DNA of 64,000 nt from the NCBI GenBank assembly GCA_027531565.1, contig JAPZSB010000006.1:129001-193000 (forward strand). Reading direction: 5' to 3'. The position numbers and the translations under genes are program-made. The stretch comes from Beijerinckiaceae bacterium (GTDB taxonomy: Bacteria; Pseudomonadota; Alphaproteobacteria; Rhizobiales; Beijerinckiaceae). Positions 1 to 64,000 of this stretch are shown in pieces (positions within the stretch are counted from its first letter, which is position 1; each line of letters opens with the position of its first letter). Under the pieces are notes generated by a model. That model had not been told where the DNA came from. It searched no databases and saw nothing but the letters and a program-made list of their open reading frames with translations.

Positions 1-2
1 CC

Positions 3-644
3 ATCGTCGTGACTGGCGCCGGCGGCAATTTCTGCTCCGGCGGCGATGTCTTCGAGATCATCGGCCCGCTGGTCGAGATGGACACGGCCGGCCTGCTGAA
101 ATTCACCCGGATGACCGGCGAACTCGTCAAGGCGATGCGCGCCTGCCCGCAGCCGATCATCGCTGCGATCGACGGGATCTGCGCCGGCGCCGGGGCCATC
201 ATCGCCATGGCCTCGGACCTGCGGCTCGGCACGGCCGGCGCGAAGATCGCCTTCCTGTTCAACCGCGTCGGCCTCGCCGGCTGCGATATGGGCGCCTGCG
301 CCATGCTCCCCCGCATCATCGGGCAGGGCCGGGCGGCGGAGCTGCTCTATACCGGCCGCGTCCTGCGCGGCGAGGAAGCCGAGCGCTGGGGCTTCCTCAA
401 CCGCCTCGTCGCGCCGGACGCGCTGCTGGCGGAAGCCGAAGCGTTGGCACAGGAACTGGCGGACGGGCCGACTTTCGCCAATGCCATGACCAAGCGCATG
501 CTGGAAATGGAATGGGCCATGTCGGTGGAAAGCGCCATCGAGGCCGAGGCAGTTGCGCAGGCCCTCTGCATGCAGACCGAGGATTTCGCCCGCGCCTACC
601 ATGCCTTCGCGGCGAAGCAGAAGCCGGTCTTCGAGGGGAATTGA
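3..644 (+). CDS. Enoyl-CoA hydratase/isomerase family protein (5' end cut by window)
   Basis: Crotonase-fold protein; the reading frame is open from base 3, so the N-terminus lies outside the window. The visible part starts in the [13 protein letters not shown] oxyanion-loop motif, followed by the [21 protein letters not shown] block that forms the second oxyanion-hole amide and then [14 protein letters not shown], where the catalytic acid/loop sits. The family hydrates or isomerises enoyl-CoA thioesters in the cytoplasm. The stop codon is 4 nt before the acyl-CoA dehydrogenase start, so it is the upstream member of a catabolic operon. The loop lacks the usual GG(V/L)PGGGGTQ wording, which suggests a specialised aromatic or alicyclic CoA substrate; that is inference. 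Confidence 0.88.
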
Positions 645-648
645 GGCG

Positions 649-1830
649 ATGATCTCCCTCGGCGACACGCTCGACTGGCCCTTTTTCGACGCGCATCACC
701 GTGCGCATGCCGATGCGCTCGCCGCCTGGGCGGATGCTACCCTGCCCGGCCTTCCGCATGACGATGTCGATGCGGCCTGCCGCATCCGCGTCGCCGCGCT
801 CGGCAAGGCCGGCTTCCTCCGCGCCTGCGTGCCGGCGGCCTATGGCGGCCTTCATCCGGGCTTCGACGTGCGCACGCTCTGCCTCACGCGCGAGATCCTT
901 GCCGCGCGCGATGGCCTTGCCGATTTCGCCTTCGCGATGCAGGGTCTCGGCACGGGCTCGATCACGCTTGCGGGCTCGGAGGCGCTGAAGCAACGCTACC
1001 TGCCCGCCATCGCGCGGGGCGAGACCATCGCCGCCTTCGCCCTCTCGGAGAAGGAAGCCGGTTCCGACGTCGCCGCTCTGGCCACCACGGCTGTGCCTGA
1101 CGGCAACGACCATGTCCGGATCGACGGCAACAAGACCTGGATCTCGAATGGCGGCATTGCCGACCATTATGTCGTCTTCGCCCGGACCGGCGAGGCGCCC
1201 GGCGCGAAAGGCCTTTCGGCCTTTGTGGTCGAGGCGGGAACGCCCGGCCTGACCATCGCGGAGCGGATCGACGTGATCGCCCCGCATCCGCTGGCCACCC
1301 TGCATTTCGAAGGCTGCAAGGTGCCGGTGGCGAACCGGCTCGGTGGCCCGGGCGACGGCTTCCGCATCGCCATGGCGACGCTCGATATCTTCCGCTCGAC
1401 AGTCGGTGCCGCCGCGCTTGGCTTCGCACGCCGGGCGCAAGCTGAGGCGCTGGAACGCGCCACGAACCGCAAGCTGTTCGGCGGCGTCCTCGGCGACCTG
1501 CAACTGGCGCAGGCCGCACTGGCCGAGAACGAGGCGGAGATCGAGGCCGCCGCCCTGCTGGTCTATCGCGCCGCCTGGACCAAGGATCGCGGCGCCGCCC
1601 GCGTCACCCGCGAAGCCGCCCTCGCCAAGATGGTCGCCACCGAGAATGCCCAGCGCGTCATCGACAGGGCCCTGCAATTGCATGGCGGGCTCGGCGTCAC
1701 CCGCGGTGTCAAGGTCGAGGAACTCTACCGCGAGATCCGGGCCCTCCGGATCTACGAGGGCGCGACCGATGTGCAGAAGATCGTCATCGCCCGCGAGGCC
1801 CTCAAGGCCCACGGGGCCCGGAAAGGCTAG
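649..1830 (+). CDS. Acyl-CoA dehydrogenase
   Basis: 393-residue flavoprotein of the acyl-CoA dehydrogenase family. Visible are the mid-domain FAD/substrate motif [15 protein letters not shown] (about residue 127), the WISNGG strand, and the C-terminal [11 protein letters not shown]...[14 protein letters not shown] block (about 345-387), whose Glu in YEGATD is the usual catalytic-base position. It oxidises an acyl-CoA thioester to the enoyl-CoA and passes electrons to ETF. The start at 649 is chosen because the frame upstream overlaps the hydratase and the usual N-terminal helix begins here. It lies between a hydratase and an aryl-CoA ligase, so it probably acts on a CoA-activated ring or ring-derived acid. 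Confidence 0.9.
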
Positions 1831-1839
1831 GAGAGCACC

Positions 1840-3486
1840 ATGTTCAGATCGGGGCATGTGGACAGTTTCTGCCGGGACAGCCTGCCGCCGCCGGAACAAT
1901 GGCCCGATCTCCGCCTCGCCGAGGCCGGCCTCGCCTATCCGGAGCGGCTGAATGTCGTGACCGAACTGGTCGATTCCCACATCGCGGCCGGGCGCGGGGA
2001 CCGGGTGGCGATCCTCGCCGGTGGGCTCCGCTGGACCTATGCCGAGCTGGCCGAACGCATCAACCGCATCGCCAATGTGCTGGTGCGCGATCTCGGGCTG
2101 GTGCCGGGCCAGCGCGTCCTGCTGCGGGCGCCGAACAATCCGATGCTCGTCGCAGCCTATTTCGCCGTTCTGAAGGCCGGCGGCGTCGCCGTCGCCACCA
2201 TGCCGATGCTGCGCGCCCGCGAACTCGCCTATCCGCTGATGAAGGCGCGCATTGCCCTCGCGCTCTGCGACCATCGCCTGCTGGAGGATCTCGAGGCTGC
2301 CTGCGAGCTTGCCCCCGTGCTCGAACGGATCGTCACCTTCGGCGGCGGGGAGCTGGAAGGCCTGATGGACCAGCCGGGCTACGAGGCCTTCACGGCCGTC
2401 GATACGGCGCAGGACGATGTCTGCCTGATCGGCTTCACCTCGGGCACGACGGGCGAGCCCAAGGGCACGATGCATTTCCATCGCGACCTGCTGGCCATCT
2501 GCGATTGCTACGGCGCCCGCGTTCTCGCTGCCGATCCGGAGGATCGCTTCATCGGCTCGCCGCCCCTCGCCTTCACCTTTGGCCTCGGCGGGCTGGTGCT
2601 GTTCCCCTTCCGGATCGGCGCCGCCTCGATCCTGCTCGAAAAGGCTGGCCCGCCCGACCTGCTGCCGGCCATTGCCGAGCATCGCGCGACGGTGTGTTTC
2701 ACCGCCCCGACCGCCTACCGCGCCATGCTGGACAAGCTGGGCGAGCAGGATGTCTCCAGCCTGCGCATCTGCGTTTCCGCCGGCGAGGCCCTGCCGAAAG
2801 CCACATTCGAGGCGTGGCAGGCGAAAACCGGCATCCCGCTGATGGACGGGATCGGCGCGACGGAGATGCTCCACATCTTCATCGCCGCCCCGCGCGGGAA
2901 GATCCGTCCCGGTGCCACCGGCCTGCCGGTGCCGGGCTACGAGGCGCGGATTATCGACGAGGCCGGCAACCCGGTGCCCGACGGCACGCCCGGCCGCCTC
3001 GCCGTGCGTGGCCCGACCGGCTGCCGCTACCTCGCTGACCAACGCCAGGCGAAATATGTCGCCGGCGGCTGGAACATCACCGGCGATACCTATCTGCGCG
3101 ATGCCGACGGCTATTTCTGGTATCAGGCCCGGTCGGACGACATGATCATCTCCGCCGGCTACAATATTGCCGGGCCGGAAGTGGAGGCGAGCCTCCTCAC
3201 CCATCCCGCCGTGGCGGAATGCGGCGTGGTTGGTGTTCCCGATGCCGAGCGCGGCATGATCGTCCGGGCCTATATCGTGCTGCGCGAGGGGAATGCCGGC
3301 GATGCCGGGATGACGAAGCGCTTGCAGGACCATGTGAAGGCGGACATTGCCCCCTACAAATACCCGCGCGACATTGTCTATGTCGCCAGCCTGCCGAAAA
3401 CCCAGACCGGCAAGTTGCAACGGTTCGAATTGCGGCGCATGGCTCTCGCTGAGGCCAGGCTCGACAGAACGAGACAGGCGAGTTGA
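1840..3486 (+). CDS. Aryl-CoA ligase of the benzoate/2-aminobenzoate-CoA ligase family
   Basis: 548-residue AMP-forming ligase that adenylates a carboxylic acid and transfers it to CoA. The N-terminus (HVDSFCRDSLPPPEQWPDL) is the pattern I know from 2-aminobenzoate/benzoate-CoA ligases. Core motifs: GFTSGTTGEPKG phosphate loop near residue 200, GATEMLHIF, GDTYLRDADGYFWYQARSDD hinge, SAGYNIAGPEVE, and PKTQTGKLQR near the C-terminus with the acyl-transfer lysine. A good ribosome site (GGAGAG) precedes the ATG. It is 9 nt after the dehydrogenase, in one operon. Substrate (benzoate, aminobenzoate or a hydroxy derivative) cannot be decided from the sequence. Confidence 0.88.
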   Translation: MFRSGHVDSFCRDSLPPPEQWPDLRLAEAGLAYPERLNVVTELVDSHIAAGRGDRVAILAGGLRWTYAELAERINRIANVLVRDLGLVPGQRVLLRAPNNPMLVAAYFAVLKAGGVAVATMPMLRARELAYPLMKARIALALCDHRLLEDLEAACELAPVLERIVTFGGGELEGLMDQPGYEAFTAVDTAQDDVCLIGFTSGTTGEPKGTMHFHRDLLAICDCYGARVLAADPEDRFIGSPPLAFTFGLGGLVLFPFRIGAASILLEKAGPPDLLPAIAEHRATVCFTAPTAYRAMLDKLGEQDVSSLRICVSAGEALPKATFEAWQAKTGIPLMDGIGATEMLHIFIAAPRGKIRPGATGLPVPGYEARIIDEAGNPVPDGTPGRLAVRGPTGCRYLADQRQAKYVAGGWNITGDTYLRDADGYFWYQARSDDMIISAGYNIAGPEVEASLLTHPAVAECGVVGVPDAERGMIVRAYIVLREGNAGDAGMTKRLQDHVKADIAPYKYPRDIVYVASLPKTQTGKLQRFELRRMALAEARLDRTRQAS

Positions 3487-3529
3487 CGCCGGCAGAAGAT
3501 CGGCGCAACGGCGCCAGACGGAGGAAGAC

Positions 3530-3964
3530 ATGTCGATTTCGGCGCTGAAAGGAGCCGTCCTGCAGGGCGGCGGCCCCGTGGCGATCCAGCCCGAGGGCTG
3601 GCCCCGCCCGCGCGGCTATGCCAATGGCATGATGGCCCGCGGCACCCTGGTCCTGACCGGCGGCGTGGTCGGCTGGGACGCGGAGGAGCGCTTTCCCGAA
3701 GGCCTCGTTGCCCAGACGCGGCAGGCCCTCGCCAATATCGTCGCGATCCTCGAGGCCGGCGGCGCGCGGCCGGACCAGCTGATGCGTATGACCTGGTATG
3801 TCACCGACATGGCCGCCTATCGCTCCAGCCTGCCGGAAATCGGCGCGGCCTATCGGGAGACGATCGGCCGGCATTTCCCGGCCATGGCCCTGGTGCAGGT
3901 GGTCTCGCTGGTCGAGCCTCAGGCCGTGGTCGAGATCGAGGCTACGGCCGTCATCCCGGATTGA
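3530..3964 (+). CDS. RidA/YjgF family protein
   Basis: 144-residue protein of the RidA (YjgF/YER057c/UK114) family, small trimeric enzymes that hydrolyse reactive enamines/imines or, in some catabolic clusters, act as deaminases. Visible signatures are GTLVLTGGVVGWDA, QTRQALANIVAILEAGGA and the C-terminal PAMALVQVVSLVEPQAVVEIEATAV strand. The start is ATG 3530, preceded by GGAGGAAG. Its place between an aryl-CoA ligase and a flavin monooxygenase fits a role on an aminated or unstable intermediate; this is inferred from context only. Confidence 0.88.
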   Translation: MSISALKGAVLQGGGPVAIQPEGWPRPRGYANGMMARGTLVLTGGVVGWDAEERFPEGLVAQTRQALANIVAILEAGGARPDQLMRMTWYVTDMAAYRSSLPEIGAAYRETIGRHFPAMALVQVVSLVEPQAVVEIEATAVIPD

Positions 3965-4001
3965 GCAGAAGCAGAACAGGCGAGAAGGGCGGGAGCGCAG
4001 C

Positions 4002-5402
4002 ATGGCCAAGGCAGGATCCCCGGGCACCGGCAAATCGGGCAAGGACGGCAAGAACAAGGGCATTGCGGGCAAGAAGGCCAAGGCCGGCGCGAAGGCCGCG
4101 AAGCCGACCCGCGCCATGGTCGTCGTGAAGCACCCCGCAGCCCAGCCCTTCCATTCGCCGCCCAAGGTGCTGATCGCCGGCGCCGGCGTCGGCGGCCTGA
4201 CGCTTGCGCTGATGCTCCATGCCCGCGGCGTGTCCTGCCGGCTCTACGAACAGGCCAGCGCGATCCGCGAGGTCGGCGCCGGCATCAACGCGCTGCCGCA
4301 TGCGATCAAGGAGCTGGCGCTGCTCGGCCTGCTGCCGGCCCTCGATGCCGTGGGGGTGCGGACGAGCGAACTCTATTACATGAACCGCACCGGCCAGGTC
4401 GTCTGGCGCGAGCCGCGCGGCATCGCCGCCGGGTTCGACGTGCCGCAATTCTCGATCCATCGCGGCCGGCTCCAGAAAGTGCTGCATGATGCCGTGATCG
4501 AGCGGATGGGGCCGGATGCCATCGTCACCGGTCGCAAGCTCACCGGCTTCGTGCAGGACGAGGGCGGCGTCACCGCCTGGTTCACCGACAGCATCGACGG
4601 CTCCGGCAGCGAGACCGTGCGCGGCGAGGTGCTGGTCGGGGCGGACGGCATCCATTCCGTGATCCGCAGCCATTACCATCCCGATCAGGGCCTGCCGCGC
4701 TGGAACGGCGTGCAGATGTGGCGCGGCTGCGCCGATTTCCCGGCCTTCATGGACGGGCGCAGCATGATCATCGCCGGCGGCATGAGCGGCAAGCTTGTGC
4801 TGTACCCGATCGGCGACGGGCTCACGCCGGAGACACGGCTGACCAACTGGGTCGTCAATGTCCGCATCTCCGATACGCCCCATCCGCCCGGCAAGGAGAG
4901 CTGGTCGCGCCGGGGCCGCCTAGACGAGGTGCTGCCCCATGCTGCGCGCTTCGCCATTCCCGGCTTCGACGTGCTCGGCCTGATCCGCTCGACCGACGCC
5001 TTCTTCGAATACCCGATGTGCGACCGCGATCCCCTGCCCCGATGGACGCATGGCCGCGTCACCCTGCTGGGCGATGCAGCGCATCCGATGTATCCGGTCG
5101 GCTCGAACGGCGCCGGCCAGGCCATTCTCGATGCCCGCTGTTTCGCGGATTGCTGGGTGAAGGCGGAGCATCCCTGGCAGGCCCTGCTTGCCTATGAGGC
5201 CGATCGCCTGCCGAAAACAGCCGAGATCGTGGCCCTGAACCGCAAGGGCGGGCCGGAACGCGTGATCGACGAGGTGGAAAAGCTTGCCCCGGCCGGCTTC
5301 ACGGATATCGACCGCGTGCTGGGCTACGACGAGCGCAAGGCCATCGTGCGCGGCTATGCCGGCAAGGCCGGCTTCACGGTGCAGCAGCTGACGAAGGTGT
5401 AG
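4002..5402 (+). CDS. FAD-dependent monooxygenase, PhzS-like, with Lys-rich N-terminal extension
   Basis: 466-residue group A flavin monooxygenase. The dinucleotide fold motif IAGAGVGGLTLALML begins near residue 55; GADGIHSVI and LLGDAAHPMYPVGSNGAGQAI are the FAD/NAD(P)H (DG) and FAD-ribityl (GD) motifs. Overall wording resembles PhzS-type phenazine/aromatic hydroxylases. Residues 1-37 are almost only Lys, Gly, Ala and Ser, unusual for a soluble hydroxylase. ATG 4002 has a clear GGGAG ribosome site 7 nt upstream, so the extension is probably translated; ATG 4116 (MVVVKHPAAQ) is an alternative that removes it. Last gene of the operon; it ends at an inverted repeat. Confidence 0.85.
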   Translation: MAKAGSPGTGKSGKDGKNKGIAGKKAKAGAKAAKPTRAMVVVKHPAAQPFHSPPKVLIAGAGVGGLTLALMLHARGVSCRLYEQASAIREVGAGINALPHAIKELALLGLLPALDAVGVRTSELYYMNRTGQVVWREPRGIAAGFDVPQFSIHRGRLQKVLHDAVIERMGPDAIVTGRKLTGFVQDEGGVTAWFTDSIDGSGSETVRGEVLVGADGIHSVIRSHYHPDQGLPRWNGVQMWRGCADFPAFMDGRSMIIAGGMSGKLVLYPIGDGLTPETRLTNWVVNVRISDTPHPPGKESWSRRGRLDEVLPHAARFAIPGFDVLGLIRSTDAFFEYPMCDRDPLPRWTHGRVTLLGDAAHPMYPVGSNGAGQAILDARCFADCWVKAEHPWQALLAYEADRLPKTAEIVALNRKGGPERVIDEVEKLAPAGFTDIDRVLGYDERKAIVRGYAGKAGFTVQQLTKV

Positions 5403-5404
5403 CC

Positions 5405-5488
5405 CCCCTCACCCGCTCGCTTGCGCTCGCGACCTCTCCCCAATAGGCAGAGGGAAGCCGAGGGCAAAGCCCGAGGCAGGGTGAGGGG
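5405..5488. repeat. Extragenic palindrome between convergent genes
   Basis: CCCCTCACCC (5405-5414) and GGGTGAGGGG (5479-5488) form a perfect 10-bp stem enclosing GC-rich inner sequence (GCTCGCTTGCGCTCGCGACCTC). It fills almost all of the gap between two convergent genes (monooxygenase + and cupin -). Wording like this recurs in intergenic DNA of many Rhizobiales genomes, so it is probably a dispersed REP-type element that also serves as a bidirectional terminator or mRNA 3' end. Confidence 0.6.
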
Positions 5489-5494
5489 ATAACC

Positions 5495-5944
5495 TCACGC
5501 CTCCGGCGGCGGCAGGAAATCCACCTCGTGCTTGGCCGAAAGCGCCACCACCTCGGCGGGGTTCTGGTCCTTCATCGAATGGATCGCCCAGAACAGGTCA
5601 TAGAGCCGGCGGGTCGGCGAGACCCAGAAGAAGCATTTCACCACCTGGTCCGACTTGTTGAAGATGCCGTGCGGCAGCCCCATCGGCAGGCGGATCAGGT
5701 CGCCCGGGCCAGCCTTCACCTCGCGGCCGTCGAGCAGCAGCTCAAAATTCCCCTCGAGCATGTAGATGAACTCGTCCTGCGTCGCATGGATATGCGGCGG
5801 CACGAAGGTGCCCGGCGGGAAGGTCGCATGCCAGGAGAAGGAAGTTTCGCAAACCTGCTTCGGCACATAGGTCTGCCCGAGAATGTTCCAGGCGATCCCG
5901 TCGATCCCTTCGCCGGCACGGGTGATTCCGGGGGTGAGCTTCAT
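5495..5944 (-). CDS. Cupin-domain protein
   Basis: Single-domain cupin of 149 residues. Motif 1 is PPHIHATQDEFIYMLEGNFELLLDG (His, His, Glu metal ligands) and motif 2 is GDLIRLPMGLPHGIFN. Such small cupins act as dioxygenases, isomerases or binding proteins for small molecules. Start choice: GGAAGGA lies directly against a first ATG (5950) but 6 nt before a second ATG (5944), so the second is the better start. It is the downstream neighbour of the livF-type gene on the same strand (about 30 nt away) and likely in the same transcript, which suggests that it acts on the imported aromatic compound. Confidence 0.8.
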   Translation of the reverse strand: MKLTPGITRAGEGIDGIAWNILGQTYVPKQVCETSFSWHATFPPGTFVPPHIHATQDEFIYMLEGNFELLLDGREVKAGPGDLIRLPMGLPHGIFNKSDQVVKCFFWVSPTRRLYDLFWAIHSMKDQNPAEVVALSAKHEVDFLPPPEA

Positions 5945-5978
5945 GGCCATTCCTTCCTTCGGCTGTCGCGGTCAACAT

Positions 5979-6677
5979 TCAGACATGCAGATAGCGGTCC
6001 TTGAGCACCGGGTCGGCCATCAGGGCGGCGGAATCGCCCCGCCAGACAACCTTGCCCTTCTCGAGAATGACATGGCGATCGGCGAAGCTGGCCAGGGCAT
6101 CGACATTCTTGTCAATCACCAGGATGGCCTCGCCCTCCCGCTTGAGTTGCCGGAGGCAATCCCAGATCTCCTGCCGGATCAGCGGCGCGAGACCCTCCGT
6201 CGCTTCGTCGAGGATGACGAGCCGGGGGTTGGTCATCAGCGCCCGGCCGATGGCGAGCATCTGCTGCTCGCCCCCCGAAAGCTGGTTGCCCATATTGCTG
6301 CGCCGCTCCTTCAGGCGCGGGAACAGCGCATAGACCGTCTCCAGCGTCCAGCGCGGCGTGCCGAACCGGCTGGCGGCCGTGGCGACGAGGTTTTCCTCCA
6401 CCGAGAGCGTCGGGAAAACCTGCCGCCCCTCGGGCACGAGGCCGAGCCCGCCCCGGGCGATCCGGTAGGGCGGTGCGCCGGTCAGGTCCCGCCCGTCGAC
6501 GCGCACGCGGCCGGCCCGCGGCTTGAGCAAGCCCATGATCGACTTGATCGTCGTCGTCTTGCCCATCCCGTTGCGGCCCAGCAGCGTGACCACCTCGCCC
6601 TGCCCGACCGAGAGATCGACCCCGAACAGGATCTGGCTGTCGCCATAGGCCGCCTCGAGCCCCTCGACTTCCAGCAT
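5979..6677 (-). CDS. livF: Branched-chain-type ABC importer ATPase, LivF family
   Basis: 232-residue ABC ATPase. Walker A GRNGMGKTT (about 34-42), Q-loop, signature NQLSGGEQQM, Walker B RLVILDEATEGLAP and the switch region are all intact. The GLAP-EGL wording is typical of LivF, the second ATPase of HAAT-family importers. Its ATG overlaps the stop codon of livG by 1 nt. It powers uptake together with LivGHMK; here the cargo is more likely an aromatic acid than an amino acid, judged by the surrounding catabolic genes. Confidence 0.92.
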   Translation of the reverse strand: MLEVEGLEAAYGDSQILFGVDLSVGQGEVVTLLGRNGMGKTTTIKSIMGLLKPRAGRVRVDGRDLTGAPPYRIARGGLGLVPEGRQVFPTLSVEENLVATAASRFGTPRWTLETVYALFPRLKERRSNMGNQLSGGEQQMLAIGRALMTNPRLVILDEATEGLAPLIRQEIWDCLRQLKREGEAILVIDKNVDALASFADRHVILEKGKVVWRGDSAALMADPVLKDRYLHV

Positions 6678-7429
6678 CAGCCGCCCTCCTCGCCGAGATA
6701 AGCCGTCCGCACATCCGGATCGTCCCGCACCGCCGCCGGCGGCCCGGAGGCGATGATCCGGCCATAGACCAGCACGGAAACCCGCTCGGCCAGCGCGAAC
6801 ACCGCCTCCATGTCATGCTCGATCAGCAGGATCGTCATCCGCCCGCGCAGGCGCTGCATCAGCGCGATCAGCACCGCGCTCTCCTCCGGCCCGGTGCCCG
6901 CCAGCGGTTCGTCGAGCAGCAGCACGCGCGGCTGCGCGGCCAGCGCGATGGCGATTTCCAGCTGGCGCTTCTCGCCATGCGAGAGCAATCCGGCCCGCAC
7001 GCCGGCCCGCTTGCCGAGGCCCACTTCCTCGAGCGCCTGCATCGCCGGATCATTGAGCCGGGCCTCGTCCCGCGCCCGGCCGAAGAAGCGGAAACTCGAC
7101 CCCTCGCGCGCCTGCACGGCGAGGGCGACGTTCTCCAGCGCCGAGAAACCCGGCAGGATCGAGGTGATCTGGAACGAGCGCACCAGCCCGCGATGGACGC
7201 GCTCCGGCAGGGAAAGCCCGGTCACGTCGCGCCCGCCGAGCCAGACCGAGCCGGAATCCGACGGCACGAGCCCCGAAATCTGGTGGATCAGGGTCGTCTT
7301 GCCGGCGCCGTTCGGCCCGATAATGGCGTGGAACTCGCCATCCGGCAGCGCCAGCGAGACATGGTCTGTCACGGTCAGGGCGCCATAGGCCTTGTTGAGG
7401 TCGCGGAGTTCGAGCGCCGGCTCAGCCAT
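6677..7429 (-). CDS. livG: Branched-chain-type ABC importer ATPase, LivG family
   Basis: 250-residue ABC ATPase with Walker A GPNGAGKTT, signature LLSHGEKRQLEIAIALA (the SHGE form common in LivG), Walker B VLLLDEPLAGTGPEE and a switch His in LIEHDMEAVF. ATG 7429 is preferred over ATG 7444 because GGAGG lies 5 nt upstream of it; it overlaps the livM end by 8 nt, so the two are translationally coupled. Pairs with LivF on the cytoplasmic face of the LivH/LivM permease. Confidence 0.92.
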   Translation of the reverse strand: MAEPALELRDLNKAYGALTVTDHVSLALPDGEFHAIIGPNGAGKTTLIHQISGLVPSDSGSVWLGGRDVTGLSLPERVHRGLVRSFQITSILPGFSALENVALAVQAREGSSFRFFGRARDEARLNDPAMQALEEVGLGKRAGVRAGLLSHGEKRQLEIAIALAAQPRVLLLDEPLAGTGPEESAVLIALMQRLRGRMTILLIEHDMEAVFALAERVSVLVYGRIIASGPPAAVRDDPDVRTAYLGEEGG

Positions 7430-8396
7430 GGCCGCCTCCGCCAAGCCGCCGGATCGCGCCCATCAGCCCGCCGCGCGCGAACAGCACGACCAGCACGAGG
7501 AAGGGCCCGAAAATCATCTTCCAGTGTTCGGTGAAGCCGGACAGCCATTCCTCCAGCAGCAGGAAGGCCGCCGCGCCGATGATCGCACCATGCAGCGTGC
7601 CGAGCCCGCCCAGCACCACCATGACGATCAGCTCGCCCGAGCGCTGCCAGGTCATGTAGGCCGGGCTGACGAATTCGGCCTGGTTGGCCAGCAGGAACCC
7701 GGCCAGCCCGCACAGCGTTCCGGCAATGACATACCCGACGAGCTGGTAGCGGAAGAGCGGAAACCCGATCGCCGCCATGCGCTGCGGGTTCTCGCGCGCG
7801 CCGCGGATCACCCGGCCGAAGCGCGAGACGACGATCGACCGGCAGAGCCCGTAAGCGCCCAGCAGGGCCAGCAGCACGGCATAGTAGAAGGCGCGGTCAT
7901 TCTTGAAGAGATCCAGCCCGAACAGGCGCGACCGGCCGGACAGCGTCATCCCGTCATCGCCGCCATAGGCCGCCAGTGAGACCGCGAGGAAGAACGCCAT
8001 CTGCCCGAAGGCCAGCGTGATCATGATGAAATAGACGCCCTTGGTGCGGAGCGAGAGCGCCCCGGTGACCAGCGCGAACAGTGCCGAGACGGCCAGAGCC
8101 ACCGGCAGCTGGACAAGGGCATCGGTCTGGCCATGCGCCGAGAGGATCCCCACCGCGTAGCCGCCGAGGCCGAGGAAGGCCGCATGGCCGAACGAGACCA
8201 GCGCGCCATAGCCGAGGATGAGATCGAGCGAGAGCGCGGCAATGGCAAAGATCATCACCCGGGTGACGAGCGAGAGCAGGTAGCTCTCGGCGCCCAGCAC
8301 GGCCACGAAGGGCAGCAGCGCCAGCAGGGCAAAGACGACGACCGGAACGGCCTCGCGCTTCAGGAATCCGGGGCCGCTCTCGGGAGGCATCGTCAT
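7422..8396 (-). CDS. livM: Branched-chain-type ABC importer permease, LivM family
   Basis: 324-residue integral membrane protein with about nine to ten hydrophobic segments. The ALSLDLILGYGALVSFGHAAFLGLGGYAVGIL block is the LivM family signature, and GGLGTLHGAIIGAAAF near residue 280 is the ATPase-coupling loop. Its ATG overlaps the livH stop codon (ATGA). It forms the permease channel with LivH. Confidence 0.92.
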   Translation of the reverse strand: MTMPPESGPGFLKREAVPVVVFALLALLPFVAVLGAESYLLSLVTRVMIFAIAALSLDLILGYGALVSFGHAAFLGLGGYAVGILSAHGQTDALVQLPVALAVSALFALVTGALSLRTKGVYFIMITLAFGQMAFFLAVSLAAYGGDDGMTLSGRSRLFGLDLFKNDRAFYYAVLLALLGAYGLCRSIVVSRFGRVIRGARENPQRMAAIGFPLFRYQLVGYVIAGTLCGLAGFLLANQAEFVSPAYMTWQRSGELIVMVVLGGLGTLHGAIIGAAAFLLLEEWLSGFTEHWKMIFGPFLVLVVLFARGGLMGAIRRLGGGGHG

Positions 8397-9313
8397 TTCT
8401 TCGCCGGGAACAGGCCGCCGGGCCGGAAGAACAGGATCGCCGCCATGAGGATGTAGGTCAGCATCGGGGCCAGAGCGCGCCCGGCCTGCGATGCGGCGGA
8501 CGGATCCATCAGCGCCCGCAGCAATTGCGGCCCGAAGACCCGGCCGAGCGTATCGACCAGACCGACCAGGATCGCGGCAATGAAGGCGCCGCGCACCGAG
8601 CCGATCCCGCCGATCACGATGACGACGAAGGTCAGGATCAGCAGGTTGTCGCCCATGCCCGGCTCGACCGAGAGGATCGGCGCCACCATCGCGCCGGCAA
8701 AGCCCGCGAGCATGGCGCCGAAGCCGAACACGATCATGAAGAGCTTGCCGATATCGACGCCGAGCGCAGAGACCATCGGCGCGTTGCTCGCCCCGGCCCG
8801 GACCAGCATGCCGATCCGGGTGCGGCTGACGAGAATGCCGAGCAGCACGGCGATGGCGAGGCCCGAGCCGATGATCGCCAGCCGGTAGACCGGATAGAGC
8901 AGCCCGTCCATCAGCCGGATGGAGCCGCTCAGCGCCTCGGGGATCGGCACCGAGAGCGGCGCGGCGCCCCAGATCACCTTCACGGCCTGGTTGAGGAAAA
9001 GGATGATGCCGAATGTCGCGAGCACCTGGTCGAGATGGTCGCGGTCATAGAGATGGCGGAAGATCAGGAATTCCAGCAGCAGCCCGAAGGCGAGCGCCGA
9101 AGGCAGGGCCAGTGCCAGCCCGTAGAAGAAATTGCCCGTCATGGCGGTGAACATCGCCGCCAGATAGGCGCCGATCATGTACTGCACGCCATGAGCGAGA
9201 TTGATGAAATCCATCACGCCGAAGACCAGCGTCAGGCCGGCGGCGATCAGGAACAGGAGAACGCCCAATTGCAGGCCGTTCAGGGTCTGCACGTAGAGGA
9301 GCGTCATCGACAT
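8393..9313 (-). CDS. livH: Branched-chain-type ABC importer permease, LivH family
   Basis: 306-residue permease. LIAAGLTLVFGVMDFINLAHGVQYMIGAYLA is the LivH hallmark at the N-terminus, and GGIGSVRGAFIAAILVG is the EAA-like loop that contacts the ATPases. Start MSMTLL has a weak ribosome site; the second ATG (9307) is possible. It lies 137 nt after livK, separated from it by a strong hairpin, and is coupled to livM. Confidence 0.92.
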   Translation of the reverse strand: MSMTLLYVQTLNGLQLGVLLFLIAAGLTLVFGVMDFINLAHGVQYMIGAYLAAMFTAMTGNFFYGLALALPSALAFGLLLEFLIFRHLYDRDHLDQVLATFGIILFLNQAVKVIWGAAPLSVPIPEALSGSIRLMDGLLYPVYRLAIIGSGLAIAVLLGILVSRTRIGMLVRAGASNAPMVSALGVDIGKLFMIVFGFGAMLAGFAGAMVAPILSVEPGMGDNLLILTFVVIVIGGIGSVRGAFIAAILVGLVDTLGRVFGPQLLRALMDPSAASQAGRALAPMLTYILMAAILFFRPGGLFPAKK

Positions 9314-9375
9314 GGCGGACCCGCGGGGCTGGGGCGAGGAAGGGAGCGGAACGGCTGGCCCGCCGCGCGCCGCCT

Positions 9376-9448
9376 TCCCGCCCGGTCAACCCGGAAACCG
9401 GGTCGGCCGGACGGATGGCAGGCCAGCGGGCCGGCAGGCGGGCGGGAA
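9376..9448 (-). promoter_or_regulatory. Hairpin in the livK-livH intergenic region
   Basis: TTCCCGCCCG (9376-9385) and CGGGCGGGAA (9439-9448) are a perfect 10-bp inverted repeat; a second stem ACCCGG/CCGGGT (9390-9395, 9399-9404) sits inside it. It begins 3 nt after the livK stop codon and has no T-run after it. It is best read as an mRNA 3'-stabilising or attenuating structure that keeps the binding protein in excess over the membrane parts. Confidence 0.55.
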
Positions 9449-9450
9449 TG

Positions 9451-10626
9451 TCAGTTCGGCTGCTTGCAGTCCTTCGCGTACACGTCGACGTAGTTCTCGA
9501 AGATCTTCTGGCGGATCGAGGTCTGGAACTTGCCATCCGGCCGCGGCACGGCCTGGACAAGGTAGAAGTCCTGGATCGGGTAGCCGTTATGGCCCATCTT
9601 GAAATTGCCGCGCAGCGACTTGAAATCCGCCTTGCGCAGGCCGGCCCGGATCGCGTTGCGGTCGCCCAGCTTGCCGCCGGCGCTGCGGATCGCGGCATCG
9701 ATCAGCATCGCGGCATCATAGGCCTGCATCGCATAGGTGCCCGGCACCGAGTTATAGGCCGCCTCGTAGGCCTTCACGAAGGCTTCCGATTGCGGGTTCT
9801 TCATGTCCGGCGCCCAGTTGGCCCCGCCGAAGAAGCCGACCGCCGCTTCCTTCTGCGCCGGCAGCGTGGATTCATCCACGGTGAAGGCCGAGAGGAACGG
9901 GATGGCATCCGCAAGGCCGGCCTGACGGTACTGGCGGACGAGGTTCACGCCCATGCCGCCCGGCATGAAGGTGAAGAGCGCATCCGGCTTGGCGGCGGCG
10001 ATCTGCGCCAGTTCGGCGGAGAAATCGAGCTGCCCGAGCGGGGTATAGACCTCGGCGACGATCTCGCCCTTGAAATGGCGCTTCACGCCGGCCAGCGCAT
10101 CGCGGCCGGCCTGGTAGTTCGGCGCCATCAGGAACAGGCGCTTGTAGCCCTTGTCCTGCGCATACTTGCCCAGAACCTCGTGGTTCTGGTCATTCTGGTA
10201 CGAGGTCACGTAGAAATTCGGGTTGCACTGCGCCCCGGCGAAATTCGACGTGCCGGCATTCGGGCTGATCAGGAACGCGTTCGAATCGACGACCGGCTTG
10301 TGGATGGCCTGCAGGACGTTCGAAAAGATCGGGCCGACCACGAAATTCACCTGGTCGCGCTCGATCAGGCCCTTGACCTTGCCGACAGCGACATCCGGCT
10401 TCAGCTCGTCATCGACGACGATCACCTCGGCATCCATGCCGCCCAGCTTGCCGCCCAGCGTCTTGACCGCAAGGTTGAACCCGTCGCGCGCCTGCTGGCC
10501 GAGAACGGCCGAGGGGCCGGACAGGGTCACCATGATCCCCACCTTGACCTTCTCCTGCGCCACCAGGGCGCCGGAGGAGAGGGCCAGCAAGGCCGCCGGC
10601 AACAGCATCTTTGTCTTCGCAAACAT
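9451..10626 (-). CDS. ABC importer periplasmic binding protein, LivK/Peripla_BP_6 family
   Basis: 391-residue secreted binding protein. The signal peptide is MFAKTKMLLPAALLALSSGALVAQ, followed by the mature start EKVKVGIMVTLSGPSAVLGQQARDGF, the usual type I periplasmic fold wording. The ATG at 10626 is chosen for its GGAGGTGG ribosome site 5 nt upstream and because the signal peptide begins there; the longer frame adds a non-signal leader. Similar proteins in Rhodopseudomonas bind benzoate-type and hydroxycinnamate acids, which agrees with the neighbours here. First gene of livKHMGF plus cupin. Confidence 0.9.
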   Translation of the reverse strand: MFAKTKMLLPAALLALSSGALVAQEKVKVGIMVTLSGPSAVLGQQARDGFNLAVKTLGGKLGGMDAEVIVVDDELKPDVAVGKVKGLIERDQVNFVVGPIFSNVLQAIHKPVVDSNAFLISPNAGTSNFAGAQCNPNFYVTSYQNDQNHEVLGKYAQDKGYKRLFLMAPNYQAGRDALAGVKRHFKGEIVAEVYTPLGQLDFSAELAQIAAAKPDALFTFMPGGMGVNLVRQYRQAGLADAIPFLSAFTVDESTLPAQKEAAVGFFGGANWAPDMKNPQSEAFVKAYEAAYNSVPGTYAMQAYDAAMLIDAAIRSAGGKLGDRNAIRAGLRKADFKSLRGNFKMGHNGYPIQDFYLVQAVPRPDGKFQTSIRQKIFENYVDVYAKDCKQPN

Positions 10627-10712
10627 CGTTCCACCTCCGCTGACGAGGGCTAAGCCCCGCATGAAACTTGGCTTTTTGTGGCCGGCTTGACGCCCGGTCT
10701 CGTTCCTGAATT

Positions 10713-10732
10713 TTATTTTAAGCTTGAAATAA
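10713..10732. promoter_or_regulatory. Candidate operator upstream of livK
   Basis: The 20-bp sequence TTATTTTAAGCTTGAAATAA is a dyad with a single mismatched pair, in AT-rich DNA that stands out from the GC-rich surroundings. It is 87 bp upstream of the livK ATG and between livK and the DUF3830 gene, the expected place for the operator of a MarR- or IclR-type regulator; both types are encoded within 3 kb. Confidence 0.5.
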
Positions 10733-10765
10733 ATCGCTTGTGAAGCCCCCTCCCGCGCGAATCTT

Positions 10766-11179
10766 TCAGGCCTTCTCGAAACGGATCGGCTGCGCCCCTT
10801 CCCAGAGGGTCTTGCGGCCGAGCGTGTAGAGATTCTCGAGGCCCGAGGTCAGCGTCAGGAAATGGTTGCCCGAAAGCTGGCCGGCCTTGGAGGCGAAGTT
10901 CACATTGCCGTAGGCGAGCAGGATCTCGGTCTCGCTGACGCCGCCCGGATAGAGGATGATCTGCCCAGGCGAGGGGTAGCAGGTGTTGTTCTCGTAGCCG
11001 ACGCCGAAATCCATGTCGCCCAGCGGAATCCAGACGCCCTCGCCCGACCAGCGGACATGCACGATCTTGCTCTCGAACGGCAGGTGTCGAAGGAAGGCCT
11101 CGCAGGTCTTGGGCGCCATCTCGCGCTCGAGGCGCGCGGCGAAGCGGAACGGGCCGGCAGTGACGATCAGGTCGGACAT
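10766..11179 (-). CDS. DUF3830 family protein
   Basis: 137-residue protein of the DUF3830 family, thought to have a cyclophilin-like fold. It opens with MSDLIVTAGPFRFAARLEREMAPKTCEAFLRHLPF, the characteristic N-terminal pattern. No catalytic function is established. Members are often encoded with aromatic-acid or amidase clusters and ABC importers, as here. ATG 11179 is preferred over 11230 because the family begins here, although its AAGGAG site is about 11 nt away. Confidence 0.8.
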   Translation of the reverse strand: MSDLIVTAGPFRFAARLEREMAPKTCEAFLRHLPFESKIVHVRWSGEGVWIPLGDMDFGVGYENNTCYPSPGQIILYPGGVSETEILLAYGNVNFASKAGQLSGNHFLTLTSGLENLYTLGRKTLWEGAQPIRFEKA

Positions 11180-11215
11180 AGGCAGGTCATCTCCTTGAGG
11201 AAAGCGACATCGTAG

Positions 11216-13366
<2,151 letters not shown>

Positions 13367-13629
13367 CGGCCCGACCCGGGTTCGCACCGTGGATTCCACA
13401 CCTCTTGGCCCGGCCCGAAGGGGACTTGTCGCCATCATCCCTTTCGGGATATGAGCGCATTCCGCAGGAGCGGCATCCAGGGGATTTTCGTCCTGCCGGC
13501 AGTTTAGAAACGTTCAATTTCTCAATAATTTCAATGCATTCACATGCTTGAATTTGTTTGCAGTGCCGCAAGGTTTTGCTTGCATGGCAGTGTATTTAGT
13601 GAAAGTCTCCGCGCCGCGAGGGACACAGA

Positions 13630-14145
13630 ATGAACCGAAGCGAGCCGAAGGCCCCCCTCCTGGGAGCGGCACGGACCGAACCCGACGCCAATGCGGCGAA
13701 CGGGCTGAACAACGAGGCACTGGATTCGATCCTGCTTTTCACCCTGCGTCGGACGCAGGCGGTGATCATGCAGGATTTCGTGAGCCGTTTCGACGCGCTC
13801 GATCTCCGGCCGATCCAGCTCGGCGCCCTTCTGCTGATCCGGAGCAATCCCGGCAGCCGGCAATCCGACATCGCCGCGGCGCTCGGCATCCAGCGCCCGA
13901 ATTTCGTGACCATGATGGACGAACTGGACCGGCGCGGCCTGACCCAGCGCACGACCTCGAACAATGACCGCCGCTCCTATTCCCTCGGCCTGACGCCGCA
14001 GGGCGAAGCGCTGGTCAGCAGGGCGCTCCAGCTGCTGGCCGAACACGAGGCCTTCGTGTCGTCGAGGCTGGATCCGGCCGAACGGCGCCAGCTCTTCGAC
14101 AATCTCAACCGGATCGAATCCGGCCTGTCCTCCGGCGGGCGCTGA
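13630..14145 (+). CDS. MarR-family transcriptional regulator
   Basis: 171-residue winged-helix protein. The DNA-binding core runs LRPIQLGALLLIRSNPGSRQSDIAAALGIQRPNFVTMMDELDRRGLTQRTTSNNDRRSYSLGLTPQGEAL (about 58-126), with the MarR wing NDRRSYSLGLT. The ribosome site GAGGGA precedes the ATG. MarR proteins near aromatic clusters usually repress them and release on binding an aryl or aryl-CoA ligand. AT-rich DNA with dyad-like words (about 13505-13560) lies upstream and may hold its operator. Confidence 0.88.
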   Translation: MNRSEPKAPLLGAARTEPDANAANGLNNEALDSILLFTLRRTQAVIMQDFVSRFDALDLRPIQLGALLLIRSNPGSRQSDIAAALGIQRPNFVTMMDELDRRGLTQRTTSNNDRRSYSLGLTPQGEALVSRALQLLAEHEAFVSSRLDPAERRQLFDNLNRIESGLSSGGR

Positions 14146-14164
14146 CCCCCTCCCCCGGCAGCGC

Positions 14165-14677
14165 TCACCCGGCAAAGCGGGCGAAAGCGCGGACGACCGA
14201 TTCATAGACACCGCGCTTGAACGGAATGATCAGGCCCGGCAGATTTTCCAGCGATTCCCAGCGCCAGTCGATGAATTCCGGCTTGTGCTGGCCTTCGCCA
14301 GGCGCCCGGACATTGATCTCGCTCTCGTCCCCGACAAAGCGCAGCGCAAACCATTTCTGCGTCTGCCCGCGATAGCGGCCCTTGAGAGCCCGGCCCATCG
14401 TCTCCGGCGGCAGGTCATACTTGTACCATTCCGGCGCCTCGGCCAGAAGCTTGGTCGAGCGGATATTGGTTTCCTCGTACAGCTCGCGCAACGCGGCGGG
14501 ATACGGGTCCTCGCCGGGGTCGATCCCGCCTTGCGGCATCTGCCACTCATAGACCGCATCCCGGTATTCGGGCCCCTTGTCCGGCCGGCGGCGGGCGATG
14601 AAGACCTTGCCCTCGGTATTGAACAGGGCCACGCCGACACAGGGGCGATACGGCATGCTGGCAAGGTCACGCGCCAT
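14165..14677 (-). CDS. rppH: RNA pyrophosphohydrolase (Nudix)
   Basis: 170-residue Nudix hydrolase. [21 protein letters not shown] and the Nudix box [23 protein letters not shown] (G-x5-E-x7-REUXEE-x-G/N) are intact, as is EWYKYDLP typical of RppH/IalA. It removes pyrophosphate from 5'-triphosphorylated RNA and so starts mRNA decay. ATG 14677 has GAGGAA 4 nt upstream and is preferred over ATG 14689. It is the last gene of the conserved envC-ctpA-yibQ-rppH order. Confidence 0.93.
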
Positions 14678-14798
14678 TCGGTTCCTCATTTCCCGCGGAC
14701 CGGGCAGAGCCGGACAAGCTCGACCAGGAACAGCCCGACCTGCGTTCCGCATGATGTTTCTCAAAGTGATGTCGACCCCCGGAAGCAGCCGGGACGAG

Positions 14799-15989
14799 TC
14801 ACCGCGTCTTCTCGATGATGGCGGAAACAGGCGCAAGGACAAGACCGCGCGACTGAATTTCGCGTGACCAGGCGACAACCTTGTCGACATTGGCCGGAAC
14901 CGTGGGGATGGTGATGATCGCCTGGCCTTTTCGCTTGGCAACCACTTCAACTTCGGCGAGCACCGATTCCAGCGAACGGCCGGCAGAGGCATCATAGACA
15001 TGGTCCCCGATCGCGGCCGGAACATTGGCCGTGCGCGCCAGGTCGCGCGTCCGCGAGGTCGGATTGGAGCCGTCATCAAGGAAAAGCAGGCCACGACGGC
15101 CCATTTCCTCCAGCAGGGCTGCATACGGACCGGGCGTGCTCATCAGCTTGCCGCCCATGAAATTCGCGAGCCCGACATAGCCGCCGAGCCGGGACATCAG
15201 CCAGTGGAGCTTCTCGAGATTCTCGCGCGGTTCCGCGCCGGCCCTGAGGGTATGCGGCCCGGGGTCGCTCTCGGGGTAATCATGCGGCTCCATCGGCACC
15301 TGGAGCAGGATTTCATGCCCCTCGCGCCGGGCCCGCAACACCTGGTTCTCGAGATCACGGCCATAGGGCGCGAAGGCCAGCGTCACGTCGCGCGGCAGCT
15401 TCAACAGCGCGTCGGCCGTACCCCGCGCCCCGACGCCGACCCCCGTCATGACCACCGCGATCATCGGCTTGCCATTCGGCGTGAAGGCGCGCGCATAAAG
15501 CTTGCGGGGCGTGAGGCCGCCTTCACCGATCCGCGGGATGAATCCGGACTGGCCGCGCTCGACAACCCGCGCATCCATGCTCGCCATCATCCGCTCGCTG
15601 GAATCCGGAACGCGGATCACCATGCCGGTCTGGCCGGCCGGCCCGCCGTTCTGCCGGATGACATTCACGCCATGCTGACCATCGCCGCCCCGATTCGGCG
15701 TCATCGCCGGATCGGCCGGCGGGACCGGGGCGCGTTCGATATTGGTCGAGACATGCCGCTCGATCACGGCGACGGCGCCCGGCTCGGTCCTGTCGCGCAG
15801 GAGATAGGATTGCGCGGTGACACCGCCCAGCAGCAGGAAGCCCAGGCCGACGAGGCTCCAGCGCCGGATCGGGGACAATCCCCGCCGGCTCGGCCCTGGT
15901 TTCATGCCCAGGGGCGTGGCCATGCCGTCGAACGCCATTCCGCCTGCTTCCTCATCGGAGTTTCGCGCGGCAATCGCCACGAAATCCAT
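14799..15989 (-). CDS. Divergent polysaccharide deacetylase family protein (YibQ/DUF610)
   Basis: 396-residue protein. A basic cytoplasmic head and one membrane segment ([21 protein letters not shown], about 44-64) are followed by a periplasmic, Pro-rich linker and a NodB-like barrel ([40 protein letters not shown] onward), with [27 protein letters not shown]. This divergent family is always near envC and ctpA in proteobacteria and is presumed to act in the cell envelope; its substrate is not established. A CtrA-type box lies 23 bp before the start codon. Confidence 0.88.
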
Positions 15990-16011
15990 GACAAACCGTA
16001 AACAGGCTTGG

Positions 16012-16026
16012 TTAAGGCGTTGTTAA
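16012..16026. promoter_or_regulatory. CtrA-type box upstream of the yibQ-like gene
   Basis: TTAAGGCGTTGTTAA is an exact match to TTAA-N7-TTAA, the full CtrA binding site in Alphaproteobacteria, in a GC-rich setting where such a word is rare. It lies 23 bp before the deacetylase-family start, where CtrA would activate or block transcription of an envelope gene in step with the cell cycle. Confidence 0.55.
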
Positions 16027-16056
16027 ACGAACGGGAAAACTGCACGTCACGGATGC

Positions 16057-16083
16057 AAAAACCCGCCGGGTCCCGGCGGGTTT
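16057..16083 (-). terminator. Rho-independent terminator of the envC-ctpA transcript
   Basis: On the minus strand a near-perfect GC stem (CCCGCCGGG and CCCGGCGGG, one base apart, so the real stem is about 7-8 bp) is followed by TTTTT. It starts about 63 nt after the ctpA stop codon. The following gene therefore needs its own promoter. Confidence 0.85.
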
Positions 16084-16145
16084 CCTGAGGCTGCGGCAGG
16101 CAGGCCACACGCCTTCCGGGAAAGGCGTGCAGGCCGTTCCCGCAA

Positions 16146-17516
16146 TCAGTTCTTGGCGTTGGCCGGCTTGCCGGTATTGGCCTTGGCTTCCGGCTTCGGC
16201 GCACGCGGCTGGAGCGTGGCGCCCTCGCCCGGATTGTCGCGGCTGACGGTACCGTTCAGGAAGTTCACGGCCCAGATCAGCTGCTTGTCCTTGGCCCGGT
16301 CCGCCGGGACATAGCCGGACGAACCGCCGCCCTGCTCTTCCTCGTTCACCTTGATATGGCCACGGATCGAGGCTTCGCCCTTGATCTCGTCCTTGCCCTT
16401 CAGCTCGTCCGGAATGTCCTGCGGGACCAGCAGGTCGGGGTTGATGCCCCGCCCCTGGATGGAGCGGCCCGACGGCGTGTAATAGAGCTGCGTCGTCAGC
16501 TTCAGCGCGTAGGAGCCACGCAGCTGGAAGATCGACTGGACCGACCCCTTGCCGAAGGAGCGCGAGCCGACGATCGTCGCGCGCTCGTGATCCTGCAGCG
16601 CGCCGGCGACGATTTCCGATGCCGAGGCTGAGCCACCATTGATCAGCACAACCAGCGGCTTGCCGCCGGTAATATCACCCGGTCGCGCGAGGGCGCGGTT
16701 CGTCTGGTCCGCGCTCTTGCCGCGGGTCGAGACGATCTCGCCCGATTCGAGGAAGGCATCGGCGACATAGATTGCCTGGTCGAGCAGGCCGCCCGGATTG
16801 TTGCGCAGGTCGAGCACGAAGCCCTTGAGCTTGTCCTTGCCGATCTCGGCGGTAAGCTTGTCGACTTCCTTCTTCAGCCCCTCGAAGGTCTGCTCGTTGA
16901 ACGAGCCGATCCGGAGATAGCCGACGCTGTCGCCTTCCTTCTGGGCGCGCACCACCGGCGGGCGGATCGTGTCGCGGGTGATCTCGACCTCGACCGTGTC
17001 CTTCTTGTTGCGGAGCAGCTTCAGCTTCACCTTGGTGCCGCGCGGCCCCTTCATCTTGTCGACGGCCTGCGACAGGGTCAGGCCCTGCACCTGCTCGCCA
17101 TCGATGGCCGTGACGAGGTCATTGGCCTGCACGCCGGCCTTGGCGGCAGGCGAATCATCGAAGGGCGTCACGACCTTCACCAGTCCCTCTTCCATCTGGA
17201 CCTCGATGCCCAGCCCGCCGAACTCGCCGCGGGTCTGCTGCTGCATCTCCTGGTTGGACTTCTGGTCCAGGAAGCTGGAATGCGGATCGAGCGACTGCAC
17301 CATGCCGTTGATCGCGGATTCGATCAGCTTGGCCTCGTCGGGCTTGTCCACGTAATCGGAGCGGATCTTGTCAAACACGTCGCCGAACAGCGTCAGGCGA
17401 CGGTAGGTATCGGACGCCGCGGCATTGGCCCCGGCCGTCAGGCGCATGTGGTCGATCGCGACAAGCGCGAGGGCGCCGAGCGCCACACCGGAGAGGAAAA
17501 CAGGAACCTTGCGCAT
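16146..17516 (-). CDS. ctpA: C-terminal processing peptidase, S41 family
   Basis: 456-residue periplasmic serine protease. The N-terminal segment VPVFLSGVALGALALVAIDHM is a signal or anchor; a PDZ domain follows (GLGIEVQMEEGLVKVVTPFDDSPAAKAGVQANDLVTAIDG, about 98-137), then the S41 core with the catalytic Ser in LINGGSASASEIVAGAL and the Lys in GSRSFGKGSVQ. It degrades or trims envelope proteins and peptidoglycan hydrolases. The start overlaps the envC stop by 1 nt. The C-terminal 60 residues are Pro/Lys/Ala-rich and look disordered. Confidence 0.95.
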   Translation of the reverse strand: MRKVPVFLSGVALGALALVAIDHMRLTAGANAAASDTYRRLTLFGDVFDKIRSDYVDKPDEAKLIESAINGMVQSLDPHSSFLDQKSNQEMQQQTRGEFGGLGIEVQMEEGLVKVVTPFDDSPAAKAGVQANDLVTAIDGEQVQGLTLSQAVDKMKGPRGTKVKLKLLRNKKDTVEVEITRDTIRPPVVRAQKEGDSVGYLRIGSFNEQTFEGLKKEVDKLTAEIGKDKLKGFVLDLRNNPGGLLDQAIYVADAFLESGEIVSTRGKSADQTNRALARPGDITGGKPLVVLINGGSASASEIVAGALQDHERATIVGSRSFGKGSVQSIFQLRGSYALKLTTQLYYTPSGRSIQGRGINPDLLVPQDIPDELKGKDEIKGEASIRGHIKVNEEEQGGGSSGYVPADRAKDKQLIWAVNFLNGTVSRDNPGEGATLQPRAPKPEAKANTGKPANAKN

Positions 17517-18928
17517 TATCCACGTGCCTTCTCGGCCGATTGGGTTGACCAGAACGGGGATGGATCGACCGGAGATCCATCCTTCCTGAACTCGACATAG
17601 AGCGCCGGCCCGGACGCTCCAAGACTTCCCCCTGCCCCGGGACTGCCCCCCGAAGCAGCGCCGTTCGGCACTGCAGCAGGAGATTGGGCATTTCCCGGCC
17701 CCGTGGCAAGGGGGGGACCCTGCCCGTCGCCCCGCGTCGCGGAACCGTCGCGGCCGGCAGGAAGGAAGCCGACAGGCTCGCCGGCCAGCACGAACTGGCC
17801 CATTTCGACCGCGAGTCGCTCCATTCCGGCGAGAACGACATGGTAGCCGTTGCCCCCATTGATGATCAAGAGCTGTCCGTAGCCGCGATAGGGCGCGGCA
17901 AAATGCACCCAGCCATCGGCCGGCGCCGTGACAACGGCACCGGGATTTGACGCGATTGTGATCCCGCGTTCGGTGCCGCCGAGCCCGTCCGGCGCCCCGA
18001 AGGCCCGCGCCACGATGCCCGAGGCCGGCAAGGCCATCTGGCCGCGCCGTTCGGCGAAACCCTGCCGGGGCTGCAAACGCGGCGCCTCGCGCCCGGCTTC
18101 CGGGCGCAGGGTCGCGACCTGCTGGCCGGAACGGGGCGGCGCCGGAGCCCTTCGCGCGATCTCCACGGCGCGCGGATCCCCCAGCATGTCATTCTCGTTC
18201 CGGGCGATGAGATCGCGCAGGGAGCGGGCCTCGCGCGTCAGCACGGCCACGCGCTGCTTTTCCGAATCAAGCTGCGCCTGCGACACGGAAAGCTGGGATT
18301 GCCGGGTCTCGACAAGCCCGGCGAGCCGCGTCCGCTCGACGGTCAACCGGTCGCGCCGGTCGCGCATCTGGTCGACCAGCTCCGCATTCTGCCGCCGCAG
18401 TTCGGACAGCGTCTTCAGGTCGGCCACCAGGATCAGCGCCTCGTCACGCATATCCGGCAGCACACCGCCCAGCAGGATGGCCGCCCGCATCGCCGAGAGC
18501 ACGTCCTCCGGGGCGACAAGCAAGGCCGGCGGCGGCTTCCGCCCGATCCGCTGCATCGCCGCCAGCACTTCCGCCGTCACCCGCTCGCGCGACTGGAGCG
18601 ACCGCCGCAGGGTCTGCTCCTGCCGGGTCAGGCCGTCGAGTTTCTGCTGCTGCTCGGCCAGCGCCTGTTCCGAATCCTGGATCCGTCGCGCCACCTCGAT
18701 CATCGATTGGCGCAGCTTCTGGGCTTCGGTGGAGAGATTCTCGATCTCGTAGGCCAGCCGCCGCTGTTCGAAGCCCGATTTCTCGATCTCGGTCTCGACG
18801 CCGCGCAACTGGTCGGCCGAGGGCTTCGCCTCGCCGGCCGGCGGAGGCGCCTGGGCCTGGAGGCCGGGCGCGGCAAGGAGCGCCAGCGCGCCGGCCATGC
18901 TCCTCAGCCTGTTCGGACCTGCCGCCAC
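17516..18928 (-). CDS. envC: Murein hydrolase activator EnvC-like (degenerate LytM)
   Basis: 470-residue secreted protein. After a signal peptide comes a long coiled coil (about 38-250) and a C-terminal M23/LytM fold (GIVARAFGAPDGLGGTERGITIASNPGAVVTAPADGWVHFAAPYRGYGQLLIINGGNGYHVVL...ALYVEFRKDGSPVDP). The metal-binding H-x3-D and HxH motifs of active LytM enzymes are absent, as in EnvC, which activates amidases rather than cutting peptidoglycan. Start is GTG 18928 with AGAGG 7 nt upstream. An insertion of about 45 Gly/Ser/Pro residues interrupts the LytM fold before the last strand. Confidence 0.9.
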   Translation of the reverse strand: MAAGPNRLRSMAGALALLAAPGLQAQAPPPAGEAKPSADQLRGVETEIEKSGFEQRRLAYEIENLSTEAQKLRQSMIEVARRIQDSEQALAEQQQKLDGLTRQEQTLRRSLQSRERVTAEVLAAMQRIGRKPPPALLVAPEDVLSAMRAAILLGGVLPDMRDEALILVADLKTLSELRRQNAELVDQMRDRRDRLTVERTRLAGLVETRQSQLSVSQAQLDSEKQRVAVLTREARSLRDLIARNENDMLGDPRAVEIARRAPAPPRSGQQVATLRPEAGREAPRLQPRQGFAERRGQMALPASGIVARAFGAPDGLGGTERGITIASNPGAVVTAPADGWVHFAAPYRGYGQLLIINGGNGYHVVLAGMERLAVEMGQFVLAGEPVGFLPAGRDGSATRGDGQGPPLATGPGNAQSPAAVPNGAASGGSPGAGGSLGASGPALYVEFRKDGSPVDPSPFWSTQSAEKARG

Positions 18929-18937
18929 CTTGCGCCT

Positions 18938-19420
18938 CTAGTTCCGGTGATAGGGATGGCCGGACAGGATCGTTCCCGCCCGGTAGAGCTGTTCCAGCAC
19001 CAGTACACGGACCAGCTGGTGCGGCAGGGTCATGGCCCCGAAAGCCAGGATCTTCGCGGCCCGCTCGCGCAGGGCCGGATCGAGCCCGTCAGCCCCTCCG
19101 ATGACAAAACTCGCCCCCGGAACGCCCGAATCGCGCCATTCCCCAAGCATGCCGGCAAACTGGCCGGAATCCAGTGCTGCGCCACGCTCGTCGAACAGGA
19201 CCAGCCGGTAGCCCTCGCGGAGTTCCGCGAGCAGGGCCCGCGCTTCTTCCTGTTTGCGGTCGAGATCGCGACGGGCCGGGCTTTCCGCCAGTTCGACCAG
19301 CCGAGGCCCGTCAAGCCCGATGCCGCGCCCGAACGCCTTCAGGCGCTCGGCATAGCGCGTCACGAGATCGCGCTCGGGCCCGGCCTTGAGCCGGCCGATC
19401 GCAAGGACATCCAGCTTCAC
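18938..19420 (-). CDS. rlmH: 23S rRNA (pseudouridine1915-N3)-methyltransferase
   Basis: 160-residue SPOUT methyltransferase. FVIGGADGLDPALRERA is the SAM-binding knot and ILAFGAMTLPHQLVRVLVLEQLYRAGTILSGHPYHRN is the invariant C-terminus. It methylates pseudouridine 1915 in helix 69 of 23S rRNA. The start is GTG 19420 (VKLDVLAIGRLK), directly after rsfS with a 7-nt gap, so probably co-translated. Confidence 0.95.
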   Translation of the reverse strand: MKLDVLAIGRLKAGPERDLVTRYAERLKAFGRGIGLDGPRLVELAESPARRDLDRKQEEARALLAELREGYRLVLFDERGAALDSGQFAGMLGEWRDSGVPGASFVIGGADGLDPALRERAAKILAFGAMTLPHQLVRVLVLEQLYRAGTILSGHPYHRN

Positions 19421-19427
19421 GCCGGCC

Positions 19428-19880
19428 CTATTCGGCCGCGTTGCGGGTCCGGACCACGCGCCGCTTCGGCTTCTCCGCCGGGACGTCGGGAGCCCCTTCC
19501 TGCGGCCGGCCGAGACCCCAGAGCTTCTCGAGATTGTAGAAGCCCCGGACTTCCGGGCGGAACAGGTGGACGATGATGTCGCCGGCATCGATCAGCACCC
19601 AGTCGCAGACCGGCATGCCCTCGATCCGCGGCGGCGGCAGCCCTCTTTCCTTCAGGGCAAAGGCCACGCGGTCGGCGATGGCGCCGACATGGCGGTCCGA
19701 CCGGCCCGACGCGATGATCATCGCATCCGCCAGCGAGGTCTTGCCTTCAAGATCGAGGGAAACGATGTCTTCGGCCTTGGCGTCATCCAGGACAATGCGC
19801 AGGGCCTCGACGAGCGAACCGGCAGGCGGGGCAGCAGGGCCCGGGCCGGCTTTGGACGGCGCAGATGTCGTCCGGTTCAT
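19428..19880 (-). CDS. rsfS: Ribosome silencing factor
   Basis: 150-residue RsfS/Iojap/DUF143 protein. DDAKAEDIVSLDLEGKTSLADAMIIASGRSDRHVGAIAD and WVLIDAGDIIVHLFRPEVRGFYNLEKLW are the family signature. It binds ribosomal protein uL14 and blocks subunit joining in starvation. Pro/Ala-rich N-terminal and basic C-terminal tails extend the core. In most relatives nadD is directly upstream; here an unrelated DUF1217 gene lies between. Confidence 0.95.
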   Translation of the reverse strand: MNRTTSAPSKAGPGPAAPPAGSLVEALRIVLDDAKAEDIVSLDLEGKTSLADAMIIASGRSDRHVGAIADRVAFALKERGLPPPRIEGMPVCDWVLIDAGDIIVHLFRPEVRGFYNLEKLWGLGRPQEGAPDVPAEKPKRRVVRTRNAAE

Positions 19881-20037
19881 GGGAGTCGTGATCAGTGTCG
19901 CTGTTCCTTCCGGTTGCGCTTCACGATCCCGAATCTAACCGCAAAGCGGAAAAAACACCAGCCATTCCCGCGAACGGGCAGGGAGGCGGCTCAGGCGGGA
20001 TGGCGAGCCGGCAAGCGGTCCGGAGGCGGAAAGCGGG

Positions 20038-20769
20038 TCAGGCGAACATGCCCAGCAGGCCATCGGACTGGCTCTGCATGGACTGGACGTCCTTGAGAAC
20101 GAGGTAGCGCTCGACAAGCTTGCGCGTGTAGGTGGCGTCCTTCAGCTTTTCCATGTCGAGCTTGTTCTCGAGCGTGACCTTGAGCCGCTCGACCTTGGTG
20201 GCGGCGGCGGAGCGGGGCAGGTTCAGCGCCGTCAGCGCGACATCGAACAGCACCGGATCGCCGATGATCTCGTAGCCGCTTTTCACCGCCCCGATCTTGC
20301 GCTGGAAGTACATCGCATCCGATACGGCGGGGTTGAGATCGCCAAGGCTGATCTCGTAGCGGGCATTCTTGTATTTCTCGATGACCCCGTTGATGAAGGT
20401 CTGGTCCTTCAGCTTCTCCGTGCCCTTGGTGAAGAACGCGAAATCGGCGTTGATGGTCCGGTAGCCGGCATTCGTCATGCGGTTGACGAGGGCCGCCGTG
20501 TCATTGGGATTGTCGCGCAGGATCTGCTTGATGCGGGCCGGATATTCGAGCTGGTCCTCCATGTCATAGGCGGTCAGTGCGAATTTCAGCAGGCGATAAT
20601 CCTTCAGGAAATCCTCCGGCGTGGCCATCGTGCCGACGCGCTCGCGGAAATACTCGATCTCCTTCTCGACCGTGGCACTCTTGGCGAACCGGGCCGTATT
20701 CACGGCGACCTTGTCGGCGCTGAGGCTCTTGAAGAGCGCATAGCCCGAGATGATATTTCCTGCCAACAT
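20038..20769 (-). CDS. DUF1217 family protein (flagellar-associated in rhizobia)
   Basis: 243-residue mostly helical protein with the DUF1217 pattern (SGYALFKSLSADKVAVNTARFAKSATVEKEIEYFRERVGTMATPEDFLKDYRLLKFALTAYDMEDQ). DUF1217 genes in rhizobia usually lie in flagellar clusters; here a lone copy is inserted between nadD and rsfS. No signal peptide. The start has AGGA about 9 nt upstream. Two near-matches to the CtrA box (TTAA-N7-TTAG at 20827 and TTAA-N7-TTGA at 20851) lie upstream, which would suit a flagellar gene. Confidence 0.8.
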   Translation of the reverse strand: MLAGNIISGYALFKSLSADKVAVNTARFAKSATVEKEIEYFRERVGTMATPEDFLKDYRLLKFALTAYDMEDQLEYPARIKQILRDNPNDTAALVNRMTNAGYRTINADFAFFTKGTEKLKDQTFINGVIEKYKNARYEISLGDLNPAVSDAMYFQRKIGAVKSGYEIIGDPVLFDVALTALNLPRSAAATKVERLKVTLENKLDMEKLKDATYTRKLVERYLVLKDVQSMQSQSDGLLGMFA

Positions 20770-20873
20770 GCCAATCGTTCCTGGATTGGAGACGCGATAC
20801 TGGCAGAAACCTTGGCACGGGCGGGGTTAAAACACCGTTAGCCCTGCCGATTAAGGAAATGTTGAAATCTCGG

Positions 20874-21506
20874 CTAGAATTGCCGCTTCTGCTCTGCCCG
20901 GAGCCGGGTGGAGGATTCCTCCGAACGTCGCCCGTGCAGGAACAGCCAGGCCGGCGGCGTGAGGCCGGCCAGCAAGCCGGCTGACCGTTCGGGCACGCGG
21001 AACGGTGCCAGGCTGCGGGCCGCGGGGCTGGCCACGGCCCGCAGGGTCGCGCCCGGCCGGTCGATGATCGCCATCGGTACGGAAGCGGCAATGGCCTGCC
21101 ATTTCTGCCAGCGATGGAACCCCGCGAGATTGTCTGCCCCCATGAGCCAGACGAACGAAACTCCGGGACAGCGCGCGCGGAGATAGCGGATCGTCTCCTC
21201 GGTATAGCGGGTGCCGATCGAGGCCTCGAGCCCGGTCACGACGATCCGGGGATCGGCGCCGATCAGCCGCCGGCACGCGGCCATCCGCTCCTGCTGCGAA
21301 GGCAGGCCCCGGATATCCTTCAGCGGATTGCCGGGGGTGACCAGCCACCAGACCCGGTCGAGCCGCAGCCGCCGCAAGGCCGTTTCCGCCACGAGCAGGT
21401 GCCCTACATGCGGCGGATTGAACGAACCGCCGAACAGGCCGATCCGCTGGCCGCTCTCGAAACGGGGCAGGAAGCGGGGCGTGAAGCGGGGCATCGCAGG
21501 CGTCAA
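20874..21506 (-). CDS. nadD: Nicotinate-nucleotide adenylyltransferase
   Basis: 210-residue nucleotidyltransferase. IGLFGGSFNPPHVGHLLVAE carries the (H/T)xGH-type HVGH motif, and the SSTRLR-like ISSTxIR element near the C-terminus (ESSTRLRA) is present. It makes deamido-NAD from nicotinate mononucleotide and ATP. The start is TTG 21506, with GAGG 8 nt upstream and 1 nt after proA; ATG 21494 is an alternative that shortens it by four residues. Confidence 0.94.
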   Translation of the reverse strand: MTPAMPRFTPRFLPRFESGQRIGLFGGSFNPPHVGHLLVAETALRRLRLDRVWWLVTPGNPLKDIRGLPSQQERMAACRRLIGADPRIVVTGLEASIGTRYTEETIRYLRARCPGVSFVWLMGADNLAGFHRWQKWQAIAASVPMAIIDRPGATLRAVASPAARSLAPFRVPERSAGLLAGLTPPAWLFLHGRRSEESSTRLRAEQKRQF

Positions 21507-21507
21507 G

Positions 21508-22803
21508 TCAGGGCCTCACCGTGCCCTGCCCGCGGACGACATATTTGAAACTCGTGAGCTGCTCGACACCGACCGGGCCCCGCGCATGCATCCGGCCGGT
21601 GGCAATGCCGATCTCGGCGCCGAAGCCGAATTCGCCGCCATCGGCGAATTGCGTCGAGGCATTGTGCAGCACGATGGCTGAATCCACCTCGCGCAGGAAG
21701 CGCGTCGCCACGGCTTCGTCGGCCGTCACGATGCAATCGGTATGGTTCGAGCCGTAGCGGGCGATATGCGCGATCGCCTCGTCCGGCCCCGAAACGACCT
21801 TCGCGGCGATGATCGCGTCGAGATATTCGGTCGACCAGTCCTCCTCGACAGCTGCCGTCACGCGAGGGTCGGCTGCCTGGCAGGCCGCATCACCACGAAC
21901 CGCGCAACCGGCATCGAGCAGGGCCGAGAGCAACGGCTTGAGATGCGTTCCCGCGATGGCCGCATCGACCAGCAGCGTCTCGGCCGAGCCGCAGACCCCC
22001 GTCCGGCGGAGCTTGGCGTTGAGCAGCACCGCCTTCGCCATCGCGAGATCGGCCTTCTCATGCACATAGACATGGTTGTTGCCATCGAGATGCGCAAAGA
22101 CCGGCACGCGGGCTTCCTGCTGCACGCGGGCCACGAGGCTCTTGCCGCCGCGCGGCACGATCACGTCGATCGCGCCGTCGAGCCCGGCCAGCATCTGGCC
22201 CACTGCCTCGCGATCCCCGAACGGCACCAATTGCACCGCCGCTTCCGGCACGCCTTCGGCCACGAGGCCGCGCAGCATGGCCGCGTGGATCGCCAGCGCC
22301 GAACGCAGCGCGCCCGAACCGGTCCGCAGGATGACGGCATTGCCCGCCTTGAGGCAGAGCGCGCCGGCATCGGCCGTCACGTTGGGACGGCTCTCGAAAA
22401 TCACGCCGATCACCCCCAGGGGCGTGCGCACGCGCGAGATGCGCAGGCCGTTCGGCCGGGTCCATTCCTCCATCACCGACCCGACCGGATCGGGCAGGCC
22501 GGCAATATCCTCGATCGAGGCGGCAATCGCCTCGATCCGCGCCTCGTTCAGCAGCAGCCGGTCAAGAAAGGCCGCGCTCTGGCCTTCGGCCGTGGCCTCG
22601 GCACAATCGAGGGCATTCGCCTCGAGGATGGCCGGCATCGCCTGCCGGACGGCCGCTGCCGCGGCACGGAGGGCCCGCGCCTTCTTCTCGGCCGGCATCA
22701 GCCCGAGCAGCCCCGCCGCCTCGCGCGCCTTGCGGCCCATGGCCCGCATCTCGGCGGTCAGCCGGGCCTTGTCGGCCGGGTTCGGCACATGCCGGTTCAT
22801 CAC
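21508..22803 (-). CDS. proA: Glutamate-5-semialdehyde (gamma-glutamyl phosphate) reductase
   Basis: 431-residue aldehyde dehydrogenase-fold enzyme of proline synthesis. [34 protein letters not shown] and the catalytic-Cys region ([16 protein letters not shown]) are intact. It reduces gamma-glutamyl phosphate with NADPH to glutamate semialdehyde. Its ATG overlaps the proB stop codon by 4 nt, so the two are translationally coupled. Confidence 0.96.
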
Positions 22804-23942
22804 TCGTCTCCGTTCACCGCCATCGCCCCGTCGCTCGAGAGCACGAGATCGTCGCGATGGATGATTTCCTTCCGCCCTGCATAGCCGAGAACCGGCTCGA
22901 TGTCGCGGGTGCCGCGCCCGGCGATCCGGATGGCATCGACGGCGTCATAGGCGACCAGCCCGCGCGCCACCTCGCCGCCATCGGTCCCGCGGACGACCAC
23001 ACAATCCCCCCGCGCGAACGACCCCTCGACGCGGCGCACGCCGGCCGGCAGCAGGCTCTTCCCGTCCTGGATCGCCTTCACCGCCCCGTCATCGATCACC
23101 AGCATGCCGCGCGGCTCCAGCGTTCCGGCAATCCAGCGTTTGCGCGCCGTCACCGGGCTCGACGGCGAGAGGAACCAGGTGCAGCGCGCGCCCTCGATCA
23201 CCGCCCGCAGCGGATTGAGGCGCAGTCCGTTGGCGATGAGCATCGCTGCGCCGCCGGTCGTGGCGATCTTCGCCGCCTCGATCTTGGTCATCATGCCGCC
23301 GCGCGAGAGTTCCGACGCTGCGCCGCCGGCCATCGCCTCGATCCGCGCCGTGATGCGCGGCACGACCGGCACGAATTCCGCCTGCGGGTCCTTCTGCGGC
23401 GGGGCCGTGAACAGCCCGTCGATATCCGAGAGCAGCACCACGCAATCCGCCGAGGCCATGGAGCCGACCCGCGCCGCCAGCCGGTCATTGTCGCCGTAGC
23501 GGATCTCGGTTGTGGCGACCGTGTCATTCTCGTTGATCACCGGGATGGCCCGGTGCCGCAGCAGGGTGCCGAGCGTGGCCCGGGCATTGAGATAGCGGCG
23601 GCGCTCCTCGGTGTCGCCATAGGTCAGCAGGATCTGCGCCGCGGTGATGCCATGCCGCGCGAGGCTCTCCGCCCAGACGCGGGCCAGCGCGATCTGCCCG
23701 ACCGCGGCCGCGGCCTGCGCCTCTTCGAGTTCGAGCGCCGGCTTCTTCAGGCCCAGTACCGTGCGCCCCATCGCAATGGCGCCGGAGGAAACGACAAGCA
23801 CATCCGCACCCCCGGCATGGAGGGCGGCGATATCGTCGGTGAGGGCTTCGAGCCACGCCTTCTTCAGGCCGCCCTTGCGCTCGACGAGCAGCGACGAGCC
23901 CACCTTGATGACGATGCGGCGGAAGCCGGAGAGCGAGGGCAT
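22800..23942 (-). CDS. proB: Glutamate 5-kinase
   Basis: 380-residue kinase with the N-terminal amino-acid kinase fold ([55 protein letters not shown]) and a C-terminal PUA domain ([28 protein letters not shown]). It phosphorylates glutamate in the first step of proline synthesis and is usually feedback-inhibited by proline. ATG 23942 is taken as start; the frame could extend to GTG 23978, but the added residues do not match the family. A CtrA-type box lies 9 bp upstream. Confidence 0.95.
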
Positions 23943-23950
23943 TGACAAAA

Positions 23951-23965
23951 TTAACGCTTTCTTAA
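23951..23965. promoter_or_regulatory. CtrA-type box between proB and the coiled-coil gene
   Basis: TTAACGCTTTCTTAA matches TTAA-N7-TTAA exactly. It lies 9 bp before the proB ATG and 135 bp before the coiled-coil gene start, next to a long dyad. It could control either divergent gene. Confidence 0.5.
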
Positions 23966-23983
23966 CTTTTCCGGGCACGCCGT

Positions 23984-24028
23984 CACAATCCGGATATAAT
24001 GGTGGTATGCCATTATCGTCGGATTGTG
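23984..24028. promoter_or_regulatory. 45-bp interrupted dyad with an embedded TATAAT
   Basis: Outer arms CACAATCCG (23984-23992) and CGGATTGTG (24020-24028) and inner arms ATAATGG (23996-24002) and CCATTAT (24010-24016) are all perfect, separated by matched 3-nt gaps and a 7-nt loop. A consensus -10 word TATAAT (23995-24000, plus strand) is inside the left half. It lies between divergent proB and the coiled-coil gene. It could be a double operator or an RNA hairpin in the 5' leader of the plus-strand gene. Confidence 0.6.
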
Positions 24029-24100
24029 GGGATAGCCGAGTTTTGCTAACTAGCAGCCTCTCTGGAAACCTGCCACCCGCCGTTTGCGACAGGAAGCGCC

Positions 24101-25543
24101 ATGAATTGGGAATTCCTCAAGATTCACCGTGAAGGCCGGAACCGTCAGGATTCGGCCGCGCAATCCGGCTCGGACCGGCAGGCTGCGCAATCCGGTGGCG
24201 TGCAGCTGCTGAAACCGTTCGATTCCCGGGCCCTCGGCACGGCGCGCGAAGCGGTGCGCGGCAATCTCGACGAGTTCGAGGCCACGCTCCAGACGGTGTC
24301 GCGCCTGCCGGAACAGTTCCGGCTGGTGATGGCGCCGATCGAGAATGCCGTGAACACCATGGCCCTCCTGCGCAACCGGCTGGAGATCGCCGAGGAGAAC
24401 CTCGCCGCCGAACAGCGTCGCGCCGGGAACCTTCTCACCGATTCCGCCCGCCTCGAGGCGGAACTCGACCGTCTGACGGCGGCGCTCAAGGCCGAGGAAA
24501 GCAACGCCTCGGCCCTGCGCGAGAAGAATTCCGCGGTCGAGACCGCACTGGCCCAGTTCCGGCAGGACAATGCGGAATTGCTGGCCAAGGTGAACCGCCT
24601 CGAGCCGCAGCTGCGCGAATTGACCGCCCTGCGCGACACGCACGAGAACGAGCTGGCCGATCTGCGCCGCGCCAAGGCGCAGGCGGATGACCTGATCGTC
24701 GGCTACAAGGCGGAACTGACGGCCGCGGCGGACGAGATTGCCAACCGCGACAATCTCCATGCCACGCTGCAGCTTGCCCATACCAAGAACCAGGAGCGGC
24801 TGGACGAGGCGACGAAGTCGATCGCCGAGCTGGAAGCGGCCCTCAAGCAGACCGAGGACAAGTTCTCCTTCGCCAGCGCGGCGCTGGTGCGCGAGCGCAA
24901 CGCCGCCCGCGCGCTCCGCACCGAGAACGAGCAGCTCTACAAGGAGCGCGACGAAACCAAGAACCAGTTCGAAAGCCAGATCGAGGCGGCCAAGGCCCGC
25001 TACGATTTCGTCGAGAAGATGCTGACGGAGGCCCGCGCCCGCTTCCACGAGGAAACGCGGCAGCTCTCGGTGGCCCGCCGCGAGCGCGCCGAGCGTGACC
25101 GCGAGATCGGCCGCCTGACGCTGGCGCTCGAAGCGGCCCAGCGCGATGCCACCGAATTGCGCAGCCAGATCGCGGCGGCGAACGAATCCGTCGCGGCGAC
25201 GAGCCAGCTTCTGGCCTCGGAAATCGAACAGCGGCGCAAGCTGGAGCTGGAAATCGACATGATCCGCTCGGAAAACTCGACGCTGCTGCTCAAGCAGAAG
25301 ACGTTGAGCGATTCCGCCCGGTCGATCGAGGCCACGGTGGCGGATGCCACGCAGAAATTCCAGGCGAAGGTCTCGCAGCTCAGCGCCGAGAACGAGCAGC
25401 TCCGCGCGGCGGTCAATGCCATGCAGAACCGTGGCGAGAAGACCTACGACGACGAATTCGCCTTCCTGTTCGACCGGAAGGACGAGGAAGGGGCCGCCGA
25501 CCCGAAAGAGGGCGGCGACGACAACATCATCCCCCTTCGCTGA
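24101..25543 (+). CDS. Long coiled-coil protein, function unknown
   Basis: 480-residue protein that I cannot assign to a named family. A basic, low-complexity head (residues 1-35) is followed by an almost unbroken alpha-helical coiled coil of heptads rich in Ala, Glu, Leu, Lys and Arg (about 55-440), and a short acidic tail ending in [31 protein letters not shown]. There is no signal peptide, membrane segment, or Walker motif, so it is cytoplasmic and not SMC. The head-rod-tail plan resembles bacterial intermediate-filament-like proteins such as crescentin, but sequence identity is not evident. It is divergent from proB with a 45-bp dyad and a CtrA box between them, and its 3' end overlaps the convergent TetR gene by 17 nt. 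Confidence 0.75.
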
Positions 25544-26117
25544 GCCGGAAACGCCGCGCGGCCTCGATCACCCGGATCGCCAGCCGCGCGCCGTCCTGCG
25601 CGTAGCCGGGCTCGTCGTGATAGAGCACCTGCGCCAGCGTGCCGTCGAGAATGACCGCCAGTTCGCGGGCATAGGGCTTCGGATCCGGATGCCCGTCCTC
25701 GGCCAGCACGCCCTCGAACAGCGCCTCGACCGTCTTCTTGAAGCCTGAAACCACCAGCCGGAGCGGATGGTCGCGCCGGTTGCCAAGGCTGGCGCCGACA
25801 CGCATCACGCCGCAGCCGGAGAATTCCGGCGCGCGCGCCACCCGTTCCAGAACCTCGAAAACCGCGAGGATGCGGTCATGGGCACCGATCGGCCGGCCGA
25901 GAATGCTGCGATAGATCGTCAGGATCTCGCCGGCATAGACGAGATAGCACTCGACGACGAAATCGTCCTTCTTGCGAAAAAACTTATAGAAGATCTTCTT
26001 CGTGACACCGGCTTCCCGGACAATATCCTCGACCAGAACTTCATGAATAGATAATTTATTAAAGAGGCGAAGTCCGGCAGCCAGGATGCCGGCCCGCGTT
26101 GCCTGATCATAATCCAC
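25527..26117 (-). CDS. TetR-family transcriptional regulator
   Basis: 196-residue TetR protein. The N-terminal helix-turn-helix is AGLRLFNKLSIHEVLVEDIVREAGVTKKIFYKFFRKKDDFVVE (about 15-57); the rest is the helical ligand domain. It sits between obgE and the coiled-coil gene, is not part of the conserved order around them, and has no obvious dedicated target beside it. It may be cotranscribed with obgE (105-nt gap). Confidence 0.85.
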   Translation of the reverse strand: MDYDQATRAGILAAGLRLFNKLSIHEVLVEDIVREAGVTKKIFYKFFRKKDDFVVECYLVYAGEILTIYRSILGRPIGAHDRILAVFEVLERVARAPEFSGCGVMRVGASLGNRRDHPLRLVVSGFKKTVEALFEGVLAEDGHPDPKPYARELAVILDGTLAQVLYHDEPGYAQDGARLAIRVIEAARRFRLSEGG

Positions 26118-26222
26118 AGATACACCGGAAAAACATCAATAAAGGAATCCGGGGACCATAGCAGAGCATCAGGCCGGCACAAGCCCGCCCGGCCCATCGC
26201 CATCAGGTTGTGATGGCGTCGT

Positions 26223-27388
<1,166 letters not shown>

Positions 27389-27406
27389 CTCAGGGCTCCC
27401 GCGCGG

Positions 27407-27946
27407 TCAATGCCCGGGGCGGATGGCGCGCGCGGCCGCTTCAGTCCGGGCGAAATTCACCTTTACCCGCGCGACGGGGATGAAATACTTCGAAACCCAG
27501 GCCGTATTGCGCAAGGTGCCATCCGCCTCGAGCAGCAGCGTGTCGGAGAAGCGCACGATATTCGGCTCGCCCTTCGGGTTGAGATTGACGTCATAGGCGA
27601 AATCGGCGCGGTTGCCCGACACGGTGACCAGCGTTTCCCCGATCACATCCTCCCGGGTGCCGATATAGGTCGTCGGGCTGGTCTTGCGGAACACCCAGGT
27701 CTTCGTGTCGCGCTCGCCATCGGTATAGACGAAATCTTCCCGCAGCCGCAGCACACGGCCATCCCAGCGCCCGGTCAGATCCACCCGGAAGCTGCGCGAG
27801 ACGCCGTTGATCGCGGAGAACTGGCCATAGGCATAGGTCTTGCCGCGGAAGAAATCCTCGAGCTTCAGCGTGGCGCCCTGCGCGAGGGCCGGGCTGGCCT
27901 GCAGGGCGGCGAGACCAAGCGCGAGGGTGAAATGGCGAGCCGGCAT
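27407..27946 (-). CDS. DUF3833 family secreted protein
   Basis: 179-residue protein with a signal peptide (HFTLALGLAALQASPALAQ). The mature part has the DUF3833 pattern: LEDFFRGKTYAYGQFSAINGVSRSFRVDLTGRWDGRVLRLREDFVYTDGERDTKTWVFRK. Many members are lipoproteins, but no lipobox Cys is seen here, so it is likely soluble in the periplasm. Function unknown. AGGAGAAG precedes the ATG. It is on the same strand between the GNAT gene and obgE. Confidence 0.8.
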   Translation of the reverse strand: MPARHFTLALGLAALQASPALAQGATLKLEDFFRGKTYAYGQFSAINGVSRSFRVDLTGRWDGRVLRLREDFVYTDGERDTKTWVFRKTSPTTYIGTREDVIGETLVTVSGNRADFAYDVNLNPKGEPNIVRFSDTLLLEADGTLRNTAWVSKYFIPVARVKVNFARTEAAARAIRPGH

Positions 27947-27994
27947 TCTCTTCTCCTGTTGTCAGGAAAGATACGCCTGCCGGCTCGCGGCGGA

Positions 27995-28624
27995 TCAGCC
28001 GATGGCAGCCATCGGGGCCGGCCGGCTCGGCACCGGCGCCCGCCATCCCTTGAGGCTCTGCCACAGGTTCCGCGTCAGCCGGTAGGTTTCCACCGGCACC
28101 GCGCCGTTCCAGGCCGGCAGGCTCAGGAAATCGCTGCCGGTAGGCTGGAAGCCGCAGCGTTCCAGCACCCGCCGCGAGGCCGGGTTGATCACCCGCACCG
28201 AGGCCACCAGCCGCTCGAGCCGGGTGAACAGGAAGGCCACGTCCACCAGCCCCTGCGCGGCTTCGGTGGCATAGCCCTGCTGCCAGTAGGGCTGCCCGAG
28301 CCAATAGCCCATCGAGGCCTCGCCCGGCTCCGTGAGGCGCAGGCCGATCATGCCGATCAGCACCTCGGGCTCGCGGCGCTCGACAATCGCGAGCTTGAGC
28401 TTGGAGCCCTCGCTGTTCCATTGCCGGGCATCGCCGACATAGCGGGCAGCCATGTCCTGCGAATACGGGTGCGGGATGATGCCCGTCATGTCGGAAATCA
28501 CGCGGCTTCCGGCCAGGCTGGCCAGCTGGGCGACATCCTCGACCTTGGGCCAGCGCAGGAACAGCCGGGGGGTCTCGAGGGTCAGCACGTCATCACGGAA
28601 CAAATCGGGCATCATGGCATTCAT
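27995..28624 (-). CDS. GNAT-family N-acetyltransferase (RimJ/RimL-like)
   Basis: 209-residue acetyltransferase. ETPRLFLRWPKVEDVAQLASLAG at the N-terminus and GYWLGQPYWQQGYATEAAQGLVDVAF (acetyl-CoA pyrophosphate loop Q/RxxGxA/G) with VRVINPASRRVLERCGFQPTG are typical of the RimJ/RimL group that acetylates protein N-termini or small amines. ATG 28624 is preceded by AAGGACC. A GNAT gene between rpmA and obgE is common in Hyphomicrobiales. Confidence 0.88.
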   Translation of the reverse strand: MNAMMPDLFRDDVLTLETPRLFLRWPKVEDVAQLASLAGSRVISDMTGIIPHPYSQDMAARYVGDARQWNSEGSKLKLAIVERREPEVLIGMIGLRLTEPGEASMGYWLGQPYWQQGYATEAAQGLVDVAFLFTRLERLVASVRVINPASRRVLERCGFQPTGSDFLSLPAWNGAVPVETYRLTRNLWQSLKGWRAPVPSRPAPMAAIG

Positions 28625-28700
28625 CCGGTCCTTGCCCGGGCGGGAACCTCGCAAGCATTCCCGCCGGGTGTTGCAGACTTTCCGGCCCATGCAGTGCCGG

Positions 28701-28735
28701 AAAAAGCGAAGGGAGGCTCGGTTCCCCGGCCTCCC
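28701..28735 (-). terminator. Terminator downstream of rpmA
   Basis: On the minus strand GGGAGGC and GCCTCCC (28711-28717 and 28729-28735 in plus coordinates) form a stem with an 11-nt loop, followed by TTCGCTTTTT. It lies about 110 nt after the rpmA stop and before the GNAT gene, so it probably ends the rplU-rpmA transcript. Confidence 0.65.
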
Positions 28736-28844
28736 CGATCAGTTTCGCTTCGAATGGGGCGTTCTGGTGCCGCCCGATGCTCTGCTCGCCGCCGGTTCGG
28801 TTCCCTGGGAACCACCGGCGGGGAGGATCATGCTCGTCCGCCGG

Positions 28845-29114
28845 TTATTCTGCTGCTTCGGCCGTAGCCGGAACGACGTTGACGTATTGACGCGGGCCTT
28901 TCTGTTTGAAGACCACGACACCGTCACAGGTCGCAAAGAGCGTATGGTCGACGCCGATGCCGACATTGGTGCCGGGATGCCACTTGGTCCCGCGCTGACG
29001 CACGATGATGTTGCCGGCGAGGACAGCCTCGTTGCCGAACTTCTTCACGCCCAGGCGCTTTGAATGCGAATCGCGACCGTTGCGCGACGAACCGCCAGCT
29101 TTTTTGTGAGCCAT
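28845..29114 (-). CDS. rpmA: 50S ribosomal protein bL27
   Basis: 89-residue ribosomal protein. [27 protein letters not shown] is the near-invariant N-terminus that reaches the peptidyl transferase centre, and [28 protein letters not shown] is the core. It starts directly with the mature Met-Ala (no Firmicute-type cleaved leader). Downstream of rplU, 129 nt apart, in the standard order. Confidence 0.97.
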
Positions 29115-29243
29115 GGTGGTGCTCCTTCAATCCCTCAGCGGGAAAGATCAAATCCGTTCGGATGATCCTTACCCGAAAACAGTTTCCATTTCACCCGGAA
29201 AATGACAGCGGGGCTGACCTTTGTCGCCCCCTGCCTTCCGGTG

Positions 29244-29873
29244 TCAGCGATCTTCGCCCGACGCGAGCTCGGCCTGGTCGGCCTTGGCGCGCGGCGGCTT
29301 GCCGGCGAGGAGTTCCTTCGCCTGCTCGACCCATTCCTCGCGCGTGGCACGGCCGCGCAGCTTGAGTTCCTCGTCCCACTTGGCAATGTCGGCCTCGCCC
29401 CAGGCCGCGATCTGCGACCAGGAGGTGATGCCCGCCGCGCGGAGCTTCTTCTCGATCGTCGGGCCGATGCCGGCGATCAGCGAGAGGTTCGATTCGTCGC
29501 GGGCTTCCCCGGCGGCGGCGAGCGCGACCGGCTTGGCGGCCTTGGCGGCGCTCGGCTTCTTGCCATCCGTCAGGATCTCGGTGATCCGGACGATGGTGAG
29601 GTCCTGGCGGTGGCCCTTCTTGCGCTTCGAGTTCTGGCGGCGGCGCTTCTTGAACGAAATGACCTTCGGACCGCGGGCCTGTTCGACCAGTTCCCCGGCA
29701 ACCGTGGCGCCGGCCACGGTCGGCGAACCGATCACGGCCTTCTCGCCACCCAGCATGAGCACGGTTTCGAAAGCGATCACGTCACCCGGATTGCCTTCGA
29801 GGCGCTCGACGGTGATGACGTCATTGGCAGCAACAGTATATTGCTTGCCGCCCGTCTTGATGACAGCGAACAT
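29244..29873 (-). CDS. rplU: 50S ribosomal protein bL21 with long C-terminal extension
   Basis: 209 residues; the bL21 core is only residues 1-103 ([25 protein letters not shown] ... [27 protein letters not shown]). The remaining half is Ala/Lys-rich and contains [52 protein letters not shown], a helix-hairpin-helix fold of the kind found in some DNA/RNA-binding proteins. Several Rhizobiales carry such an extension. The second ATG (29873) is preferred: the AGGA site is 8 nt from it but only 2 nt from ATG 29879, and the family starts [11 protein letters not shown]. Confidence 0.95.
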
Positions 29874-30261
29874 ATCCATCTTCCTTCTTCACTGCCCTGA
29901 GATGGACCGAGCCACCCGGCAGTCTTTTTGCCTGTCCGCGCCTTCGTCAGGTGGACCTGATCCCCGCGCAAGACGAAAAGCGCGGTTCTGCTGCCGCGCT
30001 GCTGCCGTCTCCTTGATCCCAACGCCGGCCAAAGTCAAGTCGGCCCTGCCGGAAACCGCTCCGCCCGGCCGCCCCGGCACGCTGCACCCGCTTGCCTGCA
30101 GCCAGCGGCCGGCCTGCCACCCCGCTACCCGCCACGCCCCCTCGCGAGGGCGGCCCGCAGGAGGCGGCGACAGGATCTTCCGGAACGGGCTGAAAACAGC
30201 CTTGCATTGCACCGCAGGCTTCTGTATCTCCCGGCGCCTGACCACGCGTTCGCGCGTCCAC
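29874..30261. other. Intergenic region upstream of rplU and the tRNA
   Basis: 388 bp without a credible gene. It must hold the rplU promoter (minus strand) and the tRNA-Ser promoter (plus strand). It is GC-rich with CTGCTGCCGCG repeats near 29990-30005. I see no clear -35/-10 pair, terminator or attachment site. Confidence 0.5.
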
Positions 30262-30351
30262 GGAGAGGTGGCAGAGTGGTCGATCGCGCCGCACTCGAAA
30301 TGCGGAGTACGTGCAAGCGTACCGGGGGTTCGAATCCCTCCCTCTCCGCCA
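30262..30351 (+). tRNA. tRNA-Ser (CGA anticodon)
   Basis: 90-nt tRNA including a coded CCA end. The acceptor stem GGAGAGG (30262-30268) pairs with CCTCTCC (30341-30347), then discriminator G and CCA. The anticodon loop CTCGAAA gives CGA (reads UCG). A long variable arm (AGTACGTGCAAGCGTACC) is the serine class II mark; GGTTCGAATCC is the T-arm. The 3' end points to a tyrosine recombinase 1 kb away, the classic setting of an integration site. Confidence 0.96.
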
Positions 30352-30663
30352 TTTTCTCTAACCAAACCATTGAAATAATTATATTTTCCCAAAGTATTCC
30401 TGCTTCAGCCCCACATCTGGCCCCACATCATCGCTGCGCTGCCCGGATCATCCAGCCCGAAATCAGGCTCAGCTTTCCTCGGCGCCTTTCGCGCAGAGAG
30501 CGCTTTCTGTTGAAAAGGCTGTGTTCGCCCGTCCGGCCCCGGCAATTTCAGTTGCTTCCGACGCAGGCTGTTGCAAATAGTCTCATCTAGGCTCAGCCGA
30601 GACGGCTGATGGATTTTTGATCGCGCATGATGTGCACAGGGACGGCAATGGCCGCAGTGCACC
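30352..30663. other. Left junction of the accessory region
   Basis: 312 bp between the tRNA 3' end and the first island gene, without a credible ORF. The base composition drops at once to AT-rich DNA (TTGAAATAATTATATTTTCCC near 30375), unlike the core genome. The short word GGCCCCACATC/AGCCCCACATC is repeated at about 30407-30428. A left attachment site should lie here at the tRNA end; I could not find its partner in the window. Confidence 0.45.
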
Positions 30664-31383
30664 ATGAGCGCTCGCAAATCACTCGAACTCCAGCTCGATC
30701 TCCTCGACCGCCTGCCTTCATCGGATCGTGGTGACGAGCTATCGTTTCCCGAGGGCGGCAACGCCGGAACGGATTGCGCGATCGGCGCCTCGGCTGGTTC
30801 CGGCCAACCCCCGTCATTGTCTGATCGGGCTAAGGCCAGTCCTGTTCCGGCCAAGACCAACGCGTGCATCAAACACGCGTTTGCTGGGCAGGACGCAATC
30901 GCTAATTGCCCGGTCGATACGCCTGAGCCTCCGATCCCGCCATCAACTGGCCTCGTGCCCCGCAAACGCGGCAGGCCTCGCGGGATCCGGAACAAGCGGA
31001 GCCTGGACAAATCGACAAGAAGCACTGCCCCGGGCCTCGTAGCTGATCAGGTCCAAACATGGACCAGGACAGGCGATGGCGGCGTGCCTTCTGTCAAATT
31101 CCTCAACGTGGTGGAAGTGGCTGCTCGCTATAGCATAAGCGTTTCCACGATCTGGCGTTGGCTGAAAACCAACCCGAATTTTCCAAAGCCAGTCCATCCG
31201 TCAAATGGCGCAACGCGGTGGCGCGTTGCCGATCTTGATGTCTTTGACGATACGCTGGGGGCCCATTATCGGCCACAAATCCCAGATGACATCTCTACAG
31301 CCGATCTGGCCGGTCAACCGAGGGCAAAGCCGTCCCAGCGGGCGTGGGATGGTGGAGGCACCCGAAAAAGACACGGGCGCTGA
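30664..31383 (+). CDS. AlpA-like helix-turn-helix protein (possible excisionase) with AT-hook-like motif
   Basis: 239-residue protein. The C-terminal part VKFLNVVEVAARYSISVSTIWRWLKTNPNFPKPVHPSNGATRWRVADLDVF (about 145-195) is an AlpA/MerR-type winged helix as in phage AlpA and recombination directionality factors. Residues near 100 read PRKRGRPRGIRNKR, an AT-hook-like minor-groove binding word. The N-terminal 90 residues are Ser/Pro/Ala-rich and look disordered. It ends 2 nt before the recombinase start, so it is probably a regulator or excision factor for that enzyme. Confidence 0.7.
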   Translation: MSARKSLELQLDLLDRLPSSDRGDELSFPEGGNAGTDCAIGASAGSGQPPSLSDRAKASPVPAKTNACIKHAFAGQDAIANCPVDTPEPPIPPSTGLVPRKRGRPRGIRNKRSLDKSTRSTAPGLVADQVQTWTRTGDGGVPSVKFLNVVEVAARYSISVSTIWRWLKTNPNFPKPVHPSNGATRWRVADLDVFDDTLGAHYRPQIPDDISTADLAGQPRAKPSQRAWDGGGTRKRHGR

Positions 31384-31385
31384 CC

Positions 31386-33011
31386 ATGGCGCGCTCGTAT
31401 CGCGGTATTCGCCCGAAACAGCACCATGTCTACAACTTTGCGCAGATGTTTCAGCTCTATGGGATCACGCGCAACACAGGCACCAACTGGCAGAAGGCTG
31501 GTCTGCGGGTGGTCGATGACGGCCACCCGCTCCTGGTAACAGGGGCCGAGTTGACCCGGTTCCACACGGAACGGAAATTCACCGGGCACCAGCCGCTCAA
31601 GACTGGGCAGTTCATATGCAGGCGCTGCGGAACCAGGGTCTATCCCGATATCGAGACGGTGTCGGTTCCTGAACTCGGGCGGCCCGAGCGTTTTGTGCGG
31701 GGCGTGTGTCCGGACTGCACGGGAACGGTCCTAAAACTCGTCAGCAGGACGACCTGCGAGGCCATTCTGGCTTGCCAGAATTCCAATACCCCCCTGCGGT
31801 CCCTAGACGAAGACGACTCCCCGAGCCCCGGCGGTATTGGGACTCACACGGAGGTAACCTGCATAACCTGGACGCCGGATAACGAGCGGGTGCTGTACCT
31901 GTATCTGAAGTTTCTTGGCCAGTTCCATGAACACACGGTTGACGCCATCATGGCCACGATCCGGAAGTTCGAGAGCTTCCACAAGGGCAAGCGCTTTGAC
32001 CGACTCAAGCCGGACGACGTCAGCGCCTGGCGCGACCACATCCTCAAGCGCGGATCGCCGGGATCGCCAATGGCTCTCAGCCGTTCGACGGTCCGTCATC
32101 ACGCATCTCATATGAAGCAATTCCTTGAGTGGCTCGTGAAGCAGGACGGTTACCGACGGCTCAACGCTAGTCTTGGTGATTATGTCAAACTGCCCAAGGG
32201 CCAAAGCGCTGCGCTGTTGCAACCCCAGCCTGATCCCTATCCGACAGCCCAGGAAGCAACCGCGATGGTAAAGGCCATGCCCGCGGATGATCGCGTCCAG
32301 CGGCGCGACCGCGCCATTGTTGCGACCGCCTTCCTCACGGGCTTGCGCGCCGGCTCGCTCGCCTCGATACGCTTCGGCGACATCGACCCGACCGAAAAGG
32401 CGGTTCGCGTCGATGCGCGTTTTATTCGTGCAAAGAACGGAAAGTCGCAGGAAACCGTCTGGTTTCCCGTCGGACCTGTGTTCGAAGACATTGTCACTGA
32501 CTGGCTGAAGGAGCTTGAAGCTCTTGGAGCCCGAGCCGATGACGCGCTGTTCCCGCCAAACGGAGCTCTTGTCAGTCGCCTTCGCATGACACGCCAGCTC
32601 GGGCAGCCCATCGCATGTTGGAAAACGGAAGACGGTATCGGCCGAGCATTCAGCATCGCCTGCGAGGCAGCCGGCGTTCAACCCTACACGCCGCATTCGG
32701 CACGCCATTTCCTCGTGGCACTGGGCAACGAGATCTGCAGAACCGAAGAGCATCGTGAAGCCTGGTCCAAGAACCTCGGCCACTCGAAGCGTCAGATTAC
32801 AGTCTCGCACTACGCCAAAATGACGCTGAATGAGCACAAATCGGTTATGGCCCGGCTACGCCTCGGCGATATCGAAACGGAAGATGAAAAAGACTTGCTG
32901 CTTGCCTTCCATGAACACAGACTTGTGCGCGGCTCTCAGGAATTTGAAATGGCTCAGCGTATTCATATCGCGCGACTAACGAGGTTCGAAAAATCCTCCA
33001 AAGACGGTTGA
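31386..33011 (+). CDS. Tyrosine recombinase/integrase with N-terminal zinc-ribbon-like region
   Basis: 541 residues. The C-terminal catalytic half has the Arg in FLTGLRAGSLASIRFGDI (about 320), HSARHFLVALGN (His-x-x-Arg, about 437-441) and LGHSKRQITVSHYAKM with the nucleophile Tyr (about 475). A SAM-like core-binding domain precedes it. The N-terminal 120 residues carry a helix-turn-helix-like stretch (YGITRNTGTNWQKAGL) and two CxxC pairs (ICRRCG and VCPDCTG), suggesting a metal-binding DNA reader. It lies beside tRNA-Ser and is the likely integrase of the accessory region. Start ATG 31386 is 2 nt after the AlpA-like gene. Confidence 0.85.
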   Translation: MARSYRGIRPKQHHVYNFAQMFQLYGITRNTGTNWQKAGLRVVDDGHPLLVTGAELTRFHTERKFTGHQPLKTGQFICRRCGTRVYPDIETVSVPELGRPERFVRGVCPDCTGTVLKLVSRTTCEAILACQNSNTPLRSLDEDDSPSPGGIGTHTEVTCITWTPDNERVLYLYLKFLGQFHEHTVDAIMATIRKFESFHKGKRFDRLKPDDVSAWRDHILKRGSPGSPMALSRSTVRHHASHMKQFLEWLVKQDGYRRLNASLGDYVKLPKGQSAALLQPQPDPYPTAQEATAMVKAMPADDRVQRRDRAIVATAFLTGLRAGSLASIRFGDIDPTEKAVRVDARFIRAKNGKSQETVWFPVGPVFEDIVTDWLKELEALGARADDALFPPNGALVSRLRMTRQLGQPIACWKTEDGIGRAFSIACEAAGVQPYTPHSARHFLVALGNEICRTEEHREAWSKNLGHSKRQITVSHYAKMTLNEHKSVMARLRLGDIETEDEKDLLLAFHEHRLVRGSQEFEMAQRIHIARLTRFEKSSKDG

Positions 33012-33280
33012 GTGCAAATAGATCTGTGGCCAACACCGTCGAAGCAGGCGTCTCACCGTGTGTGCCAGAAACGGTTTCAATTAGCGTTAAATTAGCTGAT
33101 CCTTACACATTGTTGGGGGTCTGGTATGGGGCCGGAAGCGGAACGGCAGGTCTCACCTTGTTGGGCAAAGATGGCGGACATTCCATCGATCAACATGAAT
33201 GTCTGTTCTGCACGATGAAACGGTTGTCCAGGGGGCGCAACGCAGAAATAAGTCAGGTCAGAGGCGAGGGATGGATAGAC

Positions 33281-35842
33281 CTATAACCTCGGATCCACCG
33301 GCTCGCTCTCCAATGCCAATACCCCGAAAGCACATTCGTGCACGCGCCGCAGCGGCTCCTTTGCCACGAAGCGCTCAAGCCCCTCTATGCCCAGCGCGAA
33401 CTCGCGGAGCGCGAGCGAACGTTTTGCATGCAGACCGCGCTTCCTCAGGCGCTCGAGGTTGGCGGCTGCATCGTAATCCGGGCCATAGATGATGCGCAGA
33501 TAGTCCCGTCCGCGGCATTTGACGGCGGGCTGGATGAGGCCCTTCGAACCGTTTGCAATGAAATCCATCGGCTTCACGACAATGCCTTCGCCGCCCTTGG
33601 CCGTCTTGTCCAGCCACCAGGCGATTGCTGCATCAGTGGATGCTGCGTCCGCCAGATCGACGATCTGCGTTTGCGTCGCCTGGAACAGCGGATCATGGCG
33701 CTCAAGCACTGCCAGCGTCTGCATATGCCAGTCATGCGGCTTGTCGTGATGAACGGCGCCTTCGCTCGCAAGAAGATGGAAGGGCGCGACTTTCACGCCG
33801 TCGAGGCCCGCTGTCGGCCAACAATACTGGCGGACAGCTGCGGCATAGCGTTCGCTGCGCGCAAGCTGCCCGGACAGCCGATCGCCAAGGTCGCCAACAT
33901 CAACGCCACGTTCAGCGGCTGCCGCAAACGCTGCCTTAGCTGCCGTGAGGCCGGCGCGTGCCGAGGCAGCGACAGGCCCATACTGCTGTTCGATCAGCGC
34001 CTGGGCCTTGGCGGACCAGGGCATGATCTCTGCATCGAGGCACAGCCAGTCGGTATTCAGCGTGTCAAACAGGCCCGCCTTTGATGCTGCTGCGGCGGAG
34101 CGCTCAAGGACCGCCCGCTCATGTGTGCGATCATTGAAGAAGGTGCGGCCAGTGCGCGTGTAGACCGTGCCGATCGCATCGCCTGTGACGCCGAAGCGTT
34201 TGCGCGCGGTTTCAGCATCACGGCAGACCACGATGACCGCGCGGGAGCCCATGTGCTTCTCCTCGCAGATCACCCTGGAGATGCCAAGCTTGCGGAAATA
34301 GTCCAGCGCCTCCCGCGGATGCTCCAGATAGCCGTCCTCCTTCGACGTCTCCGAGGGTGACATGGTCGGCGGCAGGTAGATCAGCCAGCGAGGATCCACC
34401 GCGAAGCGCGCCATCACCTCCAGCGCGGCGGCAGCGTTGCCCTCGCGGATCGTCACCGTGTTCCAGAGGCGTGTGTGGATGATGCGCTTGCCCATAACAT
34501 CGGCGAGGTCGAGCGCAGCGTCATTCTCCTGCTGCGCCGACAGCGCCGAGGCGGGCTTTGCGAGCGGCCTTATGGGCTCCGCATAGACGCGCCGCGCGGG
34601 CTCCGCCACCAGCTCCATCTCGGGATAGCGTAGCGCCGTCAGCCTGCCGCCGAAGACGCAGCCCGTGTCGAGGCAGATCGTGCCGTTAAGCCACTCCGCG
34701 TCGAGCACTGGCGTATGGCCGTAGACCACTCTGGTCTTGCCGCGATACTCGGCCGCCCAGTTGTGGCGCACCGGCAACCCGTACTCGTCGGTTTCGCCGG
34801 TTGTCTCGCCATACATGCAGAATTCGCGGATGCGGCCGGAGGCGCGGCCCTGCATCTGCTCCTTGATGCCGGCATGGGCGATTGCGAGCCGACCGGCGTC
34901 CAGCATGTAGTGGCTGACCAGCTTGCCGATGAAGCCCTTGACCCGCGCCTTGAAGGTTGGGCCGGCGGCGCCAATGTCATCTACCGTCGCCTGCAGGCCG
35001 TGGCTCATCTTCACGTCCTTGCCGGCAAGCCATTTCTCGACCTTGGCTTCGTGGTTGCCGATCACGCAGAAGGCTTGACTATCATCCACCATATCCATGA
35101 CGATGCGCAGGCTGTCGGCAACACGCGGACCACGATCAACAATGTCACCGACAAAAAGCGCCTTGCGGCCTTCAGGCGGTGTAACTTGGCATCGGCGATC
35201 GCCGTCCTGTTCCGTCCAGGCCAGCGCATATCCGAGCTTGCCGAGCAGTGCCTCCAGCTCGTCCGCGCAACCGTGAACATCGCCGATGATGTCGAATGGG
35301 CCGGTTTCATCTCGCTTGTCTGTCCAGAGCTTCTGGCGCGTGATGATGGCGCCGTCTATTGCGTCGAGCGACATCAACTGGTGGATTTCACGGAAGCCTT
35401 CGCGCTTCAGGCCGCCGAGGCCCTTGCGCAAGGCCATGCGGTGATTGCGCACGACATGCGGGCCGAACTGCCGGTCCGGCCGCAGTTTGTTGCGCTCAAG
35501 GCAGATGTCCTCGCCGGGGTCGATGACAATGGCGGCACAGAGCGCATCCCAGCGCTTGGCGATGGCGGTAAGCTTTGCCCGATCCTCGGCGCGCACATTC
35601 GTGGCGTCCACCACCGTCAGCAGGCGGCGGCGCATGCGGATCTCGATCAGATTATGTACAAGCTCGAAGGCATCCGCCGTTGCCTCAAGACTGTTTTCGT
35701 CATCGGCCACCAGCCCGCGCGCCCAATCGGACGAGACGATCTCGGTGGCCTTGAAGTGCTTCCTCGCGAAGGTCGACTTGCCAGAGCCGGAGGCGCCGAT
35801 AAGCAGCACGAGGCAGAATTCGGGGAGGGAAATGGAGCTCAT
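33281..35842 (-). CDS. pnkp: Polynucleotide kinase-phosphatase-ligase Pnkp (RNA repair)
   Basis: 853-residue three-domain RNA end-healing and sealing enzyme. Kinase: P-loop GASGSGKST (16-24), which phosphorylates 5'-OH ends. Metallophosphatase: GDVHGC (187-192), GDIVDRGP (232-239), GNHE (262-265), HAGI (323), GHTP (376) and DTG (392), removing 2',3'-cyclic and 3' phosphates; these positions agree with the numbering I recall for the Clostridium thermocellum enzyme. Ligase: nucleotidyl-lysine in EEKHMGSRAV (Lys about 529) and GEGIVVKP. Every catalytic motif is intact. The ATG overlaps the hen1 stop by 4 nt (ATGA); the longer upstream frame is only overlap with hen1. Confidence 0.95.
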   Translation of the reverse strand: MSSISLPEFCLVLLIGASGSGKSTFARKHFKATEIVSSDWARGLVADDENSLEATADAFELVHNLIEIRMRRRLLTVVDATNVRAEDRAKLTAIAKRWDALCAAIVIDPGEDICLERNKLRPDRQFGPHVVRNHRMALRKGLGGLKREGFREIHQLMSLDAIDGAIITRQKLWTDKRDETGPFDIIGDVHGCADELEALLGKLGYALAWTEQDGDRRCQVTPPEGRKALFVGDIVDRGPRVADSLRIVMDMVDDSQAFCVIGNHEAKVEKWLAGKDVKMSHGLQATVDDIGAAGPTFKARVKGFIGKLVSHYMLDAGRLAIAHAGIKEQMQGRASGRIREFCMYGETTGETDEYGLPVRHNWAAEYRGKTRVVYGHTPVLDAEWLNGTICLDTGCVFGGRLTALRYPEMELVAEPARRVYAEPIRPLAKPASALSAQQENDAALDLADVMGKRIIHTRLWNTVTIREGNAAAALEVMARFAVDPRWLIYLPPTMSPSETSKEDGYLEHPREALDYFRKLGISRVICEEKHMGSRAVIVVCRDAETARKRFGVTGDAIGTVYTRTGRTFFNDRTHERAVLERSAAAASKAGLFDTLNTDWLCLDAEIMPWSAKAQALIEQQYGPVAASARAGLTAAKAAFAAAAERGVDVGDLGDRLSGQLARSERYAAAVRQYCWPTAGLDGVKVAPFHLLASEGAVHHDKPHDWHMQTLAVLERHDPLFQATQTQIVDLADAASTDAAIAWWLDKTAKGGEGIVVKPMDFIANGSKGLIQPAVKCRGRDYLRIIYGPDYDAAANLERLRKRGLHAKRSLALREFALGIEGLERFVAKEPLRRVHECAFGVLALESEPVDPRL

Positions 35843-37227
35843 CGCGTGAACACCGCCATTTGCGACGGTGCCCCAAGCGCCTCGTCTACTGGTCCCAGCG
35901 GCTCCGTCACCCAGCCATAGCCATAGGCCTCGCCAATCCGCGCACACCACGCCGCAAATTCCGCCCGCGTCCATTCGAACCGGTGATCCGCATGGCGGAA
36001 CTGACCGGCGGGTAGCGTCGGAAACAGCGCGTTGTAATCGGCGTTCGGGGTCGTCACGATCACGGCCTTGGGCTGCGCGTCACCGAAGACCGCGCGCTCC
36101 AGATGGTCCAGCCGGTCCGGCTCTACATGTTCGATCACTTCGACCAGCGCAGCCGCATCAAAACCGCGCAGCCGTTGGTCCCGGTAGATCAGCGCACCCT
36201 GCAGAAGCTTGATGCGGGCGCGCTGCAGCTCCGGCAGGCGCTCCAGCTTCTCGTCCGCGCGGGCGAGGCTGACGCTCGATACTTCAACGCCCACGATCTC
36301 CTCGAACTGCTTGTCCGCGACCAGCCGGCGGATCAGCTTCGCCTCGCCGCAGCCGAGATCGAGCACACGCTTCGCGCCAAGGTCCTTCAGGCGCTGCGCG
36401 ACGGTGTCGAGGCGAAGGTCATGCAGCCGCAGAGGCTTCTCGATCGCCTCCTCGGCGGTGTCTTTCGGCGCGGCGTCGAGCGCGGTTTCTGATTCGCCTT
36501 CATCGCCGGCAAGCTGCACCAGCGCATCCTGCACCAGAGAGCGACGGCGCTTGAGATACCGGCTGACGATCAGTTCCTTCAGCGGATGATCGGCCAGCCA
36601 GCCCTCACCTTTGGCCATGAGCTTCTGCAGCTCGTCGTCGCCGACGAAATAGTGCTTCCGGTCGTCAAGGACCGGGATCAGCACATAGAGGTGGGTGAGC
36701 AGCGCCGACAGCCGCGTCGTGGCCTTGAGCGTCAGCGCCACATAGGGACTATCGCCCCAATCTGTCCGTACCTGATCAAGGGCGATAGGAGCGACGGTAA
36801 CCTCGTATCCTAACGGAGTGAAAAGATCGCTGACCAGGCCCGCGCCGCCTCGCGCCGGCAAAGGCGTCACATGAGCCTCCAGCGGGATCGCGGCATCTGC
36901 CAAATCCTGTCGATCCTTGCTCTGCCCGGCGATTGCCTCGCGCCAGGCACGACCCATGCCGACAGACAGAAAAGACGAAGCAGCATAGGGGCGATCATTG
37001 ACGTACTGGTCAATGAGGCCGCCAGCGTCGCCCTTGCCGCGAACCAGACCGACCGGGTCCACCTCCAGCACCAGGGCGGCCGTGCAACGCTCGTCCGATG
37101 CCTCGGGATAAAGCGTCAGCGCGCGGCCGAACGACAGTTCAGTTTCGTGCATCCGCGCTGGGTTCTTGCGGAGCAGAAAGCCGAGATCCGTTGCAGGGTA
37201 GTGTGTGGTTGTAACGGAGAGAAACAT
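35839..37227 (-). CDS. hen1: RNA 3'-terminal ribose 2'-O-methyltransferase Hen1 (bacterial)
   Basis: 462 residues. The N-terminal ~265 residues are the bacterial Hen1 domain that completes the Pnkp ligase site; the C-terminal methyltransferase has the SAM motif VLDLGCGE (288-295) and the metal site EVIEH (Glu363, Glu366, His367) with FRHADH (His412). It methylates the 2'-OH at the cleavage site before sealing, so that a ribotoxin cannot cut the repaired RNA again. It is coupled to pnkp by a 4-nt overlap; the two proteins form a heterotetramer in the known system. Confidence 0.95.
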   Translation of the reverse strand: MFLSVTTTHYPATDLGFLLRKNPARMHETELSFGRALTLYPEASDERCTAALVLEVDPVGLVRGKGDAGGLIDQYVNDRPYAASSFLSVGMGRAWREAIAGQSKDRQDLADAAIPLEAHVTPLPARGGAGLVSDLFTPLGYEVTVAPIALDQVRTDWGDSPYVALTLKATTRLSALLTHLYVLIPVLDDRKHYFVGDDELQKLMAKGEGWLADHPLKELIVSRYLKRRRSLVQDALVQLAGDEGESETALDAAPKDTAEEAIEKPLRLHDLRLDTVAQRLKDLGAKRVLDLGCGEAKLIRRLVADKQFEEIVGVEVSSVSLARADEKLERLPELQRARIKLLQGALIYRDQRLRGFDAAALVEVIEHVEPDRLDHLERAVFGDAQPKAVIVTTPNADYNALFPTLPAGQFRHADHRFEWTRAEFAAWCARIGEAYGYGWVTEPLGPVDEALGAPSQMAVFTR

Positions 37228-37472
37228 AAACCGGAGGACTTCGCTTCATCGGAGTAGATCAGTTAGAACGTTTCCTGAGGCCATACAACGCGCCCGCCTA
37301 TTGCGGGATTAACGGTCTTATTCAGTAATTGTTTTTCGCCAACCGAAGCGGCCGCAGCGTGGCGCAACCAAGAAAGATTTCGTTTGCTCGCGAGTGTCTG
37401 CTCTTGGGTTGCGGCCAGGAATCTTGAACGACCGAAAAGCGGGCACATGGCGGTCATTTCCGATGGCGTGGT

Positions 37473-38090
37473 TTACCCGCGCCGCCGGAAATGACCGCCT
37501 TCGTAGATGCGGACGGGATTACCACGCTCGATGGCAATTTTTGCCAGCCAGTCCCGGAAACGCGCCGCATCCCGGCTTCGCTCGTGTACCGCGCCCAGCA
37601 ACGCCTTGATGCGCTCGACCGCAAGAGCCTTGTTCCGATGCTGTGAGCGCTCGTCGCGCGCGATCACGCTGAGGCCGGTCGGAACATGGATCACGCGCAC
37701 CGCACTTTCGGTTCGGTTCTGATGCTGCCCGCCTGGGCCGCCAGCGCGCATGGTCTCGAAGCGGAGTTCGTTCGCGGCAATCTCCGGTGCCCGCACAGGC
37801 GGATCAATCCGCCGAACCGCGATGAACCAGTTCTTCCGCTTGTGGCCGGGACGAACGTCGCTACGTGCGATCCACTGGATCGTTCCAACCCAGGAGCGGC
37901 AGAAGACGTCACAGCCTTCCCCCGCGATGGTCAACAGCACCGAACCGGAATTCCGGTCAGGTGCCTCTTCGCCGAATGTCAAACCGGCTGCTTCCGCTTC
38001 GCTCCGGATGGCGTCGATGACATGTTCGACCGCGAGGCGGCATTCGGCGGGGCCTCGCCCCGCCGTCACACAAAGAAGGATCTCGCTCAT
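37473..38090 (-). CDS. prfH: Peptide chain release factor homologue PrfH
   Basis: 205-residue class I release-factor homologue. RAGGPGGQHQNRTESAVRVIHVPTGL carries the catalytic GGQ (120-122) that hydrolyses peptidyl-tRNA. It lacks the long N-terminal domain and the stop-codon recognition motifs (PxT/SPF) of RF1/RF2, as expected for RF-H. PrfH is known to release peptide from ribosomes whose decoding centre has been cut, so that RtcB can seal the 16S rRNA. The ATG overlaps the rtcB stop by 4 nt. Confidence 0.93.
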   Translation of the reverse strand: MSEILLCVTAGRGPAECRLAVEHVIDAIRSEAEAAGLTFGEEAPDRNSGSVLLTIAGEGCDVFCRSWVGTIQWIARSDVRPGHKRKNWFIAVRRIDPPVRAPEIAANELRFETMRAGGPGGQHQNRTESAVRVIHVPTGLSVIARDERSQHRNKALAVERIKALLGAVHERSRDAARFRDWLAKIAIERGNPVRIYEGGHFRRRG

Positions 38091-39265
38091 CGCCGGCCCC
38101 TCCAGCCCCTGCGCGGCTCAATCCGACGGCTCTCCCGGGCCGTCTTGAACGTCAACAGCGGACGGAGGATAGCCACAACCCGCACAAGGTTCATCGCTTC
38201 AAGATCGGCAACGACCTTGTGAATGTCCTTGTAGGCATCAGGGGCTTCCTCGATCAGCAATTGTCGATCCGAGCAGATCACCCGGCCCCCGAAGGCGTTG
38301 CGCGCAAGCCGCTCAAGATCGCCCGGTGACGTGCGGACGCGCTTCTCCATCGAGCCGCGGTCATGTTTGCGCCCAGCGCCGTGGGCAATGGAGCGAAGAG
38401 CCTCCGGCGGTGCTTCAAGGGGTGCCACCAGATACGTCACAGCACCACGCGAGCCGGGCACAGGGACAAGGCCCCGATCCGATGGCGCCGCCCCCTTGCG
38501 ATGGAGGATGCGGGCTCCTTTCCGCTCCGCTAGGTTATGCGGGGCGTCGAGCCGGAGAACTCCCTCCGTCCGGAGGGCCGCCATTGCCCGCTCAGCAATG
38601 ATCTGCCGGTTCAGGCGCGCATAGGCGAGCGCCCGATCATGATCCGCAAGATAGGCAAGGCCACCTTCCTCAAGCGGAAGCCCATCCGTTCCGGCATGAT
38701 AATGTTGCGCCAGGACGGCCGCACCAAATCCGCGCGAGCCGGAATGGACCAGCAGGCCAAGTGCGCCCATTTCAAGCCCGGCTGCCGAAGCCGCATCCGC
38801 ATCAACGATCTCGGCGACGGCCTGCACTTCACTGAAATGGTTGCCTCCGCCAATGGTACCGAGCGCCCCGGCATAAGGGCTGACAGCAACACCTTCTGCG
38901 GAGAGCCCTGCCTCCTCCAGGCGCGCTTCGGCATGCCCGCTCCACGGCCCCTCGAGCGCCATGAGGCGTTCAGCGGCCTTGTCGAGACGCAGCTTGCGCT
39001 CCGGCAGATCCAGCGACCAGAATTGCATGCCACACCCGATATCGGTGCCAATGATATCGGCATGCACGATGCTTTCAGCCTCGGCGGCACAGCCAACCGG
39101 ACCATGATGGCCGGGATGCAGATCCGGCATGCCAGCCACCGCGCATATGCCTCGGCGATTGGCGAGTTGTTCGAGCTGCCGCACGGCAGCATCCTCGATC
39201 CACGCGGTGGATGAGGCAAAGAGGTGGATGCGCGACGAAGCGCCCACCAGACGGGGATTGCCCAT
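38087..39265 (-). CDS. rtcB: RNA ligase RtcB (PrfH-associated type)
   Basis: 392-residue 3'-phosphate/5'-OH RNA ligase. Metal and GTP sites are visible: MPDLHPGHHGPVG, GTDIGCGM (Cys78), GGGNHF (His143), LVHSGSRGFG (His174), APHN (243-244) and the guanylylated His in IAHGAGR (His295). It is shorter than housekeeping RtcB, as for the class paired with prfH. It joins broken tRNA or rRNA in one step after GTP activation. The C-terminal tail is Arg-rich (ESRRIEPRRGWRGRR). No rtcR regulator or rtcA is adjacent. Confidence 0.93.
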   Translation of the reverse strand: MGNPRLVGASSRIHLFASSTAWIEDAAVRQLEQLANRRGICAVAGMPDLHPGHHGPVGCAAEAESIVHADIIGTDIGCGMQFWSLDLPERKLRLDKAAERLMALEGPWSGHAEARLEEAGLSAEGVAVSPYAGALGTIGGGNHFSEVQAVAEIVDADAASAAGLEMGALGLLVHSGSRGFGAAVLAQHYHAGTDGLPLEEGGLAYLADHDRALAYARLNRQIIAERAMAALRTEGVLRLDAPHNLAERKGARILHRKGAAPSDRGLVPVPGSRGAVTYLVAPLEAPPEALRSIAHGAGRKHDRGSMEKRVRTSPGDLERLARNAFGGRVICSDRQLLIEEAPDAYKDIHKVVADLEAMNLVRVVAILRPLLTFKTARESRRIEPRRGWRGRR

Positions 39266-39721
39266 TGCAAAAAATCCGAAAAGAGCCGCCGTGCTCAGGC
39301 AGGCAGCAGAAAGCGTTCGCCGTTTCCGGCTTCCGAGGTGGTCAGATGTCGGCCCTGACCGGGCTGCAGCTCATCATCGTCATGGCTGTTCCCTCACGCT
39401 TCTTGTGCAAGACACGAGGCTTGCATCATATGAAGTCGAATAGCGGCCACTCCCTGCTTTGGCTAGTGCGCAAAGGTCACAGTGTTGCCGGATTGTCGAT
39501 CGCGCCCGAAGTGCGATGCAGTCATGTTTTAGGTGTCGAACGTCCGGTGTCGGAGCCAAACGATGAGGGCGTCAGCGACCGCGATGGGGGCGCGAAGCAG
39601 AACTCGGCTCGCGTGACTGTTATTGTGCACAAGGATCGCAAACAGGTTTCTTGGTTGCGGTCCAAAAGAAAACGCGTTTTCATATATTGAAAGCGATCGC
39701 TCACTAATATATATAGACCAC
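39266..39721. other. Divergent promoter region of rtcB-prfH and the TetR regulator
   Basis: 456 bp with no gene that I accept. The right end carries two perfect palindromes before the TetR gene (listed separately). The left part should hold the rtcB promoter; I looked for a -24/-12 sigma-54 site, since E. coli rtcB uses one, and did not find it. Open frames over 39211-39690 show no recognisable protein and may be a decayed gene. Confidence 0.45.
39668..39701. promoter_or_regulatory. Two perfect palindromes before the TetR gene
   Basis: GAAAACGCGTTTTC (39668-39681) and AGCGATCGCT (39692-39701) are exact dyads, 10 bp apart, directly upstream of an AT-rich TAATATATATAG stretch and of the TetR start (39722). 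They are the best candidates for autoregulatory operators of this TetR protein. Confidence 0.55.
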
Positions 39722-40339
39722 ATGAGTGATCATGTCCGCTCCCGCCCCGGTCGCCCCGTTGACCATTCCGCACGCGCGACAAGGCGCCAACAAATCATGG
39801 ATGGCGCGCGCGCCTGTTTCCACCGGCATGGCTTCCATGCCGCAGGGACGGCAGACATCGCAGCTGCCGCAAAGGTCAGCGTGGCCAATCTCTACCAGTA
39901 CTTCTCAAGCAAGGACGAATTGATCATCGCGATCGCGGAGGAAGATCTCAATGCTGACCTCGCGCTGCTCGGCACGATCAAGTCTGCTGGATCGATCGAA
40001 AAGGCGATGGAACTGGCGGTTGAGGCAATCACACGGGAGGCGAGCGACCCTTCCGTTTCACGCTTGCGGCTGGAGGTCTCGACCGAGGCAACGCGCAACC
40101 CTGGTGTGGCAGATGTGGTTCTCCGCGCCGAGCACATGCAGCGTGCGGCGCTGGAGGAGTGGATCCGGCAAAGTCAGGCGAAAGGCGAATTGGCGGCCGA
40201 TCTCGATCCGGAATTGTCCGCTTTTGCACTTCTGTGTCTGATTGATGGCGCGTTCGCCCGTGTCGCCACGGGCGTTTTGCAACCGGGCTCCGCGGCCCGC
40301 GATCTTATGTGCGCCATCCGGGCCCTTTTTCGCATCTGA
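39722..40339 (+). CDS. TetR-family transcriptional regulator of the downstream exporter
   Basis: 205 residues. The helix-turn-helix is RQQIMDGARACFHRHGFHAAGTADIAAAAKVSVANLYQYFSSKDELIIAIAEEDL (about 19-72); the C-terminal helices LSAFALLCLIDGAFARVATGVL form the ligand/dimer domain. It is 37 nt upstream of a three-gene exporter on the same strand and has palindromes at its own promoter, so it most likely represses the whole operon until an effector binds. Confidence 0.9.
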   Translation: MSDHVRSRPGRPVDHSARATRRQQIMDGARACFHRHGFHAAGTADIAAAAKVSVANLYQYFSSKDELIIAIAEEDLNADLALLGTIKSAGSIEKAMELAVEAITREASDPSVSRLRLEVSTEATRNPGVADVVLRAEHMQRAALEEWIRQSQAKGELAADLDPELSAFALLCLIDGAFARVATGVLQPGSAARDLMCAIRALFRI

Positions 40340-40376
40340 ACGAAGACGAAAGACATGCCAAAGGCTTGTATAAATT

Positions 40377-42695
40377 ATGAATAAGTCCTCATTTATAAAA
40401 ATAAAAAGCCCGTTCTGGGCCTCTGTCGCCACTGGAGCCGGTTCTACCTTCGTGAGCGGAACCGTGACCATGGCGGTAACATGGTCGCTTCTCTCGGGCG
40501 GGGTGAGTGCGGCCTATGCCGGCTTAGCCGCGGCCTGCCTTGCCCTTCCGGTCTCGCTCGGCATGTTTGTCGGTGGCCGGTTGATTGATCGCATAGGAGC
40601 GAGGCCGGTTCTGTTGGCCTCCAACCTGCTGACACTGGGCGCGGCCTTGGCTGCCATGTGGGTCATCACCACACGGTCGGAGGCCCTCGTGGCCATCATC
40701 GCACTGCTGGCGGTTTCTAACGGGCTCGGCGCGCCGGGGGTGGTCGCGCAAGATGCACGCATGCCACAACTGGCGAGGATAGCGGGCCTGAGGCTGGAGC
40801 AGGCGAACGGCCTACGTGACCTTGCCAACCAGCTCGGCACGATCGGAGGCCCGGCATTGGGTGTACTCGCTGTTGAGCTCACCGGATTGGCAGGCGCTCT
40901 CGGTGTGTCATTGGTGATGCTCACCATCATTGCCTTGATCGATGCCCGGTTCTTCCCTCGCTTTCGTGACATCCGGCGAGCGGCGACCTCAAACACCAAG
41001 GATCCGTTGAAGCGGATCCTGAGCGATCGTTCGCTCCGTGCGGTGGTGCTCCTCGCCTTACCGATGGTCGCGATCTTTACGTCACTCGACGAGATTCTCG
41101 CGCCAACCTTGGCCCTTTCCGCCGGGCTGGGCGGTATGGCGCTGACTATCTTCCTGGCATTGACCGGCGTTTCGGCCTTCTCCTCGGCTGCCGCATTTGC
41201 CAGCGCCGGCCACAGGATAGCGAAACGAACAATCGTGATTGGCGGCATGGCTATCTCTGCCATGGGCTTTATCGGGCTTGCCGCCCTGCCGTCGCGCGAG
41301 AGCTTTTTCATCGCCCCGGTGCTGATCGGCTGCGGCATCGGCCCGTTATGGCCGGTCATGCTCACAGCCATCCAGTCCCGCGTGCCGCGTGCCGAGCTTG
41401 GGGGCGTGATCGGCGCGCTCGCCGCCGTGGCGCTATTGGCGCAGCCGGCCTCCTCCTTGACGACCGGGCCAGCGGTCGCGTCCCTTGGGGCCGAGACGGT
41501 CGCATGGGTGATCGCGCTGATCGCGGGCAGCCTCGCCTTGCTTGCGCCCCTTCTCGGAGGGCTTCGTGAACTCGATACACCTGCCTCCCAGCATAAAACC
41601 TTGCCGCTTGGTGCCGGCTATCGGCCGAGGTTAATCGCCGTTGCGCTGTCGGCAGCCGGTGCTCTTTGGTTCGGGTATCAGCATGTTTCGGGCACGGTCG
41701 TCCGACATACGGACCCATCCATCGTCGCATCCGCGCATGCGACCCAGACGGTCACGGGAATCGGCGCGCTCGGTCGCATTGAGCCTGCATCGCGGATCCT
41801 CAGGATCAGCGCGCCACTCGGCGCCGAGCCGCCGCGCATTGAACGCGTTTATGTGCGTGCCGGCGATACCGTTTTGGCCGGACAGGTCATGGCGGTCATG
41901 GCTGATCACTCCATTCGAACCGCGGCTGTCGCGACCGCGGAGGCGCACGTGAGGGTCGCAGAAGCGGAACTCGCCCGCATCCGGGCTGGCGCGCGTCCCT
42001 CGGAACGTGCGGCACAGCGGGCGCGGATCGAAGCTTTGGTGGCACAGGTCCAGTTGGCCCGCATGACGCTCGACCGCCGCGTGGCGCTCATGCGGTCTGA
42101 CGCTGCCTCCGCCGCGCAGTTTGACGATGCCAACGCCACGCTGTCGCGCTTGGTGGCGGAACTCGCGGCCGCCGAAGCGGTCTATGAGACTTTGGCGGAT
42201 GCCAGGGCTGAGGATGTCGCCGTGTCCGAGGCTACGCTCGGCCGGGCGCGCGCCGACCTCGCCCAACGGCGCGCCGAACTCGAACTGAGCCAGATCCGCG
42301 CGCCGATGGACGGCACTGTTCTGGTCGTGAATGCCCGCGAAGGCGAGCGTGCCGGGTCGGATGGTTTGCTCTCCCTCGCAGACCTCCGTGCCATGGAAGT
42401 CGTCGCCGAGATCTATGAGAGCGACGCACCCCGCCTGCGCATCGGCCTAGGAGCCGAGGTGCTTCTACCGGGCATCGAGGCGCCGCTCTCGGCTCATGTC
42501 AGCGAGATTGGCTGGCTCGTGCGCCGAAACGATGCGATCGGCACAGATCCTGTGGCCCGTATCGATGCACGCGTCATCGAGGTGCGCCTGCGCCTCTCAC
42601 CAGAGGTGAGCGATCGGGTCACGCGGCTTTCCAATATGCAGGTTGCGGTACGCATCCATACCGACGAGAAGCCCGCAGTCTCGGGACCGCGATAA
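40377..42695 (+). CDS. Fusion of an MFS transporter and a HlyD/DevB-type membrane-fusion protein
   Basis: 772 residues in one uninterrupted frame. Residues 1-395 are a 12-helix MFS domain (VTMAVTWSLL, GGRLIDRIGARPVL motif A, NGLRDLANQLGTIGGPALGV, and the second half from about 210). Residues 415-438 (RLIAVALSAAGALWFGYQHVSG) are one extra membrane helix. Residues 440-772 are a periplasmic adaptor: GIGALGRIEPASRIL, a coiled-coil hairpin (about 515-640) and the lipoyl-like LSQIRAPMDGTVLVVNAREGERAG. The next gene (DevC-like) starts in the stop codon. Adaptors in this operon position are normally separate DevB proteins; here the adaptor is welded to an MFS pump. Confidence 0.85.
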   Translation: MNKSSFIKIKSPFWASVATGAGSTFVSGTVTMAVTWSLLSGGVSAAYAGLAAACLALPVSLGMFVGGRLIDRIGARPVLLASNLLTLGAALAAMWVITTRSEALVAIIALLAVSNGLGAPGVVAQDARMPQLARIAGLRLEQANGLRDLANQLGTIGGPALGVLAVELTGLAGALGVSLVMLTIIALIDARFFPRFRDIRRAATSNTKDPLKRILSDRSLRAVVLLALPMVAIFTSLDEILAPTLALSAGLGGMALTIFLALTGVSAFSSAAAFASAGHRIAKRTIVIGGMAISAMGFIGLAALPSRESFFIAPVLIGCGIGPLWPVMLTAIQSRVPRAELGGVIGALAAVALLAQPASSLTTGPAVASLGAETVAWVIALIAGSLALLAPLLGGLRELDTPASQHKTLPLGAGYRPRLIAVALSAAGALWFGYQHVSGTVVRHTDPSIVASAHATQTVTGIGALGRIEPASRILRISAPLGAEPPRIERVYVRAGDTVLAGQVMAVMADHSIRTAAVATAEAHVRVAEAELARIRAGARPSERAAQRARIEALVAQVQLARMTLDRRVALMRSDAASAAQFDDANATLSRLVAELAAAEAVYETLADARAEDVAVSEATLGRARADLAQRRAELELSQIRAPMDGTVLVVNAREGERAGSDGLLSLADLRAMEVVAEIYESDAPRLRIGLGAEVLLPGIEAPLSAHVSEIGWLVRRNDAIGTDPVARIDARVIEVRLRLSPEVSDRVTRLSNMQVAVRIHTDEKPAVSGPR

Positions 42696-43855
42696 TGCGC
42701 TCTATTTGGCTCGCATCCCGCCTTGCTTGGCGACAACTGACCCACCAGCCGGCGCGGCTTGCGAGCGCCGTGGCCGGCGTGGTCTTTGCCTGCCTGCTTG
42801 TTTTCATGCAGCTGGGCTTCCACGACGCCCTTTTCGACAGCGCGACCTCGACCGCCCGGGCGATCCGTGGCGACATCATCATGTTCAGTCGCCAGTCCGA
42901 GACGACCTCGCGAACCTCCGGCTTGCCTCGCGCCCGGCTGATGCAGGCGCTTGCCGATCCGGATGTCGCCCGCGTGACGCCCATTTATCTGGGCCAGGTC
43001 ATCTGGAAGAACCCGGAAACGGCTGTACGCCGCTCCATCATGGTTTTGGGGGCAGACCCTGATTCAGGGGTATTCGCGCTCGAAGGCGCCAGTGCGGCTG
43101 CCGAGCGATTGCGCCAGCGCGATACGCTGCTCTTCGATGCGCAATCCCGGCCCGAATACGGTCCGATCGGGGAGCGCTTGGCCCGCGGTGCAACGACGGT
43201 TGAGGTTGCCAACCGCACCACGGAAGTGGTGGGTCTTTTCCGGCTCGGAGCCTCCTTCGCGGCCGACGGCAACCTGCTCACGAGCGACGTCAATTTTCAT
43301 CGGCTGGTGCGCGACCGGATGCCGGACATGGTCGATGTGGGGGCTGTGTTCCTCAAGGCTGGCGCGGATGTGAGTGCGGCTAAAACGCGGCTTCAGCGGC
43401 TGCTTCCTGATGATGTCCGGGTGATGACCCGCGATGAGTTCATTGCGAACGAGCGTGCCTATTGGGCGAACTCGGCCGCCATTGGCTTCATCTTTCTCTT
43501 CGGCGTTGGTATGGGCCTGATTGTGGGCTTTGTGATTGTCTATCAGATCCTTTTCACGGATGTCGCCAACCACCTGTCCGAATACGCGACGCTAAAGGCG
43601 ATGGGCTACTCGGATCATTATCTGCTCGCCGTGGTCTTCAGCGAAGCCCTGATGCTCGCTGCGCTCGGCTTCGTGCCCGGCCTTGCCCTCTCATGGTGGC
43701 TGTTCGATGTCTCGGCTGATGCGACCTTCCTGCCAATGTTGCTGCGGCCGGACATGGCGGCTTTCGTCTTCGTGCTGATTTTCGCGATGTGCGCCGCATC
43801 CGGAGCGGTTGCCGTTCGGAAGCTGCGCGACGCCAACCCTGCCGATATGTTCTGA
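42695..43855 (+). CDS. DevC-like ABC exporter permease
   Basis: 386-residue FtsX/MacB-type permease. One N-terminal helix (ASAVAGVVFACLLVFMQLGFHDALFDSATS), a large periplasmic domain, and three C-terminal helices (IGFIFLFGVGMGLIVGFVIVYQILFTDVANHLSEYATLKAMGYSD..., LAVVFSEALMLAALGFVPGLALSWWLF, MAAFVFVLIFAMCAASGAVAVRKL) match DevC. Its ATG shares an A with the upstream TAA. It works with the DevA-like ATPase and the adaptor part of the fusion to export a hydrophobic or lipid substrate, not identified. Confidence 0.87.
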   Translation: MRSIWLASRLAWRQLTHQPARLASAVAGVVFACLLVFMQLGFHDALFDSATSTARAIRGDIIMFSRQSETTSRTSGLPRARLMQALADPDVARVTPIYLGQVIWKNPETAVRRSIMVLGADPDSGVFALEGASAAAERLRQRDTLLFDAQSRPEYGPIGERLARGATTVEVANRTTEVVGLFRLGASFAADGNLLTSDVNFHRLVRDRMPDMVDVGAVFLKAGADVSAAKTRLQRLLPDDVRVMTRDEFIANERAYWANSAAIGFIFLFGVGMGLIVGFVIVYQILFTDVANHLSEYATLKAMGYSDHYLLAVVFSEALMLAALGFVPGLALSWWLFDVSADATFLPMLLRPDMAAFVFVLIFAMCAASGAVAVRKLRDANPADMF

Positions 43856-43865
43856 GAGTTGCGCC

Positions 43866-44561
43866 ATGATGCCTGCCATCGAGATCAAGGGCCTGGAACA
43901 TTGGTTCGGCAAAGGCGAACTCCGGCGACAGATCCTGTTCGACATCGATCTCTCGACTGCACCGGGGGAGATCGTCATCCTCACAGGCCCATCCGGCTCC
44001 GGGAAGACGACGCTGCTGACCCTGATTGGTGCCCTTAGAGCAGTGGAGCAAGGAAGCCTCCGCCTATTCGGACGTGAGCTGCGTGGCGCCAGCGATGATG
44101 ACCGCATCGCGGTGCGCCGCCGCATCGGCTTCATATTCCAGCAGCACAACCTCCTAGGTTTCCTTTCAGCCCGTCAGAATGTCGAGATGGCCCTTGAACT
44201 TGATCCTACAATTGACGCCGGCGAACGCCGGAGCCTTGCGTCCGTTATGCTTGCCAAGGTCGGGCTGGGTGAGCGGCTTGATCACCCACCATCGAAACTG
44301 TCCGGCGGGCAGAAGCAGCGCGTGGCCGTTGCCCGTGCACTGGTCGGCAATCCCGACCTCGTGCTGGCCGACGAGCCGACCGCCTCGCTCGACAAGGTCA
44401 CCGGGCAAGAGGTGGCTACGCTCATCGAGCGTCTCGCCCGAGAACGTGGTGCCTCGATCCTGCTTGTGACGCATGATCCACGCATCCTCGGGATAGCGGA
44501 CCGCATAATCGCCATGGAAGACGGTCGCATCGTGAATGCCGCCGAAAATCCGTGTGATTGA
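43866..44561 (+). CDS. DevA-like ABC exporter ATPase
   Basis: 231-residue ATPase. Walker A GPSGSGKTT (about 41-49), Q-loop IGFIFQQHNLL, signature KLSGGQKQRVAVARAL, Walker B LVLADEPTASLD and switch His VTHDPRIL are intact; the order and wording are MacB/LolD/DevA-type. Start ATG 43866, 10 nt after the permease stop; ATG 43869 is equally possible. Last gene of the exporter operon; a 14-bp palindrome follows. Confidence 0.92.
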   Translation: MMPAIEIKGLEHWFGKGELRRQILFDIDLSTAPGEIVILTGPSGSGKTTLLTLIGALRAVEQGSLRLFGRELRGASDDDRIAVRRRIGFIFQQHNLLGFLSARQNVEMALELDPTIDAGERRSLASVMLAKVGLGERLDHPPSKLSGGQKQRVAVARALVGNPDLVLADEPTASLDKVTGQEVATLIERLARERGASILLVTHDPRILGIADRIIAMEDGRIVNAAENPCD

Positions 44562-44868
44562 CGCTGAGCTAGCTCAGGTCCCTAAAATGGTAGCTGTATA
44601 ACCGCCACTGCCTTTTTGTGCTTGGCGTCGTTCACTGGCATTCGCCGCTAGCTCCAGATTTTTTGTGGGCTAGCCGTTGCTCAGTTCTTAACACGAGCGA
44701 ATGACTGCTTTCGATGAAGGTCGCCACAGCCCCGAACGACAGCAATGCGCCCCCATTGCGGACGCTCGCTCGCCCAAGCAGATTGACCAAAAACCGGACC
44801 TTCAATGTATCTAGAAGGCAAAGGTTTAATCACCTAAATCGGTCTCGCCCACCGAACAATGCGAAAGG
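44562..44868. other. Intergenic region after the exporter operon
   Basis: 307 bp between convergent genes. CTGAGCTAGCTCAG (44564-44577) is a perfect 14-bp palindrome directly after the ATPase stop codon; it has no T-run and may be a mRNA 3' hairpin. The rest is AT-richer DNA without a recognisable gene; a 64-codon frame at 44714 has no coding character that I trust. Confidence 0.5.
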
Positions 44869-45420
44869 TCAGGGCGAACACTGCCTGCGTCGAGCGAGTT
44901 CCCGGTAGAGGGCTTCGGGCGAAACGCCAATCTCATCCGCCAGCGCGAGCCAATGTCCCTTTCCGGGCATGGCCCCCTCATGAAGGACAAGCCAAGCGTC
45001 AAGCCGGTCCCCAACCTTGTGCAGCGAGAGAATCTCGGCGCGGGCGCGGGTTCTTTGAATTTGCGCGGCCAGATGTCGTGCCAGTTCCTCCACGATCTGC
45101 GGGTAGGCTTGCGACGTTGCGTTTAGCTGGTTGATCGGAACGCTTGCAACTTCTGTCTCCGTGATCGCGATCGCATCACAGTGGTAGGCAAAGGCAAAGA
45201 CCGATGCTTCAGCCACGATATCACCTGGTCGGGCGCGTTGCAGGATAAGCCTGCGGCCTTCGGGCGAATTTCGTTCCAGCGCGATCTGTCCCTGAACAAC
45301 AAGATAGAGTCTTTGAACCTTCTGACCGGCTCGGAAAAGTTGCTTGCCTGCTGCAAGCTGCTGTCTGTTTGAACCAGGGCCAAATAGGCGAGATGTGAGC
45401 AAAGACATGATTACAATCAT
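44869..45420 (-). CDS. Crp/Fnr-family transcriptional regulator
   Basis: 183 residues, short for the family. The cyclic-nucleotide-like jelly roll (QQLAAGKQLFRAGQKVQRLYLVVQGQIALERNSPEGRRLILQRARPGDIVAEASVFA) leads to a dimer helix and a Crp-type helix-turn-helix (HWLALADEIGVSPEALYRELARRR). The four Cys of an Fnr iron-sulfur cluster are absent. The start ATG 45420 has GAGGTGG 5 nt upstream. It is divergent from a Spy-like gene with only 55 bp between starts, and a palindrome covers its own start codon. Confidence 0.85.
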   Translation of the reverse strand: MIVIMSLLTSRLFGPGSNRQQLAAGKQLFRAGQKVQRLYLVVQGQIALERNSPEGRRLILQRARPGDIVAEASVFAFAYHCDAIAITETEVASVPINQLNATSQAYPQIVEELARHLAAQIQRTRARAEILSLHKVGDRLDAWLVLHEGAMPGKGHWLALADEIGVSPEALYRELARRRQCSP

Positions 45421-45422
45421 GT
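45405..45422. promoter_or_regulatory. Palindrome over the Crp/Fnr gene start codon
   Basis: ACATGATTACAATCATGT has 8-bp perfect arms around a central 2 bp and covers the ATG at 45420-45418. Crp/Fnr proteins bind 16-22-bp dyads, so it is a candidate site for negative autoregulation by blocking the start region. It is also about 55 bp upstream of the divergent Spy-like gene. Confidence 0.5.
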
Positions 45423-45475
45423 GCCACCTCACGCCTTCGTGCAATTGAGATTGCCATCCATCGCGGAGGTTCTCC

Positions 45476-46030
45476 ATGAAGACGTTCAATCTTGCTTTCC
45501 CCGGATTGCTGGTCGTCAGTTGGCTGGCGCTGGCAACAGGTGCTTCGGCCCAGCATCAGGGGCACCATCAAAACCCGCAGCACTCGCCTTATTCCGGGTT
45601 TGAAACCCGGTCGATCAAGGCGTTATCGGAAGCTCAGATCGCTGATCTCAAGGCAGGGCGTGGAATGGGCCTCGCGTTGGCGGCCGAGCTCAACGGTTAT
45701 CCTGGTCCGATGCATGTGCTGGAACTGGCGGACAAGCTTGGACTGACGCCTGATCAGCGCATCCGCATGCAGGATTTGGTCGATGCGATGAAGCAGGAGA
45801 CCATTGGGATCGGCGAAGACGTCATCATGGCGGAGCGAGCTCTTGACAGTCTTTTTTCCGAAAACCGTGCCGATGCCGCATCCTTGGCGTCAGCGGTGAA
45901 AACGGTAGCGGAGGCACAAGGCCGGCTGCGCCAAGCCCACTTGCGATACCATCTCGAAACGAAAGCCGCGCTTAGCCCCGAACAGATCAGGGATTACGCG
46001 CGGCTTCGGGGCTACACGAAGAACCCGTGA
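45476..46030 (+). CDS. Periplasmic Spy/CpxP-like (heavy-metal sensor/chaperone) protein
   Basis: 184 residues. Signal peptide MKTFNLAFPGLLVVSWLALATGASAQ, then a His-rich start (HQGHHQNPQHS), then the helical LTPDQRIRMQDLVDAMKQETIGIGEDVIMAERALDSLF...HLRYHLETKAALSPEQIRDYARLRGY pattern of the LTxxQ/Spy family. Such proteins bind metal or unfolded proteins in the periplasm. GGAGG precedes the ATG. It is convergent with the copper ATPase gene, 10 nt apart, and probably serves copper stress. Confidence 0.8.
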   Translation: MKTFNLAFPGLLVVSWLALATGASAQHQGHHQNPQHSPYSGFETRSIKALSEAQIADLKAGRGMGLALAAELNGYPGPMHVLELADKLGLTPDQRIRMQDLVDAMKQETIGIGEDVIMAERALDSLFSENRADAASLASAVKTVAEAQGRLRQAHLRYHLETKAALSPEQIRDYARLRGYTKNP

Positions 46031-46040
46031 CGCGTTCGCT

Positions 46041-48458
46041 TCACAGCTTCAGGGTTCGCAACCGCAAGGCGTTCATGATGACGCTCACGGAGGATAGCGC
46101 CATCGCTGCCGCTGCAATGATTGGCGAAACGAGAATGCCGAAAGCGGGGTAGAGAATACCAGCCGCAATCGGCACGCCAGCTGCGTTGTAAAAAAACGCG
46201 AAAAACAGGTTCTGCCGGATATTGGCCATGGTTGCGGCGGAGAGCTGGCGTGCCTTGACGATCCCATTGAGATCCCCCTTGAGCAGCGCGACCGAAGCGC
46301 TTTCGAGCGCGACATCAGTGCCGTTGCCCATGGCGATGCCAACATCGGCGGCAGCAAGCGCTGGGGCATCGTTGACGCCATCGCCCGCCATCGCAACGAT
46401 CTTGCCCTCGGCACGAAGACCAGCAACCACCGCCTGCTTGCGCTCCGGCGTGACCTCAGCTTCGAACCTGCTGATGCCGAGCCGTTTCGCGATGGCTTCT
46501 GCTGTGCCTTTCGCATCGCCGGTCAGCATCATGATTTCGATACCTGCCTCGCGCAGAGCAGCCAGTGCTGTCGGAGTTGACTGCTTGATGGGATCTTCAA
46601 TGCGGAGAATCCCGGCGAGATGTCCGTCAACCGCGACGAAAACCGCTGTTGCGCCTTCATACCGCATGGTCACTGCCGCTTCGGAATTCACAGCCACACC
46701 GATCTCGGCGAGGTAGCGCTCCTGGCCGATGGCGATATCGCGGCCGTTGATCTTCGCGCGGGCACCTTTGCCAATGGGCGAGTCGAATTCGAGCGCAGGC
46801 AGGAGGGCAACGCCACGCTTCCCGGCTTCCGAAACGATGGCATGCGCCAGCGGGTGTTCGCTGAGTTTCTCCACCGAGGCAGCGAGTTGAAGTAACTCGT
46901 TCTCTTCGATGGAGCCCGTCGTGACAATCCCAGTGACACTCGGCCGCCCTTCGGTCAGCGTGCCGGTCTTGTCGATCATCAACATATCGACCTTTTCCAT
47001 CCGCTCCAGCGCTTCGGCGTTCTTGACCAACACGCCGGCGCGCGCACCTGCACCGACGCCGACCATGATCGACATCGGCGTCGCCAGCCCGAGGGCGCAG
47101 GGGCAGGCGATAATCAGCACTGCGACTGCCGCGATCAACGCGTAGGAGAATTGCGGGGACGGGCCAAAGACATACCAGCCTGCGAAGGCTAGAACAGATA
47201 TCAGCATGACGGCAGGAACGAACCAGCCGGATACCGTATCCGCAAGGCGCTGGATCGGTGCACGCGAACGCTGCGCCTGCGCAACAAGCTGGACAATCCG
47301 CGCCAGCATCGTATCGCGCCCCACAGCGGTTGCCTCGATGACCAGCGAACCAGTGGTGTTGATCGTGCCGCCAATGACGCGCGTGCCAACAGCTTTTGCA
47401 ACTGGCACCGGCTCGCCGGTTACCATGGCTTCATCAACGTTCGATCGCCCTTCGACCACAGTACCGTCGACCGGGATTTTCTCGCCGGGGCGGACGCGCA
47501 GCCGATCGCCAAGATGGACGTGTTCGAGCGGGATATCATTTTCAACGCCCTTCGCATCGATTTTCCGGGCGGTTTTCGGTGCCAGACCCAGCAGGGCCTT
47601 GATCGCACCGGAGGTCTGCTCGCGGGCGCGCAATTCCAGCACCTGACCCAAGAGCACGAGCACGGTGATCACGGCTGCCGCTTCGAAATAGACCGCAACC
47701 GAGCCATCGCTGGCCTGGAAAGCGGGCGGGAACAGGCTGGGGGAGAGGGTCGCAACGATGCTGTAAACCCATGCAGCGCCGGTTCCGATCGCGATCAGCG
47801 TGAACATGTTGAAGTTGCGGGAGACGAGTGAAGCCCAGCCGCGTTCGAAAAACGGCCAGCCTGCCCAAAGCACAACGGGGGTTGCAAGTGCGAGTTGGAC
47901 GAAGTTCGAAGTCTGGCCGGCCATCAGCGTATGGAAATTGAAGACATGTGCGCCCATTTCGAGGAAAAATACCGGAATTGTGAGCGCCAGACCGATCCAG
48001 AACCGGCGGGTCATGTCCGCCAGTTCAGGATTGGGGGCATCGGCGAGGCTGACGGTCTCGGGCTCAAGCGCCATGCCGCAGATCGGGCAGGAGCCTGGAC
48101 CTTCCTGCCGCACTTCCGGATGCATCGGGCAGGTATAGATCGTACCTTCCGGCATCGGCTCGGCGACATGCTTGGCAGCGGGTTCAAGATATTTCTGCGG
48201 ATTGGCCTCGAACTTCGTCCGGCACCCAGCCGAGCAGAAATAGTAATCCACTTCTTCATGGCTGAATTGATGTTTCGCAGTCGCGGGATCGACATCCATC
48301 CCGCAAACCGGGTCCTTGACCAGACTTGGCCGACCGGCTGCATCGTGCCCGTGATGCCCTGGCCCATGGTGGTGATGCGCATGTTCGCCATGACCGCTAC
48401 AACATCCTCCTGCCGGCTTTGCGGGGTTTGAACCGGTGTCCAGCGTCGCTTTGGTCAT
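46041..48458 (-). CDS. copA: Copper-translocating P1B-type ATPase
   Basis: 805 residues. N-terminus: His-rich [21 protein letters not shown], a YHS-type domain ([10 protein letters not shown]...[12 protein letters not shown]) and a heavy-metal-binding box ([24 protein letters not shown]). Core: membrane CPC motif ([11 protein letters not shown]), DKTGT phosphorylation site, HP locus (SEHPLAHAI), [10 protein letters not shown] and the Cu-specific NxxxYN / MxxSS elements near the C-terminus ([19 protein letters not shown]). It exports Cu(I). ATG 48458 has AGGAGA upstream. Divergent from cueR with a clear MerR-type operator between. Confidence 0.95.
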
Positions 48459-48509
48459 ATGATTCTCCTGTAATCGAATTCGGAAAAGACGTTCTTGAAA
48501 CCAGTCAGC

Positions 48510-48533
48510 ACCTTCCCATAATGGGAAGGTCAA
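48510..48533 (-). promoter_or_regulatory. CueR/MerR-type operator-promoter of copA
   Basis: ACCTTCCC (48510-48517) and GGGAAGGT (48523-48530) form a perfect dyad around ATAAT. On the minus strand TTGACC (from 48533) is a -35 element running into the dyad, the typical MerR-family layout with a long spacer that the activator twists to allow transcription. It lies 52 bp before the copA start and 24 bp before cueR. Confidence 0.85.
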
Positions 48534-48556
48534 GGACAAAAATGGGAGGCATCCGG

Positions 48557-48943
48557 ATGCAGATCGGAACCGCCGCCAAAGCCAGTGGCGTCTCTGCGAA
48601 AATGATCCGGCATTACGAAGCCATTGGGCTCATCCAGTCCGGCGCCCGACAGACAAACGGATATCGCGACTATGAGTCCCGCGATGTCCACGAGTTGCGC
48701 TTCATTCGCAGCGCGCGCGATCTCGGGTTCTCGCTGGATGAAATCAGGACGCTCCTGGATCTATGGCGCAACAAAGGTCGAAGCAGTCGCGACGTTCATC
48801 AACTGGCATCGAGGCATCTCTCCGATATCGAGCGAAAGATCGTCGAATTACAGGCGATGGCAGCAACGCTTCGAGAGCTGCTCCATGCCTGCAAGGGCGA
48901 TTCTCGGCCCGATTGCCCGATTCTTGACGGGATTGGCAGATAG
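48557..48943 (+). CDS. cueR: CueR-like MerR-family copper regulator
   Basis: 128 residues. [69 protein letters not shown] is the MerR winged helix; the C-terminal [16 protein letters not shown] has the two metal-binding Cys (C-x7-C) with the CPIL wording of CueR. GGGAGG is 7 nt before ATG 48557. It should activate copA when Cu(I) binds. Confidence 0.92.
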
Positions 48944-48963
48944 ACGGCGAAAATTATCCCAAA

Positions 48964-49431
48964 TCAACGAGGTAACGAGAATCCATTTGGGTAGTCGAGA
49001 AACACGCTTTGTCCTCCGCCCTTGGCGAAGGACATGACTTTGAACGGATCCGGTTTCATCCCGAGAGCCTCCATGCCGGGCGAGCCACCGGGCATGTCCG
49101 GGACGGCGATCCCGAGAATGGGTGGCCTCGAAGCCAACATTTTCTCGATCGCCTCGATGGGCACATGCCCCTCCACGACGTAGCCCTCGATAAAGGCGGT
49201 GTGGCAGGATTGCAGCGTCGCTGGCACACCGGCCCGGAGCTTCACCGGAGCGAGATCATCCTCGTTGACAATCGTGACCGCAAAGCCAGCCCGTCGCAGA
49301 TAGTTTGCCCATGCACCGCAGCAGCCACAATTCGGGCTGCGATGGACGACAACAGATGGGCGCGCCGTCGCGGCCAGCGGGGAGGCGATGGCGGCGGCCA
49401 GAAGGCTTAATGTCAGGCGCCGGGTGATCAT
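48964..49431 (-). CDS. DUF411 (CopG-type) metal-binding protein
   Basis: 155 residues with a signal peptide (ITRRLTLSLLAAAIASPLAATA). SPNCGCCGAWANYLRRAGFAV is the Cys-rich metal site, and GVPATLQSCHTAFIEGYVVEGHVPIEAIEKML...GIAVPDMPGGSPGMEA the rest of the DUF411 fold. Members are periplasmic copper-resistance proteins of undefined mechanism. Its ATG overlaps the upstream small-protein gene by 4 nt, and it ends 20 nt from convergent cueR. Confidence 0.9.
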   Translation of the reverse strand: MITRRLTLSLLAAAIASPLAATARPSVVVHRSPNCGCCGAWANYLRRAGFAVTIVNEDDLAPVKLRAGVPATLQSCHTAFIEGYVVEGHVPIEAIEKMLASRPPILGIAVPDMPGGSPGMEALGMKPDPFKVMSFAKGGGQSVFLDYPNGFSLPR

Positions 49432-49676
49432 GGGCGCGTCTCCATTTTGCCATCTGTCGAATTCGTCAGCGCGAGAATCCAGAGCGCGATCAGGTTGACG
49501 CCCGGCACCAGCGCAAGCACCGACCAGAAAGGCGAAAACCCGAGCCGCTTCAGGATCAGGCCAACGGGATAAAGGATCGCAGCAGCCATCAGCGCGAACA
49601 TGAGCCAATGGCCCAAACCCCAACCGTAACCCATCATCCAGCCATATCCGTCATTCCCGTAGTGAAACATGATCAT
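49428..49676 (-). CDS. Small membrane protein of the copper cluster
   Basis: 82 residues, not assigned to a named family. Tyr/Gly/Trp/Met-rich start (MFHYGNDGYGWMMGYGWGLGHW) and two hydrophobic helices (LMFALMAAAILYPVGLILKRL, FWSVLALVPGVNLIALWILAL). Met and His at the N-terminus could bind copper. It is coupled to DUF411 by overlap and lies 19 nt after the multicopper oxidase. Start at the first or second ATG (49676 or 49670). Confidence 0.75.
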   Translation of the reverse strand: MIMFHYGNDGYGWMMGYGWGLGHWLMFALMAAAILYPVGLILKRLGFSPFWSVLALVPGVNLIALWILALTNSTDGKMETRP

Positions 49677-49694
49677 TCTCCTTCATGGATGAAG

Positions 49695-51197
49695 TCAGGA
49701 AACAGAAAGCTCGGTCATCATGCCGGTCGCCATGTGATAAAGGTGATGGCAATGGATGTACCAGGCGCCCGGCTTATCGGCATCGAAAGCCACCATCACC
49801 GGCGTATGTGGCGGCACAATGATTGTATCGCGCACCGGCCCGGAAAAGCGCCCGGCGCGGGAGCCGACGACCTGGAAATGATGCCCATGCAGATGCATGG
49901 GATGCATCATCATCGTCGGATTCATGAACATGATCTCGATACGCTCACCAACCCTGGCTTCGAGCGATTGATGCTCCCCGTGGATTTTACCGTTGATCGT
50001 CCAGCGATACCCTACCTCCTCGCCGAGCATCAGATGATAGGTCCGATCGGCCTTCCGCTCCGGCAGCGGTGTCATGGCTCGCAGCCGCTCATCCAAGGCG
50101 AGAGACGTGTAAGGCGCATCCTCGAGAGCACTTTTGTCGAGTTTGGCGATTGCAGCGCCAGCTGTTGTCAGGATGATCCCGGTACGACGACGATCGGCCT
50201 CGACCTGCGCAAATATGGGGAAGGCCCCGCCTTCCCTTGGGATCCTAACGAGAAGATCGATCCTTTGGCCCTGAGCCAGCGGAAACCGCCGGCTCTTCAA
50301 CGGCTGGCAGCGCGACCCGTCAACTGCGATGCACTCGGCTTCGAGAGCGCCCGTGTCGATGAAAAAGGCTGTCGCTGTTCCGCCATTCACAATCCGAAGG
50401 CGCGCTGTGCCGCCCTTCTCGACGCGGACAACCTCCGGATCATCGAGGGTCCGATCATTGGCGAGATAGGCATCATAACGGACATCGTTAGCGTGCACGC
50501 GCATGCCGGCCATGCTTGGCATCATTCCGCCGCCACGATGGTTCATTTTGCCGTGCATCATGCCACCCATGGGCATGGAGCCATGGTTCATCCCGGGGTG
50601 TCCCGGCATTGGCGAGGAGGCTCGACCACCCGGAAGAGATCCTGTGGAGCCGTGAGCACCTGCCTCGTGCGCATTGGCGGCGCCAAGCTCGGAAAGAATT
50701 TCGGCCGGGGAACGAAATGCAAAGTCATGCAGCATGACAGCAATGTCCTGCACGTCGCCGGCATCGCGTTCCCTTGTGATCATCGGCGCAGCGAGCAATT
50801 GCTGTTCAGTCAGTTGATGCGAATGCATCCAATGCGTTCCGGGCGTGAGCAGGAAATCATGGATGTCTTGGGCTGCCGGTGCGAGTGCACCGCCATTCGG
50901 CCGCGCGCGATCCTGATCTGCCGCGGCATGAACCTGGCCATGCCAATGCATGACGAGGGGATCGGCGGTAGCATTCCGAACAATGCCGGAGAAGCGCTCG
51001 CCTTCGTTCGTGATGAGACCCCTATGGCCGTTGCGCCCTTCGATGCCAAAGACCTTGGCTGGCTTGCCATTTACCTCCAGGGTGCGGCTCGCCACAGTCA
51101 AAAGCGGGGTTTCAGCCGAGGACGGATGACCGGAAAACGGCGCCACGAAAGCGGCAACGCCCGTCGCAGCGACAAAAGATCGACGAGTGATCGGCAT
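49695..51197 (-). CDS. Multicopper oxidase (periplasmic, Tat-exported)
   Basis: 500 residues. The leader MPITRRSFVAATGVAAFVAP has a twin-Arg motif (RRSFV). All four copper motifs are present: LVMHWHG, HWMHSHQ, HPMHLHGHHF and WYIHCHHLYHMATGM (type 1 Cys, His and Met). A Met/His-rich stretch about residues 195-230 (MPGHPGMNHGSMPMGGMMHG and on) resembles the substrate-binding loop of CueO/PcoA. It oxidises Cu(I) to Cu(II). ATG 51197 is preceded by GGAGG; the longer upstream frame has no family match. Confidence 0.93.
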   Translation of the reverse strand: MPITRRSFVAATGVAAFVAPFSGHPSSAETPLLTVASRTLEVNGKPAKVFGIEGRNGHRGLITNEGERFSGIVRNATADPLVMHWHGQVHAAADQDRARPNGGALAPAAQDIHDFLLTPGTHWMHSHQLTEQQLLAAPMITRERDAGDVQDIAVMLHDFAFRSPAEILSELGAANAHEAGAHGSTGSLPGGRASSPMPGHPGMNHGSMPMGGMMHGKMNHRGGGMMPSMAGMRVHANDVRYDAYLANDRTLDDPEVVRVEKGGTARLRIVNGGTATAFFIDTGALEAECIAVDGSRCQPLKSRRFPLAQGQRIDLLVRIPREGGAFPIFAQVEADRRRTGIILTTAGAAIAKLDKSALEDAPYTSLALDERLRAMTPLPERKADRTYHLMLGEEVGYRWTINGKIHGEHQSLEARVGERIEIMFMNPTMMMHPMHLHGHHFQVVGSRAGRFSGPVRDTIIVPPHTPVMVAFDADKPGAWYIHCHHLYHMATGMMTELSVS

Positions 51198-51297
51198 GGA
51201 GACCTCCTCAGTCCGGCTTCTCAAATGAGTGCCTGAGCTTAGGCCAGCAGCTCGATAATGTATTTGATCTATCGCACGGAAATTATTGCAGAATATT

Positions 51298-51858
51298 TCA
51301 GTTTTGTTTCTGAGTTGCGCGCTGGAAGGGAAGCTTGACGCCCATCCGTCCCAGCAGGCCATCGCGCCAAATGACGACATGGATGAGGGCGCCGACAATG
51401 TGAAGCGTGAGCAAGGCATAGAGCGCACGGGTCAGCAGGACGTGGACAGGACCGGCAGCGGAGATGATGTACATCTTCAAAAATCCAGTAACCGGAAGCA
51501 GGATCAAGATCAGATAGATGCCGGCATGCGTCAGTTTCGAAAGCGTGGCCAGGTTTGGCTTTGGAAATGATGGAGGTGCCACCGGGTAGCGAAAACGCAG
51601 CCAAAGGCGCAAACCGACAAAAAGCAGAATGAGACCACCTGAAACCGCATGAATTTGATGCAATATGAGATCGAATGGGTCAATCGGTAGCCCAAGATGA
51701 GGTGCGTGATGCGTTCGTGCAATGGCGGGGTAGGTCCATAATTGTATGAGCAGGAGCACCACGGTGGTCCAATGCAGAGCTTGCTGCGTCCCGGAATACG
51801 TTTCTTGCAACGGCTTATCCCGCCTTCTGAAGGATGCGTCCGCCCGCGGAGGGCTCAC
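51298..51858 (-). CDS. Cytochrome b561-like membrane protein
   Basis: 186 residues with four membrane helices. Paired His residues for haem b are in QQALHWTTVVLLLIQLW, LILHQIHAVSGGLILLFVGLRLWLRFR, LTHAGIYLILILLPVTGFLKMY and LLTLHIVGALIHVVIWRDGLLGRM. Such proteins pass electrons between the quinone pool and periplasmic partners. It lies 100 nt before the multicopper oxidase on the same strand and may supply or drain electrons in copper handling; the partner is unproven. Confidence 0.85.
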   Translation of the reverse strand: MSPPRADASFRRRDKPLQETYSGTQQALHWTTVVLLLIQLWTYPAIARTHHAPHLGLPIDPFDLILHQIHAVSGGLILLFVGLRLWLRFRYPVAPPSFPKPNLATLSKLTHAGIYLILILLPVTGFLKMYIISAAGPVHVLLTRALYALLTLHIVGALIHVVIWRDGLLGRMGVKLPFQRATQKQN

Positions 51859-52008
51859 GCAGACATCGGATAAAACCTTCGTACATCTAAGAAATGAGGG
51901 GATTGTTCGTTTTGATGACTCAAAACCGATTTATCTGACCTGTGCGCCTATGTTGGCACCGTTAGGGTCGATGTATCGAACAGCACTTCTCTGCGATGCT
52001 TAACCAAT

Positions 52009-52033
52009 GCGGGCGACCAGTTAGGTCGCCCGC
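52009..52033 (-). terminator. Terminator of the hupE-anchor operon
   Basis: GCGGGCGACC (52009-52018) and GGTCGCCCGC (52024-52033) make a perfect 10-bp stem with a 5-nt loop, 14 nt after the stop of the membrane-anchor gene (minus strand). The downstream run on the minus strand is only ATTGGTT, so termination may be partial. Confidence 0.7.
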
Positions 52034-52047
52034 CCGGTTAGCCTCGA

Positions 52048-52692
52048 TCAGACCTTCTTGAGGTCGATATAGTCGCCGTTGACTTTCAGCTTGATTGTCA
52101 CGGTTTCCTTGTCGCGATTGCGCCAGAACCAACCATGCGTCCCATCGAATTTGGCTTCAAGAATGCCCGTATCGCCAGCTACGCCGCGATCCTTCTTATA
52201 GCTCTGTTCCTTGCCGCTGCCCGGCGTGCCATGCATGTCATAGTTGACCTTGCCGCTGGTCACGTCCCAGGCATAGTTCACCTTGGCGCCCTTCTTCATG
52301 CTCATCTTGTATTCAACCCCTTCACCGGGCTTGAGCGAAATCGTGATCTCGTCGGAGCGTGAAGCCGCCTGTGCAACCTTCAGCTCCTGCGCCTGGGCGG
52401 AGCTGATAAACAAGCTCGCAACAAACCAGCCAAGGCCGGACTTCTTCTCCGGCTGTGTCTGCTGGTCCATCTTGCGGTCAGCCTCGGCTTCGGCCGCAAG
52501 CTGCTTCTTGATCTCGCCCATTTCGGTGAGCTTCAGCATCTGCCCAATGCCGGTGGGGTCGATCGCATGTTCGGCTGGCAGCACGACTGTGAAGAGCAGA
52601 ACGATCGCAATTGTAAAGGCGATGATCGTCGACTTGATGAGCTGGGCCGTGCTTGGCAGTTCGGCGCGAGTGGGAATCTCGGAATTGTACAT
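52048..52692 (-). CDS. Transmembrane anchor protein (HupE-associated)
   Basis: 214 residues. One N-terminal helix (STIIAFTIAIVLLFTVVLPAEHAID, about 22-46), a helical linker, a second short hydrophobic stretch (LGWFVASLFISSAQAQ) and a C-terminal beta-rich domain (ITISLKPGEGVEYKMSMKKGAKVNYAWDVTSGKVNYDMHG...FDGTHGWFWRNR). I know this pattern as the transmembrane anchor protein found next to HupE/UreJ genes; no molecular role is established. It is 11 nt after hupE on the same strand. Confidence 0.8.
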   Translation of the reverse strand: MYNSEIPTRAELPSTAQLIKSTIIAFTIAIVLLFTVVLPAEHAIDPTGIGQMLKLTEMGEIKKQLAAEAEADRKMDQQTQPEKKSGLGWFVASLFISSAQAQELKVAQAASRSDEITISLKPGEGVEYKMSMKKGAKVNYAWDVTSGKVNYDMHGTPGSGKEQSYKKDRGVAGDTGILEAKFDGTHGWFWRNRDKETVTIKLKVNGDYIDLKKV

Positions 52693-52703
52693 GGGTCAGG
52701 TCC

Positions 52704-53450
52704 TCAAGCGAGTGATTTGATGTAGCCAGCGATATGCATGCCCATCAGGATGAAGCCGGCAGACATCATCGCGACATTGGCGGTGTAGGCGTGGCGCCAG
52801 AACCCAGTGGAACGGCGCCAGTAGCTCATGGCAATCAGGATCGCGCCCAGCGCCAGCAACTGGCCGAGTTCGACACCGATGTTGAAGGCGATGAGGTTGG
52901 TGAGCAGGCCATCCTTTGCGATCTGGTATTCTTGAACCTTGGCCGCGAGACCAAAGCCGTGGAAGAGGCCGAAAATCAGGGTTGCTGCCTTGGTGTTCGG
53001 CTGGAACCCGAACCAACGCTGGAATGCGCCCATATTGTCGAGCGCCTTGTAGACGACCGAAAAACCGATGATGGCATCGATAATGTAGGCGCTGATCGCG
53101 ATGTTGTAATAGACGCCGAGGATCATCGTCGTCGAATGACCAATCGCAAAAAGGGTCACGTAAATCGCAATGTGGTTCAGCCTGTAGAGGAAGAAGATCA
53201 CACCGGCCAGGAACAGCAGGTGATCATAGCCGGTCATCATGTGCTTCGCCCCGAGATACATGAAGGGGATGAAGTGGACGCCTGTGATCTCCTGGATATA
53301 GCCCTTGTCGCCCTCGGCCACAGCATGCGCGAGAGCATGGCCGGGTAAGGCGAGAAGGCCCAGCGCCAAGGTGCTGAACGCAACAAGCGCAAGGGTGAAG
53401 GCGGAATTCCGGCCAAACCGGAAGTCTGCCCTTGAGACAGTCTCTTGCAT
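52704..53450 (-). CDS. HupE/UreJ-type metal permease
   Basis: 248 residues with a leader (NSAFTLALVAFSTLALGLLALPGHALAHA) and about six to seven helices. The HupE signature HFIPFMYLGAKHMMTGYDHLLFLAGVIFFL has the metal-binding His-x4-D-H form, and FGLFHGFGLAA is the second family His motif. The family moves nickel or cobalt. ATG 53450 has AGGAG upstream. It sits between a His-rich secreted protein and the anchor gene, and likely under the divergent RcnR-type repressor. Confidence 0.88.
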   Translation of the reverse strand: MQETVSRADFRFGRNSAFTLALVAFSTLALGLLALPGHALAHAVAEGDKGYIQEITGVHFIPFMYLGAKHMMTGYDHLLFLAGVIFFLYRLNHIAIYVTLFAIGHSTTMILGVYYNIAISAYIIDAIIGFSVVYKALDNMGAFQRWFGFQPNTKAATLIFGLFHGFGLAAKVQEYQIAKDGLLTNLIAFNIGVELGQLLALGAILIAMSYWRRSTGFWRHAYTANVAMMSAGFILMGMHIAGYIKSLA

Positions 53451-53506
53451 GGAATTGCTCCTGATGAGGGGATAACTCGAGCGCGGGATCAGTCCGCGCC
53501 ACTTCA

Positions 53507-53872
53507 TCAGGATTGACGTGGCGGACGTTCCAACCGCGATGGCTCGCCGTCGCGGCCGACCATGGTTTCGAAAATCACCGCTGTTTTGGGCAGTGGACCG
53601 AAAAGCGGGTGCATCAGCCGGGCCGCAACGGCGGCTTCGTGGCTGTGATCGCCGGGATTATGCGGTTTTTGGTTCGCATGGCCCGGTTCGTCGTCGTCAT
53701 GGGAATGTCCGTGATCAGCCTGCCGGTGGTCTTGATCCGCGGTCGGAAGACCAGTCGAGTCGGTCATTTCGGCGCCGGGCTTGCCATGAAGATGAAACTG
53801 CGCACGCAAGGGCGGCGCCAGCAGCAAGGCCAGCGTCAGCATTCCCAACAAGAGGGCTCGTAGAACATGCAT
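53507..53872 (-). CDS. His/Asp-rich secreted metal-binding protein
   Basis: 122 residues, no named family. A signal peptide (LRALLLGMLTLALLLAPPLRAQ) is followed by FHLHGKPG and a His/Asp-rich segment (DQDHRQADHGHSHDDDEPGHANQKPHNPGDHSHE), a likely Ni/Co/Zn chelator. The start is uncertain: ATG 53872 begins the signal peptide but lacks a good ribosome site; the frame is open to 54013. It is 56 nt upstream of hupE in the same direction. Confidence 0.65.
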   Translation of the reverse strand: MHVLRALLLGMLTLALLLAPPLRAQFHLHGKPGAEMTDSTGLPTADQDHRQADHGHSHDDDEPGHANQKPHNPGDHSHEAAVAARLMHPLFGPLPKTAVIFETMVGRDGEPSRLERPPRQS

Positions 53873-53959
53873 GAGGTGGTAACTGGTTCGATGCCGGTGA
53901 ATGGGCAAGGCAATCTCTCGTCTTGAAACCACGAATGCGGTAAAAATTTGATTGCTGTA

Positions 53960-53979
53960 TCCTATCGGGGGGGATAGGA
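53960..53979. promoter_or_regulatory. RcnR/CsoR-family operator (G-tract with inverted flanks)
   Basis: TCCTATC (53960-53966), a run of six G (53967-53972), then GATAGGA (53973-53979): perfect 7-bp inverted flanks around G6. RcnR and DmeR repressors recognise G/C-tracts flanked by inverted AT-containing arms. A -35-like TTGATT at 53948 places it over the promoter of the adjacent repressor gene, and it also lies upstream of the divergent His-rich/hupE operon. Confidence 0.8.
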
Positions 53980-54018
53980 CTCTTGGCACATCATTCATCG
54001 CTGTGAAAGGCAAGTGGC

Positions 54019-54288
54019 ATGTCGGTTCACCAATCTCACCCCGAGATCATCAAGCGGTTGAAGCGGGCCGAGGGGCACCTTCATTCCGTTATCGGCATGA
54101 TCGAGGCCGGGCGACCCTGCCTCGACGTTGCGCAGCAGCTTCATGCGGTCGAGAAGGCCATCGCGGAAGCCAAAAAAGCCCTCATCCACGATCACCTCGA
54201 TCATTGCCTCGAGGATGTCGCCGGCGCGATCTCGCGCGACCAGCGCCATGTGATCGACGAGTTCAAAGCCATCACCAAGTATCTGTGA
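54019..54288 (+). CDS. Metal-sensing repressor, CsoR/RcnR/DmeR family
   Basis: 89 residues, all helical. SHPEIIKRLKRAEGHLHSVIGMIEAGRPCLDVAQQLHAVEKAIAEAKKALIHDHLDHCLEDV carries the family metal site: N-terminal His, Cys in GRPCLDV (about 34), and His in IHDHLDHC (about 58-63). That His-rich set suggests Ni(II)/Co(II) rather than copper or formaldehyde. It precedes an NreB-like exporter by 7 nt and its operator is visible upstream. Confidence 0.88.
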   Translation: MSVHQSHPEIIKRLKRAEGHLHSVIGMIEAGRPCLDVAQQLHAVEKAIAEAKKALIHDHLDHCLEDVAGAISRDQRHVIDEFKAITKYL

Positions 54289-54295
54289 AACGACG

Positions 54296-55486
54296 ATGCT
54301 GGCCGTACTTGCAAGCCGCACTTATCGCCACCTGTTCTTCGCGCAGGTCGTGGCCCTGATCGGGACGGGCCTTGCCACAGTGGCCTTGGGCTTGCTCGCC
54401 TTTTCGCTGGCGAGAGAGAATGCTGGAGCGGTGCTAGGTACGGCCTTGGCGATCAAGATGATTGCCTATGTCTGCGTGGCGCCGGTCGCGGCAGCCTTTG
54501 CGGAGCGCGTGCCGCGGCGGGCGATGCTCGTGGTGCTTGATCTTGTTCGGGCCGGAGTCGCGTTGTTCCTGCCCTTCGTCACCGAGATCTGGGAGGTCTA
54601 TCTGCTGATCTTCCTGCTGCAATCCGCGTCGGCGGCTTTCACGCCGACCTTTCAGGCCACGATCCCCGATGTGCTCCCCGATGAAGCGGAATACACCCGT
54701 GCGCTCTCGCTTTCGCGTCTCGCCTATGATCTTGAAAGCCTGCTGAGCCCAATGCTTGCAGCTTTGCTGCTCACGGTGATGAGCTTCCACACGCTCTTTG
54801 CTGGCACGGTGATCGGCTTTCTGGCATCCGCTGCCCTTGTGCTTTCCGTGACGCTGCCAAGTCCCAAACCAACAATCCCGCGCGGGATCTATGACCGGAC
54901 CACGCGTGGCATTCGGCTTTATCTTTCGACCCCAAGGCTTCGCGGGCTTTTGGCGATCAGTCTTGCCGTTGCCGCCGGCGGCGCGCTTGTGATTGTGAAC
55001 ACTGTCGTCTTCGTTCAGGCAAAATTTGGCATGACACAGGCCGATACAGCCCTGGCGCTTGCGGCCTTTGGCGCCGGGTCCATGACCATCGCGCTGGCCT
55101 TGCCGAGACTTCTGGACCAGCTTCCCGATCGCCCTGTCATACTGGCGGGTGCAAGCCTTCTTTGCCTTGGCACCGCGCTGGCTGCCATGCTGCCCAACTA
55201 TCTGTGGCTGTTGCCGCTCTGGTTCGCAATGGGTGCCGGATACTCGATGGCACAGACGCCATCAGGCCGGTTGCTCCGCCGGTCGTCGTTGGCGGAGGAT
55301 CGACCGGCTCTGTTTGCCGCACAATTCGCTCTCAGCCATGCCTGCTGGCTGATTACTTATCCCCTGGCCGGATGGGCCGGCGCAAAATTCGGGTTGCCGA
55401 TCGCCGCTCTCCTGTTGGCCGGGTTAGCCGCATGCGGTGTTCTGGCTGCCGTGCAACTCTGGCCGTCAGAATCGAAAGCCAAGTGA
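54296..55486 (+). CDS. MFS exporter, NreB-like (nickel resistance)
   Basis: 396 residues with 12 predicted helices. RHLFFAQVVALIGTGLATVALGLLAF, VPRRAMLVVLDLVRAGVAL (motif A region) and the absence of a periplasmic adaptor fit MFS drug/metal exporters; the position after an RcnR-type repressor and beside hupE suggests nickel or cobalt export, as for NreB. The substrate call is contextual; the C-terminus is not His-rich, unlike classical NreB. Confidence 0.8.
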   Translation: MLAVLASRTYRHLFFAQVVALIGTGLATVALGLLAFSLARENAGAVLGTALAIKMIAYVCVAPVAAAFAERVPRRAMLVVLDLVRAGVALFLPFVTEIWEVYLLIFLLQSASAAFTPTFQATIPDVLPDEAEYTRALSLSRLAYDLESLLSPMLAALLLTVMSFHTLFAGTVIGFLASAALVLSVTLPSPKPTIPRGIYDRTTRGIRLYLSTPRLRGLLAISLAVAAGGALVIVNTVVFVQAKFGMTQADTALALAAFGAGSMTIALALPRLLDQLPDRPVILAGASLLCLGTALAAMLPNYLWLLPLWFAMGAGYSMAQTPSGRLLRRSSLAEDRPALFAAQFALSHACWLITYPLAGWAGAKFGLPIAALLLAGLAACGVLAAVQLWPSESKAK

Positions 55487-55600
55487 GCGATGCTGCCTGT
55501 AGTGGAACCTTCTTCGCGGCGACCATCCTGCATGCGCGATCGGCGGCCCTGCACGCCGGTTAGAGGATTGCCGGTTACCAACCTGCCTTCATTCCTGCTT

Positions 55601-55720
55601 ATCTTCGCAAGCGAAAAGGATATTCCAGGCTTGTTCTCCATTCTCGCTGATTCAGGGGCGACGGTTCTGCTGACGCTGAATGCCCTGCATATGCTCGGCT
55701 CGAATCCCGAAAAGGTGTGA
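55601..55720 (+). pseudogene. C-terminal remnant of a Zn/Cd-type P1B ATPase
   Basis: The frame ends IPGLFSILADSGATVLLTLNALHMLG, which matches the invariant C-terminal helix of ZntA/CadA-type ATPases (xxADTGATVLVTLNALRLL). Nothing upstream in the frame belongs to such a protein, so this is the broken 3' end of a lost gene, left between the NreB-like exporter and the methyltransferase gene. Confidence 0.65.
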
Positions 55721-55730
55721 GGACAATCGC

Positions 55731-56333
55731 ATGATCCCTATGGAGGCCGTGAGCTACCTGCTCTTTGTCGTCTATCTTGCCACCTTTTTCGGGTTGACGT
55801 TCACAGCGGCAAAACACGTCGGTAGTTCCGTTTGGCTGTTTGGCCTGCCGACATCTGGTCAGGCTTTGCCGGCCATGCTGTTCCGGCTTGGGTTTGCCAG
55901 CGCCGCGCTTTGGCCGCCGGTCCGGGTAGCCCTGGATGGCGCTTATATGGATCCTCTCCGAGCCATGCTGGATGGCGTTGCTATGGACATTACCGGGCAT
56001 CTTCTGATCGCGATCGGCGCCTGTATCGCAGCAGTATCCCAGGTGCATATGGGCGCTTCATGGCGGGTCGGAACGGCAGAGGGCAAGACCGGCGCTTTGG
56101 TGGATGATGGTCCGTTTGCGATCTCACGCAATCCGGTCTTCGTCGGACAGATTATCCTGTTTATCGGCTTGTTTGCTGTCTTCCCGGACATCGTCCAGTT
56201 CGGACTGACCGCCGCTATCATCCTTGCAGCGCATCTTCAGGTCAAAATTGAAGAGCGTGTTCTCATCGCCAGTCTGGGCGAGCCCTATCAAGCCTATATG
56301 GCGAGGGTCAACCGCTGGATCGGTACGCTTTAG
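55731..56333 (+). CDS. Isoprenylcysteine methyltransferase-like membrane protein
   Basis: 200 residues with about five helices. The C-terminal GALVDDGPFAISRNPVFVGQIILFIGLFAVFP...EERVLIASLGEPYQAYMARVNRWI is the ICMT/PEMT methyltransferase pattern (R-N/H-P, EE, GxxYxxY). Bacterial members next to heavy-metal ATPases are frequent but of unknown substrate. GAGGA precedes ATG 55731. It follows directly on the P-type ATPase remnant, its likely former partner. Confidence 0.83.
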   Translation: MIPMEAVSYLLFVVYLATFFGLTFTAAKHVGSSVWLFGLPTSGQALPAMLFRLGFASAALWPPVRVALDGAYMDPLRAMLDGVAMDITGHLLIAIGACIAAVSQVHMGASWRVGTAEGKTGALVDDGPFAISRNPVFVGQIILFIGLFAVFPDIVQFGLTAAIILAAHLQVKIEERVLIASLGEPYQAYMARVNRWIGTL

Positions 56334-56445
56334 AACAGGGCGAAACTCTGGCCTTCACGGGCTTTCCTGCCGGTTTAAGCCTGCTCTCATCCGGAAGCCG
56401 TCTGACCTCCGGTGCGGTTCCTGCCAGGCGGCGTAGTGTCTGGAA

Positions 56446-56772
56446 TCAAGAGACGCGCGGCCCAAGGACGATGATTGCGGCTCCGATCAGGCAAAGTGAT
56501 GCGCCGGATAAATCCCACATGTCCGGCCGCTGGCCCTCAACCTGCCACAGCCATAGTAGAGAACTGGCGATGTAAATGCCGCCATAGGCAGCGAAGGCGC
56601 GCCCTGCGGCCGAGCTTTCAACGAGGGTGAGAAGATACGCGAAGAGCGCGAGTGACACGATGCCGGGGACGACCCACCAGGCAGATTTTCCAAGCCGGAG
56701 CCAAGCCCAGAAGGCAAAGCATCCGGTGATCTCAGCAAGTGCGGCTCCTACATAAACGACGAAGGTCACCAT
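56446..56772 (-). CDS. YnfA family small membrane protein (UPF0060)
   Basis: 108 residues with four helices. [23 protein letters not shown] and [49 protein letters not shown] are the UPF0060 signature. YnfA proteins are similar in size and shape to SMR efflux pumps and have been linked to drug or metal export. Convergent with the methyltransferase gene; no obvious operon partner. Confidence 0.93.
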
Positions 56773-57214
56773 AAACTTAGAGTGCCATTTTCCATCGAGC
56801 GCAGTCTACCGCGCCATTTTTTTATTTGGGAGCGAAATGATTGAACCGCAAGATGATGCCGGGTCAGCTTCGCGCCGCCAAGGCGGTCATATACGTGAGA
56901 TTGGCCACTGCCCGGAAGCAGACATGAGCACTAGCCACGCAGGCACTGCAAAACGAAGAACTGGGGCCCACGCTTCGCTTCACCCATCGCTGTGTATTGG
57001 CGAGAGGACATCGGACTTTGAGGAAAACGCCTCATGGTATGGCAAAGCCTTGACGATCGGGCGATCAAAACCTGCAACTCTGATCCAGTTACCCGCAAGC
57101 TCATTTTTTGTCTGACAGGGTTCGTTTTGAAATACCGGTAAATGCGGTCATTGCTCATCCGGTCCAGCTTCCCGCCCTTCTACCGGCAAGCCGATTTTCC
57201 TCCGACACCGCCTT
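56773..57214. other. Right junction of the accessory region
   Basis: 442 bp without an accepted gene between YnfA and the response regulator. Composition changes here from the mixed accessory DNA to GC-rich core DNA. Two short overlapping frames (plus 56837-57115, minus 56931-57158) show no known fold and may be scraps of a decayed gene. I could not find a copy of the tRNA-Ser 3' end, so the right boundary is only approximate. Confidence 0.4.
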
Positions 57215-57697
57215 TTAGTCCCCGGGCATGAATATGACCGCGCCCTCCTTCTCAGTCGCGTCATGCAGCGGACCGGCGATGGCCAATGTGATGGCGGCCA
57301 TGAGCTGGTCTTCACTGAAGGGCTTGCGCAGCATCCCCGCCGGGTCCCGTGTCTTGCCGGGATGGATGGCGGATCCGGTCACGAACAGATGGGGGACCAT
57401 CCGGTCGCGCAGGATCCTTCGGATTGCCATCGTGCCACCGCCCTCGCGCAGCCCGAGATCGGCGATGATCAGTTCGGGCAGCAGGCGTCCGGCCATGGAA
57501 ACCGCGTCATTCTCGGTCCCGGCAATGCCGCAGACCTGATGGCCGATCTGGGAGATCAATTCGGCATAGAGCATCGCGATCATGGCATCATCCTCGACAA
57601 CGAGGACGCTCAGGCTCCGGGCGGCATTCACCGGCCCGCAGGCGCCGCCTTCATTGATCCACCGATCCAGCTGGCTATCGAAGGGTAGGTCCGTCAT
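57215..57697 (-). CDS. Single-domain response regulator
   Basis: 160 residues. A receiver domain begins at LSVLVVEDDAMIAMLYAELI (about 29), with phospho-acceptor Asp in LIIADLGL, the Thr in LFVTGSA and Lys in LRKPFSEDQL. There is no output domain. The first 28 residues are a non-conserved leader. Its ATG overlaps the stop of the Dps-like gene by 4 nt, so the two are co-translated. Its kinase is not adjacent in operon, but a hybrid kinase lies 0.8 kb away on the other strand. Confidence 0.88.
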   Translation of the reverse strand: MTDLPFDSQLDRWINEGGACGPVNAARSLSVLVVEDDAMIAMLYAELISQIGHQVCGIAGTENDAVSMAGRLLPELIIADLGLREGGGTMAIRRILRDRMVPHLFVTGSAIHPGKTRDPAGMLRKPFSEDQLMAAITLAIAGPLHDATEKEGAVIFMPGD

Positions 57698-58176
57698 GCC
57701 TTTGCAGGCGAATGGGATCCGACAAGCCAGAGCTGCTGGTCGATGTTGCGCAGGATTTCCACGAACAGATCTGCGGTGCCGGCATCGCCGATCAGTGCTG
57801 CGCGCGCGGCGGCGCCGCGAACGGATTCCCCGAAGGTCGCGAGGGCGCCGCAGATCACGAAGACATGCTTCGCCTCCTCCTGAACCTGCGTTGGATAGGG
57901 CAGCAGGAAAGACCGCGATATCGCGTTCTGGATCGTCCCTTCCGCAGCGCCTCCAAGGACGCGGACACGCTCGGCGAGCTGGTCCGTGAACGCGTCGACG
58001 ACCGAAGCGACAAGATCGAACAGCGTGTGAAGGCCATAGAAGGCAGGCCCGTCGATGTTCCAATGGGCATGTTTCACCTGCCCCTTGAGGTCGATGGCGG
58101 CAGCGAGATGCATGTTGAGAAGCTCGACTGATTGTCGACAGATGGCGTCCTCGAGCGAATTCCGTATGGTACGCAT
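57694..58176 (-). CDS. Dps/ferritin-like protein
   Basis: 160 residues of helical ferritin-like fold. LKGQVKHAHWNIDGPAFYGLHTLFDLVASVVDAFTDQLAERVRVLGG is the Dps ferroxidase-centre motif (His...D...E), intact. Dps proteins store iron and shield DNA in oxidative or starvation stress; members with this C-terminus often lack the Lys-rich DNA-binding tail, as here. First gene of the pair with the response regulator. Confidence 0.88.
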   Translation of the reverse strand: MRTIRNSLEDAICRQSVELLNMHLAAAIDLKGQVKHAHWNIDGPAFYGLHTLFDLVASVVDAFTDQLAERVRVLGGAAEGTIQNAISRSFLLPYPTQVQEEAKHVFVICGALATFGESVRGAAARAALIGDAGTADLFVEILRNIDQQLWLVGSHSPAKA

Positions 58177-58476
58177 GGGCGGAAAACCTTTCCGGTGAGC
58201 CCATCCCGCCCTGTTCCCGTGGCCCGCCTGCCGGACGGGGGGAGGTCCGAGGAATACGGACCACGGGCAGGCATGCCGCGCTTCCGGACGCACGGCAATC
58301 CTGGTCAGCGGGGGGCTGGCAGCAGGAAGGCTAGGCCGGATCACGGGGGCGCGGCAGCCTCGGATTCTACGCAGGACCTACAGCATCCGCAGCCTGCCGA
58401 ATTCCTGACCCGGGCACTGAATTCGTGTTAGGAAAGACAAGGTTCGCAATCGAACCGGCCATGGGAAAGCGGCGCC
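58177..58476. other. Divergent promoter region of dps and the hybrid kinase
   Basis: 300 bp between divergent genes. No ORF or RNA is recognised. Around 58422-58440 the words AATTCGTGTTAGG and TTCGCAATCG are the only AT-richer part before the kinase start. I see no clear consensus promoter. Confidence 0.4.
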
Positions 58477-61400
58477 GTGCCCAAAGAAACGAAACGGCCC
58501 TCCAGACCTCCGGCGTTGAAGGCCCGTCCTGACGAAGGACATCCGCTGGACGGCCTGCGCCCCGGTCCCGAACCACAGGCTGTCGTCGCGATCGGTTCGT
58601 CCGCCGGCGGGCTCGAGGCTTGCAGCCATCTCCTCGAGGCGATGCCGGCCCAGCACCGGCTCGCGCTCATCTTGGTCCAGCATCTCGATCCGAGCCATCG
58701 CAGCCTGATGGTTGACCTGCTCGCGCGGCATACCTCGATGCCCGTGCTGGAAGCAGCGGACGGCATGCCCATCCTTGCCCGCCATGTCTACGTCATTCCG
58801 CCCGGCACATACCTGTCCATCAGCCACCGGCGATTGCATCTCTCGCGGGCAGACCGGTTGCACGGCGCCCGGATGCCTTTCGATGTCCTGCTCCAGTCTC
58901 TCGCCAAGGCCTTCGGCCGCCGCACGATCGCGGCGATCCTGTCGGGGACCGGCGCCGACGGTACGGCGGGCCTGGCAGCCGTCAAGGAGGCCGGCGGCCT
59001 GGTCCTCGCGCAAAGTCCGGAAGAGGCGGCCTTCGATGGCATGCCACGCAGCGCCATGGCTACAGGCAAGGTTGACCGTGTGATCCGCGTGGCGGAGATG
59101 CCGACCTTGGCGGCGCTGCATGCGCAGCATGTCAGCATGCAGGATACGGTGGAAAGCGCACTGCTTGCCGAGGGGCTGCCGCCCCCGCCGGAGGAGGATG
59201 CGGTTGCTGGCATCATTGCCTTGCTGCGTCGCAAGACTGTCCATGATTTCACCGGATACCGCAGAGGAACGATCCATCGCCGCATCCAGCGTCGCATTTC
59301 CGCGACCGGGAGCGGAGATATCGGGACCTACCGGAAGCTTCTCGACCGCGACGACGCCGAGCGGCTGATACTTGCGAACGAGATCCTGATCAATGTGACC
59401 GCCTTCTTCCGCGACCCGAAGGCCTTTGCGCTTCTCGAGAACGACATCATCCCGCAGACACTCGGCCAGCACCCGGATGACGAACCCTTCCGTGTCTGGA
59501 TCGCGGGATGCAGCACCGGCGAGGAAGCCTATTCGATCGCGATCCTGCTGCTCGACGCGATTGCTGCCTCGGGGCGACCGATCAAGTTGCAGATCTTTGC
59601 ATCCGATGCCGATGCCAGCGCGGTTGCCCATGCCCGGGAAGGGCTCTATCCGGCTGCAGCCGTCGAAAAGCTGCGCCCGGAACAGGTCCAGCGCTATTTT
59701 GTTCCGCTCGGCGACGCATTTCGTGTCAAACCAGACCTGCGCGGCCTGGTCGTGTTCACCGAGCAGGACATCCTTGTCGATCCGCCCTTTTCGCGCCTGG
59801 ACTGGATCTCCTGCCGCAACCTCCTGATCTACCTGGCGCCGCCGACGCAGGAGAAGGTCATCTCGCTCATGCATTTCGCGCTGAAGCCCGGTGGCCTGTT
59901 GCTGCTGGGCAGCGCCGAGGCTCCCGGCCCGCTGGAAGGCCGGTTCACGGCCGTTGCCAAGGCCGAACGGATCTACCGGAAAGCCAGCATCGGACCGGTG
60001 ACCGGTTCGGGCGTATTCCGGACCGGACTCGATTGGCAGCGCCCTGGTGGAAGACCGCCCCACCGGGCGACGTCAACCGCCAAGACGGGCCTGGCGGCCG
60101 AGATCTGCCGACAGAGCCTGATCGACGCGTTCGTGCCGCCCTCGATCCTCATCAATGCCGCTCGCGAATGCCTCTATTCGGTCGGCTCGATCGGTGATTT
60201 CGTCGACCTGTCCCGCGGTTATCCGCCTGAAGATGTTATGGACATCGTTCCGCCCGGGCTCCGGATCCGGCTCGTTTCGGCCCTTGTCCCGGGCGGCTCC
60301 CCGGATGCGATCCGGATCGACGGGGGCCTTGATCGGGCCGGCAATGGCTTCATGGTTGAGATCCGCCATCTCCAGGCCGAGCAATCCGGACTCGTTCTAC
60401 TCTCCTTCCTGTCCCGAACAGCCTTGCCGGCCGCCGTGCCATCGCCAGCAGAGCCGCCGGGTGCATCCTCGCTTGTCGAACGACAGCTGACGCAGACACG
60501 GAACGAGCTGATGGAGGCTGTTCGTGCCCTCGAGTTGATGGCGGCGGAGCACAAGGCGATCGAACTCGAGGCGCTGTCGGTCAACGAGGAATTCCAGGCC
60601 ACCAACGAGGAATTGCTCGCCTCGAAGGAAGAACTGCAATCCCTCAATGAAGAGCTGAGCGCATTGAACAGCCAGTTGCAGGAAACTCTGGAGCGACAGC
60701 GTGCCACGGCCAATGACCTCCAGAACATCCTGCACAGCACCGATATCGCGACCCTGTTCCTCGATCTTGATCTGAATATTCGCTACTTCACTCCGGCGAC
60801 GCGAGCGCTGTTCCGCGTCATCCATGGCGATATCGGACGTCCCCTCGCGGATCTTGCCTCCCTCGCCCATGACCCAGGCCTCGTGGACACCGCCCGGCAG
60901 GTCCTTGAAGACCATCAGCCCCGGGAATCCGAGATCACGACACGGGTCGGGGATTGGTTCATCCGCCGGATCCTGCCCTATCGCTCCGAGACCGAGGCGG
61001 TGGAAGGTCTGGTGATCACCTTCACCAACATCTCGGACCGCAAGGGCATCGCCTCGGCGCTTGAAGCCGCCAAGGCCGAAGCCGAAACCGCGAACCTGGC
61101 CAAGTCGCGTTTCCTCGCGGCCGCGAGCCATGACCTTCGCCAACCGCTGCAATCGCTTGCCCTTCTGCATGGATTGCTCGGCCGGCATGTCGAGAGCGAC
61201 AAGGGCAAACATCTCATCAAGCGTTTCGGCCAGGTGCTGCTGACCATCAACAGCATGATGAATACCCTGCTCGACATCAACCAGATCGAGGCCGGCGTTG
61301 TCGTGCCGCAGATCATCAGCTTTCCGGTCAATGACCTGCTGGTTCGGATGCGGGACGACTTCCTTCCCCATGCGCAATTGCAGAAGCTGGAATTACGCAT

Positions 61401-62847
61401 TGTCGCGTCATCCAGGATCATTCGCTCCGATCCGCGCCTTCTGGAACAGATCGTCCGCAATCTGATCTCGAATGCCCTCAAATATACCCGGCGCGGGAAG
61501 ATCCTGATCGGTTGCCGCCAGAAGCAGGGCAAGCTGTCCATCGAGATCTGGGATACCGGGATCGGCATTCCCCAGGAGCAATTGCAGGCGATCTTCCGGG
61601 AATATCACCAGATCAACAATGATGCCCGGGAGCGCAATCGTGGTCTCGGACTGGGGCTTGCCATTGTCCAGCGGCTTGGCGCGCTGCTCGGTCATCCGAT
61701 CGGCGTCCGCTCACGCCTCGAACGTGGCTCGGTCTTCGCGGTCGAGGTCGCGCTGACCCCGGAGGATGACGGGGCCGGACGCCTGGCCTTGCCAATGCCG
61801 CCTCCCGTGCCGATGGCTGGCCGGGCCGGCCATATCGTGATCATCGAGGATGATACGTCGATCAGCGATCTGCTGGCCATGCATCTTTCCGGCGAGGGGC
61901 ACCGGGTCGAGGTCTTTGCCGACGGGCGCGCCCTGATCGCAAGAAAGGGCGAACCCGATCTCCGGCCGGATCTGGTGCTTGCGGATTACAATCTGCCCAA
62001 CGGGCTGGATGGCCTGGCGCTGACCCGTCATCTGCGCGAGCAATTCGGTCAGGCCCTTCCCGTCATCATCCTGACGGGGGACGTCTCGTCCGACACGTTG
62101 CAACGCATTGCCGCGGCAGGTGCGGTCCATCGCAACAAGCCGGTTTCGATGCGCGATCTCTCGGAAACGATCCGGATGCTGCTCGCCGCGTCGGTGCCGA
62201 TTTCCGTCCAGCCCAGGGAGAGCCCGCCTGCCGGCCTCCGATCCGACAGGATCTTCGTGGTCGATGATGATGCCGCCCTGCGCGAGTATATCCATGCCGG
62301 CCTTCTCGAAGCGGGTCTCGAGCCTGTCGATTTCGAATCCGGGGAAGCGCTTCTGGCTTCGGGGCAAATCGCCAATGGAACCTGCCTCCTGCTGGATGCC
62401 TATCTTCCGGGGATGAGTGGCCTCGACCTGCTCCACCAGATCCGGCAGGGTGGGCACGCTATCCCGACCATCATCATGACCGGGCATTCCGATGTGGCGA
62501 TGGCCGTCGCGGCGATGAAGGCCGGCGCGTCGGATTTCATCGAGAAGCCGGTCCGGCTTCCGGAATTGCTGTCCTGCATCAACGTTGCACGAAGCGCCGG
62601 ACAGGAAGCCAGCCGCGAGCAGGAAATCCACGCCACGGCGCGGAAGCGGCTCGCCGGGCTCACGCCCCGGCAACGGGATATCATGGCGCGGGTGCTTGAA
62701 GGGCATCCCAGCAAGAACATCGCCGCTGATCTGCGGATCAGCCAGCGTACGGTGGAGAATCACCGCGCAGCGATCATGAAGAAGACAGGGTCGACGTCAC
62801 TCGCAGCCCTGGCCCGTCTCGCCTATATCGCCAGCGAACCGGCCTGA
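58477..62847 (+). CDS. CheB-CheR-PAS-histidine kinase-REC-REC-LuxR multidomain protein
   Basis: 1456 residues in one frame from GTG 58477. In order: CheB methylesterase (about 34-215; AIGSSAGG, SGTGADGTAGL); CheR methyltransferase (about 230-495; GCSTGEEAYSIAILL, SCRNLLIYL); a coiled coil NEEFQATNEELLASKEELQS (about 660-730); PAS (about 735-860); HisKA with ASHDLRQPL (His about 882) and HATPase (NALKY, DTGIGI, GLGLGLAIV); REC1 (about 1118-1240; LVLADYNLP); REC2 (about 1258-1375; LLLDAYLPGMSG); and a LuxR/FixJ helix-turn-helix (about 1392-1456). A whole signalling chain from receptor modification to DNA binding is thus in one soluble protein. No membrane segment is seen. Confidence 0.92.
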   Translation: MPKETKRPSRPPALKARPDEGHPLDGLRPGPEPQAVVAIGSSAGGLEACSHLLEAMPAQHRLALILVQHLDPSHRSLMVDLLARHTSMPVLEAADGMPILARHVYVIPPGTYLSISHRRLHLSRADRLHGARMPFDVLLQSLAKAFGRRTIAAILSGTGADGTAGLAAVKEAGGLVLAQSPEEAAFDGMPRSAMATGKVDRVIRVAEMPTLAALHAQHVSMQDTVESALLAEGLPPPPEEDAVAGIIALLRRKTVHDFTGYRRGTIHRRIQRRISATGSGDIGTYRKLLDRDDAERLILANEILINVTAFFRDPKAFALLENDIIPQTLGQHPDDEPFRVWIAGCSTGEEAYSIAILLLDAIAASGRPIKLQIFASDADASAVAHAREGLYPAAAVEKLRPEQVQRYFVPLGDAFRVKPDLRGLVVFTEQDILVDPPFSRLDWISCRNLLIYLAPPTQEKVISLMHFALKPGGLLLLGSAEAPGPLEGRFTAVAKAERIYRKASIGPVTGSGVFRTGLDWQRPGGRPPHRATSTAKTGLAAEICRQSLIDAFVPPSILINAARECLYSVGSIGDFVDLSRGYPPEDVMDIVPPGLRIRLVSALVPGGSPDAIRIDGGLDRAGNGFMVEIRHLQAEQSGLVLLSFLSRTALPAAVPSPAEPPGASSLVERQLTQTRNELMEAVRALELMAAEHKAIELEALSVNEEFQATNEELLASKEELQSLNEELSALNSQLQETLERQRATANDLQNILHSTDIATLFLDLDLNIRYFTPATRALFRVIHGDIGRPLADLASLAHDPGLVDTARQVLEDHQPRESEITTRVGDWFIRRILPYRSETEAVEGLVITFTNISDRKGIASALEAAKAEAETANLAKSRFLAAASHDLRQPLQSLALLHGLLGRHVESDKGKHLIKRFGQVLLTINSMMNTLLDINQIEAGVVVPQIISFPVNDLLVRMRDDFLPHAQLQKLELRIVASSRIIRSDPRLLEQIVRNLISNALKYTRRGKILIGCRQKQGKLSIEIWDTGIGIPQEQLQAIFREYHQINNDARERNRGLGLGLAIVQRLGALLGHPIGVRSRLERGSVFAVEVALTPEDDGAGRLALPMPPPVPMAGRAGHIVIIEDDTSISDLLAMHLSGEGHRVEVFADGRALIARKGEPDLRPDLVLADYNLPNGLDGLALTRHLREQFGQALPVIILTGDVSSDTLQRIAAAGAVHRNKPVSMRDLSETIRMLLAASVPISVQPRESPPAGLRSDRIFVVDDDAALREYIHAGLLEAGLEPVDFESGEALLASGQIANGTCLLLDAYLPGMSGLDLLHQIRQGGHAIPTIIMTGHSDVAMAVAAMKAGASDFIEKPVRLPELLSCINVARSAGQEASREQEIHATARKRLAGLTPRQRDIMARVLEGHPSKNIAADLRISQRTVENHRAAIMKKTGSTSLAALARLAYIASEPA

Positions 62848-62954
62848 GCCACAGGCTGGCCGGCAGGGCATGGGTAGTTTCCGATCCTGTTGCCCCGCGG
62901 CGCGCCGTGAAAGGCTGCCCGCTCAGCTGGTTTCAGCAAAGCAGGAGAGCCGGC

Positions 62955-63113
62955 ATGAGCCTTGGCACCATTCTCATCATCCTTTTGATCCTGATGCTGG
63001 TCGGCGCCTTGCCACGCTGGCCGCATAGCGTTTCCTGGGGCTACCTGCCCAGCGGGGCCCTCGGGACGATCCTGATCGTGCTGGTGATCCTGCTGCTGAT
63101 GGGACGACTCTAG
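62955..63113 (+). CDS. DUF3309 small membrane protein
   Basis: 52 residues: MSLGTILIILLILMLVGALPRWPHSVSWGYLPSGALGTILIVLVILLLMGRL, two hydrophobic helices around a Trp/Pro-Ser turn, the standard DUF3309 pattern. Function unknown; common near stress genes in Rhizobiales. AGGAGAG precedes the ATG. A strong terminator follows 89 nt later. Confidence 0.9.
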   Translation: MSLGTILIILLILMLVGALPRWPHSVSWGYLPSGALGTILIVLVILLLMGRL

Positions 63114-63201
63114 ACCCTGGAAACCAGCATGGAAGGCAGGACCGGCGCTGCTGGTCTCTTGTCCCGTGACCGTTCGCTGCAAGAGCCTTGCAGATGAAAG
63201 A

Positions 63202-63236
63202 ACCTCGCTCCGGTGCCGTCGGAGCGAGGTTTTCTG
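63202..63236 (+). terminator. Rho-independent terminator
   Basis: ACCTCGCTCCG (63202-63212) and CGGAGCGAGGT (63220-63230) form a perfect 11-bp stem with a 7-nt loop, followed by TTTCTGTTTT. It ends the DUF3309 transcript. The hairpin is symmetrical enough to work from the other strand as well, below the csbD gene. Confidence 0.85.
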
Positions 63237-63299
63237 TTTTCGTCGCCGGCCTTCTGCCTTCGTGGACCCTGGCCTCGTGACGACCAGGGTGCCCTTGTT

Positions 63300-63491
63300 T
63301 CAGGCCTTGTCGATCACCGACTTTATGACATCCTTGGCATTGCCGACTGCCTGCTGCGCCTGGCCCTTGCGCTTGAGAATTGCCCCCTCGGCCTCCAGCC
63401 GACGGTTGCCGATCAACCGGCCGACGCCCTGGTTGATCTTGCCCTGGGTCTCCTTCGCGAGGCCCTTCATCTTGTCACCGGTACTGCTCAT
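63300..63491 (-). CDS. CsbD family stress protein
   Basis: 63 residues. MSSTGDKMKGLAKETQGKINQGVGRLIGNRRLEAEGAILKRKGQAQQAVGNAKDVIKSVIDKA is the CsbD pattern (KGKAKEAxGKxxGDxxLxxEGxxxxxxGxxQ), a small helical protein induced by general stress in many bacteria; its function is unknown. ATG 63491 has AAGGAG 7 nt upstream. A hairpin (ACCCTGG/CCAGGGT, 63266-63290) follows its stop codon. Confidence 0.9.
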   Translation of the reverse strand: MSSTGDKMKGLAKETQGKINQGVGRLIGNRRLEAEGAILKRKGQAQQAVGNAKDVIKSVIDKA

Positions 63492-63669
63492 GGCATTGCT
63501 CCTTGAGGCAGGCCCCGAACGGGCCGCCCGATGATTAACCCGCATCATGCCGGTTCGTTCCCAACGGGCCGGTCGACCGGAGTTTCATGCAGAAGGCAGG
63601 GAAAACCCGCCACGGGGGTCAGGACGTGGCGGGCTTCCGGACGATGGGCGCGGGCACGGGGCCCCAATG

Positions 63670-63987
63670 TCAGCAGGACACGCGATAGCGGTTGCCATAG
63701 CTGTCATAGGCCTCGCAGCCGCGCTGACGGTATCGACGGTTGTAGCGCCGGTCGCGTCCGGTGGCATCGCCGATGACAGCCCCGCCAACGCCGCCGATCA
63801 CTGCACCGGCCAGGGCACCCTCGGTCCGGCCGGTCACGGCACCGCCAACTACGGCGCCGGCACCGGCCCCGAGAACGCCGCCATAGAGCGCGGAGTCGTT
63901 GCGCCCGTATTCATTCATGCATCCGGCCAGGCTGGTCGAGAACAAACCGGCCAAAAGAAGCTTTCCCATACGTCGGCTGATGATCAT
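63670..63987 (-). CDS. Glycine-zipper lipoprotein
   Basis: 105 residues. Signal peptide with lipobox LAGC (Cys at about 23), then repeated GxxxG steps (YGGVLGAGAGAVVGGAVTGRTEGALAGAVIGGVGGAVIGDATG), a glycine-zipper segment of the OmpA-like/Rick_17kDa type, and a basic tail RDRRYNRRYRQRGCEAYDSYGNRYRVSC with two Cys. It is an outer-membrane-associated protein of unknown role. The start is at the window's right edge, ATG 63987, with GGGAA upstream; ATG 63969 is possible. Confidence 0.88.
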   Translation of the reverse strand: MIISRRMGKLLLAGLFSTSLAGCMNEYGRNDSALYGGVLGAGAGAVVGGAVTGRTEGALAGAVIGGVGGAVIGDATGRDRRYNRRYRQRGCEAYDSYGNRYRVSC

Positions 63988-64000
63988 TTCCCTGTCTCCC

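What the first reader, a model, noticed from the sequence alone, without database searches (positions are those of the whole stretch)
33281..39265. Two complete RNA-repair systems side by side: rtcB-prfH and hen1-pnkp
Four consecutive minus-strand genes encode both known bacterial ways to mend nuclease-cut RNA. RtcB with PrfH seals rRNA/tRNA after ribosome rescue. Pnkp with Hen1 heals both ends, seals, and adds a 2'-O-methyl mark that blocks a second cut. Each pair overlaps by ATGA, and all catalytic motifs that I could check are intact. Sitting in a tRNA-flanked accessory region, the block looks like an immunity module against ribotoxins or phage-triggered anticodon/rRNA nucleases. The two pairs could act in series: PrfH clears the ribosome, RtcB mends, and Hen1/Pnkp gives nuclease-proof repair. 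Each pair is known; I do not know whether this joint locus has been described as one system.
Basis: partly seen in the sequence, partly recalled or inferred. Interest (0 to 1): 0.85.

Follow-up and report, generated by a model that had tools for sequence, protein, structure and literature searches.

The report
RtcB2-PrfH and Hen1-Pnkp repair genes together
A bacterial chromosome carries two known kits for mending cut RNA side by side, and comparison with other genomes shows that such kits have been brought together several separate times, which suggests they work as a team but does not prove it.

Summary
Four minus-strand genes, rtcB2-prfH and hen1-pnkp, lie at 33281-39265, each pair overlapping by ATGA, with the recalled catalytic motifs present. 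They sit in ~27 kb of variable DNA that begins at a tRNA-Ser with a tyrosine recombinase.

They are two separately moving cassettes. hen1-pnkp alone recurs at 85% nucleotide identity in another family, rtcB2-prfH alone in two congeners. No other of 17 genus genomes holds both.

The union still recurs: in a Skermanella plasmid and a Micavibrio genome. Some RtcB lies near Hen1-Pnkp in 9 of 112 other Pnkp loci examined, needing nine gains or losses on a Pnkp tree. A congener has rtcR beside ro, YrlA-like RNA, rtcB, rtcA, hen1, pnkp. In the order, 10 of 12 Pnkp genomes have RtcB, against 52 of 335 others.

Best reading: parallel, complementary repair routes; the proposed series is chemically unlikely. 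The exact four-gene union is rare. New variant of a known kind; the key review could not be read.

The parts
33281..35842 (-). pnkp: polynucleotide kinase-phosphatase-ligase, 853 aa
   Evidence: TIGR04075 1348.7 bits; Pfam kinase-type AAA, phosphoesterase and ligase domains; motifs; matches solved Pnkp domains
35839..37227 (-). hen1: 3'-terminal RNA ribose 2'-O-methyltransferase, 462 aa, overlaps pnkp by ATGA
   Evidence: TIGR04074 658 bits; Hen1_L N-terminal half 339.9 bits; solved homologues
37228..37472 (-). 245-bp gap between the two cassettes; the cassette junction lies between 37229 and about 37423-37457
   Evidence: cassette limits by blastn to relatives; no terminator-like site, no inverted repeat
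37473..38090 (-). prfH: release factor H, GGQ present, 205 aa
   Evidence: TIGR03072 212.6 bits; best solved matches are PrfH, 9mor and 7sa4
38087..39265 (-). rtcB2: PrfH-associated RtcB-family RNA ligase, 392 aa, overlaps prfH by ATGA
   Evidence: NF007153 411.6 and TIGR03073 344.3 bits; the only RtcB place found in this genome
39266..39598 (-). region upstream of rtcB2 carried with the rtcB2-prfH cassette in two congeners; presumed promoter region
   Evidence: about 85% identity to G788 up to 39561 and to G789 up to 39598
30262..30351 (+). tRNA-Ser(CGA), left edge of the variable block
   Evidence: ARAGORN; homology to four congeners stops at 30351-30353
31344..33011 (+). tyrosine recombinase, candidate integrase
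   Evidence: Phage_integrase PF00589 41.9 bits; XerC-like but far below that model's cut-off

Best explanation
The locus is an accessory RNA-repair island assembled from two mobile cassettes, rtcB2-prfH and hen1-pnkp, that serve the same need by different chemistry and act in parallel. PrfH clears a ribosome stalled by a cut in 16S rRNA, and RtcB2 reseals the 2',3'-cyclic-phosphate/5'-OH break. Pnkp and Hen1 deal with other breaks, chiefly cut tRNAs: Pnkp removes the 3' phosphate and phosphorylates the 5' end, Hen1 methylates the 3'-terminal 2'-OH, and Pnkp seals. hen1-pnkp probably rides on transcription from upstream of rtcB2. Shown here: gene identity, motifs, cassette limits, repeated joining of Hen1-Pnkp with RtcB ligases, and genome-level co-occurrence. 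Known from papers for relatives: the two chemistries, and the protection of RtcB2-PrfH against colicin E3 but not E5 or D. Inferred: co-transcription, the division of labour in this organism, and selection for the joint state.
For: Four-gene block with intact motifs. The four-gene union recurs in Skermanella rosea pSR-1 with the pairs in the other order (RtcB 45.6% and Pnkp 59.7% identical) and in Micavibrio UBA1672 in the same order: 2 of 112 other Pnkp loci against a rough 0.011 expected. RtcB of any type lies in the flanks of 8 of 97 Pnkp loci, against 0.36 expected at one copy per 4 Mb, P 4.6e-9, and of 1 of 15 plasmid loci. The adjacency needs nine changes (gains or losses) on the Pnkp tree. 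In 9 of the 10 joint loci, the window included, RtcB is on the strand of hen1-pnkp, P 0.011. RtcB is in 10 of 12 Pnkp genomes against 52 of 335 others, P 8.6e-7. In congener G082 hen1 starts 6 bp after rtcA. RtcB2-PrfH protected E. coli against colicin E3 but not E5 or D (PMC9223846). Methylated repair made RNA resist colicin D in the related Pnkp1-Rnl-Hen1 complex (PMC4411300).
Against: 0 of 20 other PrfH loci of the order and class samples hold hen1 or pnkp, and 103 of 112 other Pnkp loci have no RtcB in the fetched flank. The 245-bp gap is long for one operon and no shared regulator is seen; the genome has no RtcR. In G106 the 88%-identical Pnkp has no RtcB in its 20-kb fetched stretch, although that genome has two RtcB genes elsewhere. 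PrfH-Pnkp genome co-occurrence is marginal. Islands gather unrelated genes, and no profile-based survey of generic defence genes was made as a control.
Confidence: 0.6

Rival explanations
1. Coincidental stacking: both pairs are mobile counter-toxin genes that collect in the same islands and plasmids, with no functional tie.
For: Separate relatives and sharp cassette ends; variable block at a tRNA; each pair is usually alone; Skermanella's copy lies next to an AAA plus PD-(D/E)XK nuclease pair and transposases.
Against: RtcB is the most recurrent neighbour family of Pnkp after Hen1 and RlaP among 1109 ORFs of 80 loci (6 loci); the next family, which I read as SDR oxidoreductases, is at 4 loci (a blastp clustering, which splits diverse families). 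Genomes holding Pnkp are enriched in RtcB even without the three genomes where they touch, 7 of 9 against 52 of 335, P 8.6e-5. Operon-like joins: 6 bp between rtcB and hen1 in L092 and between rtcA and hen1 in L159.
Confidence: 0.25
2. Shared damage sensing is the reason for linkage: RtcR-type sensing of 2',3'-cyclic-phosphate tRNA fragments switches on both ligase routes; the window's version has lost or replaced the sensor.
For: rtcR beside ro, YrlA-like RNA, rtcB, rtcA, hen1, pnkp in G082 and, with rlaP, in G289; rtcR with hen1-pnkp in L080. [quoted passage not shown]
Against: Only 3 of the 8 RtcB-linked loci among the 97 have RtcR; the window genome has none; the sigma-54 pattern scan gave no site in either promoter region.
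Confidence: 0.1
3. Series pathway: PrfH clears the ribosome, RtcB mends, then Hen1/Pnkp adds nuclease-proof repair.
For: Gene adjacency only.
Against: RtcB seals the strand, so no 3' end is left for Hen1 and no ends for Pnkp (RtcB chemistry as described in PMC9223846 introduction; Pnkp-Hen1 route in PMC4411300 passages). Only PrfH before either ligase is a possible series.
Confidence: 0.05

Closest known systems
Bacterial Pnkp-Hen1 RNA repair complex (passages of PMC4411300)
   Same: Same two families in one operon, with all catalytic motifs that I recalled
   Different: 'rtcb' has 0 occurrences in that paper; here a second ligase of another superfamily sits upstream
RtcB2-PrfH module of E. 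coli ATCC25922 (PMC9223846: abstract and sections 3 and 8)
   Same: Same two families as a gene pair described as an operon
   Different: Sections seen describe the pair alone; here Hen1-Pnkp follows
RFH-RtcB neighbourhoods with accretions (passages of PMC6514570)
   Same: Known tendency of the pair to gather further genes (TPR, a Pol-beta nucleotidyltransferase, ZnR proteins)
   Different: Hen1-Pnkp is not among the accretions in the passages seen; 'pnkp' has 0 hits in the main text and 'hen1' 0; its supplementary list was not seen
rsr-yrlBA-rtcBA operon under RtcR (passages of PMC7790460)
   Same: Congener G082 and G289 carry ro, YrlA-like RNA, rtcB, rtcA and rtcR
   Different: In G082 and G289 hen1 and pnkp are added downstream of rtcA; 'hen1' has 0 hits in that paper; the window has none of ro, rtcA or rtcR beside its pairs
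RNA repair systems reviewed by Burroughs and Aravind 2016 (recalled only; not held)
   Same: Recalled: modular, shuffled systems of ligases, end-modifying enzymes, methylases and scaffolds
   Different: Whether it already lists loci with both ligase superfamilies could not be checked

Membership tests
Bacterial Pnkp-Hen1 repair system | Tripartite Pnkp with kinase, phosphatase and ligase domains | tested here: met
Bacterial Pnkp-Hen1 repair system | hen1 in the same operon, with N-terminal ligase-activating half and methyltransferase half | tested here: met
   Hen1_L 339.9 bits, methyltransferase domain, ATGA overlap; transcription itself not tested
Bacterial Pnkp-Hen1 repair system | Repairs toxin-cut RNA with a 2'-O-methyl mark | not testable with these tools
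   Needs biochemistry
RtcB2-PrfH module | RtcB of the PrfH-associated family over curated cut-off | tested here: met
   NF007153 411.6 against 407; TIGR03073 344.3 against 271.8
RtcB2-PrfH module | prfH over cut-off, GGQ motif, directly downstream | tested here: met
   212.6 against 166.65; GGQ at residue 120 and ATGA overlap
RtcB2-PrfH module | Protection from 16S rRNA cleavage | not testable with these tools
   Shown for E. coli in PMC9223846, not for this organism
RtcR-controlled rtcBA operon | RtcA and RtcR with RtcB | tested here: not met
   No RtcR in the genome; no RtcA among the window proteins scanned (the whole genome was not searched for RtcA); both present in congener G082
Integrative element at a tRNA gene | Tyrosine recombinase beside a tRNA and loss of synteny at the tRNA 3' end | tested here: met
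Integrative element at a tRNA gene | Direct repeat of the tRNA end at the far boundary | tested here: not met
   No exact copy of the last 12 bases in the window plus 17 kb; so it is called a variable block, not an intact element
Listed anti-phage defence system (PADLOC) | Match of the four proteins to a PADLOC model | tested here: not met
   Only a weak match of Hen1 to a methyltransferase-bearing model, 25.2 bits

The most novel reading that the evidence does not exclude
Hen1-Pnkp is in many bacteria one half of a dual-ligase RNA-repair response whose other half is an RtcB: a scarless route and a marking route kept together. In the fullest form (rtcR beside ro, Y RNA, rtcB, rtcA, hen1, pnkp, in the window's own congener) one damage sensor drives both, and three modules (RtcR/Ro/RtcBA, RtcB2-PrfH, Hen1-Pnkp with or without RlaP) are swapped pairwise among genomes. 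The window is the form in which RtcB2-PrfH stands in for the Rtc operon.
Probability: 0.35. Interest if true: 0.75.

Novelty: new variant of a known kind. Interest (0 to 1): 0.57.

Why it matters
Why some bacteria keep two chemically different RNA ligases, and which breaks each mends in a cell, is to my knowledge open. Loci that hold both, above all the rtcR, ro, Y RNA-like, rtcBA, hen1, pnkp set in a congener, make that testable: one likely inducer, two competing sealing routes, and a mark (2'-O-methyl) that tells which route mended a given break.

Tried and rejected
Tried without result: a terminator, promoter or structured element in the 245-bp gap. Sigma-54-type pattern scan: 5 sites in the window against 3.75 expected, none in either promoter region; a degenerate scan of L159 gave 21 against 18.4 expected. 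Rfam in window 30350-57300: nothing at E 0.5. PADLOC on 9 proteins: weak matches only, of Hen1 and of the small ORF at 30664. Viral contigs: 49 loci, of which only L107 and L108 hold most or all of Pnkp (L109 holds its ligase part); neither L107 nor L108 has RtcB or PrfH. RtcB or release-factor-like hits in viral loci L111, L119, L120, L126, L134 and L138 lie beside matches to the phosphatase part alone and were not counted.

Considered and rejected: the serial RtcB then Hen1/Pnkp scheme (see rivals); a fixed four-gene system (each pair has its own relatives). Six minus-strand ORFs that clustered lie where hen1 should be and look like antisense shadows of it; they were not counted as a neighbour family. 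For the tree 100 loci were offered (80 genome contigs, 16 of the 17 fetched, 3 of the 15 plasmid loci, the window); 98 were kept, L170 and L171 falling out as too short.

Not done: structure prediction and fold search, a PADLOC scan of all neighbour ORFs (cap), a search of the whole genome for RtcA, plasmid hits H16 and H17, and the flank of PrfH genome G144.
Full report
OBSERVATION. The four genes are real, complete and on the minus strand: rtcB2 38087-39265, prfH 37473-38090, hen1 35839-37227, pnkp 33281-35842. The listed pnkp ORF runs from 35974, but the family match starts at residue 47, so ATG 35842 is the likely start. Both pair junctions read ATGA, and motifs that I recalled as catalytic are present: Pnkp P-loop, phosphatase motifs and EKHMGSR; Hen1 LDLGCG, EVIEH and HADH; PrfH GGQ; RtcB DIGCGM, GNHF, HSGSRG and HGAGR. 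This RtcB is the only one found in the genome.

SURROUNDINGS. A tRNA-Ser(CGA) lies at 30262-30351, followed by a tyrosine recombinase. Homology to congeners G787, G788, G789 and G287 stops at the tRNA 3' end. A block at 86-87% to G787 and G788 begins at about 57264, so about 27 kb is variable. In those relatives the tRNA and that block lie on different contigs, so no simple empty site was seen. The variable part also holds a TetR gene, genes that I read from their translations as an efflux block (40377-44561), and a copper/metal block. No exact copy of the last 12 bases of the tRNA was found in the window plus 17 kb, so I do not call it an intact element. The order is probably Hyphomicrobiales: one genome of the order sample has a contig of the same length (294401) and the same Pnkp position as Methylobrevis albus; that this genus belongs to that order is recalled.

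TWO CASSETTES. blastn to G106, of another family, covers 33280-37229 at 84.8%, that is, hen1-pnkp and nothing else of the 18 kb compared. blastn to congeners G788 and G789 covers 37423-39561 at 85.0% and 37457-39598 at 84.6%, that is, rtcB2-prfH plus about 300 bp upstream of rtcB2. The join therefore lies inside the 245-bp gap. In the genus, PrfH is in 3 of 17 genomes, Pnkp in 2 of 17, RtcB in 7 of 17 and RtcR in 5 of 17; only the window's genome has both pairs.

HOW OFTEN THE PAIRS MEET. In the order sample Pnkp is over cut-off in 13 of 397 genomes and PrfH in 18 of 397, both in 3; in G087 and G120 they lie on different contigs. That is 0.59 expected, P 0.017; without the window's genome 2 against 0.52, P 0.089. 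G283, with Pnkp pieces on two contigs, was not counted as Pnkp-positive. In the class sample it is 7 and 5 of 385, both in 1, the window's own. Of the 21 other PrfH genomes of the two samples I fetched flanks of 20 (not G144); some flanks are cut by contig ends; 0 of 20 hold hen1 or pnkp. So the exact union is rare. It does recur. In Skermanella rosea plasmid pSR-1 hen1-pnkp, two small genes, then rtcB2-prfH lie on one strand, with a small gene on the other strand between. In Micavibrio UBA1672 (L102) rtcB2-prfH, a PcfJ-like gene, hen1, an ORF and pnkp lie in the window's order on one strand. Among 112 Pnkp loci other than the window, 2 have PrfH nearby against a rough 0.011 expected (it pools the two samples' PrfH rates and assumes 4.5-Mb genomes).

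RtcB OF ANY TYPE. RtcB lies in the fetched flank of 6 of 80, 2 of 17 and 1 of 15; 103 of 112 have none. For the 97 non-plasmid loci the flanks total 1.42 Mb; at one RtcB per 4 Mb 0.36 are expected and 8 seen, P 4.6e-9, and P 8.6e-7 at two copies. In the order RtcB occurs in only 62 of 347 genomes. As a rough internal control, release factors related to PrfH (RF1 and RF2; two per genome, recalled) gave one hit besides the true PrfH in the same 97 loci (L165). In the 80 loci RtcB was the most recurrent neighbour family after Hen1 and the nucleotidyltransferase RlaP. On a FastTree of 98 Pnkp rows the adjacency needs 9 changes, gains or losses, all forced by well-supported branches; the RtcB2-PrfH type needs 3; the label is no more clustered than in shuffles. 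RtcB is on the strand of hen1-pnkp in 9 of 10 joint loci, the window included; in L080 it is divergent.

GENOME LEVEL. The 347-genome RtcB sample appears, from the handles listed, to be G000-G346. Within it 10 of 12 Pnkp genomes have RtcB (not G036 or G050) against 52 of 335 others, P 8.6e-7; without the three genomes where they touch, 7 of 9, P 8.6e-5. Relatedness, genome size and contamination were not corrected for.

THE CONGENER. In G082 (L159) rtcR, on the other strand, stands beside ro, rtcB, rtcA, hen1 and pnkp on one strand, hen1 starting 6 bp after rtcA. RtcR scores 278.7 bits, RtcA 254, RtcB 104.8; the Ro60 vWA domain scores 63 bits, while its TROVE domain is just under cut-off and the whole-protein Rsr model scores 83.8 against a cut-off of 900. 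Between ro and rtcB two stretches match YrlA Y RNA at 44.3 and 32.3 bits (E 1.5e-8 and 4.4e-5), below its gathering score of 69. The first overlaps matches to tmRNA (39.7 bits against 47, E 2.3e-14) and tRNA (30.0 against 29), while ARAGORN finds neither. A tRNA-like domain is, as I recall, part of YrlA, so I read a Y RNA, but this is not settled. G289 (L158) has the same set plus RlaP, with a YrlA-like stretch of 35.5 bits. Acidobacterial L080 has rtcR, rtcBA, hen1, two RlaP and pnkp, with rtcBA divergent. The third pairing exists too: Shinella pShin-02 has rtcR, a gene 60% identical to that Ro, rtcB, rtcB2, prfH, and a Novosphingobium plasmid has rtcB2-prfH near rtcR, ro, rtcBA. G788 and G789 carry rtcR-ro-rtcBA 15-20 kb from rtcB2-prfH. 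So three modules are joined pairwise; I saw no locus with all three.

MECHANISM. RtcB takes 2',3'-cyclic phosphate and 5'-OH and leaves a sealed strand (PMC9223846 introduction). Pnkp-Hen1 must first remove that phosphate, then methylate and seal (PMC4411300 passages). The two are thus alternatives at any one break, not steps in a row; only PrfH can precede either. RtcB2-PrfH protected E. coli from colicin E3 but not from the tRNA toxins E5 and D, while methylated repair by the related Pnkp1-Rnl-Hen1 complex resisted colicin D. Division of labour between rRNA and tRNA damage is therefore my best reading; co-transcription and benefit are inferred.

NOVELTY. Six searches of the held library (listed 20 of 30, 20 of 34, 20 of 45, 11 of 11, 0 of 0 and 4 of 4) list no title or abstract start about Hen1-Pnkp joined to RtcB; no held paper has both 'Hen1' and 'RtcR'. 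Passages on Hen1 or Pnkp in PMC3973293, PMC6777427 and PMC6277466 are analogy, introduction or references. The library lacks most subscription papers and the review most likely to hold this, Burroughs and Aravind 2016. PMC6514570 describes accretions to RFH-RtcB and names no Hen1-Pnkp in the passages seen. PMC7824862 notes that jumbo phages combine RtcB and ATP-grasp ligases (passages). I therefore rate this a new variant of a known kind.

Noticed in passing
L159:226-10548 (congener G082), L158:8739-19939 (G289): rtcR beside ro, YrlA-like RNA, rtcB, rtcA, (rlaP), hen1, pnkp: a composite RNA-repair set, perhaps more interesting than the window's own block.
   Followed up: partly
L223:2263-9768 (Shinella pShin-02), L222:8001-17082 (Novosphingobium plasmid): RtcB2-PrfH joined to an RtcR/Ro/RtcB(A) operon, giving two RtcB genes in one locus.
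   Followed up: partly
97 Pnkp loci: The nucleotidyltransferase RlaP lies beside Hen1-Pnkp in 23 of 97 loci (two of them weak hits), sometimes as two tandem copies (L080, and plasmid loci L210, L211).
   Followed up: partly
window 57118-57214: A stretch of about 95 bp at the right edge of the variable block is multi-copy in congeners G787 and G789, with copies a few kb apart on some contigs; nature unknown.
   Followed up: no
window 45476-51858: Copper/metal block (P-type ATPase with HMBD and YHS domains, metal-resistance and DUF411 proteins, cytochrome b561) with about 76% identical copies elsewhere in congeners.
   Followed up: partly
L182:9298-11505 (G150): In another genus rtcB2-prfH also sits about 400 bp from a sequence 84% identical to the window's tRNA-Ser.
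   Followed up: no
L023:6705-9645 (Skermanella pSR-1): Directly downstream of prfH: an AAA ATPase and a PDDEXK_7/DUF2357 protein, which I read as McrBC-like.
   Followed up: partly
L160 (G120:C115) and G283 (C32, C62): G120 Pnkp has one in-frame stop in the match, and G283 has Pnkp pieces on two contigs; possibly decaying copies or assembly faults.
   Followed up: no
window 37430-37448 and 53596-53614: A 19-nt near-repeat (89%), one copy in the gap between prfH and hen1.
   Followed up: no
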